From: Cavenderia fasciculata
Taxonomy: Eukaryota > Evosea > Eumycetozoa > Acytosteliales > Cavenderiaceae
NCBI RefSeq assembly: GCF_000203815.1
Contig: NW_004457729.1
Span: 1,612,674 to 1,676,673, forward strand
Reading direction: 5' to 3'
DNA length: 64,000 bases
Position numbers and translations under genes: made by a program
Notes under the pieces: generated by a model
What the model was told of the DNA's origin: nothing
Databases searched by the model: none
Seen by the model: the letters and a program-made list of their open reading frames with translations, nothing else
Part shown: piece after piece, positions 1 to 64,000 of the stretch
Layout of the letters: every line of letters begins with the position of its first letter
How positions within the stretch are numbered: the first letter of the stretch is position 1

Positions 1-590
1 ATGTAGGTTTCTTGATGGAATTTAAATCAAACCAACTACCTTGAATCTTTCGAAGTGTAAACCAATGTTCTGATAGATTACAAATAAATCCATCCTCTTT
101 TCTTTAAATTTAGAAATATACAAGTAAGTATAAGTATCTTTTTTTGATCAATCATTTCTTTCTTCTTTCTCTCTTTCTTTAACATACAATGGATTAGCAA
201 CAACATCCTTATTTTCAGAATTATTTATAGAAGTACAAGATAAACCAAATTGAGTGAGAGCTCTCTCCAACACTTGAATTGAATAGAAACCATCGTCTGC
301 TACATTACTACTGCCTTCAGCAGCAAATTTAATAAACTCTGCAGAGTCGACACCGGCTTGCATCATCACATCTCTCTCTTCTTCATCCAATTGATGTGCT
401 AAATTTGCCAATTCAACAGCTGTGAAATAACTACCTTGTAACAATGCATTAAGGCAATGCTGTGCACACAATGAGCCAACTAGTAGTAGTAGTGAAATAT
501 CAATCAATTAATATTTAAAGTTCTTTAGAATCTAGTTACTTTGGTTGATTCACTTAACATACCTTGTTTTTCAAAATAAACAACTACCAT
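1..590 (-). CDS. atxn3: Ataxin-3 (Josephin-domain deubiquitinase), 3' end beyond window
   Basis: Cysteine protease of the Josephin/MJD family, which trims ubiquitin chains on proteasome-bound or ERAD substrates. I assemble complement(join(<1..101,188..479,563..590)); both introns have GT-AG ends and keep frame. Exon 1 reads MVVVYFEKQ, and the joined start then gives VGSLCAQHCLNALLQG, which carries the catalytic Cys in the QHCLN motif. Exon 2 continues with ELANLAHQLDEEER and the GFYSIQVLERAL helix. Exon 3 gives FICNLSEHWFTLRKI (catalytic His) and SWFDLNSI (catalytic Asn). The full Cys/His/Asn triad is therefore present and the enzyme should be active. The C-terminal ubiquitin-interacting motifs and any polyglutamine lie beyond base 1 and cannot be judged. 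The start at 588-590 gives the usual short N-terminus before the catalytic Cys. Confidence 0.9.
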
Positions 591-1364
591 TATTATCTTT
601 CTTTATCTCTTTCTTTATTATTATGTATGTATGTATGTTTGTATATTTGTATATTATGCAATATGAAGTAATACGAAATGAATCACGGATGTTCAAGTCG
701 CAAAAAAGTTGTAAATTATTTAATTTAATAATCATAGTGTTTTTCATTGAATCTATTTATCAATCATCCAACCTAGGTGTACACCTATATTTAATAAAAT
801 ATTTAATAAAAATAAAAATAAAAAGAATAAATGTTCTAAAGAAGAATGTTGTTGGTGAGTAAACTAAATTTATATTTATTTATTTAGTTATTTAGTATTT
901 GTTCCCAGGGAAGTATGCAAAATTAATAAAACTACAAAAAGCCAATTTATAAATTTTGGGAGGGAATGACATTGTGAATCAGTTATTGAAAAACTCATTC
1001 CAACTACTTAGGAAAAATTAGATCTTTGTACAAATATTATTATTATATATATATTTATTATTATTCTTTTAATAGTTAGTGTGCATTTACTTGTAAAATA
1101 TAGATAGATAGATACAGAACAGAGAGTGTTGCAACGTCATCATAGATAGATAGATAGAGAGCGATTAGTTAATTGATTAATTTAGACTCTAAATATATAC
1201 TCCCTCCTTTAAATGATTACATTTATACGACCACAAAAACAACAACAAGAACTATTTACACATAATAATCAATCTATAATATCTTCATCTTCATCTTCAG
1301 CTACATCATCATCCTCCTCTTATATCAACTAATCAACTAACCAACCAAACTAGACATCAACATC
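591..1364. other. Intergenic, divergent promoter region
   Basis: Gap of 774 bases between the starts of the ataxin-3 gene (-) and the HsdR-like gene (+). It is AT-rich with short TAGATAGA and TTATTA microsatellites near 1100-1160 and 1030-1075, and a CATCTT/TCATCC run just before the start at 1365. A stop-free stretch at 545-862 is hydrophobic, low in complexity and overlaps the ataxin-3 first exon, so I do not call it a gene. Confidence 0.6.
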
Positions 1365-4300
1365 ATGCAACAACAACCACCACCATACCATCACCAACAT
1401 GATAAACCAAGTTCTGTAGGAAGTAGTGGTAGCAACTCTTCAAGTGGAAGGAGTTTCCTTGCTCCTACAAAGATACAAAAGAATTCTTCTTCTTCTTCCT
1501 CATCTTCATCTACTACTACTAGTAGTAATACTGGACATAATACAGTATCTACATCTTCATTTTTGTTTTCAAAACCAATCAATATTCCTGCATCGCTTCA
1601 GACTTCGTCGTTGAACAAAAAGAATCAACCTCAGTATCGTGTATCTTCATCGGCTCCCATTAATATACCCGTTCAGAACCGTGCACGAAGTGATAGTCAT
1701 GGTAGCAACACGAGTACAAATAGTAGCAGCAGCGTATCTCCAAGAAAACCATCATCGTTTCAACACACTAGCAGCAGTATGAAGATGGGTGGCAGCTACA
1801 CTTCCTCTTCGGGATCCTCCTACTCTACATCTCCCTCTGGATCGTTTTGGAAGCATTCATCGTCACCTGGTGGCAGTCACCTCGGTGCCACTAGCGGACT
1901 GAGTTTCTTTAAGCCATCCCCTCCAACCGTCCTTTTACGTCCCTCTCCACCACCCTCTTCTTTTCAACAAGGATTACGTAATTCATCCTATTCACCTAGA
2001 GGAGGGGGAGGAGGACTAATGTCAATGTCTCCATCGGGTGCACCCGTCTCTCCCAATGTGACAAATGGAGGGTTTGCAGTGCCAACAGGGCCGACACTTT
2101 CATTTACAAAGGTGCAACCAAAGAACTATAACACGCAAACCACAAGTAGTACTACTGGAGGACTGTCATCATCGTTTACTTTTCTTGCTCCAACCTCTCC
2201 CATCTCACCTCGTCTACACACTTCAACTTCATCAACAACGTCACCACCAAACAATAACAATGATATCTTGTTTACAAATGATGATGATGACGATGATATA
2301 GATATAGTTGAAGATGTTGAAGAGGGAGCGAATGGGATGACTCAAGACCAACTCGAAGATTCAATCTATGAGGATGATGTCGATGAAGGTGACTATGATA
2401 GTCCTCTTGGTGGATCACCTATCATCCCCACCAATTTGGGTAGTCACAATGATGAGACATTAGAGGATGCAGCTTTAACTACATCTACCACCTCGACCAC
2501 ATCAACTACCACTAGTATCGCAACTACCACTACATCCAAAAGACAATCAAGACAAGAAAAGGAAAAGACTAGAATGGTCCAATTCGATGGTCTCCAAGAC
2601 CCCAAAACAACCGAAGATTTGGTAATGGAAACTTGGTCAAAAGTTTCAAAAACACCAAGACATCATCAATCTGACACCTGTATAAAAATTTTACAAGATA
2701 TTTATCAACAATCATCAAATTTTAAATCAAAGAAATATAATCAAAATAATAATAATAATAATAATAGTGAATCAACAACTTTACCAACCTTACCAACATC
2801 AACTTCAACAACATCAACAACTTCGACAACTTCAACAACTTCAACAACTTCGACAACTTCAACTACCTCTTCAGAAGGTGGTGAAACAAAAGAAGAAGGA
2901 GAAGGAGGAGAAAAGGCATTGGAAATTAAAAAAGAAGTAGGAGAAGAAGAAGAAGAAAAAGAGGTTATTGAAGACCCATTCCCACAAGAATTGGTAGAAA
3001 AACCATTGAGAAATTATTTAATTCAACATGCTGCAGGATCAGGCAAAAGTTTAACCATTTCTTGCCTTACATCATGCTTGTACAGATTAATGGAAGGAGA
3101 TCGATATAAATACGATCTCATCGTTGTTTTAAATGATAGACTTCATTTAGATACTCAACTTGGTAGAATTGTTACAAAGTAGGAAGAAAAAAAAAAAAAG
3201 AAAAAGAAAAGATATATATTATTTTTTTTTTCAAATTTAACTAATATTTGATTTATTATTTTGTAGATTTTTAAAGAAAAATAATTTATATTCATATATT
3301 AAAGTAAATTCAAGTAAAATGTTGATGGATACATTGAATCAAGGTAAAAAGAGAATCATTATAACTACAATGCAAAAGTTTATACATTTGGTAGATTCTA
3401 CTGAATTTAATCGATCTAGATTTGCCAACAAGTCGATAGCATTGATATCTGATGAAGCACATCGTACTCATGGAAAGTCAATTACACGTAGTATTCATAG
3501 TCTGCTGTCTGGTGAGACTAGACAAAACTCAAACATCACCTACTTTTGTTTTACATGTACACCAACTCCAAAATGTTTGGAGATGTTTGGTGAACAAAAG
3601 GGAAACACTAAAGCACCTTTTTACTCGTATTCATTGGAACAAGCGTTAAAAGATGGATTGGTTATCAATGCAATTGACAATTATACAACAGTGGCTATTC
3701 TCACAAAGATCAATCATACTGGAAAGAGTGAGGTGGTCGACAAGAAACGTGCAAGTTATCATCTCTTGAAAAACAGTCAAAACGATCGAAAGATTCTTCA
3801 AGAAAAGGCACAGTACATTGTCAAACACTTTGTCAAGCTCAGAGATGTTATCAATACTGACGAGTTTAAGGGTAGGGCCATGTTGGTTACGAGCAGTCGT
3901 CACCAAATCATAGTCTACAAGTCAATCATTGAAAAACTTATCAGAGCATTGCCCAAAGACAAACGATTCGAAGTGGTTGCTTCATTTTCGCCATTTGTAC
4001 AAAGAAAGGTGATCAAGGCAGAATCAACCAAATCAATCAATGGCAAATATGCAGACTATTGTAAATCTCGTGACGGTATTTCAAATATCCTAAAAGATGA
4101 TACCAAACATAAAGTACAATTAATCATTGTCGCCGATAAATTACAAACTGGTTTTGATGAACCAAGTGTAAGTAAACAAAAAAAAACAAATCAAAATTAA
4201 ATTCAATAATATTAATATTAATATTTTATTTATTTATTTTATTTTTTAGTTGGCAGTAATGTATATTGATAAAGCATTAAGAGGAGCAAATGCAGTTCAA

Positions 4301-6406
4301 ACTATTGGAAGATTAAGTAGAACAGCACCTGGAAAGAAAGCTGCATATGTTGTCGATTTTGTAAATAATAGAACGGATATTTCCAACTCGTTTAGTTCGT
4401 ATTGGAGAGAGACAACACTCAAAGGTGCAAGTAAACAGACTCTTTTGGAGATGAAGTTGACCAAGGTATTGAAAAAACTCTCTGCCATTGATCCAATCAA
4501 CAGAGGAGCCTTCCAAGAGTCGATCGACTATATCGTTGACGATGATGAGCGAAGGAAAAAAGAAAAACGTAGTGGAAGTATTCTCGACGATTTATCCGCT
4601 TTTCTTCATCTCTGTGATTCTCTTCAATGGGATCATTCTCACTCTCCTCTCAACTATAAATTTGTTACTCATCTACGTGAAGGTGTAAATGTTAAAAAAG
4701 CTGAATTAAATCATAAATTGAAATCAATTAAAGGGTAACATAAACAAATAAGAAAACAACAAATCAAAATAATATATTAATACTAATTTAATTTTCTTTT
4801 TATTTTTTATAGATTATTATTAAATATTCAAAATGAATCTGAACATTTAGGAGAATCAACAGCAAAAGTTGAAATTGGAGAAACTACACCAATGAGTTCA
4901 ACTAGATTTAGGTTGACATCGAGAACCAATATGGCACACTCTAAAGAGGTTATTTCAAATTTGAATGTTGGTGAAGTGGCTCGAGTCAATGAAATGCTCG
5001 ATAATCCTGTCGTTTCCAAAGGTCCAGATAGTATGGATCTCGATGCTGACAATTTAGAGTTTGCCAAACAGATTTGGTCTGCCAATCCGGCCATTAGACT
5101 TCACAAAAGATTATTGACAGATGATAGTGACAATGTCGAACTCAATCCCAAATCGTTCAATGAAGCATCCACTATTGAACAATCAATGGCCATGGTCATT
5201 GATTTTGTAGTAAGAAATGGTCAAAACTTTGAAACTCTCATCACCAATCAATCACTCCGTGTAGTATTCCCCTTTATGGATCCAACTCATCCAAATCATA
5301 AACAATATAAAGAGAAATTGGCCGCTGCTTTAAAACAATCAAATAATAATAATACTATTCATCATACTTATCATACTCATTTTAATAACAGTCATAATAA
5401 TAATAATAATAATAATAATCATCAAAATAATAATAATAATAATAATAATAATTCTTCTTTATCATCATCATCATCTTCTGTACAGAATTCAAATCAACTT
5501 ACAATCCATCATGGATTACCAAATCTTAAAACATCTGGAACTAATTTGGATATTGTAATGTCTGAGAATAGTTCAAGTGGATCAGGTCATGCAGCATCAC
5601 TTCGTACCTCACAAATATTGCAACAGATTCCAACACAAGATCTACCAATGAATGTGACGTTGCCAGCAATCAACCCAGACTCTATTGTTGGTAGACCACA
5701 TACAGCAGGAAGAAAAGGTGATTGTTTGCTCAATGATTGTGTCGCTTCTTTTTGTCACGACCTCGAATCAAACGATGCTGGACTTAGGGTCTTTTCCATT
5801 CAGACTCTGCTTAGTATGTCGTGTGAGGGTATTCACAAGAATGATATGCACGAAGTCATTGCACCAATCAACAAGATTCTAGTCAACCGCAACGAACATC
5901 TCGGCACCAAGATGATTGCCATCGACCTTATCGGAGCCATTGCAGTCGATGAAACCACCCTTCAACAAGTACTTGAACAACAATTGGTTTTCACGTTGCT
6001 CAAATTGATTGCTGGTGGTGATGAGCCTATTCGCGCCAGAGCATGTCGTCTCTTGACAGCGCTGGTTAGTGAAGTTGCCATTGTGTCTGCATTGCTCGAG
6101 TCACCCAACACTGTCCAACCAATTGTCCAGTTGTTGGATTCCTACGATTACTCGGTCACTGACCATGCACTACGTCTACTCATCACTCTCGCCAACGAAG
6201 AGCGTACCATCAAAGCCATTCGTCCCATGATGGATGCCAATACCTGGAGTAGACTCGAGCATCACAAAATGATATCCATCCAAGATCTCACGGTCCATCT
6301 CAAAGCCCTTCTCATCGGTCCCAAACGTACCCACACCAATCAATTCCAACCTTCCCTTTCAACCAAACGTATAAGAGGTTCAAGTAGTCTAACCAAATCA
6401 AATTAA
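1365..6406 (+). CDS. HsdR-like type I restriction helicase fused to SURP and ARM-like domains
   Basis: Four exons, join(1365..3178,3267..4167,4250..4734,4813..6406), give 1,597 residues in one frame. Residues 1-540 are Ser/Thr/Asn-rich with an acidic patch. Residues about 545-1060 are an SF2 motor of the HsdR type: LIQHAAGSGKS (Walker A, 552-562), VVLNDRLHLDTQL, IIITTMQKF, DEAH (667-670), FTCTPTPKCLEMFG (near 700-712), YSLEQALKDGL, ADKLQTGFDEPS and QTIGRLSR (922-929). These track the motifs of bacterial type I restriction R subunits in order. Residues about 1185-1238 match a SURP (SWAP) domain, an RNA-processing module (VIDFVVRNGQNFE and HPNHKQYKEKL). An Asn-rich linker follows, then ARM/HEAT-like helices at about 1370-1560 and a basic tail (TKRIRG) that could be a nuclear signal. 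No PD-(D/E)XK nuclease motif is visible before the motor. Function is unknown; a nuclear nucleic-acid translocase is my inference. No modification or specificity subunit lies nearby. Confidence 0.85.
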
Positions 6407-6730
6407 TAAATCAATTATTTTTTTTACAAACAAAAAAAAAAAAGAAAGAGAATTACAAACTAGAAAGAGAGAGAAACTTGATTATTAGCATCTAGATAGA
6501 TAGTTAGTTAACTTTTCAAAGTATTTAAAAGTAATTTTTCGGAAAAAACAAACGTTTGTTTTTGGGTGGGTTGATGACTCAACTCATCAGTGATTCACAA
6601 TGAGACCTTGGTCTCTCTAACCGCATGGTTGGCTCCTCAATCATTGTTTCAATTACAATGTAATTAATTAAGAGAAAGAGATAAATATATAAAAGAGATA
6701 TAATCATAATAATAATATATATAAATTATA
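6407..6730. promoter_or_regulatory. Intergenic with a cluster of palindromes and hairpins
   Basis: 324 bases between the HsdR-like gene and the ankyrin gene. Within 6544-6660 there are a perfect 20-bp palindrome (6544-6563, centre AACGTT), a GATGA/TCATC hairpin (6573-6588), the 14-bp palindrome GAGACCTTGGTCTC (6602-6615), AACC-GCAT-GGTT (6619-6630) and a CATTG/CAATG hairpin (6642-6660). It lies 70-190 bases upstream of the next start codon, so it may be promoter DNA or a structured RNA. The arms were matched by eye and no function is shown. Confidence 0.4.
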
Positions 6731-8338
6731 ATGGTTTCAATAAGTACAACTATTACAACAACAAATCAACAACAACAACAAGAAAAAAAGAAATTAATAG
6801 TAAAAAAGAATATATATGATTCAAAGTATGGAGCATTATCTTTAATTATAAACAATGTCTATTTGTTTAGAATTATAACAAGATATATTGTCGATTTGAA
6901 CAAACAAACGATCAGTGATGCAATCGTGCGTGTTAAAGAGGTACATGTTAACCCAATGTATGGAAGACAAAAACCGATTAGTACAACCAATGTGTGTGCA
7001 AAGAAGTTTAATGAAATCAATATTTCTTGGTGTGTTTATAATAATATGTACAATGTTTTGAAATACAAGATTAAACATTTGACAATTGACCAAAACAACA
7101 ACAACAACAACACTGACTTATTGGAGAAAGAATTGGGTAAATTATCAGCATCAATGATCAAACCATTGGTTTCAAATTTGGATTTGCCATCATTGACCAT
7201 ACTGTATCGATCAAACACTGATCTCTTTGAAAGAAGTTGTTATCTTGTCGATATTGCTGCACAGAGTAATAATTTAGACACGGTTAAATTCTTTCATCAA
7301 GTTGCCAAAACATCAGACTATGAACTGGCCACTAGATCGGCACTCCACTTGGCCTGTTGCAACGGGTCACTCGAAATTGTCAAGTTCCTGCACACCCACC
7401 GATCGGAAGGCTGTAATATCTATTCGATGAACATGGCTGCCAAAGCAGGACACATTGACATTGTCATGTTTTTGCATTTCAACCGAACAGAAGGTTGCAA
7501 TCAAGAGGCAATGGATGGTGCTGCTTCATCTGGTTTTTTAAATATAGTAGAGTTTCTACACACCAATCGCGCGATTGAAGGGTGTACCACAGCTGCTATG
7601 AATGGTGCCGCTCGAAATGGGTCACTTGATGTTGTGGCCTATCTCCACCAACACCGTAATGAAGGTGCTACACACGAGGCTATTGATGGAGCTGCACGAA
7701 ACGGCCACATGGATGTTGTACTCTATTTACTCAAACATCGAGGTGAAGGATACAGTCACCAAGCATTCTCTGGTGCCTTGGAAAATAATCATCCGGCCAT
7801 ATTTAAAACCCTCCTCTACTATTCCAATTTGTACTATAAGAAATCGACGTCACAACACTTTTTTGACAATCTCTTGGTCGACTCGATTAAGCTTGGCTCG
7901 AGACAAGAGATTGCCAAGATACTCATTGAAGGCAAACATGCACGCGACCTTGTCAATATTGTCGATGAAGCAGTCACCCACAACCGCCTAGATATGCTAG
8001 CCTTTTTATTGGACCATCCACAAACATGTCAACAAATGAGTCCCAAGTGTCTCCAAATTGCCTCATCCAAGGGCTATTTACCAATCGTCCAATTATTAAT
8101 TGAAAAAAGACCTACCCAACTCTACCCACACGTCCCATTGGCATTGTCCTCGTCTATTGCCAATGGACATTCACCTGTATCATCATTTTTAGCAAGTATC
8201 TTAAACAAGATTCAAGAGACTAGTAGAAGCGGCACATCAAATTCAAATTCACATACACTTGATCCATCAATCACCGATGGTCTTGCATTGAATTTAATTA
8301 GTGATTGGGTCATACGCAACTCGGCTTCCAATGATTAA
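6731..8338 (+). CDS. Ankyrin-repeat protein, dictyostelid type
   Basis: Single-exon protein of 535 residues. The N-terminus has the stretch NVYLFRIITRYIVDLN, the hydrophobic opening common in the large dictyostelid ankyrin families. After a short Asn run come divergent ankyrin repeats from about residue 185 to 490, such as SALHLACCNGSLEIVKFLH, AAKAGHIDIVMFLH, AARNGSLDVVAYLH and AARNGHMDVVLYLLKH. The repeats use the pattern A-x-x-G-H/S-L/I-D-V/I-V-x-x-L and carry an EGC or EGA linker between units. There is no enzyme domain or signal peptide, so it is probably a cytosolic protein-binding scaffold. The ATG at 6731 is the first in frame and follows an AT-rich leader. Specific partners cannot be inferred. 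Confidence 0.85.
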   Translation: MVSISTTITTTNQQQQQEKKKLIVKKNIYDSKYGALSLIINNVYLFRIITRYIVDLNKQTISDAIVRVKEVHVNPMYGRQKPISTTNVCAKKFNEINISWCVYNNMYNVLKYKIKHLTIDQNNNNNNTDLLEKELGKLSASMIKPLVSNLDLPSLTILYRSNTDLFERSCYLVDIAAQSNNLDTVKFFHQVAKTSDYELATRSALHLACCNGSLEIVKFLHTHRSEGCNIYSMNMAAKAGHIDIVMFLHFNRTEGCNQEAMDGAASSGFLNIVEFLHTNRAIEGCTTAAMNGAARNGSLDVVAYLHQHRNEGATHEAIDGAARNGHMDVVLYLLKHRGEGYSHQAFSGALENNHPAIFKTLLYYSNLYYKKSTSQHFFDNLLVDSIKLGSRQEIAKILIEGKHARDLVNIVDEAVTHNRLDMLAFLLDHPQTCQQMSPKCLQIASSKGYLPIVQLLIEKRPTQLYPHVPLALSSSIANGHSPVSSFLASILNKIQETSRSGTSNSNSHTLDPSITDGLALNLISDWVIRNSASND

Positions 8339-9101
8339 ACACAAAAGATAACATAAATATATTTAATAAATAAATTAAAACATCAATCGGGGATCGTCAC
8401 GATCGTCCCAATCTTGGATTAATTAATTAAAAATCTGGATATTACGCCAAATTTCCGATTTTGGACAATGCACAATGCGAAAAAAGTCCGTTAGCTCATC
8501 ACCTACGACTCTCGAATCTGACTTTAAATCGTCGTATTCAAATTGAAATAAACAATGTGTGTTTTGTTTGCAAATAGATAAAAGATAGGATAGAAAACAA
8601 ATCATCAGCATACATACATACAATACAATAAAGATACTATTTTAAAAGAAAGGAGTACAGCTCACTCTATCTATATTGCAATCTATTAACTTTTAATAGC
8701 AACCAAACAGCATCTCCCATCTCTCCACCCACCCACCTCTTTTGTGAGCTACAAAGTAAGTGATATCACACACAAATAACTCTTCACAATCTCCTCACTA
8801 CAAAAAAACAAAAGAGAAGAAAACAACAACTTTAGCAACAGGTACTACTAGTAGTCGTTTTGATTAAACACACACAATCCAACATCAACCACACTGTTTT
8901 TCCAAGGAGGGAAAACAATCAACAACAAGCAGTGGTATATATATATATATATATATATGAGCAGGAGGAGGAGGAGTGATTGATATAGAAAGTTGTTTAT
9001 TGACTCTATTTATGAATCACCCACCACCCCCTATACCTATAACTTCAAAAAAGCTTTTGATTGATACACATTGTTGTTGTTGATTCTAAATACGAAACAA
9101 A

Positions 9102-9142
<41 letters not shown>

Positions 9143-9672
9143 ATCGTGATTGATTGATTGATTTTAATCATTAAATACGATACCCGTAATAAACAAATCA
9201 AGAAATAGAATTCTTAATATTAATAATAATTTATTACACACATATATATAATATATATATTTATATAAATAATAATAATAATAATAATTATAGTCCAAAC
9301 AATTAATCAACAACAATAATAATAATAATACAACACCAACAGATAGATACCAATATTCTCTTTTTGTCCAAAAATTAATTTTAAATCGCTTTTAACAGTT
9401 TGGTGCTAGCATTGTCCAAACAGAACATCAGAGCTAAATCTATATATAGAGTTTTATTAGATCACCAAACCAACTCAACTCAACTTCCCCATTCCCTATC
9501 TTTGAAAGTTTTTATTGTAATCATATAAAACATTGCAACAAACAAAGAAGAAGAAGGGAAACAACAATAAGAATAATAATAATAATAATAATAGTACTAT
9601 CAAACATAGAATAGAATAGAGAGAGAGAGAAGTTGTTTTTTTGTTATTGTGGTGGTCCAACAACAATAAAGA
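8339..9672. other. Intergenic, 1.3 kb, simple repeats
   Basis: No convincing gene. It holds a 13-bp dyad GATCGTCACGATC at 8392-8404 just after the ankyrin gene, a TA run near 8937-8957, an about 40-bp (CAT)n repeat at 9102-9141, AAT/ATA repeats near 9210-9330 and AATAAT near 9565-9590. The right half is the leader and promoter of the RhoGAP gene. Short open frames here (for example 8423-8623 on the minus strand) have no recognisable content. Confidence 0.6.
9102..9141. repeat. (CAT)n microsatellite
   Basis: About 13 uninterrupted CAT units in non-coding DNA upstream of the RhoGAP gene. Such trinucleotide arrays are common in dictyostelid genomes. Confidence 0.9.
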
Positions 9673-12226
9673 ATGACAGAAGTGGAGAATATTCATCAAA
9701 CTAGCTCATCTTTGATGGATAGTAGTGATGAGGAAATTGATCTTTTAAACAATGACAATCATCACAATAATAATCAAGAGCATCTAACTATTAGATCTGA
9801 TAGTTCATTATCAAAAAGTACATCAAGTTTGGATCAATTTGAAACTGGAATCAATCATAATAATAATAATAATAATAATAATGGGAACAAATTATCACCT
9901 ATTCCCTTTTTCCAACCAATTCCTCAACAAACCAACAACACACTTCAAACTAGTATAAGTTTCAACAATGAAGAAATAATGAATCTTGTCCAACTTTTAT
10001 CATGTTTTCCACAACCACCATCGTACGTTCCACCGACACATACCATTGCACAAAGTCTAAAGTCTCGAAGAGACACTGTATTTGGTTCTTCATCCTCTAC
10101 CCTCAACTCGAGTTCCAATACATTGTCTTCAGTGCCATCATCTGTCACATCGACTCCAACTACATCAATGGCCAGCTTTGGAGGAGGATCAACCAATAAT
10201 AGTCACTCCAATTTAAATACTAGTTTTGGTGATTTGAAATTTATTGATCAATCAATTCATAATTCTTCAAATAGTATCAATAATAATAATATAAATAATA
10301 CTACTACTAATAATAATAATAGTCCAGCAGCGGTTCCACCATTATCAAATTTATCTGATAGTGCCAATACGACGCCAACCAAAAACAACAGTTCAAGTGT
10401 AATTACGACGCCTCCCCCTCCATCATCAAATCAAATTACTGCTGCTGCTACTACTGGAAACCAACCAAGTAAATACAATATCCAAATAGAAAATGAAACA
10501 ATATCATCATCATCACCAAGATTACTAAAATCAAATCAAGAAGTATCTATATCATATGCTAGCGAAAAGGCAAATTATCGTCTGACTCCTCGTGGAATCA
10601 ATTTCAAGCCTGTCGATTTCCAACCATTAAACAACAACAACAACAATAATTGTAGTATTATACCCGAACAAAGTAACAATAGTCCGAGAAGGGATAATTC
10701 AGCACCAACTACACCAACTCAAGCACCTACTACATCCTCACCATTCATTGGTGTTGTAAATCCATCAACTGTCACTACTACCGCCACTTCCTCATCATCA
10801 TCATCATCACATTCAACACCAACTCTAAACACTATCGAAGTAAAACAACCACCACTTTCACCAGAATGGGAGGTTAATTTAAATCATTTAGAATTACCTC
10901 CACCATTGAGTATAAATGGTGATACTGCTGGAGAGTCAAATGGTGATCCACTGTTTGAACAATTGGCTCGATCTTATAAATGCGAATTTCCAACCTCTTC
11001 GCAAGAGCATGTGATCATGCTCAACAACCTCTTGACACAAGAGAATGGTCTCCTTTCCATGTACTTGGACAAGTGTCACGAGTGTGTCACTACTCCAACC
11101 AACCCACTCGCACAAACATCGTCTCCATCGGCGCGTCGATCGATATTTGTGTCGGCCGTAAAGTTGATGCAAAACGACAATGAACGACCGTCGATCCGTC
11201 TCTCCAAGACACTCATCTCTTATGGAGCCAATGCAAGCAAGATTGGTGTCGGCAGTGTCGAGTGCCACCCCGCACCACTCAACATTGAGTTGGTGTCTAC
11301 GATTACAGTGTCGTCTACATCTTCTAAAAAGGTCAAGTTTAAAGTACTTATGGGCCCACCGAGCAAGACGCACACCGTATCGGTCGACCCAATCGAAGGT
11401 GTGCTCAAAAAGAAAGAGTCGTGCTCCATGACCATTCGATTGACCCTAAAGACAAGTGTCCGCATGAGACGAGCCATTATAGTCGAGGTCGAAGGCGGTC
11501 TACGTCACTACATCATCTTGCACGCCGAGACGCGTCCAACACCCTTTGGCCTACCACTCAACAAGTGCGACATGGTACAAGACGGCGCATTTGCCACTGT
11601 GCCATCCGTGTTGGTACAATTAAAACGACATATCCTCGCCAATGGCGGACTCAATGTCGAGTCTATTTTCAGACTGCCACCGGGTGACGAACGCACACTC
11701 ATGATGACACGAGAGCGTGACTGGACCAACAACCAGCCACTCACCTCGTCCAACACCAACGATCTCCACAACTCTGCCGCTCTCATCAAGTTGTGGTTCC
11801 GCGAGCTCAAAAACCCAATCCTCTCTCCCATACGTCCAGAATCCTTCCTTCAATTCGAAGCCAACGAAACAGAACCAAATGAATCCAAAATCAATTCCAC
11901 ACTCAACCAACTACCTGAACCAAATCAAACTATTTTCCTTTGGTTAATTGATCTATTAGCAACCATCTCTAAAAATGAATCAATTAACAAAATGTCTTCA
12001 AAAAATTTTGGTATGTATAGCCAAAACAAAAAAAAAAACTCATTGATAATATTTACTTACTTTTTAATTTCTATTTCTATTTCCAATCAATTTAGCCGTT
12101 ATTATTTCACCAAATTTGTATGTGTCACCATTAAATTTATCACCTCAAGATTCTTTATCTATATCTACAAAGGTTGTAAACTTTTTAAATCAAATCATTA
12201 TTTTTAAACGAAAAGATGATCTTTAA
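9673..12226 (+). CDS. RhoGAP-domain protein with Ig/MSP-like domain
   Basis: Two exons, join(9673..12010,12096..12226), give 822 residues. Residues 1-400 are Asn/Ser/Thr/Pro-rich and probably disordered. Residues about 500-615 look like a beta-sandwich of the ASH/MSP class (KTLISYGANASKIGVGSVEC, then FKVLMGPPSKTHTVSVDP and SCSMTIRLTL). Residues about 617-822 are a RhoGAP domain: FGLPLNKC, VPSVLVQLKRHIL, then ESIFRLPPG with the arginine finger (Arg667), SAALIKLWFREL for the K/R-helix, and after the intron AVIISPNLYVSP. It should stimulate GTP hydrolysis on Rho/Rac proteins and so act on the actin cytoskeleton. The ASH-RhoGAP order recalls OCRL-like proteins, but no phosphatase domain is present. 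Continuing past 12010 without splicing would replace the end of the GAP domain with an unrelated tail, so the intron is needed. Confidence 0.85.
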
Positions 12227-12660
12227 AAAAGAAAGAAAGAAAGAAGAAGAAAAAAAAAGAAAAAGAAATTATATATATATAATTAATTAATAATAATAAT
12301 AATAATAACAAAGTAGTAATACATAATAATAATTACTATATACATTATTTGTAAGAATAACAACTTGTAACAAATAAAACTAAATTATATACCCACTCCT
12401 CCTTAATTTATTTATTTAAATCTTTTAAAATATCCAACAACACTTCTCTTTTAGACTCTAAGAGTCCTTTTTTTGTGTTTATATGAAAATAATATTTACA
12501 ATAATGTATGTCCATCACTTTTTTATTTGATTTGTTTTTTTTGGTTGTAAGGTTTCTACTATATAGTTTTTATTATCCCAAATCCCTACAACCTATGTAT
12601 ACGTATATCTATCTCTATTTGCTATTCTTTATCTTTTTTGTTTTTGTTTTTTTTAAAGTA
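12227..12660. other. Convergent 3' intergenic region
   Basis: 434 bases between the 3' ends of the RhoGAP gene (+) and the Gln/Glu-rich gene (-). It is AT-rich, with AATAAA near 12372 and a GACTCT-A-AGAGTC dyad at 12454-12466 followed by a T run, which could end transcription. No gene is seen. Confidence 0.6.
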
Positions 12661-13218
12661 TTATTGAGAAGTGGCATCAATTGCTTGTGGTTGTTGATCG
12701 GTTTCAGTTTGTTGTAGTTCTTGTTGTTTACGTTTCTTTGGATCCTTTTGTTGTTCAGTAGAGTCGTCTTGGGCATCTTCAATGGTTCTCTTTGAGGTGG
12801 CACATTCATCAATAGCTTGTTCAGATGATAGACTGGCTGCAAGTTCATTTAATTTGCTGGAATTTTCATGCTGTTGTTGTTGTTGGACTTCATTTTCAAC
12901 TTGGACATTTGATGGTGGTTGTACAGATGATTCTTGTTGTTCTTCTTGTTGCTCTTCTTGTTGTTCCTCTTCTTGTTGTTCTTCATCTTGTTGTTGTTCT
13001 TCAATGGATGGAACACCATTGACAATTGACTCTTCCAACTCATCTACATTTGCTTCTTGACCTTCATCTTGAGCTTCAACTTGGTTGTCAATCTCTTCCA
13101 CTTTTGGTGAGTCTACTTCATCACCAATTTGTTTGAGGAGATCTGGTTGTTGTTGTGGCTCTGGTTGATCAGCACCATTAATATCTATTTGAACTTCTGC
13201 TTCTTGTGGATGATCCAT
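12661..13218 (-). CDS. Acidic Gln/Glu-rich low-complexity protein
   Basis: Single-exon protein of 185 residues starting MDHPQEAEVQIDINGAD. It is almost entirely Gln, Glu, Asp and Ser with blocks such as QQQDEEQQEEEQQEEQQEEQ. Near the C-terminus a basic patch (KDPKKRKQQ) could act as a nuclear localisation signal. There is no folded domain I recognise and no signal peptide or membrane segment. It could be a nuclear acidic protein, but that is only composition. The ATG is the first in frame and is preceded by an AT-rich leader typical of genes here. Coding status is supported by the 558-base open frame, not by similarity. Confidence 0.6.
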   Translation of the reverse strand: MDHPQEAEVQIDINGADQPEPQQQPDLLKQIGDEVDSPKVEEIDNQVEAQDEGQEANVDELEESIVNGVPSIEEQQQDEEQQEEEQQEEQQEEQQESSVQPPSNVQVENEVQQQQQHENSSKLNELAASLSSEQAIDECATSKRTIEDAQDDSTEQQKDPKKRKQQELQQTETDQQPQAIDATSQ

Positions 13219-13817
13219 ATTTAATTAATTAATTATTATTATTGTTGGTGATTTTAAATTATTATTATTATTATTTGTATAGATAAATAAATAAATAAAT
13301 TAATTGATTAAAAGAACTTGAAAATTAATTTGTCTTTTGGGTATAATTTAAAAAAAATGTGTAAATATAGTTGTTGATTGGAAAGAGAGATGTTGATGAT
13401 GATGATAAATGAGTTGAGGTGATAGTAGTAGATAGGATAGGTAGGTAGGTGGTCTAACCATCCATCAGACAAGACAGCAGGTGAGTACTGTAGATGATCA
13501 AGAATGAAAAAAAAGGAGTTTAATTAAATTAATCCTGTTTAGTCTAAAAGGTGGTTGATGATTATAAAATTCACCCCATGGGAGATGATACCCCTGACTG
13601 TGGGATTCAGGCTTTAAAAGGCGTGGGGGTACAAAAATTGAATTAAACCATAAACCACTTCCCTCCAAAAATTTCAAATAAATTGTTGACGATGATGACC
13701 AACCAAAAACATATTTATTTATTTCATATCATTTCTTTATCTAGAGAGTGGTTTTAAAAAAGAAAGGTAACGTTATTGGTGGTAGTATGTATACATACCA
13801 CACCTCTACCCTAATAT
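13219..13817. other. Intergenic, promoter of the Gln/Glu-rich gene, with a possible folded element
   Basis: 599 bases between the 5' end of the Gln/Glu-rich gene and the 3' end of the ZNFX1-like gene, both on the minus strand. The stretch about 13570-13632 is unusually GC-rich for a gap and can fold: TACCCC pairs with GGGGTA and encloses a CCTGA/TCAGG hairpin. No tRNA A or B box is present. The rest is AT-rich with TAGGTAGG-type repeats near 13430-13450. Confidence 0.45.
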
Positions 13818-13842
13818 CTATTTTTTTTTCTTATTTTGATAC

Positions 13843-13877
<35 letters not shown>

Positions 13878-14692
13878 TTGATTTTGATTCTTATTATTAT
13901 TATTATTGCGATGTCTATTATTGATTTGTTTTTTGGCGGTTGGTGCAGTTGGTTTTGGACCTTCAATGTATTCAACCTCAATAGTTTCCATCATTGGGAA
14001 TGGCTCAGTGTTATTCTTGCAACTATATTATGTAATAATATAATAGATTAATTAGTATTGGTATAATATGAAATCGTCTATAAGATTGAGATACACTTAC
14101 AATTGACAATCGGTATTATGAATTTGTTCACCTGCTACATTTGATTGGTGAGGAGTACATGGTAGTTGACATGGATGTCCACATGCCAGGACACTCTTGC
14201 AGTGTTTGTAGCATAATGATTGGGTTGAACAACGTTCCTTGACTTGATGTCCACATGGTCTTGTTTTAATGAACACAAATGTACATAAAGTAGGGTCACA
14301 CTCTTCACTGCATTTTCCAGGACATGGATGCGAACATGGGAGTAAATGCAAGCATTTCTCTCCACACAACATGGGATTTGGAAGTGGTGCAGTACAAACA
14401 TCTTTGATCGTGTGGCCACACAATGCTGTTTTGGATATAACCAACTTGCACGTTTTCTCCTTGGTATCATTACAATTGATAATAATCTCGTGACCACATT
14501 CATGTTTGACTGTCTTTGGAGCCGTGCATTTGGTAGAGTCTTGACAAGGCTCTGAGCATTTGTTGGTGCATGGATGACCACAGGTCATGATTGATTGGCA
14601 CTTTGACGAGCATGGCTCTCCAGCCTTGTCTTCAATAAAACATCTAACCATTGTTGAATGACCACATATTAGTGTAGTTTTGACCTAGTTAA

Positions 14693-14724
<32 letters not shown>

Positions 14725-17700
14725 GATGAGTTAAACATCCATAAAAGACAATCACAATCATATATTCTTACCTTTTCATTACATTTTAAACCAATTAACG
14801 ATTGGTGGCATGCAAGTGATCTGACATGACCACAACTCAAACGACGGTTGACAATTGTTTCACATTCTCCACATCTATCTTTGCATAGTTTTCCACACTT
14901 GTGTTCACAACCAGAGTGTATCTTTTCACACTTTTCAATGCAAATACTGTCTGTGGTTGAACATTTGTCTGTGATGGTGTGTCCACAGCCGAGCTTCTTT
15001 TGGACCTTTACAGGGCACTTTGGGCAATCAGCCGAACAAATACCAGTACATCTATGACCACACAAATTATCCAACTCACATGGTTTTGTGCATTTGATGT
15101 GTTTGTGTTCTCTATCAAACGAATGACCTAAAAAAAATAAAATATATTTACAAGTTGGTAAAATAATATTTCAAAAAGATATAGTTGCAACTAGCATGTT
15201 TATAATTATAACTTACATTTATAATGGCATTGATGTCCACACAACAATCTATCTTCACATTGAAGATAACATCCACCATTGGGAGAACATTGATTAAAGT
15301 CATTTGCTCTATAAAAAGTAAAAAAAAAAATTAATTAATAAATTAAATTTGATAATCTATAAACACTACGACCAAACACTACGACTATATATATGTGAAC
15401 ATACGTTGTAATTTTGTTGATAGTTTTGGGATGATTCTCACAAACAATTGGTAAATAAGAGGTATAGCAACCACGGTCAGTTAAAATTTCGGCAACCTCT
15501 TCCCATAATGGATGAGCACTCTTTAAGAGTTCACCATTTCCAATTATATACATTGCCAGTTTAGCTCTTGACAATGTCACATTTATACGATTCTGGATGC
15601 TAATAAACCCACCAGCTTTTTCATTGTTTGATCTGACAAGACTGACAATGACAATGTTCTTCTCTTCACCCTGGTACTGATCTACGGTTCTCGACGCCAA
15701 CCCTTTCATCTTGGGGTAAAAGTTTATGAGGTTTGAAATTTTACTCTTGATTTTGAGAAGTTGTCCAGTGTAGGGTGTGAGGATAATAATATCTGAGCTA
15801 TCATAACCTTGGTTGATCAGATATTTTGCCAATTCCACCACAAAGTCCATTTCAAATAAGTTGACCTTGGATGATTTAGTATTGTCATTTAATTGTTCGG
15901 AATGACGGTGATCAATAAAATGAACGTTGCTTTGTAAACCTCTGATTTTATCCTTGCTCTCGATCGATCTTGTCACGACATCTTGATGGTTTTGAAGTTT
16001 AGGATAGATTGATTTGATAAAGCAAGAAATATTGGGAGCCATACGACGTTGAGTGTTTAGTGTTTTAAAAGTTGATCCTGGTAACTTTGTAATTCTTTCA
16101 AAGAGCGAAACATCAATGTTATGTTTGTTGAGTTGATAAACAGATGATGATGGACGAAGTTGAAAGTGATCTCCAATCATAATCAAATGTTCTGCAGAGG
16201 GTGGAACTACAGAAAGAATATGACTGAAAATAATAAAAAAAATTAATCTTTTTTAATTCCAACATTTAAAATTAAATAATCGATTTAATATTTGGTACGA
16301 ACCTTTCCATTACTTCGGCTGCTTCTTCAATGATAACCACTTTTGATTTTAATTTTGATAGTACATCCTTGAGTCTTGAAGCTCCAGTTGTTGTCACGCC
16401 AATAACTTCAGTTTTACACAACTCGGTTACATAGGATTGGTGTTCATAGTTTTTAATGTTTTCTGTTTCTACTTTGTGTCGCTCCACTAAATTTCCATAG
16501 ATCTCTAATAAAGACTCGAGATACTTTTTTTGGATATGACTCCAATAGAGAGCTCGGTTGCTAGGATCGAGATCAAATAGATTGTCCACTTCAAAACTGG
16601 CCGAGTTTTGAGACATGGCTTGGAATGTCACTGTCAGGTCGGTTGGAGTCACTTCCTTTTCCGATAGTCGATCCAATCCATCGATGTTTATAAATCTTGC
16701 ATTCATTTGGTCTATTACATCGTCTTCATCTTCTCCATCGTCGTCATCCTCCTCCTCCTCCTCCTCCTCCACTTCATTGGGAACCGGTTCAGAATGACTA
16801 GTTTGAATAGTAATGCCTTTTTTCTTGACAAAATGATTCTCAATTTCCAATCCCAAAGGTTTGAGCCATTTTTTAAAAGAGTTGTATTTCTTTTTCTTTT
16901 TTTGGAAGATTTTCTTTTGCTGGGCTGTCAATCCACCTCCCTCGGTTAGGAATGCAATTGGCACTGCCCCTGTTGATAATTCTTTTGTTGAATAATAAAT
17001 ATAATAAGTAATAAGCATAAAAAACTTTAAAAGTATAAATATTTCATACCTCTTAATATCAGGTTCAGTGATTTTATCGTTGCCTTTCTTTCATCTATCA
17101 TATGCCAATGGTCATGTGATCGGCGAACTTTTTTTGCAAGACTGAACTGTTCCATACCTGGGTCTCTAGACTGGCTTCCTATTCTCACAATGTTTTGAGT
17201 AGTTTTAGCAACATTATTGATAAATTGGTCCAATCTATAAAAAAGATTAAATATTTAGGTTGTAATTTTAAAAAATGATTAAAAATACTACTACTTACGC
17301 ATGATTTGAAAAGCAGATAACAAGAATTGGATGTGATTGCTTTTTCAATATATTTTCAAATAGTTTTAAACCAAGATAAGATTTACCTAAAAAAAATAAA
17401 ATAATAATAATTTGCGTTATTACCACAATTTATAATATATTTTTTTTTGTTTGTTTATACATACCAGTACCAGGAGGACCTTGAATTAAAGCTAATTCAT
17501 TTCTTAGACTATGTAAAAAAGCTTCTTTTTGGGAATCATCCAATGTACCGAGTTGCTTGGGAATGCTGCTTTCGACCAATACATCGACATTTTTGTAGCT
17601 CCTTTTAGAGTATTCTGGATCCTTGATGTCCTCGTAAAATGTCTCACTAAAGTCAAACTGCGAGTCTTCAAGAATGTAGTTTGGTGGCTTCATATTTTGC

Positions 17701-19605
17701 AAGTTACAAGAAACCAAGTAATCTTGGAATGGAACCTTGTCGATATTCTTTAACGATGTCAGAATATTTCTGTGTTGTTCAAAATACGATGGAGATTCTA
17801 CCATTGTCCATGACGATAAATAAAACATTCCAATATTCTTGGTGTTTTCATCATCTAAAAATGAAATATCAATTTGTGCTAGGTCTCCATCAGATGGACG
17901 AGTAGTCACCGTTGCCCAATAGATTGTTTCAAAGTCATCATTTGTCAAACCTACCAAATTACCATGCAATAATTTTGATGTCTTTTTCCATTTTATACGT
18001 TTATCTACACGAAATTTAACTGAAAAAGATAATGATTGAAAGCATGATGTATTTGCTTTTTGAGAAAAGAAATAAAATTAGATTAAACATAAACTTGTTG
18101 TAATTAAATGTGTATACACATACCAACAAATTCAACATCTTCATAGATATTTTTACAATAATTTCCAGCAAGATAAGTTTGGATGGACTCTCGCAGAGGA
18201 TGTACAAGGTCTTCTCTCAACAACTTGAATTGCGTGTCAATATAGTGTTCCTTTGAATAGTATACACCAACCATTAATCCACTTAGACCTGGAAAAGGAC
18301 CATGTAATTCTTCAACAGTTGGAATGATTGGTAATTCTTGATAATTGATTGGAAGATCTTTATATATTTTCTTTTTTTAAAAAAAAAGTTAATTAATACA
18401 AATCTTTTTTTAAATGATCATTATTATTATTATTCTATACTACGTACACTATCAATAATTGCTAATTTCTTTAGCTCTATCATTCTGATACAATCAATTA
18501 AATTGCTTGATTTTGAATAATAAAGCATCACAACCTTTTTAAATGGTTCAAAAGGAATCTTGTTACAACCTCCTTGAAAACGGCTAGATATTTGGTGGAA
18601 CACCGTTGCTACATCCAAGATACGTTCTGGTGGAGTGTTTGCTTTGAAAGCATGGTCCAAATAGTTGTCCATATTTGAATGATGTCCCATTACATTTGAG
18701 TTGAGTAGCATTTGGTATAGCTCATTGGTTCTTTGTTGGATGATACTCGCTCTAATTGGCTCAGCAGCAAAGAACTTCATTATGAGGGCCATGGTCTCAT
18801 CGGATAGCCCTGTTTGACCAAGAATATCTTCTAGCTGTTTTCTTTGGTTCGTTGCAAGCACGTCAGTGATGTCACGTTGACTCTTTCTTGACTCTGGATC
18901 ATCACTTTCAAATTCATATAGTCGCTTTCTTAGGTATATTCTAATGCCCTCTTGACTAGAAAATGGTTCATAATCCTTCTTTACATAACCCGACGAGGAG
19001 GTGTGAGTACCATCTTTAGATGTAAATGGTTGTCTGTTGTAACTTCTTTGGTAAGGAGTTTTTTCACCCAACGATGATGTCGAGGAAGAAGATGAAGAAG
19101 AAGAAGAGGAGGAGGAGGAGGTTGATGTTGAACTACTGTTCTGACGATCTTTCGAAAAGAATCTATCAAATATTGCTGCTTCATCTATTTCTTTTGATGG
19201 TTTTGATTTACGATCTTCATTCTTTGTTGTAGTAGTAGTAGTAGGTGTTGTTGTTGATGATGATGAACTATCATGACGGGGTTGGTTGTTATTGTAACGA
19301 TTATTGTTAAAGCCGCCACGATTATTGGTATGACCACCACGGGTATTATTGATATGGCCACCACGGTTATTGGTATGACCACCACGGCTATTGATATGAC
19401 CACCACGGTTATTTCGATCAAATAATGATGATTGAGATGGACGATTGTAACTATGAGTATCACCAGAAGAGGTATGTGAACTAGTAGAGACAGTACCAGA
19501 GGTAGCTCTAAAAAAGACTGAAGAGTTGTTGTTCAAATCGGTCTCTGATTTTCTTGTTTCCCTTGCTCTCATCAGCTCCTGAATTTCTTTGTCAAGGTCA
19601 TCCAT
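13818..19605 (-). CDS. ZNFX1-like SF1 RNA helicase with NFX1-type zinc fingers
   Basis: Eleven exons give 1,655 residues: complement(join(13818..14022,14101..14684,14772..15127,15217..15308,15405..16223,16303..16981,17050..17234,17299..17386,17465..18019,18124..18370,18448..19605)). All junctions keep frame. ZNFX1 proteins are RNA helicases linked to small-RNA inheritance in nematodes and to antiviral RNA sensing in mammals. The N-terminus has RGGH repeats (about 67-98), Ser runs and an alpha-helical region. The SF1 helicase motifs are GPPGTGKS (649-656, split by an intron), ILVICFSNHALDQF, VVIIEEAAEVME (EEAA at 963-966), GDHFQLRP (988-995), TVDQYQGEE (1150-1158) and VTLSRAK (1186-1192). Residues about 1244-1585 hold tandem NFX1-type fingers with repeated CGHxC motifs. 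The tail is an Asn run ending in lysines. The 16303 exon uses the weak donor GTTCGT. The helicase looks intact. Confidence 0.9.
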
Positions 19606-20743
19606 TTCGGAAAATAAATGACAAATAATAAATGTAATAATTTTTTTTTTTACAAATACAGATACACAAACAAATAAGATAAGAGAGCTCTAATTATATA
19701 TATATTTTAATACAATGATTTCTGCGCTCTTGAATCTTAATAATGTTACTGCTGCTGCGTCAGCTCCCACACATTTTTAATTAATATTTTTGATGATTGG
19801 GGGGTAGCTAGAGAGAAAAAAGAAAAGTGAACCAACAATCAACCCTCATTCCACCAATTTCTCTATGCGTAGATTTATCTAGATATATCTTCTTTTCTTC
19901 CTCTTTCTCTTCACAGTGTAAATAAATATATTATCTTATCTTATTTTATACTATATATCTTTAATGATGGGTGATGATATCATCGATGCAAAGTACTTTA
20001 ATAAACAACTTTGACAACAGGCGCCTGTCACCAGAGATAGAGAGAAACCACCACGACTCATGTCACTCCGTCGCTGTTGCAAACTAGGATACTATTCCTC
20101 GTCATCATCATCATTATTGTCTATAGACAACCAAACAACCCAACTTGTTTCTCCTCTCTGCTTTTTTTTCCACAGCACATTATTAACAACAATCCCATCC
20201 TTCTGATTAACAACTATTTATAGGTTCTCTACAAGATTCTCGAACAACAAAACTACTATGTCTTGACAACAAACATTTCTAGGTACAAGAAAGAGAGGGA
20301 TGCGTCATAGTTGTCCTTGCAGTTATCCTCTCTTGCAAGAGCACCATGTGGATTTTTTTTTTTCTCAACGGCCCACCAACCGTACTCATCTACGATCTGA
20401 ATCAGATTTTTAAAAAAAATCGTACCTACCCGATTTTTCATGAGATGGAGGGATCCCTCACCGCATACCAAGATATACACGATCTGACAATGTGTGTCTG
20501 TTTGGTTTGAAAAAATATATATTTTCTTTAGGCGCATCTTGGCTTCCCAACCAACACAACACCTCCTCCACCTCCAACCAAACAATAGAGAGTTGTTTTT
20601 TTTTGTTTCTTCATCCTTTTCATATCTATTCTATCTATCTCTATATATCTGTTTTTATTTATCTATTCTTTTCTTTTCTTTTTTTTTGTATAATTATAAG
20701 GCATTTTTTTTTCTATTTTTAAAGAGAGAAAAAAAAGAAAAGA
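19606..20743. promoter_or_regulatory. Divergent intergenic region with several palindromes
   Basis: 1.1 kb between the starts of the ZNFX1-like gene (-) and the first ComC-like gene (+). It contains GATGATATCATC (19973-19984), AAAGTACTTT (19990-19999), ACAGGCGCCTGT (20017-20028) and GAGGGATCCCTC (20448-20459). Each is short enough to arise by chance, but three fall within 56 bases. An open frame at 20256-20585 (-) has no recognisable content and is not called. Confidence 0.4.
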
Positions 20744-23700
20744 ATGAAAATAATATTTTTATCTGTACTATTACTTTTTATGTTGGTATCGGTTGGACAA
20801 TCGGAACTCATTCTTACAGCCTATAACCCAACCAATAATCATTATTACCAACGTTATCAATTCCCAACAGGATCTTTCCTAACAGGATACAATGCAACTC
20901 AATTTTGTTCAGATTTACCAGTTGTCAATGGTACTCAAGCGTATGTATAAATATATATATTACAACAACAAAATATTCATTCGTTCATTTAAATAATAAT
21001 TTATTTAATTAACTTTTGTTCTCTCATATATATCTTATATTTTTATAGATACCTTGTAACTTGGACAACCAATGAAGAATGGTTATGGGCACATAGTGTT
21101 GGTATAGTTACCATTGAAGCTTCTTGGATGTCAGGTACTGATACTCCATCGGGTAGAGATGGTGTCTGGTTTTATAGTTCGGGTCCAGAGCGAGGACAAC
21201 CTTTATACAACCTTTATTTTGATAAATGTTATACTTCTTGTCAATTTGGTCCAGTTGAGCCAAATGTAAGTAAACACCCAAAAAAATATATATATATAAT
21301 TTATATATATCAAAAAGAATAACAATTAACCTTTCTTTTCTAGTTAATTCCAAATGAACATTATTTACATACTAGTGGAACTAAACTTGATCCATATTGG
21401 AATAATAATAATAATCTTGCAGCTATTCCAGCTGTTATTTGTGAGTATGGTGGTATGGAAGAACCAATTATGGCACCCGTCTCTACTGCAGGTGGTGAAA
21501 TGACTGTCACAAATTTGGGAGGATACCAATTATCTACTTTAACCATTACATTTTCAAAGGTGGGTGAAAGCACAACCTTTACATGTGGTGGCATTCAAAT
21601 TATAAACTCTACTGCCGTTACCTGTCAAATGCCAGCACAAACTGGTAAATACACAGTTGTTGTCAAGGATGGTACCAACAAGGTTTCAAAAACCTTCAAC
21701 TATCAATTTGAAAGTCCATTTGTCTCTTCTGTTTACCCAGGATACACCCAAGGTTCACTGTTGACTATAACTGGTACCAATTTCGGTTCCGATGCCAGTA
21801 AACTTGTTGTCACTGTCGGTTCATTGCTCACTCCATGCAATTCTATCAATTTCCTCGTCACCAGTCAAGCTTTTACTTGTATTCTCTCTGCTTCATTATC
21901 AGTCAATAACAAATTACTTCCAATTATAATGACTGTAGATACTTTATCTGTTAGAGCTTATAAACCTGCTGTTTGTATGTATAAAGAGAATAGTTTAAAT
22001 AGAATATCTTAAATAATTCATTTAATTAATTCCACTTTTTTATCTTTCTTTCTTTTTAGATTATGCTGCAAATAGAATGTTTTATTCAGGATTTATTAGT
22101 TCTTCAACATTCCAAGTAACCATTGCCAATTATTCATCACAACTGAGAGTTGATGGACAACCAGGTCATGCAGCTGTCATCAATAGTCAAGGATTATACG
22201 AGTTTTTAAATAATACTCTTCCATTCCCATTTGGTAGTGCTGTATGGCTTGCATGGCAGGGTGCTACATTTAACCCAGCCACTGGAGGTTATACCTATAT
22301 GTCTGGTCCCACTAATGGACAAACTGTACCAGGTGGTATCTATACACTCCAGACTCCCGACACTAGTACTTGGACAGCCTCGTCACAACTTTTATACAAC
22401 CTCTGGAATGGTACTTTGGCCATTTCCGCTGGAGCCGGCTCTACGTTGGTCGAGTATGGTGGTGATACCCCACAATTTAGTGCAAACACTACCAATATGG
22501 TTGGTACTCAGGGTGGCAACGTATCCATGTCGATGGACAACTATGGTACTCAGTTTAGTAGTATCGTCATTACATTCCGTGGTGCTACTGTTCCCTATTT
22601 TAGAGACTTTATCCAATCCTATTTGATTGCCAATGTACCAATCGGTATTGACGGTCCATACGAGATTACCGTGTCGATTGACGGTCGTGCTACACCTACC
22701 AAAACACAATACATCCAATACAGTCCACCAAATGTTGCCACTGTCAACAAAATCCCCACAACTGGTGGATTCATCACCATCCAAGGTACTAGTTTCTACA
22801 ACCTAGTCTCTGCTCTCACTCTTGGCGGTAATTCATGCGGTGTCTTGTCCTATGTCACTGCTCACACCATCGTCAGATGTCAAATGCCAGCTGGTTCAGG
22901 TATCTACCCATCCACTCTAAAGGTCGGTGCACAAGTATCCAACTCTTTCAACGTTATGTATGAAACACCAGTTGTCTCTACAGTCACACAAAACATTTCT
23001 CCATTGGGTGGTAGTATTACCATCAGTGGCAGTAATTTCTTCAATGACGCTACTCGTATTCAGGTCACAGTTGGTGGAGTAGTTTGTAGTAATGTCAATA
23101 TCGTCACTGCACACACTTCAATCAGTTGTACAATGCCAGCTGGTCAAGGTACTAGTTATGCAGTGGTTGTCACTGTATCTGGACAAGTATCCAACAACAA
23201 TGTACTCTTTTCCTATGCTGTCCCGACTATCACCAATGTTCGTCAAATCCAAGATTACATTGAAATCGACGGCAACAACTATGGATCTAATCTAGCTCTT
23301 GTCAATGTTGTCATTGGTTCGATTACCATCACCTCTTCATGTACACTTCAATCCAACACATTGATTCAATGCAAGAATCTTGCTACTACTGTTGTCAGTG
23401 GTGTTGTCAGTATCACCGGTCCATACCCAACTGCCCCAACCTTTACATTCACATTCACCCCCTACTTGACATCCATTACTCCAACTGTCATTCCAACCAA
23501 TGGAAATACAATCATCACAATTAATGGTAGATACTTTGAACAAACATCCAATGGAGTATCAAACACTATCAGTGTTTCTGATAATGGAGTAGCATCATCT
23601 TCTTCTCCACCACAATATGTCAGCAACCAAAGATTATTATATACTAGTCAATCGGGAACTGGTGTCCAAAAGACATTGACCGTTTCTGTCGGATCTAGAG

Positions 23701-26700
23701 CATCGAATGCATTACAGTATAGTTATGGTGCACCAACTCTATCTGCCACTCAGTCTGGTTTGAACATGAGATTGACAGGTACCAACTTTGGTAGTCAACT
23801 AGGATTGGTTTCAGTAAATATTGGTGAGCTTGATATGACCCAGATTGCCTATTCTACCCCACACTCTGTTTTGGATATTGTTCTACCAACCAACGTTCAA
23901 AATGGATTGGTTACTCTAACTGTAGACGGTCAGACTGCTTCTATTACAAATTTCAAGTTCCAACCAACTATTCTATCGGTACAAAGCCCACCTGTTCTCG
24001 GAGGACAATATAACATTACAGGTTATTTAATGGCAACTACCAACCAAGCCGGTCAATCTACCTCTCCAGCATTTACAGTCAACTCTCAAGCAGTTTCATG
24101 TGCCGTCATTGGCGAATCAACCAACACCTCGCCATACACCTATCAATGTCAAATGCCAGCTGGATCAGGAAAGGTACCAGCCATCATGACCATTGATGGA
24201 ACTTCATCACCAGCATTCACCTTTGCCTATCAATCCCCAACAGTCCTTACTGCGTCATCTACCTACTACCAAACACCAGGTCTTGTCACCATTACTGGAA
24301 CCAACTTTGCCAATACTAATCTAGTAGTATCTATACAATCAGCCAATTGTCCAATCAACCAGTTTGTCAATGACACCTTTTTGGTTGTTTCCTATGACTC
24401 TTCTGTCGTTCCACAAGGTTCATTAAACGTATCGGTTACAGTCAATGGTTTGAATGGATGGCGTCAAGCATTCACCTACTTTGGTCTCAGTATAACGTCG
24501 GCCGAACAAATTGGTGAAACTGTTGAAATCCATGGTAATTTGTTTGGTGATGTTTCCAAGCTCACCATATCTGTAGGAAATGCCTCGTCGGTGACAGGAT
24601 GTACTGGAAATGATACATTTATTCAATGCGCCACTCTACCAGCCTCTGCGACCAGTGGATACATCTCTGTAAAGAATGGTCCACTCTTTGATCGAGTCAT
24701 GTTGCTCTTTAGACCAATCCTCACATCCATCACACCAGTTTCAATCCAGACATCTGGCGACCAAATTACATTCCAAGGTAGATTCTTTGAAGATTTCAAC
24801 CCATCAACTGGTTCCATGGAACCTATTCAAGTACTAGTCGATGGTAATGCCTTGTCTTCTGTCACATTGGTCAACGCTCAATCATTGATTCTTGATGTGC
24901 CAGCTGGTTATGGATCCGATCACATTGTCCAAGTATCGTCATTGTCGCTCTTGTCAGAGAATACTTTTAAATTCACCTACAACAATCCACAAATTGTTTC
25001 AGTCGTTCGTTTAGATGCTTCTGATTACAACAGTTTAACTATTAGTGGATCAGATTTTAGTGATAACGCACAAGTTGTTCAAGCTACCATTGGAGGTGAA
25101 TCACTTGTTCTTGTATCAGTCACTCATACTGAAATCATTGTCACTGTTCCAGATAGTGCTAGAAATGGTTTGGTTCAAGTAACAGTATCTGGTTTGGTAT
25201 CTAATGAAATTCAATATGCCCTACAACCAGTCCTCTTGGCCGTCACACCCACCACCAAGTTATTAACTTCTGGTGCCAAGGTTACAGTCACTGGTTATTT
25301 CCTTTCAAGCACAGACTCTCTAGATCAACCATTACAATTAATTATCAATCAAAACTATACCGTCGTCGGTGAGAATAGATCAATTGTATTCTCATACTTG
25401 TCACCATCGATCAATAGTCCATACTCTTTGGAACTTTCCATTCCCATTGGACATGATTCATTTGAAGTTTCTGCCTATTATCCATCTACCAATCTCCAAT
25501 CAAACTCGATCTTGGTTCAATACCACGAACCAATCGTGACATCTGCCACACCAGTTCAAAAGAATGTTGGAGGTGATGTAACCATCTATGGACAATCGTT
25601 TGGTGATGGAGACAATCTAACCGTCACTATTGATACTGTCGAATGTACAGACGCCAAGTTGTTGGATGCCACTGTAGTTTCTCCTCAAAAGATTGTATGT
25701 CATTTTGATGCAAGTGTAGATACACCACTCAACCAAACACTCAATGTAACAGTCACTGCCCATAGTCTTGTTGGTACTGGTGCCGTTTTCCTCTACACCA
25801 AAGAGTTGACTTGTCCAAACAACTGCTCTTTGCACGGTATATGCCAACCACTCACTGGTAAATGTCTCTGTGACGCTGGTTACCTTTCCAGCCCAGACTG
25901 CTCTACCAAGGATGATGGAAATGTTAAACCAGTCGACCCCAATGTCGATCCAAATGGAAATACCACCTTCCCAGCCAAGGTTAATTTCACTATTGCCATT
26001 AGTCATCTAAGAGAAATCAATCTATTGGACAATAGCATTCTCAAGACACTCTCAACCAAGAACCTCGTATGGAATGTATCAACTGTCTCTGATAGCCAAA
26101 AACTCTACACTGGTCGTTTCCCAACTGACCCAGCCGTTATTTTGGTGACTATTACCAATTTCAAGGATGCAGGATCGATTGTGTTTGCCGGTGAGACCAT
26201 CCCAATCGAACCCAACAGTGTAAAGTATGAAGTCACTATCACCGATTGGGAGTGGGTCCAAGCTCTAAGCACACTCGAAATCATCTACAACACCAAGACT
26301 GATAAAAAATCGACATTCAACTGTGAGGAAAAGGATACAGCTCTCACTTCTACTCAAGATTCGGAATCACTCTACTCTTTCCAATTGGATACTGGATCAT
26401 CAGTATTGAATGCACGTTTCTCTACTAGAATGATTGTAGATTCTAGAATTGTACCATCCAAGGTTCTTTTATTGGATGCCAATGATGAACTCTATGGCAA
26501 GGTCAACACTACCGAAAAGGAGTACAATCTTTTAGTAGCCATGCAATCACCACATTTCACTGAATCGACTGTCCTCGATCCAACATTCTCATCACTTCTC
26601 AAGAGTGAAACCAAAACAGAGTGTGGTTCCACTTCAAATTGGCGTATTCCTGTTATCGTTGTATGCAGTGTAGTTGGTGGAGCACTTGTCTTCCTCTCTG

Positions 26701-26777
26701 CTTTCCTCGTACAAAGAAAACTTCGTCATAAAACTTTAAATTCTATTCAAATGTCAAAGAAACGTTATGTCGATTAA
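20744..26777 (+). CDS. ComC-like surface protein: lectin-like, TIG repeats, EGF, transmembrane
   Basis: Four exons, join(20744..20940,21049..21265,21344..21974,22060..26777), give 1,920 residues. The signal peptide is MKIIFLSVLLLFMLVSVGQS. Next come two regions resembling C-type-lectin-like domains (YLVTWTTNEEWLWAHSVG with DGVWFYSSGPERGQP; then GQPGHAAVINSQGLYEFL with WLAWQG). The bulk is many IPT/TIG Ig-like repeats marked by GGxxTIxGxNF and CQMPAGSG motifs. An EGF module follows (CPNNCSLHGICQPLTGKCLCDAGY), then the conserved ComC-type membrane-proximal domain (IVFAGETIPIEPNS). A transmembrane helix (IPVIVVCSVVGGALVFLSAF) ends in a short basic cytoplasmic tail. Proteins of this build are dictyostelid cell-surface adhesion or signalling molecules. 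It is a paralogue of the gene at 44204-50682, which ends in a GPI-type tail instead. The ligand is unknown. Confidence 0.88.
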
Positions 26778-26840
26778 ATAAATAAACAAATAAATAATTA
26801 ATAATAATATTTTAAAATTAAATTTTAATTTCTTTACTAT

Positions 26841-29002
26841 TTATTTCTTTTCACCAACTATTGATAAATTTCTTGTATACCATTTTGCACCAAAAGATGA
26901 ATCTATTGGTTTCTTTTGATCAAAACGTAAACCAGTTTCCTTGACTCTATGAGCCCAAGCCTTTTCCTTGTTTGATATACCCTTAAGTTTATAGTATTCC
27001 ATAAATAGACTGAGTGTTTTGAGTGTTGATTGATTGATTTCATTTTCTTCAAACCATTTGAGAGCATGTGATTCTCTACTTAGCAATAGATTGGTTTCAA
27101 TGATTCGATGAACCGATTGATCGTATAAAGAGCGATCGGTGGCTCGCAATATGGCAAGGTATTTGGTGAATAGGGTGCCATACTTTTGTAGTCTTGCTTG
27201 ATCGAGTTCAAAGAAGGCGAGTAGGTCGGGGATGAGACGGAGATCGACATCTGCCGACTCTTTGGATTCGGCCAACTCGATAATCTTTTCAATCTCTTGG
27301 TGTTGGCCAGTGAGCAAGAGATATTGGATTGTGTCTCCATAGATTGACCATTTGAGTCGAGGTGTCCTTTGTCTTGTAATCTCGAGTGCCTTTTTCAATA
27401 GTTCGTGATTACGTATTCTACAAGAGACATAGAGTGCCTTGCTCAAGAGATGATGGGGTATCTCGACATTGGTGTGTTCTGATGCAAAGAGATGAAACAC
27501 CTCTTCTAGACACCACGTCGCATACCCTTTGCGATGCATACATATACCAATGACATTGTGGTAGAGGTCAAAGAGGGATTTGTGCAACTCTGCCTTGGTC
27601 ATGTCTGGCTCGCGTATACGGATAATCTCTGCAAAGAGAAAACTGATAAAATTCTTCATCGTGTCGATCTGGTAGTCGGGTGTGCGACTGATATAGGCAT
27701 TGACGAGTGCAGTGAGCACGAAATTGTTGTAGGCAATCTTGGGATAGTTTTCAGTGAGCACCTTGTAAAACGAGTTGATCTGATCGACCGTCTCGATCTT
27801 TAGAAGTGCCGACGATGCCATTAAAATGGTTGGTTCGACGCCATGTCTCTCCATCTCGGCCCAATACTGATCGTAAAGGTCGAATCGCTTGATACGGGAG
27901 AACCCAACCAACATTGCCTCGAAAATACTAGTATCCACCTTGGTATTGGAGAGTTGTGCGTGTTGTCTCTCCTTTTCATAGATTTTGATGGCACGTCCAA
28001 CATTGTGATTTTCATTGACCAACACTTGAATAATGGCAGCATTAAAAGGGCCCCATTTAGACAGTCCTTCATAATCGACCTCTGCCTCTATACGATTAAC
28101 CTTTTGTAGTTCCATTCTATTTAATCGTACCACCTGTATGTATGTATCAATTGTGAATTTACTTTTATATTGTTCTTTGTATTCTACCAAAAGTCCATAG
28201 AAATTTTTTGCTTTTGTCTCTTCATTTGTATCCAAAGCAAACTTTAGAAACAATGTCAATAAATCGATATTAACCAATCGTTTTCTAGTCAGTGCACGTG
28301 ACATATGCCACAACATCTTATTTCTCTGTGATTTATATAATATCTCTGATATGGATTGATAGATTTCAAGATCTCTACAACCTATCTTTTGTAACCATTG
28401 ATTAATATAATATACATATTTTGGACTTTCATAATATACATTATCATTCTTTAATGAATTTATTAAACTAAATATAAAAAGAGTAGATTAGTATTAGGAA
28501 AGTTTTGTTTGTACAAAGAAGTAAAAAGAGGTTACCTTTGACTATCAAGTTTGTTTGTTTTAGGATCAACAAATGTTGATGAGAGGTATCTAGTCAATTG
28601 AACAGGTGAAGGATACTTTTCTAAAATTGGATGACTTGGTTCTCCATCCCCTACAAATTCTTGATCACTATTGAATAATTCAAAACTTCCTTGTTGTTGC
28701 GTGTTCTGAGATGATGATGGCGGTAATGCAGTTGAAGTTGAAGTAGTAAAATATCGACTATGTTTATTATTATTATTCTTGGTACAAGTATTATTATTAT
28801 TATTATTCTTAATGTTACTGATTAATTCTATCGACCTAGATGATTGACTTTGATAGCTATATTGACAACATTGATTATATGTTGATGATGAAGCTGATCT
28901 AGTATTATTTGTTGTTGTAATGAGTCTGATGTAGCTACCACTATTCAAACCTTTCCTACACCATGACAGTATATTTGTAGTTGTCTTTTGTGTCAACATC
29001 AT
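26841..29002 (-). CDS. PPR-like mitochondrial protein
   Basis: Two exons, complement(join(26841..28467,28536..29002)), give 697 residues. The N-terminus (MMLTQKTTTNILSWCRKG) is basic, Ser/Thr-rich and lacks acids, as expected of a mitochondrial presequence, and is followed by an Asn/Ser-rich stretch. The remainder is helical-pair repeats resembling pentatricopeptide repeats, for example PFNAAIIQVLVNENHNVGRA and FEAMLVGFSRIKRFDLYDQY followed by WAEMERHGVEP. PPR proteins bind organelle RNA and act in processing or translation. The repeats are degenerate, so the RNA target cannot be read from the code residues. Its start is 228 bases from that of the divergent hop2 gene. It could also be a TPR-like scaffold; mitochondrial import is my inference. 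Confidence 0.7.
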
Positions 29003-29230
29003 TTATCGTGTGAACACCCAAACAAAGTAAGTATCTCTTGATCATCGGTCATTCCCATTTTCATTATCTCTCCTGGAGTCGACGATTCAATATTCTTTTT
29101 TTATTTATTAATTTTTTCTAAGAAGTTCGATTATGAAACAATAAACTATTATTATTGCAACTTCAAATTCATTACATTGTCTTTCATACTTTAACAAATA
29201 TATATATACATATAACATACATATACTAAA
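29003..29230. promoter_or_regulatory. Short bidirectional promoter
   Basis: 228 bases separate the start codons of the PPR-like gene (-) and hop2 (+). A/T runs and TATATA at about 29200-29215 lie on the hop2 side. The two genes probably share control elements. Confidence 0.4.
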
Positions 29231-30099
29231 ATGGGACCAAAAGCAAAACCAGGAGCAAACGCAGAACGTATGTTAAACATAAATAACCTTGTAGATGATG
29301 AAGAACCATGATTAGTACTAACCTTTATATATATTATTCTGATCAATTAAAGTTGATAAAGTATTACAATATATAAATCAAGAGAATAGACCATTTACAG
29401 CAGCACTTTTAGAACAAAAGATGCCATCACTTACAAAGGCTGCTTGTCAAAAGATACTCAAGGCATTGGATGATAAAGGAAAGATTGCATCGAAAGAGTT
29501 TGGAAAGACATTGGTCTATTGGAAATTACAAGAAAAGGAAGAGTTGGATGAATATGGACAACCTATAAACGGTGGCAAGCCTACGGTTGAAGACATTGCT
29601 CGTCAAATCACTTCAAAAAAGGCAGAGGCTGAATCATTGGCCAATGAATATAAACAACTTCAAGTAGAATCTAGAAAACTTGAATCACAACCAACAGACA
29701 AGGAAATAGAAGATGAAATTAAAAAATTAACAGAAGAAAACAAAGCATTACAAGACAAGGTTAATCAATATGCAAAGAAAAAGGATGTTGTCATGTCTGA
29801 ATCTGAATTAAAACAATTAAAAGAGAATCATGCAAAAGCAAGAGTATGGCAAATATATAATATAATATATATTTAATAGTAATCATTTATACTAATAATT
29901 ATTTAATTTTTTTTAGAGAGAATGGGTAAAAAGAAAGAAAACATTTAAAGAAGTTGTTGATGCAGTATTGGAAAGAACTGGAAAAAAGAAAGCAGATTTG
30001 AAAGAAAATATTGGTTGGGAAGATGATGAAGATCTTGGTGTTAAAATGATTGAAGATAGAAGTAAACCAGATAGAGATGTTAAAAAGGTTAAAAGATAA
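29231..30099 (+). CDS. hop2: HOP2/PSMC3IP meiotic recombination protein
   Basis: Three exons, join(29231..29267,29353..29843,29917..30099), give 236 residues, close to the roughly 217 of the human protein. HOP2 works with MND1 to stimulate DMC1/RAD51 strand invasion between homologous chromosomes in meiosis. After a basic start (MGPKAKPGANAE) comes the winged-helix TBPIP domain: VLQYINQENRPFTAALLEQK, ACQKILKALDDKGKIASKEF, GKTLVYW. A long coiled coil follows (EDIARQITSKKAEAESLANE to about residue 165), then REWVKRKKTFKEVVDAVLER and the acidic GWEDDEDLGVKMIED. A short basic tail ends the protein. The 37-base first exon was chosen because its ATG is the only one keeping the winged-helix start in frame across a GT-AG intron. 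Confidence 0.92.
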
Positions 30100-30275
30100 A
30101 TCATTTAATTAATTATTAGTGATAACTCTTTTCTTTTTTTTTTGTAAATAAATACTATTAAATAATATATGTTTTTGTTGTGGGGAATTATTTATTAGAA
30201 TTAAATAATAAACTTTTGCTTTTCTCCATCAACTTTAATAATCGTTCTTTGTGATATTCTTCTATTCTATTTGAT

Positions 30276-31354
30276 TTATCTCTTTTTTCCATCTGACTTG
30301 GGAGTTCCACCACCAGTTGAACCAGCAACTTGCTTTTTTAGAGAAGGTGATTCATATGCAGATTTGTTGTGTCTTCTTGCACCAGCAATTCCATCCAAAT
30401 ATCTTTGTTCGTCTTCATCATATTCTCCCTCGTATTCATCGTCATCGTCATCATAGTAGTAGTCATTGTACCGCGAAGAGTTGGAGGAATGTGAAAGACT
30501 TGTTTTAAAGTTGTTATGGTTGGTGTAAAATGTTTTTAGCTCGTTGAGTGCTGTTTCAATGGTATAAATGTGAGACAATATATCTTCTGGATCGAATGGT
30601 TCCAAACGACTGAGATCGTCACGTAGTCGTGTCATATTATCTGTTATTGTCAAGAGTTCCAATGCATCGCTTTGATTGGTACCCGCCAAATAGACCTTGC
30701 TGTTTGGGTTGCGGACTGGTGGTGCCGATTCAATCATCAGTCCAACCGAATCTCTTAATCTAAACAACTTTATCAATTCCTCTAAAAAGTAGGTGTGATC
30801 AAGACACCCAAGGTCAACCTCTACAGTCGATGGATGTGGTTTTGGCGGAGGTGTCACTTCAATAATTCTATTATCATTCTCTACATATAATTGTTTTATA
30901 TCTAGACAAAGGAAACAAGTAAGATATTAATATTAATACTTTTTCGTTCATTCTCCCATGTGTCTCTTTGATTCATACCAGCTTTACAAAGTGGACATGC
31001 AACCTTATTCTTTATCCAATTATCTATACATTCTAAACTGTTTTTGGTTTTGTAAAGTTGATTAGAATAATGTAAAAATTAAGGTATTCATTATCACAAT
31101 CATTGTTCCCTCTCTCTCTAGAGAGAGTGAGTATCAATAGCTTGATCTTCTAATTAAAACCTATATAATTACCAATAAGCATGTTGACATCCAACTACAC
31201 TTGTTGTATTTGTCATTGGACTTAGACAAATCGGGCATGTTTGATTATTATTACTATTATCTGTGCTATCGCTATTACTACTATTATTTATATTTCTGTT
31301 TTTATTATTATTACTATTACTATTATTACTATTATCAATATTGGTCGTCTCCAT
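30276..31354 (-). CDS. C3HC4 RING-finger protein, probable E3 ubiquitin ligase
   Basis: Three exons, complement(join(30276..30901,30979..31037,31173..31354)), give 288 residues. The start METTNIDNS is followed by an Asn/Ser linker. The RING finger is split by the first intron: CPICLSPMTN then VVGCQHAYC and, after the junction, LECIDNWIKNKVACPLCK, which gives the C3HC4 ligand spacing. Trp in NWIKNK and the Pro of CPLC are typical E2-contact positions. The rest has IKQLYVENDNRIIEV, a PP-rich turn, a helical region (YFLEELIKLFRLRDSVGLMI and a second helix pair), then an acidic DDDDDEYEGEYDEDEQ patch and a basic tail. A related topology occurs in RING proteins of the TOPORS class, but the similarity is too weak to name it. 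An upstream in-frame frame lacks a better ATG. Confidence 0.8.
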
Positions 31355-31660
31355 TTTTAATGTTAATATTATATTTGTATATGTATATGTACAGGTATAT
31401 CTATGTATTGTATCGTTGAATCTATGGTGTATTCTGAACAATAGGGGTGATTTGATTAAATCTAATCAACAAATAAATAATATATATTTATCTATCTTTG
31501 TTGTAAGTACTAAAAGGTGAAAACTATTGGTTTCTTTCAATTCGCGATTTTACTTTTTATTTCTCAGTTTTTGAAACTACAAAATCCGTTTATTTATTTT
31601 TAATTTATTTTCTTTTATTTATGAAAAAATGAATGAAATGAAGCCTCTTTCTCTCTATAT
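31355..31660. other. Intergenic, promoter of the RING gene
   Basis: 306 bases between the RING gene start and the 3' end of the countin-like gene, both on the minus strand. AT-rich with TATATTTATCTATC near 31480. Nothing else is seen. Confidence 0.5.
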
Positions 31661-32577
31661 TTAATATTTTCTATTATAGTTACGAACAACTACAACTTCT
31701 GGTTCTTGGTCTATAGTAGATGAAGCTGGAGCAATGGTGAAAGGGAAAATGATAGTTCCGAGGTTGGCTGAACCTTCATAAAACTTGACAGAGTTGCAAC
31801 TGCCGGCACAGATTTGTGAAGAGATGGAATAGGTATAGTTTCCGACTAAATTGGAACCGATGGTTGGAATGGCCATTTGGAATGGGACATAGGTACCGGA
31901 TTCACAGTTGACTATAATAGTGGTGTTGGTGACGACGACGGTACCATTCTTGTCGGTAATGTTGAATTGGTATTCACCGACACCAAGGGTTTGGGTGATA
32001 TAAACTAAATTCTTGAACAAAATGGTGTCACCATACTTTGGCTTGTCTGGGAAATTGTTGACTTGAGTGGTATAGGCTGATGGTCTAGAGTTGACAGGAC
32101 ACAATTTAGAGATGAGACAGAAATGGATTGGATCGGCATTCTCAATAATCTTTGAGTATGCTGTTATATTACCAGATGCATAACATGTGGTATTACAAAT
32201 GGTAAAGGATTGTGTATCAACTTTTTCACATAATTCCTAAGTATGGAGAAAAAAAAAAAAAAAAAAAGATCAAGACAGATATTAATAAATATTCATGTAT
32301 GTTCATGTCATGTGATCGGGTGCAAGACCCTATTGTGATTATATATATATATTATACATACAGCACAATCAGCAAACTTTGTGGTACCATTCAAGGTTTC
32401 GATGATATTGGGAGCAGCAGCTTCAAAGTTAGAAATACAAGTGAGACATGTTTCAGTTGGTACTGGGGGGGCTGGGGTTGGTGAGGGAGTTGGTGATGGA
32501 GTTCCGACTTGGGCAAGACCAATAGAGATAAAGAGAGAAAAGATACAGATAAGTGAAATGATTGTGAATTTATTCAT
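31661..32577 (-). CDS. Countin-like secreted protein with saposin-like Cys domain
   Basis: Two exons, complement(join(31661..32236,32362..32577)), give 263 residues. The signal peptide MNKFTIISLICIFSLFISIG precedes a Pro/Thr hinge (TPSPTPSPTPAPPVP). A saposin-like Cys domain follows: CLTCISNFEAAAP, FADCAELCEKVDTQSF, CNTTCYASGN, then DPIHFCLISKLCPVN. The C-terminal half is beta-rich and Ig-like (YGDTILFKNLVYITQTLGVG), with several Asn-X-Thr sites. This arrangement and the DPI-FC-CPVN signature match the countin family, whose founding member is part of the counting factor that limits Dictyostelium group size. Whether this copy acts in group-size sensing is inference. It sits among other genes for secreted proteins. 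Confidence 0.75.
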
Positions 32578-32981
32578 CTTTGTGTGTGCGTATTTATTTA
32601 TTTATATATTATATGTATGTGTATGATGATGATGTAACAATAGACTATGATGGCCTCGGACAGTTTAGATAAATATTGATGGGTTGATTTGATTTGCTTT
32701 GGTTTTTTTAGAAATATCTCTCTGGAAAATTAGTGAACTAGTGCTTAAAAAAAGATATTTTGGTTGACGACTTTCCTACCCATTGATGATGAATTCAATT
32801 CCCTCTTTTATTCGTGTCCTTTGACAATTTAAATATCAGAGTACCCATTTTTTATTTTATGTTAATATCTTGATTCGATGGATAAATTGTTGGATTCGAT
32901 GGATAAATTTGATGATAAATGTGGTTCCGGAAAACAACTGCTTGTTGCTCGTCGTTCCACATCATCGAGGTCGACCTAGCT
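32578..32981. other. Intergenic, promoter of the countin-like gene
   Basis: 404 bases between the countin-like start and the 3' end of the Cys-rich gene, both on the minus strand. AT-rich with ATGATGATG and TATGTATGTG short repeats near 32610-32635. Open frames on the plus strand here are antisense shadows. Confidence 0.5.
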
Positions 32982-34942
32982 TTAATTATTGTAATGGTAT
33001 TCGTAATGGAAGCATTCACCATCTTGGCAATCGCCGACGACCTCGGTTGTTTCACATTGCAGGTCAACCGACACACATCCACCTTGAGAATGATCACAAT
33101 AATTGTTCTTGCACTTGTCGGTGGAGACTTCACAGACGACTTGAGAGATGGTACACTTGTTGTTGATGCAACGGTCGATATTACACTTGTTGTTGCTGTT
33201 GCATTGAGAATCATCTGTACAACAACCTTGGATAGGAGTGTAACAACATCCAGTTGATGGATTACAAGAGTCTACTGTACAGACATTGTTGTCATTACAA
33301 GTGACTGGAGAGGAGACACAACCCTTGGTCTTGTCACAGTACGAGTTCTTGCACTTGTCAGAGGCGTCACATTGGATGGGAGTGTGGCAACATCCGGTAG
33401 AGTTGTTGCACGAGTCGGTAGTGCAAAAGTCACCATCATCACAAGTGACTGCATTGGTGATGCATCCTCTGGTCTTGTCACAATACGAGTTGACACATTT
33501 GTTGGAGGTATCACAGACAACTGGAGTGTAGACACATCCTTTAGTCTTGTCACAATACGAGTTCTTGCATTTGTCAGACGAGTCACAGACGACTGGAGAG
33601 ACGGTACACTTGTTATTCATACAACGGCCAGTATTACATTGGTCACCAGAGCATTGAGAATTGTCGGTACAACAACCTGGAATCATAGTATGAGTGCAAC
33701 CAGTTGAATTGTTGCAAGAGTCGACTGTGCAAATGTTATTGTCATCACAATTGATTGGTGTTGATACACATCCCTTGGCAACATCACAGTACGAGTTGGA
33801 ACATTTGTTGGTGGTATCACATATGACTGGAGTATAGACACATCCTTTAGTCTTGTCACAATACGAATTCTTGCACTTGTCAGACGAGTCACAGACGACT
33901 GGAGACGATACACACTTGTTGTTCATACAACTGTCGATATTGCATTCGTTGCCGCTGTCGCATTGATCATTGTTGGTACAACAACCTTGAATGTTGGTGT
34001 GAGTGCAACCAGTAGCACTGTCACATGAGTCTAGAGTGCATAGATTGTTGTCATCACAAGAGACTGGGGTGGAGACACAACCTTTGGTCTTGTCACAGTA
34101 CGAGTTCTTGCACTTGTCAGACGAGTCACATTTGATTGGAGTGTTGTGACAACCAGTAGAGTTGTTACACGAGTCAATGGTACAATAGTCACCATCATCA
34201 CAATTGATTGGAGTAGATACGCATCCCTTGGCGATGTCACAGTAGGTGTTGAGACACTTGTTGGAGGTATCGCAGACGACTGGAGTGGAGACACAACCCT
34301 TGGTCTTGTCACAATACGAGTTCTTGCATTTGTTAGACGAGTCACAGACGACTGGAGACGATGAGCACTTGTTGTTTGTACAGCAACCAGTATTACATTG
34401 ATCACCAGCGCATTGAGAATTATCTGTACAACAACCTGGAATCATAGTATGAGTGCATCCTGTTGAATTGTTGCACGAGTCGACTGTGCAGACGTTACCA
34501 TCATCACAACTGATTGGTGTTGATACACATCCCTTGACAGCATCACAGTACGAGTTGACACACTTGTTGATAGTGTCGCAGACTACTGGCAATGGAGAAC
34601 ACTTGTTACTGATGCAACGACTAGTAGAACATTTGTTGGTATTGATACGACCAGCACAATCAAGATGAGATTTACAACATGAATCATCTGATTTCGAACA
34701 AACTGTAACCTTTACACAAGTAATACATCCGTCTAATTGGTCAGTATTAGCTAAAGAAAGAAAGAGAATGAGAAGTAAAAAAAAAAGAAAAAAGAGAGGA
34801 GAGGGTTGTGGGGGTAAGAAACAATAAAATAATATAATATATTAATTTTAATTTTTTAAAATTATTTCAATCTAGATTGATAAAACATACCTTGAACAAA
34901 AACAGACAGTAAAAATAATAAAGAAATTACTTTAAAAAACAT
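32982..34942 (-). CDS. Secreted Cys-rich repeat protein of the EcmA/EcmB (CTDC-repeat) type
   Basis: Two exons, complement(join(32982..34750,34891..34942)), give 606 residues. The signal peptide MFFKVISLLFLLSVFVQA is interrupted near its end by the intron. The mature protein is about 24-residue Cys modules from start to end, alternating forms such as CDSSDKCKNSYCDKTKGCV, CDDNNICTVDSCNNSTGC and CCTDNSQCSGDQC. Each has four or more Cys in fixed spacing, plus regular Asn-X-Ser/Thr sites. The DNA repeats are close to each other, so tandem duplication or gene conversion is recent. This matches dictyostelid extracellular matrix proteins of the slug sheath and stalk tube (EcmA/EcmB family). Expression in prestalk cells is plausible but not shown by the sequence. 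Confidence 0.85.
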
Positions 34943-35442
34943 AATTTTTTTTTTTTTTTAAAGATACCAAAAAGAGATAATAAATATTATAAGTTTGTTT
35001 GTTGTTGTAAGGAATAATAATAATAATATTAAATGTATAAAATAATAATAATATTTGATTGATGAGTATTTGGGTGATCAAAAGGAAGAATTTATAGTTT
35101 TCAAACAAACATTTCTTTGCTTAAAATCCTTGTTAAAATCCAAAAACTATTCATTTAGTCAAAGACTGCTTCATTTCCCCACAACACCTACACCACCTCT
35201 TCATCATTTCTATATTTGGTAATACCCTATCATTAAATATGATATGATCTCTTTTTTTTTACCAACTATGGTAGGTAGTTCTTTCTCGACTATTTCTTTT
35301 ATAAATTTGTAGTTGTTTTTTCTTTTTCCAAAATACAAGAATTATTTTTATTTCAAATATATATGTATATGTTATTATTTATATTGTTGAAATATATATC
35401 TAATAACTCGAATTATTTCTTTCCAGTTTTTTCCTCTTGTCA
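34943..35442. other. Intergenic, promoter of the Cys-rich gene
   Basis: 500 bases without a gene upstream of the Cys-rich start. AT-rich with AATAATAAT runs near 35010-35055 and a short GC-rich stretch CCCCACAACACCTACACCACC near 35177-35197. No conserved element is recognised. Confidence 0.5.
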
Positions 35443-35601
35443 TTATCCTTTTGTTGTATTTGGCCCATCACTCAGTATACAATATTGTTCGATTAAATCA
35501 AATTGACTATGAGATAAAAGATTCTTTGCTAATTCCATCTTTTTAATATTTTCCAATGCATTGTATAATGATTTTCTCTTTACCTTTTCATTAAATATCA
35601 T
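35443..35601 (-). CDS. Small ORF, 52 residues, unknown
   Basis: An ATG-started open frame of 52 residues (MIFNEKVKRKSLYNALENIK, then KMELAKNLLSHSQFDLIEQY). It is helical and amphipathic in appearance and lies just downstream of the decayed zinc-finger gene on the same strand. A GT...AG pair (35637 to about 35602-35608) could join it to that gene, but a stop lies before the donor. It may be the last exon of the same decayed gene or chance. Confidence 0.25.
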   Translation of the reverse strand: MIFNEKVKRKSLYNALENIKKMELAKNLLSHSQFDLIEQYCILSDGPNTTKG

Positions 35602-35658
35602 TGTTTTCACTGGCCCTAGATTTGAGGGTCAGTGTCAACAATAGAACTATACCATGTA

Positions 35659-36229
35659 TCAGGCAGTAGAAGTAGTAGAAGTAGTAGAGGAAGTAGAAGT
35701 AGTAGAGTCAGCAGGGGAGGTAATAGTAGAGACACCAGAATCACCATCTACAAACTCTCCGTGCTTCCTCTTTAGCTTTTTGGTTGCAACGGGCTTATAT
35801 TTAGAGCAATCAACGAGAATCGTGTCTTGCATAAACCTTGGTGTATGGATGCCTTCTTTGGCCAATAATAACATACAAAACTCCTTGTCAGCTTCGTTCA
35901 TTTGGTCGAAGCGCTCTTGGACAGTTATGCTTGTTTCTGCTGGAACAGGTGTTGGATTGGCACCCGACTATGTATTTTGGCATTGATCACAAGTGCAATT
36001 GTTGTGCTTAACCTTCTCGTGTCTCTTCCGGTCCTTGTCATGCACGTAACCACGAGTACAATTGGAATGTGTTCAAAAGAAATTTTTTGGCACAGCGATC
36101 GGTGCATGTACCGGAGCCTTGCATGAACTTGGGCAGGTGTGCGGTGTACTGTCTCGCTTGGCGAGAGTTTGATATTTTGTTACAGTTCTGGTGAAGACAG
36201 GTTCGAGATTCAATGCTATCTGTCATAGT
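35659..36229 (-). pseudogene. Decayed C2H2-type zinc-finger gene
   Basis: Starting from the ATG at 36227-36229 the frame reads MTDSIESRTCLHQNCNKISN and then CTDRCAKKF, but ends in a stop at about 36041. Shifted by one base, a second frame carries NCTRGYVHDKDRKRHEKVKH and CTCDQCQNT, meets a TAG, then stays open through VQERFDQMNEADKEFCMLLL to 35659, ending in a Ser/Thr run. The Cys/His spacing (C-x4-C ... H; C-x10-RKRHEKVKH) is that of paired C2H2 fingers. One frameshift plus at least one nonsense codon break a single coherent protein of about 190 residues. An unrecognised intron could remove one lesion but GT-AG pairs fitting both are not obvious. I read it as a pseudogene or a sequencing-damaged gene. 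Confidence 0.45.
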
Positions 36230-36716
36230 TATTATTTGTTTATTGTATGTTGAACAAAAGAAAAATGAAACAATAATCGAATCCCGTTGTCTCACTAACC
36301 ATCTTCGAAGAAGACACGAACTTCTGGTCACCCCAAATATCCAATATCGAAGTACTTCTTCTTGCTCTGTGATTCGATCCCCATTCTTGTCCTGTATCAT
36401 ATCAACCATATATAATATATTATATATACATAGAAATAAACAGATTTATTGATCAAAATAAGGGCAGAGCAAAGGGTAACAAGCAATCAATATATCGATT
36501 AGCGATGATCCTATCCATCAGACAAAATTATTTGAAATACGCCAATCGATTTTTTTTTAATTTTTTTTTTGTTTGAATTCATACTTTCTTTCGTGTGTTG
36601 AAAGATAATTAACTTTTGTTCTTTCAATTTCATAATATCTTTTTTCTAAAACTAAAACTAAAAGACTGATCAGTCTTTGACAAAGAGAGACAGAAAGAGA
36701 GAGAGATAGAGAGACA
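36230..36716. promoter_or_regulatory. Divergent region with an 18-bp perfect palindrome
   Basis: Region between the decayed zinc-finger gene and the CARMIL-like gene. The palindrome AAAGACTGATCAGTCTTT lies at 36661-36678, 39 bases before the CARMIL-like start codon, inside the probable promoter or leader. On the minus strand 36230-36409 stays open (MVDMIQDKNGDRITEQEEVL) and could be an upstream exon or remnant. GAGAGA tracts precede the start. Confidence 0.4.
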
Positions 36717-39509
36717 ATGAGTTCATCACCACCATTATCGATTGAAATCACAGAGGCTGACCAACGTATGTAAATGATGATGATGTTGATATGACACTAG
36801 TGACGAGTGATTGTTATGACTCTTGTTTTCCTACCTTGATACCTTTTTACTAAACTAAACTAAACCATATATACATACAGTTTATATTAATGAACAGTTG
36901 GAACCACTAGGAGGATTGTTTGGAGAGGAGATTGCCTTTCAAGGAGTAGTTGAAACCAACAAGGATGATAAGGACATGTCATTGGTACAACGTATCATTG
37001 TCGTCAGTCGATACAAAACTATACTGATCAAAAAGTTTAAGGGTTCAAAGTCACTAAAGAAAACAATCTTTCACTATGACCTCGTAGAGATTAATGAACC
37101 TCAAGTTGGAGGTCCTGTATCTTCACAAGACAGTGTAAGTTAAAAGTAACAATAGTATAAGCAACAATACCCAACATGTTTATACTGACGATATATATTA
37201 AATGGTTTAGATTGAAATTAAATTTAAAGATCAAGATAGTAAAAGTATTCAAACATTATATGTCAAGGCACCTGATAGAAAGGCAGAGACTATTTTTGTC
37301 AAATCAATTGCCTATATGACATTTAACATTTCAAGAGGTTTCCCAAGTCATTTATTGTTAAAGATTAATTTACCAAAGAATAGATATCAACCATTCCAAT
37401 TTAATCATGGTATGTTGTAATCATCATGATGTTATTATTAAATGAATGTTTAAGTTTATTAATTCTTTTCTTTTCTTTTGTTTTGTTTGTTTTTTTTAGA
37501 ATTGGGATCAGATGGAAAAGGAATTGCCGAACAATATATTGCACATTCACATTACTACAAGACTAAAGCAACATTGGATTATTTACGTCATTTGGAAACA
37601 CTCTATCTAACTTATTATCCAGAATTGGATATATCTCAAATTCCTGGTGTTAATGCTTCATCTTCTTTAGGGTAAATATATAGATATATCAAAAAGAATG
37701 TACAATATTGTATTATTAATTTATTAATTTATTGTTTCTTTTTGTTTAGATTTAATTTATATACAGCTATTTTATGTTTAAGACATAATACATTTATTAA
37801 ATCATTAAAGATATGTAAAGTACCACATATTAATGTAGTATCATCGGTTGGTGAGATGTTGTTGAGCAACAGTTCCATTTCAGAGTTGAGATTATCTAAT
37901 CTCTTGACAGAGCAATCGTTTGCACCTCTGGGAGTAGCACTTTCACAAAACCAAAACATGGCACTTCAAGTATTGGATTTGTCAGACAACTTGATGTCTT
38001 ATGAATCGATCAATAGTTTGTGCGACGGGTTGTCACATTTTAAGCATTCATTGGTCGAGCTTAATCTCTCCAAATGCAATATCCCACCAAAAGGAATTTA
38101 TTTGTTGTTCCAAGCATTTGAGAGAAACTTTAGTCTGTCGCTAACGTTGGAGCGTTTGAAACTTTCCAACAACCGATTCCAAGACACTGGCAGCAGTGCC
38201 TTTGCCGCTTGGCTCAGCAAGTCTCGTGGACACAACCAGTTGCGCGAGTTGTCTCTTTCACAATGCCAACTCAACTTTAACATCATCTCGGCACCACTCC
38301 GTGTACTCGAGGTGGAACGTCTCGACCTTTCAAAGAACAAGATCAACTTGGGTGCCGCTAGATTGTTGGCTACCGAAGCATTGGAGAGTCTTGGTGCTTT
38401 GAAATACCTCAATCTGTCGTCGTGTGCTCTGTACAGCGAATCTATTCACATTATCATGATTGCATTGAGCAAGAACAAACGTCTTGCACCTGCATCCCTT
38501 ACATTGGATATTTCCGAAAACTCGTTTGCTGCCAAGACTGCCAACCGTCTCACCCCATTCCTTCCAGACTGTTCCTTTTTGGGTGGTCTTGACATTAGTG
38601 GTAACCGTTTCAACACTAGAAATCTATTAGATATATTCACTTCTTTATCATCTATTAATATTAATGCTCTCAATGTTGGTTATAATCCTATTGTATGTAA
38701 AAAACAAACAAACAAACAAATCAAACAAACAAATAATATTTAAATTAATTATTAATTTTATTTTTTAGAATTCAACAGATGATGTATTTATTGGTGGAGT
38801 TTTAGATTTTATAAACAAACATTCTAGTTTATCAAAACTTGGAATTGGAACAACTAGAGGTTATGCTCATTCACTTCACCCCATTATTCAATGCTTGTAC
38901 AATAACAAATCGATTGTAACATTAGATATTACCGGCAATGAAATGAACGACCACGGAGCCTGTCTCTTGGCCGATTGTCTGCGTGTCAACAAAACCATTC
39001 AAAAAATATTGGTTGCTGGCAACAAATTCACTGCCGTTGGTTGGCATTCCATTTCCTCCCCACTCATCTATTACCGAAACACCACCATCACTTCACTTGA
39101 ATTGCCAGCCGCCCATGTACCAGTATTTACCAGTGACACCAATCTCCAACCCCTCATTCCAGAAAAACGTGATCAGCTTGAAAAATTATTTGAACAAATT
39201 CGTTTCCATTTAGCTTTAAATCGTAACAAAGTTGTAAGTATAAAAAAAAATATATAAAAGTATAATAATCAAGGACTCTGACTGTTTATATTATCATTGA
39301 TTTTATTTTAGCCTGCATCAAGTAGATTTGCTTATTTACCATCAGCAGATCCACCACTTTATGTTAAAGCTGCTGCCAAAGTACCAGAACATTTAGATAC
39401 TCTCCAAACTAGTACAACAACTCCAACTTCAAAATTAACAGCTTTATCTTGGAATGAAGATGATTCCAAATACAAGGATCAATCTGATCGTGATGAAGTT
39501 GATGATTAA
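36717..39509 (+). CDS. CARMIL-like PH/leucine-rich-repeat protein
   Basis: Seven exons, join(36717..36765,36881..37134,37211..37409,37500..37671,37750..38692,38769..39233,39312..39509), give 759 residues. Residues about 20-150 resemble the CARMIL PH region (RIIVVSRYKTILIKKFKG, then a strand-rich stretch). From about 225 to 670 there are RI-type leucine-rich repeats: LQVLDLSDNLMSYESINSL, LVELNLSKCNIPPKGIYLL, LERLKLSNNRFQDTG, VERLDLSKNKINLGAARLL, ALNVGYNP and VTLDITGNEMNDHGACLLAD. The LRR cap KRDQLEKLFEQIRFHL matches that seen in CARMILs. CARMILs uncap actin filaments through a C-terminal capping-protein-interaction motif, but this protein ends about 80 residues after the cap and has no such motif. 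It may therefore bind membranes or other partners without uncapping. The 18-bp palindrome just upstream may regulate it. Confidence 0.75.
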
Positions 39510-39668
39510 AAAAATCAAAACAAAATATATAATAATAACAGATAGACAAACAAACAAACAGATAGGATAGACAGATAGATAGATAGATTATTTTAATCTA
39601 TCTATCTATATTAATATAATTATAAAATAAACTACCAAAAAAAATATATATTATTTATTCAATTTTAT

Positions 39669-41075
39669 TTATTTGTTGTTGTTGTATGTGTGCAGAGATT
39701 TAAATTGTATTTTTTTACATTGATCATTGCTAGAAGGGGTTGATCCAATAAATCTGTAACCCATTTCTTTAAATTGAATGATATCAGTATCAACAACATC
39801 AACTGGAGTGTCGATGATGATTTTAGATAGATTGGTTTGACCAAACAACAATGCTTTTTTCGAAAGCAATAGGTGGATGGTCATGATGGGGATATCAGAA
39901 TAATTGGGAGTCTTTGAGTTTTTAAATCTAACGGTTCTAATATGTTTGTTGCGTGTAAATGGGTTTACATTTGGTGGAGGTGTACAGAGTGTAAGTTTAA
40001 CGACACTTTCAGGCAAAACTAATTGGTCCCAGACAACCCTGTTGGTATCACTGAGAATTTGTACCAAGTGCACATGCTTGAGTTTTGGAAAGTCTTGTTG
40101 TTGGATCTCTGCATAGTTAATGGTGGATTTGTGTGATGGAGATTCCGATCTCATTGATATGATTGATAACCTTTGTTTAACTGCTACATCCAGTGTATTC
40201 CAATTGAAATATTTGGGTAATAAGATTTTACGCAGTTGGCTATCAGCTTTAATCATCGATGGCAGTTGATCAACATCAAAGCCGATCAACTTGGAATTTA
40301 ATAGGTTGATGGATGTAAGGTTCTTAAAGTTGGTGAGCCATTTGGTGATTGTGAATTCGCTCAATTCACAGTGTTGGACCATACTCTTGAGACGAGGCAT
40401 TGCACAAGCCATCTTGTCCAAATCAGCAACCTCTTCAAGCAAATGAATCTTTTCGACACTAGAGTACAAATTGTTGGCAGCCAAATGATGAATTTGATCG
40501 GTCACTGCTGGAAAGAATACCAAACGTACTGCAGGGAGTACAGTAAGAGTGGTAGCCTTTTTCAAGAGACAATAGTTGTTACTGATATGCTCCCATGTGT
40601 CACGCGACGGCCTGATTGTAATGTCAGTGTACAACGATGTTGATACAAACGAGAATACTCTTTTAGAGACACGTGACAATGATCTCCTCCAACTTTTACT
40701 GTCGTCAACGATAAAGCGACATACTCGGTACTCTGGTCTAAGACCCTGTTCGAAATTGTATGATGGAAGTAGTCCCCTTTCAACTTTGGCTCTATGCATT
40801 GGACACATGTCTTCCTTGTCTATCCAATGATTCTTGATCAATTTAGAGTATACCGATACCGTATGCAACGAGTAATGTGAAGAAAGAGCATCTCTTAGCT
40901 CATGTGCATTGACACATGTACAAATGCGTATCGACCGATCGGCAAGTGTCAAGATTCTTTTGATGATAATCCATGGCAACGAGTATTCCAACGTACCCTG
41001 ATTATAATCATTCAAAGGGTTTATATATCTTTGATTATTATTATTACTATCTTTATTATTATTACAATCTTTCAT
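39669..41075 (-). CDS. Dictyostelid-specific protein, F-box/LRR-like
   Basis: Single-exon protein of 468 residues. After an Asn-rich start comes YSLPWIIIKRILTLADRS, which resembles the short F-box-like opening (LP..I...IL) of many dictyostelid FNIP and ankyrin paralogues. The rest shows irregular leucine-rich stretches, such as LTSINLLNSKLIGFDVDQLP and LPKLKHVHLVQIL-type turns, but no clean repeat. No enzyme motif, signal peptide or membrane helix is visible. A substrate adaptor for ubiquitin ligases is possible; I cannot name a family with confidence. It diverges from the PheRS gene with only 183 bases between the starts. Confidence 0.6.
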   Translation of the reverse strand: MKDCNNNKDSNNNNQRYINPLNDYNQGTLEYSLPWIIIKRILTLADRSIRICTCVNAHELRDALSSHYSLHTVSVYSKLIKNHWIDKEDMCPMHRAKVERGLLPSYNFEQGLRPEYRVCRFIVDDSKSWRRSLSRVSKRVFSFVSTSLYTDITIRPSRDTWEHISNNYCLLKKATTLTVLPAVRLVFFPAVTDQIHHLAANNLYSSVEKIHLLEEVADLDKMACAMPRLKSMVQHCELSEFTITKWLTNFKNLTSINLLNSKLIGFDVDQLPSMIKADSQLRKILLPKYFNWNTLDVAVKQRLSIISMRSESPSHKSTINYAEIQQQDFPKLKHVHLVQILSDTNRVVWDQLVLPESVVKLTLCTPPPNVNPFTRNKHIRTVRFKNSKTPNYSDIPIMTIHLLLSKKALLFGQTNLSKIIIDTPVDVVDTDIIQFKEMGYRFIGSTPSSNDQCKKIQFKSLHTYNNNK

Positions 41076-41258
41076 TACTTCATATTATTAATATGAGAGA
41101 TAGAGTGCTTCCTTTTTTTTTACCTATGTTTTTTTTTTTCATCCTCCTGTCGAGTCGACGAAGATCTTCTTCTTTTGCTCATTTCATTTTATTTTATTTC
41201 TTTTGTAATTAGCTACCTCCACAAGTAGAAAGATAGAGAGTATTTACTTAAATTTAAA
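41076..41258. promoter_or_regulatory. Short bidirectional promoter
   Basis: 183 bases between the start codons of the F-box/LRR-like gene (-) and PheRS beta (+). It has T runs and AGAGATAGAG/AGATAGAGAG flanking copies. It must hold control elements and leaders for both genes. Confidence 0.4.
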
Positions 41259-43649
41259 ATGCCTACCGTTCAAGTATCACGTGACCTTTTGTTCAAGTCT
41301 TTGGGTAAAACTTACAGTATGTAACAGTTATAGCGAGTGCAATGAGAGAAAGTTAACGGCCGTCGGAACCGATTCACCGATAGATTAAAGTACTTATCTT
41401 TATTCATTTCATTACAATTTAATATTAATATTGTGTTTTAGCTTACAAGCAATTCGATGATTTATGCTTTGATTATGGTATCGAATTGGATGGTGAAACA
41501 TCAGAACGTGAAATGAAGCTTAAAGAGACAGGTGTAGATGATCCAAATGCTTCATCGGTCGTTCTCTACAAGATCGATGTACCAGCAAACAGATACGACT
41601 TGTTGTGTTTGGAAGGTTTATCACGTGCCCTCAAGGTCTATGACTTGGCCACTCCAATTCCAAAGTACACTATCACTCCACCAGCCTCTGGAAAGCATCA
41701 AAAATTGATCGTTTCAAAGGAAGTAAAGGGTGTTCGTCCAATCGTTGTTTGTGGTATCTTGCGTAACGTCACTTTTAATCAAGACACTTATCAATCATTC
41801 ATTGATCTTCAAGAAAAATTACATGCCAATATTTGCAAGTAAGTAGTAGACGAAAAGTGAGGTACACTTGCTTGTTACATGCGCGCATATCTAACAAATC
41901 TATTCTATTCATTTCTATAAATTTATAGAAAGAGAACTCTTGTATCAATTGGTACTCACGATTTAGATACCATCAAGGGACCATTCACATACAAGGCTTT
42001 ACCACCAAAAGATATTAAATTCGTACCACTTTCTCAAACTCAAGAGTATGATGCTGTATCTCTTTTCGAATTCTATGAAGTATGTCACAAACTTTATATA
42101 CAATTATATATTATTTATATATTAGGTGGTATTAATGATTTTCAAATCTTTTATTTATTTTGTTTAGAAAACAAGTTCTCATTTGAAGAAATATCTTCAT
42201 ATCATTGATAAATCACCATTGTATCCAGCTATTTATGATTCAAACAATGTCTTGTGTTCATTACCACCAATTATTAATGGTGATCACAGCAAGATTACTC
42301 TCAACACCAAGAATGTATTTATCGAAGTCACTGCCAACGACTACACCAAGGCAAACATTGTATTGAATGTCATGTTGACAATGTTTTCTGAATATTCAAA
42401 GACTCCATATTCGTAAGTATCAAAAAGAAAAAGAAGAATAACCTTTTTTGAAATGATTATTCATTCTTTATTTTCTCTCTCTTTCTATAGTATGGAACAA
42501 GTTGAAGTTGTTGATGCTGATGGAAAGTCTGATTTATTCCCAAAGATTGATGAAAAGACTATTGATGCTTCCACCTCTTACATTAACAAGACTATTGGTG
42601 CCAACATTGATCCAGCCAATATGGTTGGTATGCTCAAGAGAATGTCCCTCATCTCTACCTTGTCACAAGACAAGTCAACTTTAACTGTTTCAGTTCCATG
42701 TACTAGAAGTGGTATGTAAAACAAAAAAAACAACAAGTTGTTTTAGTACTTTTAATCTCCTAATTTAAATTTATTTATTTTATCTTTGTAGATATTATTC
42801 ATCAATGTGATATTATGGAAGATGTTGCTATTGGATATGGTTTCAATAACATTGCTAGAGTGATTCCAGTTGTAAACACTGTTGGTCGTATTCAACCAAT
42901 CAACAAGTTGTCAGAACTTCTTTCAAATGAAGCTGCTCTTGCTGGTTACACTGAAATCATGACCTTTGTTTTGTCATCAAACAAGGACAACTTTGCTTTG
43001 ATCAATAGAAAGGACGACAATTCCAGTGTAAAGATTGAGAATTACTTGATGGAAGAATTCTCTGAGGTTCGTACCACCTTGATTAGCACTCTTCTCAAGA
43101 CTATTGTCTCTAATCGTGCTCATGGTATTCCACTTAAATTATATGAAGTTTCTGATGTTGTCATCAAGGGTGCCAATAATAACAAGTATGTAGTAAATCA
43201 AAAAGGGGATATAAATACATATACACTAATAATTAATTAATTTAAATTTATTTTTTATTTATTTTAGGAATCTTTCAGATCCAGATAGTAACAATAGTGA
43301 TGTTGGTGCTCTTAACAAGCGTATGTTTGGTGCCATCACTGCTGACAGTTCAAGTAAATTGGAAATTGTTCATGGTTTACTCGACAAGTTGATGTTGTCA
43401 CTCAAGTGCAAGCCAGAACTCTTGATGACCAAACAAGACAGAGAAAAGGGAATCGCCTCTTATCAACTCGCCAAGTCCTCTGACAAGATCTTTGTCGAAG
43501 GTATGGGTGTTGACATTCTCTACAATGGAACCAAGATTGGTATTATGGGTGTCGTCAACCCAGAGGTTTTAAAGAACTATGGTATCATTTATCCATGTTC
43601 CATTCTCGAATTCGAAATCACCATTGATCTCGCTAAAAATATTATTTAA
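41259..43649 (+). CDS. phesB: Phenylalanyl-tRNA synthetase beta subunit, cytosolic
   Basis: Seven exons, join(41259..41316,41442..41838,41929..42079,42168..42412,42491..42711,42792..43185,43268..43649), give 615 residues, near the usual 590-610 for eukaryotic beta chains. PheRS is an alpha2beta2 enzyme that charges tRNA-Phe; the beta chain gives tRNA contacts and editing. The start [20 protein letters not shown] is typical. [20 protein letters not shown] marks the B1 region, then the B3/4 editing region ([10 protein letters not shown] ... [20 protein letters not shown]), the B5 domain ([31 protein letters not shown]), and the catalytic-like core ([35 protein letters not shown]). The missing N-terminal extension and the archaeal/eukaryotic sequence type exclude a mitochondrial enzyme. 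Nothing is broken. The symbol follows Dictyostelium naming. Confidence 0.95.
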
Positions 43650-43839
43650 AAATAAATAAACAAATAATTATAACGTATATAATATATATCTCATATTACT
43701 AATTTCTTGTTTTATTGTACCTTCCCATCTTATAATAAACTTTTTTCTTTAAATCAAAAAAAATTAATAAAAAAGTAAAAATATTAATAAGTACCTTTTG
43801 AGTGTCCGGTAACTTTAGTTTATTAGTTTAAGGTTCAAA

Positions 43840-44122
43840 ATGTCTAGCAAGATTATTAATATGAAACTGATGGGGTTGTCAGACTTTCAAATTCAAGCCA
43901 TCAAATTGATCCAAGATTCACGCGATTTCAGTGATAAGGAAAAGAGTGCATGTTATTCATACATTTTTAAATGTAATTCAAATGCCCAGAATTTTATATT
44001 CCAAAATGGTGAAGGCTTGGTAGGAACTCTAGTTAGAAATCTCACAATACAAGGAAAATCTTGAACTAAAAGTACAACCAATAGCCAAGACCAAGTTTGG
44101 AATTGTTGGAAATCATGACTAA
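43840..44122 (+). pseudogene. Small gene with 13-nt frame-breaking insertion (89 residues if removed)
   Basis: An ATG frame gives 74 residues (MSSKIINMKLMGLSDFQIQA...) ending at 44064. Removing GTAGGAACTCTAG (44020-44032) would join it to the other frame, which runs LLEISQYKENLELKVQPIAK up to a stop at 44120-44122. That second frame has coding-like content right up to the stop. The 13-base segment begins GT and ends AG but is far too short for a spliceosomal intron here. Either this is a recent insertion in a small gene, an assembly artefact, or the 74-residue form is the true protein. No family is recognised. It lies between convergent genes. Confidence 0.4.
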
Positions 44123-44203
44123 AAAATAAAAGTAAAATAAACCAACATATTTAGTAAATCTACAAATTATTTAATTATATTTATTAGACTATTTAATCCC
44201 AAT

Positions 44204-47200
44204 TTAAATGAATAAAAGATTTAATAGTAGAGTCGTGATTAAAATTAATTGTGAAAGGTTGTTGAATTGACTTGGAGATGAAGAGTGACCAGTTGAGGAC
44301 GAACCTTTGGTAGTTGATCCTTTGGTAGTTGATCCTTTGGTTGTTGATCCTTTGGTAGTGTGTCCACCTGTTGTGGTGGTTGTAGTCGAATGCCCACCCG
44401 TTGTCGAACTGGTGGTAGTACCACAAGTAGTAGGAGTTGGATCTGGTTTTTGATAACCAAAGAATGATGGATCAAAGGTGGCATTGTAGGTGAAACTAGA
44501 AAGTGTCATGGCAACATAGAGACCTTGGGTATTGGTCGTAAATCTAGAAAGTGGATCTGTGGTTGCGAGTTGGTAAGTTCTCATAGCAATTACTTTTTGG
44601 TCGATAATCGATCGAGAAGTGAATCGTGATTGAACAAGTCCAATGGGAGAATCGATTAAAAAGCTTGTGAGTGTGTTGTTGAGTGCACCAATATTACTGC
44701 TGTTTGTATAGATGACCGTCGAGGCTGTAGTACAATTAAATGCAAATGTCTTTGGTGTCACTGCTCGATAGATAACCTCGAGTTGGTTGTTGGGTGATAC
44801 AAAGCTCCATCCTTTTACAGTGATGAGATGTTTAAAGGATCGAGCTGTTTGAGGTATGGTCTCACCTGCAAACTGCGTTGTAGACGACTTGTTAAAAACG
44901 ACAACCGTCACTGAAAGCAGTGCAGTATTGTTGAGAATGGTTGTATAGGTTGTTGAAATAGAGTCTGTAGAGTTGATCGATGTTTGGGCAGTCCATGTCG
45001 ATGTTGTTAGATCAGACACTGCAACTGTTGCTCCTGATGGGCCAAGCTCACGGACATAGACGATTCCAGTTGCAATTTCAACACCTCTACCAAGACTAAA
45101 GGTTGCATTGGGTGAATTGGACGAGAGTGTTGGTAAAAGTGGTGTTGTGGTGACTGGAATCGAGCATATATCACCAGAGTATCCAATGGCACATTGACAC
45201 CTTCCTCCTATACATGTTCCTCTTCCATTGCAAATATTGGATGATACACCACATAGATTGACTGTATAAAAGAATAATGGAACTGGCAGTGATTCAAGAC
45301 TGACAGATTTGACAGTGACGGGGATTGCATTCATCGAGGGTGGCTCCTTTGATGAGAATGTACAATTGATTGTTGTTCCTTGAGCACTGACCACTGCGTT
45401 TGTACATTGGGTTGATCCAATAGTGACCGTCGATGGAGAATAAAAGTGTTGGCCTGTAATAATTAGATACGAAGAGACATTGTAAACCGTAGAGGTGATA
45501 TCAGTCACAACAGGTGCCAATGAAGTGTAAGAGGAATAAACACTTGTTGCACCATCGATTGAAACAGTCAATGGAGCTTGGTATAAACTAGATGCAACCA
45601 GTTTACAAATAAAGTACTCTCCAGCACTTCCAGCGACAAGAAATTGGCAGGTCGATGATCCAACAGTGATCAAAGTATTGGTAGTTGTACCATTGACACG
45701 GTTGACGTTTAAATAGTGACCTGTAATGTTAATTTGGCCACCATAGGGTCCGACATTGTTTACGATACCAGTTATGATTGGCTTGACAATAAACTCTTGT
45801 TCATTTGCTTGTAATGAATCAACACGGACCAACAATCTACCATTTAAACATACCGATGCAAGATTGACAATGATAGTAGTGTGATTGACAGAGACTATTT
45901 CCATCATATTTTGGTACCATGATAAATCTACCAAAGTGACGCTATCACCAAAATTATTTCCTTGAATAAAAAGGGTGGACTGGTCTTGCACCAAACTTTG
46001 AATTGTAGGTGATTGGTATGTATAATTTTCAAGAGAATGTGATCTACCTTCTATTGAAATGGTAACAGTAGAGTGGGATCCTGTTCCTTTGGGTGCTGAA
46101 AATAGCTTATAGCTAGAGTTTGTAGTTTCAACCTGGAGCAATTGGACTGGTTGACCATTGAATAGAATGACCAAATCGGTTGCATCTCCATTTCCTTTGT
46201 TGGCATTTAAAAATTGACCATTGACAGTGACAATTGAACCACTTGTTTCTGATGGTGTGACACTCGATATGATGGGATATAACAAGACTTGTAATGAATT
46301 GGATAATCTTCCAACATACTCTACATAAACCAATTCATTGAGTGAATTTGGTAATACTGTAAATGTAATAGTGTTGGATGTAGAGTTGAATTCAAATTGA
46401 TTGATTTGTTGATCTTGACCATAATACAACTTTATATCTTGTGCAACACTTCCCCAATTCTTTCCAATTACTTGTATTTCATTCATTGGTGATACTGTAA
46501 CCGAGGTGAGTGAAGGACCGTTAAAAGTGAATGGAATAATATCAAATAATCCATCGATAGTGACGACAAGTGGAAGATCTGATCCTGCACCTACAGGTGC
46601 CACACATTTCAGTACTTCGTATCCATCAGCACCAATAGGTAGTGATTGAATATTGGTACATGGTACACCATCAATAGTCACTGTCACAACAGTGGCCGTA
46701 CCATCTTGTTTGGTTTGACTTAGATAATCACCCAAAATGATAATAGATCCGTCATCTTGATTGGGTGATGTAACATTGATCAAATGTGGTTTCAGTTGGT
46801 ATGAATAAGGAACCGATGAAATACCTGCTACTAATACATTCAACGAACCAGACTTTGAGTATTGTGGAATAGTTACTTGGAATGATTCTTGGGAGCCTTC
46901 AAGCAACAAAGTTGATACAGCATAGTTGGTGAGTGTGGTACCAAAGAATACAAGAATTTGACTAGGATTACTACCAAAACTACTTCCTTTGATGGTGGCC
47001 ATTGTACCATTTTGAATGAAATCGGTTATGGTTGGCACTTTGTATTTGAATGATACAGCATTTGAGATGACATGGTCAATAGACACATACAAATTGTGAG
47101 CTGAACCAAATCCAGATGGAGCATTACACAATAGCTGACCTAAAACCAATGTATTATTGACAAGTGTACATGGATTAGATGTAGTGTCGATATAGACGAG

Positions 47201-50200
47201 TGAAGGGGCGATCGAATCATCTCTACGTTTGAGAGAAAGGTATTTTCCTTGAATGGTGATTGATCCACCCAAAACTGATGGTTCTGAAACACTTTCAATA
47301 TATGGTATCAACTTCAAATCTTTTTCATTTGATACTAGACCGTCAACAGACAAACCAACACCTCCATTTGTAGTATTGTCTGGAATGACAATAGTCATAG
47401 TCCACAAGTTGGTCTGAGAATCAAACAAACTAGTAAGAGGTTGGATAAAAGAAGAAGAACCAAAAAGAATCATTGACTTGTTTATATCACCAATGAAATT
47501 AGTTCCTTGGATGGTGAGGATGGTTTGAGATTGTTGAATATCTGTAATGATTGGTGTTTTGTAATTGGTTGTTGAGTTGGTGTGTTTTGATCCAATGTAG
47601 AGTGTGACTGTTTTATTTGCTCCTGACCCAGACCCCACTTGGCATACCATCTGTCGGTTATCTCCACCAACAATATATGCATTCTGGCATAATACACCAT
47701 CAACTGTCAAACTATATGTGATTGGATTACCAAATACATCAACACTATTAAAAAAGTATCCATCAATAGTGATAGGTCCTCCGATTGTAGGGATTGATGA
47801 CACCGATGTAATAATTGGTTCTAGTGTGAATGGATATTCTGGTGTGACTTGATCACTCACTGATACACTAAGCATGCTGTTGGTTGTAGATGGTGGTATA
47901 GCGATAACGATAACTCCGTTGGACATTGACAGTGGTGATATGGGTGTAGAAATACCTGCAATGCTTACAGTAACAATATCAGGTCTTGATCCAAAATAAG
48001 AACCTGTAATACTAAGTGTTGTTCCATCTTGTATGATTTCTCCAAGTACAGGACCTTGATATCCAACTACACACGATTCCGAAGTCTTTTCATCAATGGT
48101 TAAATAAGCCAACATATTACCTCCAATACCAGGAGGTGCGTTAAATATAAACTGAGTGGTTGACGAGTCATTGGAACTTGACACTAGAGTTGGGTAGAAT
48201 GGTGTGACACCATCAATTACCTTGAGTTCGATGTTTGTGGGATCACCATTCTGTCGAAGTGTGTTGAAAAAGTAGCCTGTCAGTGTCAAGTCACCTCCTG
48301 TGAGTGGCATGCTGCTGGCACTGGTAATAACCGGTGTAAAATTGTAATAGACAGCGTTGGACATTTGTCCACCTACAACTACCGATATATAACCATTTCG
48401 AGTGGTTGGTGGGAATGTAACTTGATAAATGATATAGTTGACGAGTGGATTATTTTGCGTAAACGATACTTGTGACAATGCCGCTGGGACCGTGTAAATG
48501 TCTTGGAATCCAGCGCCAAAGTTTTTGCCTGCGATGCTAACACGGGTGTCTTGGTTGATCGAGGTGAATTGGATGGTAGGAGGTTCGTACGATACGTCGA
48601 TGGTTCCAGTCTGGCCGGCGAGTGTAATGCTGAGCGTCTTGTTGGTGCCGACACCTGGAGGAACGGTACATCTAGCTGTAAAGTGTGTTTGAATCATTGT
48701 AATCGATGTGCACGTACCACTGCCAAAGGTGGCAACCAGGTCGGCTGCACGTTTACCAAGATTATACCCATAGAATGTGATGGGACCGCCAATAGTGGGA
48801 GGTGGTACGACAGAGACGATAGATGGTGGTCGATAAGAGAGTATAGCGTTGCCAAGACGGTATATCTCAATGCTGACATCGAAGGTATGGTTTGCACCAC
48901 TACCTTCTGGCACAATGACACCTAACTGTGTATCACTAGTCTGACGAATATCACCAATCATTCCAATCAAATCGATTCTAAATGTCTTGGTCGATACTTC
49001 AAACCCACTCGATCCTCCAACATTATAATATACTTCTCCACCTGTAGTGTTGACGTAGAGATGTTGTTGTGTTGATAGTTCAAATGGACGAGTGCCAAAA
49101 CATATCAACTCGCCTCTCTGACGACCAGTAACATCCATGATAGTACGAAGCGATGGGTCATAGCCATAGACACGTCCCTGTTGTTTGACCGGTGCTGCGA
49201 ATGTTCCACTCATCCAAATAACCGATGAGTTGAATACTCCTGCTGCAGACACTGCAATCTTTCCATGGTTTGGGCCACCCATCGTATCAATTTCAATCTC
49301 CAAGTTGGCATTCATCACAAGTCCTGAAAAAGACTCCATAGATGTACGCCAAGGATATATTCTTCTTGCAGTGTTTTCCTGCACAGCAGTTGTAAACACA
49401 CATGGATACGCCACATTATAATCAACGGTTGATGGTCTTGCATCTAAAATTCCTTGTCTAATATCATCCCATGATGATAATTGTTGATTTACACTTGTCA
49501 CTGTAACTGATGTTGGTTCGTCTAAAAACAAACAAAATAAAAAATAAAATATTAACAATCTATATTCATTAGTTAGTGATTTGATTGATTTGTACATACA
49601 AAAAGGGATTCTATAACTTCTAATCAATTGTACACCAACTTTGACTTGGAGTGGATAGAGGGCTATTAAATCACTGTAATAATTTGGTGTCATACAAGAC
49701 ACCATTGTGTGTGGTTGGATAACAACGATATTGGTACATTCTTGCATAGAACTGTCACGAATAAACAGACCGTCATATATACTAGGTCCAAAGTTGAGTC
49801 CTACCAGCGTTATTCTAGTTTGGTATTGAAGTGATCCTGGGATGAGATACCGGATATACGGTACTTGATACCTATATTTTGGAAACGAAAAGGACCGAAC
49901 ACCATCATTAAACAAAATACTACTTTCATGTTTACCTTCGGGTATTTCAACGATGAAATTGGTCAGTGAACGATTGGTAATGGTTAAGGCGACAGCTGGC
50001 AATAATCCAGATGGTACCATGGTGATCATAAGAGTAGACAGGTTCCATAGAGGTGTACCCTTGTCCAATTGAGATACAACTACCGACCCTCCTTGTGTTA
50101 GAGCAGGTGGCAAGTATGGATCATTCAATCCTCCATACTCTATAATAAAAGTGTATGTGGCATTTGTAGTGATGTTGGTCGTTACCATTCCATCATTTGT

Positions 50201-50682
50201 CGATTGAATAACATCACCACCATACGATCTTGGTTCCAAGAATGCCCAATTACAATATTCATAGCACCTTCCCAATGATTGTCTATACATTGGCATATTC
50301 TTCTCTGGTCCACCACTCCAATAGAATAAATCTGGTGATCCCACTCTACTGGCACCAAATACAAATGACTGACCATAAGTGTAACTTATAAATGTATATT
50401 CTTGATCACTTGTAATTGTTGCCAAATATCTAAATTAATTAAAAATCAAAAAATTACATTAATAAATGAGATTATTTAAATAATTATTATTAGTTTGACA
50501 TACCCTTGATGATTGTTAAAAGTTTTGGAATTAACTATAGACATGACCGAATTATAGTCTTGTCCTGTTAATGTCAACTTTTCATAATAATGATTATTGC
50601 CTGTCCATAATGTTTGTCCATTTATAAAACTTGATTGAACAAATAATACCAGTATGATTGAAATGTATATATATTTAATCAT
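44204..50682 (-). CDS. ComC-like TIG/EGF surface protein with GPI-anchor-type tail
   Basis: Three exons, complement(join(44204..49521,49600..50429,50504..50682)), give 2,108 residues. The signal peptide is MIKYIYISIILVLFVQSSFI. A C-type-lectin-like start (GYLATITSDQEYTFISYTYG, LFYWSGGPEKNMPMY, GRCYEYCNWAFLEP) is followed by about fourteen IPT/TIG Ig-like repeats (GGxITIxGYF, GSGANKT). An EGF module (CNGRGTCIGGRCQCAIGYSG) precedes the ComC-type domain (TQFAGETIPQTARSF). The C-terminus is a Thr/Ser/Gly stalk with four TTKGS repeats, then a small-residue region and a short hydrophobic end (LILITTLLLNLLFI) with no cytoplasmic tail, as in GPI-anchored proteins. It is a paralogue of the transmembrane protein at 20744-26777. 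The second intron (49522-49599) is 78 bases with no in-frame stop. Confidence 0.88.
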
Positions 50683-51808
50683 TTTGGAATTAAAAAAAAA
50701 AAAAAGAATAAAACAAACTTCAAACAACTATAAATAATAAAGGTTGTTTGAAATAAATTTACAAACTATGTAGATATAAATTATATAATGGATATAAAAA
50801 AGGTGTATATAACTAACTCGTCAAATCAATCGCGTGTTTGCCTTATTGACCAATTGGAAAACGAAAGATGATTCGAATAATGAATGTGATGTGGATGGTT
50901 GGGAAAAATTAAATGAAGGGTTTGGACTAGTTTTTAGAGTTGTTAAGTACTATAAACAAAACGAAAGAATAATTATTATTCGAAATCCCAACAACAACAA
51001 CAAAAAATGAATATTTGAAAGAGCATCAAAAATGATGATGGTTGTTGGCTTTAAAGTTGATAAAGTTGTAGTAGGATGAGAGAGCTCTCGTACGAGGCAT
51101 TGCATCGTTGTAAGATCCGAAAATAGATTGACTTCGAAATTTTCCTTTAAAATGTTTGTTGCCAACCAGCACGATGTCAGGAGATGACGTTTTGTTGGCT
51201 AAACCCCTCTGTTGTGTCTTTTGAAGGAATGATGTATATCTGGATCACAACGACGAGAGTCCCCCACCCATTGTTTGCATTTGTGTGTGGTTCATTGGTG
51301 GTTTGCATTGACTTGACAAGGCTCTTGATCATCCACCAATCCATAATGTTACGACGATATAATCATTATGATTTAATTATAGACACACACAAAAGGAGAG
51401 TCTTGTTAACAAGACTTCAATCTAATCTAGAAAAAAAAAAGAAAGTAGTAAAGTAAAGGCAGTTGTTGACAATCTAAATGAAATCTCGGGAATTGATGAT
51501 CATGACATCTGCTTAATGTACCTTTTACTTGAGTATTCATCATCACATGTGATTTGATCAATTCTAATTGTGATCTGATTATCTTTTGATAGATATCTAT
51601 CTACATGTTGTATTATAATGAGTGAATAATTAAACTTTCCTATTTCTTGTCTGAATAAATAAACATACTTGTTGGTTCCTACCTCAATAAAAATTTTGAT
51701 GATGAGGTAAAATTTCAAAAAGAAAGCGATCTATTTTGAACATTATCAGTTTCGTCTTCATAACATACGACTTCATTTACATACATATATATATAGATTA
51801 ATAGAGAA
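50683..51808. promoter_or_regulatory. Divergent intergenic region with an 18-bp perfect palindrome
   Basis: 1.1 kb between the second ComC-like gene (-) and MCTS1 (+). It holds the palindrome AGTCTTGTTAACAAGACT (51399-51416) and AGAGAGCTCTC-type dyads near 51080. Open frames at 51184-51456 (+) and 51500-51718 (-) look protein-like in places but lack good starts or family similarity and are not called. Confidence 0.4.
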
Positions 51809-52766
51809 ATGTTTAAAAAGTATGACGTGCTCGATATATTGCCATCAACCAATGTATTACAAAGAATTGACTCAACCTTTCATTCTCCATCATTATCATC
51901 ACACACTCTTTCTATCTATCTATCTATTCTCTCCCTTTCTCTCTTTTGCTACTTCTATTTCAATTAATGTAGATTAACATTGAAACCAGGCTCTTCAGCC
52001 AACTCTCAAATAGCCAATTCGATGCAAAGAAACATCAAGAATTCAATCCTTGCATTATACCCAAACCTCACTCAATACCAAGATGAAATCTTCCCAAAGA
52101 AAGTTGCAATCGTTCAAGTTAAATGGTATAGTTATAACACAACACAGATAGTATATTAATATTATTAATGCACTCACTAACTCTTTCTATCTATATATAG
52201 CCAAAATCATATCAACATTGTCTTAATTAATAATGAAATCATTTTCTTTAATGAAAGAGAAGGACCATATTACCCAACCTTAAGATTCTTACATAAATGT
52301 ACATTACAAAATAACAACAACAACAACAACAAGATATACGAAACAAGAACAAATATTGGATTGAATGATGATTAACAATTATATTAATTATTTAGATCCA
52401 GATATGATGCCAATATTACAGGTAGATAGAGGAGCCATTAAATTTGTATTGTCAGGTGCTAATATTATGTGTCGTGGTTTAACTTCACCTGGTGCAAGAA
52501 TTGAAGTTGATTTACCTGCAAATTCTGTCGTTGCCATCATGGCCGAGGGCAAGACTCATGCCTCGGCTGTTGGTCTTACTAAAATGTCAACTAGCGATAT
52601 GTAAGTGTACCAAGTTGTTTGGTCGCATATAAATTTAGTAATACTAATCATCATTACCAATCCTCCTTTTTATTATTATTATAGCAAATCGATAAATGAT
52701 GGTATGGGTGTGATCAATCAACATTATTTGGGCGACAGTTTATTCCTTACACCAAGGTTGGAATAA
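51809..52766 (+). CDS. mcts1: MCTS1 translation re-initiation/recycling factor
   Basis: Five exons, join(51809..51819,51973..52125,52201..52298,52396..52600,52685..52766), give 182 residues (human 181). MCTS1 pairs with DENR to recycle 40S subunits and drive re-initiation. The first exon has only 11 bases (MFKK); I chose it because MFKK is the conserved start of the family and the splice keeps frame. The N-terminal DUF1947-like half reads [20 protein letters not shown] and [20 protein letters not shown]. The PUA domain follows: [66 protein letters not shown]. All hallmark residues are present. Confidence 0.93.
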
Positions 52767-54545
52767 ACAATCATGTTATAATAAAAAATGGATGAAAAAA
52801 GAATAGAAGAATATAATATATTATAATTAAAAAGAAAGAAGAACATAGTAGTACGCACAAAGAAATCATAGTAGTACCAATTCAAAGATCTTAGGATATA
52901 TTAATAATAATTGGTTTGGTTCTCCTTTTAAAGGTGGAAATCTCATTATCATACTATAGTTGGTTGGGTTATTGATTACATCACATTGCAATGTAATCTG
53001 ATTGAAATCACATCAAAAAAATCGATTCCTGCTTGGAAAAAGTGTAGGTGAATTATTTACACCAACACCATGCCACACTCATTCACACACATACAACAAA
53101 CAATGTGGATCGATTTTTTTTTAACCACTATCCGGTGTACGACGATATATATACACGTCCTGTTACGATAACCATCCACCCCCTACCTTCCTTCCTACCC
53201 ACCTACCTATGCAATCTTGCTTGTGTTGTTATTGTTATGTTGATCAACATTATTGACCAAATTGGATTGCTCTTTTTTTTATATGTCTTTACGCTCCAAT
53301 AATAGCTAGTTGAAAATATAAATCGAATTTCCATTCTACTCTCTCAGTGTTTGGTGGGGGGTGAAATAGAATAGGATGGATGGTAAATCATTTAATACTC
53401 TACTGTTGATCAAGAGTAGAGGTAGGGAGGGGACTGTGCTAAATTACACATAGATCATCATGAACCATATAAATGGATGAATAAAGTAAATCAATGGAAA
53501 GAAAGAGAGAAAGAGAGAGAGAGAGAGAAGTGTGTTTCATCAAAAATAGGTGACAACACAAAGAGAAAACAGAATAGAGAGAGAGATAAAAAAAAAAAAG
53601 AGAAGGAACTCCAACTGAACGGGGACATTACATTACAATTTGACTTATAGTCATTTAAATGATAAAACAACAAACAACGTTGTCGACAATAATCTATCTA
53701 TCTATCTATCTTTCTATCTAGCAATCTATCTAGCAATAAAACCAATCCATTTGTTGTTTTATTGTTAAATCTAGATTATTATTATTTTTAATTTTTTTAT
53801 TCTCATTCAACAAAGAAATAATTATTATTATTATTTATTTATTTTTACAATACAATTCAGTCAGTCAGTCAAACAGTAATAATAATAATAATTTAGAATA
53901 AATAGAATAATAATTTAAAATTAACGGATCATCAGATTTTAAATTAGCCAAACAGAGAAGAGAGTAATATTATTGGCGAAAGATTGTAATTTCATTTTTT
54001 CAATTTTTCTGTTATTGTTGTTGTTGTTGTTGATATCAACAAAAGACAACTCTAAAAAGTAATTACTAGGTTTGGAGGGACGGTGGTTTTTGTTACGAAT
54101 CATAAAATTCCTTCCTTTTCATCTTATCTCCTCTTGACTAGTCTATAGAGACTGACTGTCAGTTACAATTTAAACCCTAACCAAACCGACTCTTGTGGAT
54201 AGGATCAAAACACAACAGCAGCAGCAGCAGCAGTATATATCAACTCGACAAGTCTCTATTCTTGGGAGAGGAATTTCAACCTTTTGTTTCAACAATAATA
54301 TTAATATTAATTAATATTTGTTTATTATTTATTTATAGTTGTTCATTCATCAAACTAAACATAGATCAACAAAATTAGGCATAAGACCAATCATCACTCA
54401 ACAAACTAGTAATAATAATCATAATAATATTATTATTAGTATTTTCCAAACATCCAAAATCAATTTTCCATCCATCCAACCAACTACTATTTTAAAAAGT
54501 TTATTTTGATTTTAATTTAACAAACAAAGAAAAATATAACAAAAA
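52767..54545. other. Intergenic, 1.8 kb, promoter of the hybrid kinase
   Basis: No gene is seen. There is a GATTACAT ... ATGTAATC hairpin at 52974-52998 that encloses ACATTGCAATGT, GA-rich tracts near 53500-53600, TCTATC repeats near 53690-53740, and a (CAG)n run of about six units near 54218-54235. The large spacing suggests a long regulatory region or unannotated leader exons for the kinase. Confidence 0.5.
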
Positions 54546-57500
54546 ATGAATATGAGTTCAGCAAGTTGGTTACAAGACTTTTATATCGGTGAAAAGATAC
54601 AAGAGGAAAAGATATTCTCCATCTTTACAGCTACCTATTTTTCGCACAATAATTTATTTTTGAATCAGTGGAATCAGCCAAATGCACAACTACCACATCA
54701 ACCAAACTATGTTTCTTCGACTTCATCTGCTTCATCTGCTTCTTCAGCTTCATCTAATTCACATAGCAATGGTAATAGCAACAACAACAATAACAACAAC
54801 AATAATAACAATAGTATTAGTCTCAGTAGCAATATCAATAGTATAAGCAATAATAATAATAATAATAATATCAACCAACAACTAGTATTAAAGAATAATA
54901 ATAATGTTATCAATGGTATCAACACGACAAATAACAATAACAATAACAATAATGTATTCAAGTTGGATCAGTCATCCTCACCTTTAATATTAAAGCAACA
55001 ACAGCAGTTTCCCAAAATCAAGGATAAAGAAAAGGATAAGGATAAAGACCAAGATCAATCTACCTCTTTAACAAACAATCCAACTGTTTCGACAACTAGT
55101 ACTAGTAGCACTACGAGCACTCTACTCTCAGCTACTAGTATTAATCTAGTTAGTCCAAGAACTGATATCAATAATAACAACAATAACAATGGATACATTA
55201 AAACTCATATCAAAGGAGCATCATCTGCTTCATCAATACCAACACCACCATCAGCATTGTTACAACCAACACCTGCTATTGTATCATCTAATACGACTTC
55301 GACTACTTCAACTACGACTAGTTCGAAACAATCAACATCATCGTCGTCATCACAAACTCAACCTGTTACAGTTGGTGCTCCACAAACTCCACACTTGGCC
55401 AAACATTTTTCATTGGAGAATGTAAATTATGATGGTGTATCATCTGGTGGTTCATCGTCATCATCGTCGTCACTGAGTGGATTATCAGTCCCACCAATCA
55501 CTTATACTGGAGCATCGGCCAATAGTGGTACACCATCATCGGCCAGTCGACATGCAGAGATATTATTCTCCAACCAAAAAGTACTCCTTAAAATAATCAA
55601 TACCAAGTACCCTTCAATGGATCTAATGTCATTGTTTCAAAGAGAATTTGCCATTCTCTCCATACTCAACAATATAGATGGTGTCATTAAAGTATTGCGT
55701 GCACAAACTGAAGTAGGATCGATATTTGCATTTGTCCTAGAGGATAGTGGATTCAAACCACTCACATCTGTCTTTTCATCTATGGGTCCACCAACTCCAA
55801 CATCATTACAAGGAAATAGATCAACATCAACATCAACATCTACAAACAACACCACAACAACATCATCTAGTTCATCACAACAATCAAGTGAGTCTAGAGA
55901 ATCCAGTCTAAACAATTCACAAACAAGATCAACACCAAATTCTGGGGACACTGCCAGTACCCAATCATCCTCTTTATCACCCGCATCACAATCGAATAAA
56001 CTACCAACCCCTCAATCATCATCACCTATCATCACATCAACCACTGCCATCAAATTTCAAGATATGGATTTAATGACCTTTATCAATATTTCTATTCAAT
56101 GTATGTACAAACAAACAAACATAAACCACTAACTAAATTTATAATTAACAATATTAACAATATTATTTATTTATTTATTTGTAGTGGCAAAAATATTAGA
56201 AGAAATTCATCTAAGAGGATGTATACATCGTGATATTAGACCATCGAATATTTATATTAGCAATGGTATTGTAAAGTTGGCCAATTTTCAATTCTCGGTC
56301 ATTAAACTTTCCAATGGTCAAACGATTGATAATTCATTACTCTATCTAAAGACATTTCCAGAGATTGGACGTTATAATAGTACATCTTATTATTATTCAT
56401 CACCCGAAGAAACTGGTCGTACTCAACATACGGTCGACTATCGATCCGATCTCTATTCACTCGGTGTTACATTTTATGAATTATTAACCAATAGATTACC
56501 ATTCCAAACAAATGATCTATCTGAATTAATTCATGCTCATTTGGCAAAAAAGGCTCCTTTTGTTTCTGATTTAAATTATAATGTACCTCCAAGTATGTAA
56601 AAAATATAAAATAATATAATTAATAATATTTATATATATATTCTCATTATTAATCAACTTTTTTTACTTTATAGTATTATCAAAAATAATAGATAAATTA
56701 TTAAAGAAATCACCAGATGAAAGATATAATAGTGCATATGGTCTAAGAAGAGATTTAGAAATATGTAAATCACAAATTAGTTCAAATTGTACAACCGATG
56801 GTTTTGAATTGGGTATTTATGATGTATTACATCGTCCTCATATTCCAACTGAATTATATTCAAGAAAGAATGAATTAAATGCCATTGTAAGTATAGAAAA
56901 CAATATAGATTTATTTATTTTATTGTATTTATTTAATTATATTTTATATTTATATTTATATTTATTTATTTAGTATCAATCAGTTAATAGAGTTTGTAAA
57001 GGTAATAAGGAATTTATATTTGTATCGGGTGGTAGTGGAGTTGGAAAGACATCTTTGATTAATGCTGCCAAGAAAAAGGCACCTTCGGGACCAAGATTTA
57101 TAGCTGGCAAGTTTGATTTGTATAATAGAGGTGTGCCATATAGTGCAATTATCGAAGCATTGAACGAATTGATGCATATGATTCTAGTACTCAGTCCAGT
57201 GGAATTGGCATTTTACAAGGAGAAATTACATCGATCTTTGGGTCCCAATGTAGGTGTCATTGTCAATGTTATACCATTGCTCGAATTGATTGTTGGACAG
57301 TATCCACCAGTACCAGCATTACCACCATCCGAGAGTCAGAATCGTTTCGATTTAGCATTCAAAGACTTTTTACGTGTCTTTTCAGAGGAAGGACACCCAC
57401 TCGTTTTGTTCCTCGACGATTTACAACGTGCCGATGAAGGATCATGTCGTCTCATCAAACTCATACTAGAAAACAATAATAATCTACGACATTTACTCAT

Positions 57501-60500
57501 TATTGGTGCATATCGAGAGGATAATACAGCATTTACCAACACCAACAAACAACATTGGTTATCACTGTGCGAGGAAATATCGATTCCAGTGACACGAATC
57601 AGTTTGAAACCATTGGATTTGATGGATGTCAATTATCTAGTTGCATCGTCACTACACAAACATCCAAATGAAACCTATGTACTGTCAGAGGTTGTTTTGT
57701 CAAAAACACATGGTAACCCATTCTTTACCATTCAATTCCTCAAAACTCTATTCAACGAGAATCTAGTCTTTTTCGATGTCAATTGTGATAGTTGGAAATG
57801 GGATATTACAAATATTCAAACTCGTCAATATACTGATAATGTTGTTGAATTTATGGTTAGGTATGTAAACTAAAAATATTAGTATGACAAAGAAAAAGTA
57901 GAAGAAATAGAAATAGAGAGTATATTTATTGACCCTTTGTTTTCTATATTTTTAAATAGTAACTTACAACAATTATCAATAGAATCACAAAGAGTAATGC
58001 AATTGGCAAGTTGTATTGGTAATATATTTGATTTGGATATGTTGTCAGTGGTTGCAGAGTGTACGACAGAGGAGATATTACGATTGTTGACACCGATCAT
58101 TGCACAGGATTTGATATTGAATATAGATGACAGGAAATATCGGTTTGTGCATGACCGTGTACAACAGGCTGCTTATTCATTGGTACTGCAGGGTAAAGAG
58201 AAACCAGAGATTCATTTGAATATTGGGAGATCGTTGTATGCCAATGCTGGTGGATGTATCGATAAGGATCAATCGACCATCTTTGACATTGTCAACCAAT
58301 ACAATGTAGGAATGGACTTGGTGACGACACGAGACGAGAGATTGATCCTCGGCAACCTAAACTATATTGCTGGCAAGAAGGCAAAGGCGTCGGCAGCGTA
58401 TGCTATCGCCAACAGCTATTTGGAGTGTGCATTGGCTACGTTGTTCCTTCCCGACGCTTGGGAAGAGAATTATCAAACGACGTACAATATCTTTATCGAA
58501 AAGAGCGAGTGTGATTTCATGTGCGGCAATATCAACGAGTCGGAAAGGTTGCTCGAGATTGTGATTGAGCGGTCCAAGACACTCGAGGATCGGGGTGAAG
58601 CGATTGCCCTCAAGATCCAGCAGTACACTTTGTTGTCGCGGTTCAGCGACTGCGCGCAGCACGGTATCACGTATCTGGCAGACATGGGTATTCACATCCT
58701 GCGGAATCCGTCCGAAGACGACTTGCGCAAGGAGTACCAGAACATCAAGGATCAGCTGGGTGAACGGTCGTTCCTCGAGCTGCTCAACAACCCGCAAGCA
58801 TCAGACAGTATTCGCGTGTGCTCCAAGGTGATGGGCATCATGATTGCACCGCTCTTTTTCACCAATATCAAGTTGCTGAGCGCGTTGTTGATCAAGCTGG
58901 CCGAGATATCCATCACATACGGGTGCACCCCGTGGTCGTCGGTTGGACTGGTCATGTTTGCACCCGTGGTGTGTATCGGCACGTTTGACGACTTTTCTGC
59001 CGGGTACGAGTGTGGAAAGCTGGCGATGGAACTCAAAGAGATGCACAATGAGCCGAGCACCAAGGGCAAGGTGACACTGTTGTTTGGCAACTTTATCAAT
59101 CATTGGCGCGAGCACATGTCGACCAATGCAGCGCTGATCAAGCTGTCGTTCCTTGAATCGGTCGAGTCGGGAGACATGGGATACGCGTGCTACTCGAGTG
59201 TGCATCTTGTCTTTGCCAACTTGTTGGCTGGTGTTCCGCTGGTCGACGTTTTTAACTGCTCGAAAAAGCATATAGCATTTGTGGAACAGTACAACTTTAT
59301 CCCAATGCTGCGTATCCTGCAGTCGCACCAACAGTTTGTCGTTGAATTGATCGGTCCCAAGGAACTGCCCGACGACGATATTGCGCGGAGAGAGTGGGAC
59401 GAGTATGGGTTTGAAGCAGACCTCGAGATGATCGAGATTGACTGTCCCAAGGCATTCCACTATGTCTTTAAGATGCAGCACTGTTATATGCTCGGTCGAT
59501 ACGACAAGGCGTGGCAGTCGGCACTCAAGACAGAGCAGTTTATCCCGGGTATCTTTGGACACTCTCCGATGAGCATATACTACATGTACAAGTCACTGAC
59601 CATACTCAAGTTGTTTGATGAGCGCAACCGCACCATCAACGACGGCGATGCGGATCTCACGGTTGGCGTGATCGACGATACCGAGCAAAAGGAGCGTCTG
59701 GAGATGGTCGAACACTGTGTCGCGCGTCTTATCATCTACGCGAGCAATAGTAAGCAGAACTTTTACGTCATGGTCTTGCTCGTGCAGGCCGAGTTGTGTC
59801 ATGTGCACGGCAAGTACATCGAAGCGATGGAACTGTTTAGTGAGGCTATTTCCGAGGCACAGCTCAACAAGTATGTGCAGTATGAAGCACTTGCCAACGA
59901 GATGGCTGCGCGTATGTATGTCAAGTTGACCAAGTATGCCGTTGCTCGTGCCTACCTGCTCGAGGCACAGTTGTGTTATAGTATGTGGGGTGCGACTGCC
60001 AAGGCTGCCCAGCTCGAGATGGAGTACCCGCACATCTTTAACCCCATCTCGAGCAGAACACCCAACTCGCTGTCGGTCGGCATGGGACACACGCGATACG
60101 CGGTGGATGTCGCACCCTCCTCCACACACCAGCATGTCGAGCCGCGTCTGTCTATCCGACGCAAATCACATGATGCGCAAGCCGGCCTTGCGCACCACTC
60201 GGACAAGGGAGGACAGTCCTCCCTTCAACAAACAACTGGATCGATCCAGTCCATCAACAACCTGCAGCAAAGCAGCAAGCAGAGTGTCCAGTACCCGCAA
60301 GTAGATGCATTTGACCTGTGCTCGGTCATTACCGTGTCACACTCTCTCGCCGAAGAAATCTACTATGACCGTCTCCTCAAACGTTTGATGAAGGTGGTCA
60401 TTCGAAACGCCGGCGCGAGCAGAGGATACCTGTTACTACTCGACGACGTCAGTTCCGAGCTATTCCCCAACGACCATGCCAACCCCGGTCTGTTTGGAGA

Positions 60501-63384
60501 CATGAATGTAGCTGCATCAGCATGTGTCACGGGCGACAAGGTCAACGTCGAGGTGTACATTAACCGAGGCACTGTCGCCGACAAGGACCTAGAACCACTC
60601 GAAGCCAGTCCCAACATCCTCTCACCCGTCCTAAAGAGCTTTAGTTTCCTCAATATCCAACCACCCAACCAATACCAACAACATTCATCTTCATCGTCCT
60701 CTTCATCAACTCAGCAGCCACTCTCACTCTCACAATCACAACAACAAATGGAAGAGTTTAACAAAGCAATCAGAGACGATGGTAACTGGAATCTCTGCTC
60801 TTCAATGATCAACTATGTACAACGCACACAGTCTCCACTATTGATATCCAACGCAGCCGACGATAAAACCTTTTCCGACGATCCCTATGTCAAGTTCCAG
60901 CGTCCCAAATCCGTCCTAGTCCTCCCTATTGTGCATCAAGGTAAATTGGTATCAATTCTCTACCTCGAGAACAACTTTACCACCGGTGCATTTACAAGCG
61001 GTCGTATGGAAGTACTCAACCTCTTGTCTACGCAGATTGCCGTGTCTTTTCAAAACGCACGCTTGTTTTTGCAAACTAATCATTTGGCCAACCAAGCCTT
61101 CCTTGCCAAGGAAGAAGCTGAGCGTGCCAACAAGGCAAAGAGCGACTTTATCTCCAACATGTCGCACGAGATGCGTACCCCACTCAACCATATCATTGGC
61201 TCGCTCGAGCTACTCCAAACATTCCCCCTATCATCTGATCAAAAGGAGTTGCTGAGTATTAGCCAACAATCGTCCGAGTCACTCTTGTTTATGGTGAATA
61301 ATATTTTGGATCTATCAAAGGTTGAGCAAGGAAAGACTGTCCTAAACTACACATCTTTTAACCTAGTATCATTCCTCGAAGAGAATATTGGAGCCATTGC
61401 CAACAATGCACACCAAAAGGGTTTGATGGTTGGTATGTACTGCTACCCATGTACCAGTGAAGTGCCGGTCATTGGCGACAAGAACCTTCTTCGCCAAGTA
61501 CTCGTCAATCTGTTGTCCAACGCCATTAAATTCACTTCCAAGGGTGAGGTGTTTGTCAAGGTCAACATTACACCCAACACGATCGATACGACCAAAATCA
61601 ATCTAAATGAAAAGTCACTTACTCCAACTCTACGATCACAACAAAAACAATTACAACAAATACATCAACAACAACAACATCAACAACAACAGCAATTGTC
61701 AACAGAAGTTCCACCAACCACCACTTTTAACCTTTTATCAGTAAATCAAGATTCATCCAATTCCAATTCCAATTCCAATTCCAATTCTCCCTATTTGGGA
61801 TCTGCCAACAACAACAATAGTACTACAACTCAAATCAAATCATATAGTATATTTATAGAAGTAAGAGATAGTGGTATTGGTATCAAACAAAGAGACTTTG
61901 ATAAATTGTTTCAAAGATTTTCACAGATTGATTCAGGTGTCAATAGAGCATACGATGGTAGTGGTTTGGGTTTGAGTATCTGCAAACAATTGATTGAATT
62001 GATGAATGGAGAGATTGGTATCAATAGCAAGATTGGTGAAGGCAGTATATTCCACTTTTCACTCGAGATGGCCAAGCCCCCCTCAGAGCATATCAAACCA
62101 TCGGGCGAACTGAGTCTCTTTAGAGACAATACCAATATCATTATACTCGAGGACAACAAGACTATCCGCGGTCAGATTGAAGAGGCCATTTCATCGTTTG
62201 GCATCAAGCAAATCAATAGCTCCACCTTTTCAAATATCAATCTGTCGCTCTACCTCTCGTCGTCTGATGATTTCCTACTTGCCAAAAACAATAATATCAT
62301 TATTATTGGACTGCCACTGAACTATAACGAGGATCATGTTATGAATCTAATCGATAATATCAATTTGATAAAGGAGCGGTCGGCATCCAACAACCTCGAT
62401 ATTAAAGTTGACTTTGTTGTCATTACGCAGTTGGCATTGACATCTTCTAAATCGATGCTACAAGAGTGTGGAATATTGCTTGTCAACCGTCCCATCAAGA
62501 GAGATGCCCTTCTCAAAACACTGGCAGACCTAACACGCGAACAAACTATTGGACGAAGCTACTCGCAACAAAACATACACCAACATCTCGGCAGCGGCAA
62601 CCAACATCATCATCATTCCTTTAATCGTTCCCATTCACCTATTGGCCAATTGGTCAACTCACCCACCATTAAACGTTCGGTTAGTAGTCCCAAACTAGGG
62701 GTCATTGTAACTGATGACAACAATTGTCATCAATTTGCTCCACCTCCACTACGATCCAGGGAAAAGGAAGCATTGTCATTTTTGGATCTAAACAAGTCAC
62801 CTCCTATTTCACCAATCATCAAACAACCTCCACAACACCATCTACTTAATAATGCACCACTTGTCAATGGTGCATCGTCTCCAACTATCCAACTCCCAAT
62901 CCTCGTCAAAAAGAGAGCACCCAATGTTTTAGTCATTGAAGACAATGAACTAAATGCAATCATCCTTTTTAAAATGTTGGAAAAAATTGGAATCACTAAT
63001 CCAGACTCTGCCATTAACGGTGTGGAGGGTGTAGAAAAGGCATCAAATGGCAACTATGATCTCATCCTCATGGACATACAAATGCCAGTGATGGACGGCT
63101 ACGAAGCTACTAATCGTATCCGTCAACTAGAGGGATCGATCAAACATACCCCCATCGTTGCCATGACTGCAAATGCTATGGGTGGACAACGTGAAGCATG
63201 TCTTCGTGCTGGCTGTGACGATTACTTTTGTAAACCACTCAAACAAAAGGATCTAGAACAAGTGATTAAAAAGTTTTTAAATTATGATGATTATCTAATC
63301 TTATTAAAACAACAACAAGAACATGCTGCTACCATACTACAACAACAACAGCAACAACAAAATATTGTAACACCAAGTAGTTAA
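54546..63384 (+). CDS. Giant hybrid histidine kinase with pseudokinase and AAA ATPase modules
   Basis: Five exons, join(54546..56100,56185..56592,56675..56886,56974..57860,57960..63384), give 2,828 residues. After an Asn/Ser-rich start there is a protein-kinase-like domain (about 345-720): VLLKII keeps the beta-3 Lys and HRD is at 533-535, but the metal-binding DFG is NFQ (552-554), so it is probably a pseudokinase. Next is an AAA_16-type ATPase: Walker A GGSGVGKTS (744-752), Walker B LFLDDLQ (DD near 873-874). A long helical region follows, then GAF (about 1818-2055), HisKA with SNMSHEMRTPLN (His2090), HATPase (NLLSNAIKF, DSGIGI, GSGLGLSIC), a receiver without the usual Asp (2411-2548) and an intact receiver (VIEDNELNAI, Asp2726 in LILMDIQMP). 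The order matches fungal Mak/Phk-type kinases and a Dictyostelium kinase I recall as DhkG. It probably feeds the RdeA phosphorelay. The ligand is unknown. Confidence 0.9.
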
Positions 63385-64000
63385 ATATAATTTATATATT
63401 ATCACATATAGGTTTTAGTTGTTTAATAAATAAATAAATAAATAAATAATAATATTTTATTCGTTCATTTATGAATACCCAATTTTAGATATTAATTCTA
63501 TGAATAAAAGAAAAAAAAATTAGAAGGGATAGAAGATGGATGGATTAATTATATCTATATATTTATTTTTTTTCCTACCTATAATAAATATGAGTATAAT
63601 AACAAAATAAGGCATATCAAGTACAATTTCCATTGATCAATTCTTTGAGTGAATAGTTTTGAGAGAGAGTGTGTACAAATAAAATTATTTGTATTTAAAA
63701 AAATAGATGTAACTACTGTTTGTTATTTTTTTTATTGATTCATTCATTGTTAGAGTTTAGGTTTAAAAAGATATTGTTTTTTTTTATTTAGATTATCTTG
63801 AAATATTGAAAGAAATATGGATAATTCTAAAATAGTTTTAAAAGATTGATTTTCACCACTCATTCATTACACACAATCATATAATTATATATTTTTTTAC
63901 TATTTTTTTTAATGATTTGATTTATTAAAAACTTCGATACATCAATACCTAGTTTAGATTTAATTATTAATTTAATTTAATTTCAATAGTCTTTGGAAGA
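63385..64000. other. 3' flank of the hybrid kinase, no gene seen
   Basis: AT-rich DNA with a (TAAA)n run at about 63425-63450, AATAAA-type polyadenylation candidates there, and TATATCTATATATTTATT near 63550. No open frame of note on either strand. Confidence 0.6.

Follow-up and report, generated by a model that had tools for sequence, protein, structure and literature searches.

In type I restriction systems, the R subunit (HsdR) is a motor that acts together with HsdM and HsdS, and its activity ends in DNA cleavage. ATP-driven movement on double-stranded nucleic acid is known from eukaryotic SF2 translocases such as FANCM and the SNF2 family. Eukaryotic MORC ATPases have a role at chromatin; they are GHKL ATPases rather than SF2 translocases and contain no SURP domain. 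We know of no SURP splicing factor with an HsdR-type motor, and a literature search on SURP proteins returned no title on such a protein. Precedent for a passage out of restriction comes from the MORC proteins, in that a family of ATPases belonging to prokaryotic restriction-modification systems has been described as traceable to eukaryotes (PMC2292703). The gene analysed here would, if our reading is true, give the HsdR motor a fate parallel to that of the MORC ATPases.

The gene lies in the window, i.e., the whole 64,000-nucleotide stretch of Cavenderia fasciculata DNA that was analysed, and spans exactly positions 1365-6406 of the forward strand, with its ATG at 1365 and its TAA at 6406. 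Four exons joined in frame by predicted splicing encode 1597 amino acids, and all three introns are of the GT-AG type. The setting is ordinary for a eukaryote: a large contig (the host genome comprises 31.0 Mb in 21 contigs), introns, and a GC content of 34-40% in exons and 9-14% in introns. The six peptides on which an earlier note had based its reading all fall within the spliced frame, at aa 549, 587, 700, 726, 897 and 910. The parts of the gene are as follows.

1365..3178, + strand: exon 1, low-complexity N-terminus, HsdR-type PRxHQ (aa 431-435), start of the motor with Walker A GSGKS (aa 558-562)
3179..3266, + strand: intron 1, 88 nt, GT-AG, 14% GC
3267..4167, + strand: exon 2, bulk of the motor with DEAH (aa 667-670), FTCTPTP (aa 700-706) and QTGFDEPS (aa 898-905)
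4168..4249, + strand: intron 2, 82 nt, phase 0, right behind FDEPS
4250..4734, + strand: exon 3, end of the motor (QTIGRLSR) and linker; HsdR similarity ends at aa 971
4735..4812, + strand: predicted intron 3, 78 nt, 13% GC, CTAAT at -30, phase 2; the join on which the fusion claim rests
4813..6406, + strand: exon 4, EFAKQIW block, SURP (aa 1195-1238), Asn-rich linker, ARM/HEAT-like helices (about aa 1432-1545), tail and stop

The motor (aa 549-942) is matched by the Pfam models of type I R subunits, SWI2_SNF2 (aa 549-754, E 4.5e-24) and a T1R_D3-like domain (aa 808-942, E 1.3e-12), both above cut-off; the ResIII and DEAD models match it as well. Models of type I R subunits rank first in each of Pfam, NCBIfam and PADLOC, the top model in PADLOC being REase_I, and weaker matches concern other SF2 families (dnd_restrict_1, E 3.1e-8; PbeA, 5.7e-8; RadD, 4.8e-6; NCBIfam and PADLOC). 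When the 521-aa motor part alone was scanned, the NCBIfam hsdR model TIGR00348 gave 159.7 bits (E 1.1e-46) over profile positions 271-672 of 674, with positions 1-270 unmatched and the score below the whole-family cut-off of 284.55. All five PDB sequences retrieved at E < 0.1 are EcoR124I-type HsdRs. Against a profile of 172 HsdR motors from plasmid, genome and viral contigs, the window motor scores 331.5 bits and a second copy in the same genome 326.2 bits, whereas the open frames at the 16 best of 44 ResIII places in this genome do not exceed 9.9 bits with filters off. An R-subunit-type motor, and not a generic SF2 helicase, is what the earlier note had proposed, and these scores bear it out. 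With EcoR124I HsdR (2w00/6h2j; TIGR00348) the protein shares SWI2_SNF2 and T1R_D3, the ordered SF2 motifs, the R-subunit linkers and PRxHQ, and descent of the motor from HsdR is well supported. Its mode of work is likely to resemble that of FANCM and SNF2 translocases, although by profile score it belongs to a different subfamily.

Unlike HsdR, the protein has no match to the HSDR_N nuclease in Pfam, whereas each of the six annotated relatives from plasmids that were scanned, five of them bacterial and one archaeal, carries this domain. Consistently, the N-termini of both copies align to a profile of 156 HsdR N-termini (of 167) at PRxHQ only, and a six-frame search of the whole genome found no match to HSDR_N (controls positive in 9/14). 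The absence of the nuclease, which the earlier note had read as a loss, is therefore borne out for the protein and, by six-frame search, for the genome. The same six-frame search gave no match to the HsdM-type N6_Mtase (controls positive in 13/14) or the HsdS-type Methylase_S (9/14). At the other end, the match of the window protein to a 90-sequence profile of the HsdR C-terminal helical region ends at aa 971, while the second copy aligns, weakly, beyond that point. Introns and the added SURP and ARM-like parts set the window gene further apart from HsdR.

The second copy lies on another contig (G000:C14, L004) and is predicted to have six exons and 969 aa. Its motor is 45% identical to the window motor over 442 aa and contains the same Pfam domains, SWI2_SNF2 and T1R_D3, above cut-off, and matches to SWI2_SNF2 in the genome are confined to these two loci. 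Intron 4 of the second copy, phase 0 and right behind FDEPS, is identical in position and phase to intron 2 of the window gene. Because Pfam matches neither SURP nor ARM in the second copy, gain of the motor and fusion need not have been a single event. The chimera suggested in the earlier note is present in the gene model, but as one of two HsdR-motor genes, the other of which is without a SURP or ARM match.

As had been anticipated, a SURP domain lies downstream of the motor in the same gene model (aa 1195-1238, E 2.8e-6, 27.7 bits against a Pfam cut-off of 21.1). It scores 33.4 bits in a genome search and is one of five SURP places listed genome-wide. The closest solved structures are those of SF3A1 (E 2.8e-5), and an SF3A1-SF1 entry also matches (E 0.0028), so that in having one SURP above cut-off with SF3A1 as its nearest solved relative the protein resembles the SURP splicing factors SF3A1, U2SURP, SFSWAP and CHERP. 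SF1 has been described to bind SURP domains, and key residues of the binding region as partly conserved in Dictyostelium (PMC4666396). An RNA-processing role may be proposed for the window protein because it contains a SURP domain, which is the sole basis of the proposal. As to the ARM-like helices, resemblance to armadillo repeats is seen with designed repeat proteins in phmmer, the best match (4rv1, E 7.1e-12) being the sum of weak stretches (E 0.12-42 each), but all Pfam models stay below their cut-offs (ARM_PUB, E 0.0087; ARM_ARMC5, 0.011; HEAT_2, 0.028). A structure model of this part has a pLDDT of 40.6, too low to be used.

How might these parts act together? In the reading that we favour, with a probability of roughly 0.6, an HsdR motor was gained laterally long ago, is now nuclease-free and was duplicated, and the copy in the window, carrying SURP and an ARM/HEAT-like solenoid, serves as an ATP-driven, probably nuclear translocase. 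We envision a scenario whereby ATP hydrolysis drives the motor along double-stranded nucleic acid, which it leaves uncut. HsdR ancestry argues for translocation on double-stranded DNA, which would be the substrate if the ancestral one has been kept; with nuclease and partners missing, restriction is disfavoured. The SURP domain might bind a nuclear partner at a helical peptide, by analogy with the binding of SF1 by SURP domains, and the solenoid might supply a second contact; through such docking and contact, the motor is proposed to work at chromatin or at nascent transcripts. A bolder and decidedly more tentative version is that dictyostelids domesticated a restriction DNA motor as a nuclear machine that is nuclease-free and partner-free, with one copy plugged by its SURP into the early splicing machinery and acting on nascent transcripts or on foreign or mobile DNA. 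The earlier note had combined horizontal gain, loss of the nuclease and fusion to RNA-processing modules into one course of events; of this, the absence of the nuclease and the presence of SURP in the same model stand, but the motor does not nest inside the sampled bacterial subfamily, and the fusion may have been separate from the gain. If true, a nuclease-free eukaryotic descendant, duplicated and in one copy linked to a docking domain of the splicing type, would represent a new fate for an R-subunit motor. It would suggest that a bacterial defence motor has been reused within a eukaryotic cell, and would offer a tractable amoeba system for studying the role of a bare restriction translocase in the nucleus.

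When was the motor acquired? Two trees were built from HsdR-type rows and the amoeba pair. The first has 45 rows (42 representatives at <62% identity drawn from the 172 motor rows, L179 and the two amoeba motors) and is rooted at midpoint, and warnings by treekit concerned the meeting of long branches and the letter make-up of the second copy; for the second (52 rows), four distant rows were dropped and 11 search hits added, and L179, its sole outgroup, sits on a very long branch. In both, the amoeba motors form one clade (100/99 and 100/97) on a long stem, and its sister group comprises every sampled member of the YLIQHSAGSGKS subfamily of prokaryotic HsdRs (95/92 and 98/92). On the far side of this assembly are five distant plasmid HsdRs in the first tree and one of these in the second. 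The earlier note expected nesting within bacterial HsdR; in the present sampling the motor falls inside the HsdR family but stands beside the sampled subfamily and not within it, and with more distant HsdRs lying beyond, no donor can be named.

Searches of plasmids, phages, genome and viral contigs and genome samples revealed no near donor either, the nearest listed relatives being 34-36% identical across most of the query. Plasmid tblastn gave 2189 records (the 20 best and 40 at even steps were listed), and among the matches listed, those with an identity of 39-42% extend over no more than 13-20% of the query; of 21 phage records, 15 were listed. A first scan of genome contigs was negative in all 30 stretches, and a second found at least 585 relatives in at least 591 stretches, the best 80 at 29-34% identity, in a sampling that favours one subfamily because two patterns (YLIQH.. 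and DEAH..) were used. Two viral-contig scans were without any relative, and a further one found 162, the best 80 of which are 30-34% identical. A two-row amoeba profile was run on 10 genomes and then on genomes sampled from the phyla to which L091, L026 and L027 belong (Gammaproteobacteria, Bacteroidales and Acidobacteria), where it matched 7/398 (E <= 1e-60), 0/395 and 3/396 (E <= 1e-64) genomes, respectively; the best score in these genome searches was 237.8 bits.

Conceivably, then, the motor belongs to an older eukaryotic HsdR-type family, inherited vertically in Amoebozoa or more widely, or acquired from a virus, rather than transferred into dictyostelids. In all but the date, this overlaps with our favoured explanation. 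A branching point beyond every sampled member of the nearest prokaryotic subfamily, the long stem, the lack of a donor lineage in the searches and a base composition like that of other local genes would all fit such a history. Nevertheless, the viral-contig scans gave nothing closer, and neither HsdR nor any helicase family is among the 16 transfer candidates that section 10 of PMC3188802 gives for D. discoideum and D. purpureum, a weak hint at a patchy distribution. We consider an older family unlikely, though as the strongest competitor it deserves to be taken seriously, and regard a lateral gain long ago as supported.

A different challenge concerns the join between exons 3 and 4. Exon 3 runs into a TAA within the splice donor (GGGTAACA), and two adjacent genes might have been misread as one, a motor gene ending with TAA at 4736-4738 and a SURP-ARM gene starting from the ATG at 4892. 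This would agree with the second copy having no SURP or ARM match. Moreover, when the flanks are cut into pieces of 78 nt, 16% of these stay open in a given frame by chance, so the open frame alone proves little. The predicted intron 3 (78 nt, 13% GC) is nevertheless in line with the other seven introns predicted in the two copies, which range over 73-98 nt and 9-19% GC. A branch-like YTRAY occurs in all eight, and CTAAT in four, a weak test in DNA this AT-rich. Exon 4 has 26 codons ahead of its first ATG, and the coding signal of the 25 that were scored is weak, but the spliced frame comes out highest of the three (-0.04 against -0.60 and -0.90), compared with -1.07 to -1.38 for intron sequence, -0.14 for the last 30 codons of exon 3 and 0.51 for the body of exon 4. 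A D..EFA.Q[IL]W block is common to the last exons of both copies (its score was reached by 4/1000 shuffles), and in the window gene EFAxQ[IL]W shares one uninterrupted exon with SURP and ARM. The last intron of each copy is phase 2; the regions preceding these introns do not align significantly (388/1000 shuffles), so that their positions cannot be equated. Finally, two genes would have to fit a terminator and a promoter into about 150 nt. Taken together, a pair of misread genes appears improbable, and a single gene for motor, SURP and ARM is supported.

Might the motor be a decaying relic without function? Among 85 motor columns kept in at least 95% of 167 rows, 58 are kept by both amoeba copies, including GSGK, DEAH, TxTP, QTG.D.P and QT..RL.R, so the catalytic motifs are intact in both, and 27 are altered in at least one copy. 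Changes common to both copies at row-invariant columns are S556A, S671R, G675K, A702C, K705T and N928S. A long low-complexity insertion upstream of Walker A, which would equally fit decay, places 122 residues between PRxHQ and Walker A, compared with 33 in the second copy and a median of 26 (maximum 27) in the 161 relatives measured; together with the altered columns, this spacing suggests that the activity may have changed. Decay is nonetheless very hard to reconcile with a frame open across 1597 codons and with motor motifs kept in copies that are only 45-48% identical and whose flanks no longer align, a pattern that points to selection on the motor. Intact motifs and a constraint confined to the motor thus argue for an active ATPase.

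Least credible, to the point that we set it aside, is convergence on HsdR by an ordinary eukaryotic SF2 helicase of the FANCM, Dicer/RIG-I, XPB or SNF2 type, since it would have to account for the gulf in HsdR profile scores between the two copies and the SF2 frames of the same genome and for a T1R_D3-like match in both copies. A place among such helicases, named in the earlier note as the outcome that would speak against its proposal, did not appear in the profile scores, nor in the trees of HsdR-type rows and the amoeba pair. In a partial structure model of exon 2, the nearest structure is that of EcoR124I HsdR, a weak match yet Foldseek's single one at E <= 0.001.

The following features lie beyond or beside the HsdR-SURP gene of the window:

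L004:2844-6177 (contig G000:C14 of the same genome), minus strand, second HsdR-type motor gene, six exons, predicted
L009:656-5570, Meiothermus plasmid HsdR
window 15335-17090, minus strand, AAA_12 helicase region
window 22026-26777, plus strand, very long open frame, by eye
window 44204-50434, minus strand, very long open frame, by eye
window 54540-63384, plus strand, large kinase gene, by eye

The second motor gene, which gave no match to SURP or ARM, lies outside the window, beyond the view of the earlier note. The Meiothermus protein contains HSDR_N, and neither HsdM nor HsdS is among the genes listed in the surrounding 8.3 kb, for which the gene table is incomplete; its neighbors are macro-domain, AAA and DUF4276 genes.

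Within the window, a Pfam scan placed an AAA_12 helicase domain, of the UPF1/senataxin type, at 15338-16252, and the adjoining frame on the same strand of that region was without Pfam match. In the kinase gene, visual inspection suggests AAA-like, GAF-like, histidine kinase and receiver parts; the single piece of it that was scanned (57883-60300) matched no Pfam model at E 1e-4. By the same kind of inspection, the two very long frames apparently encode extracellular IPT/TIG-like repeats with an EGF-like end.
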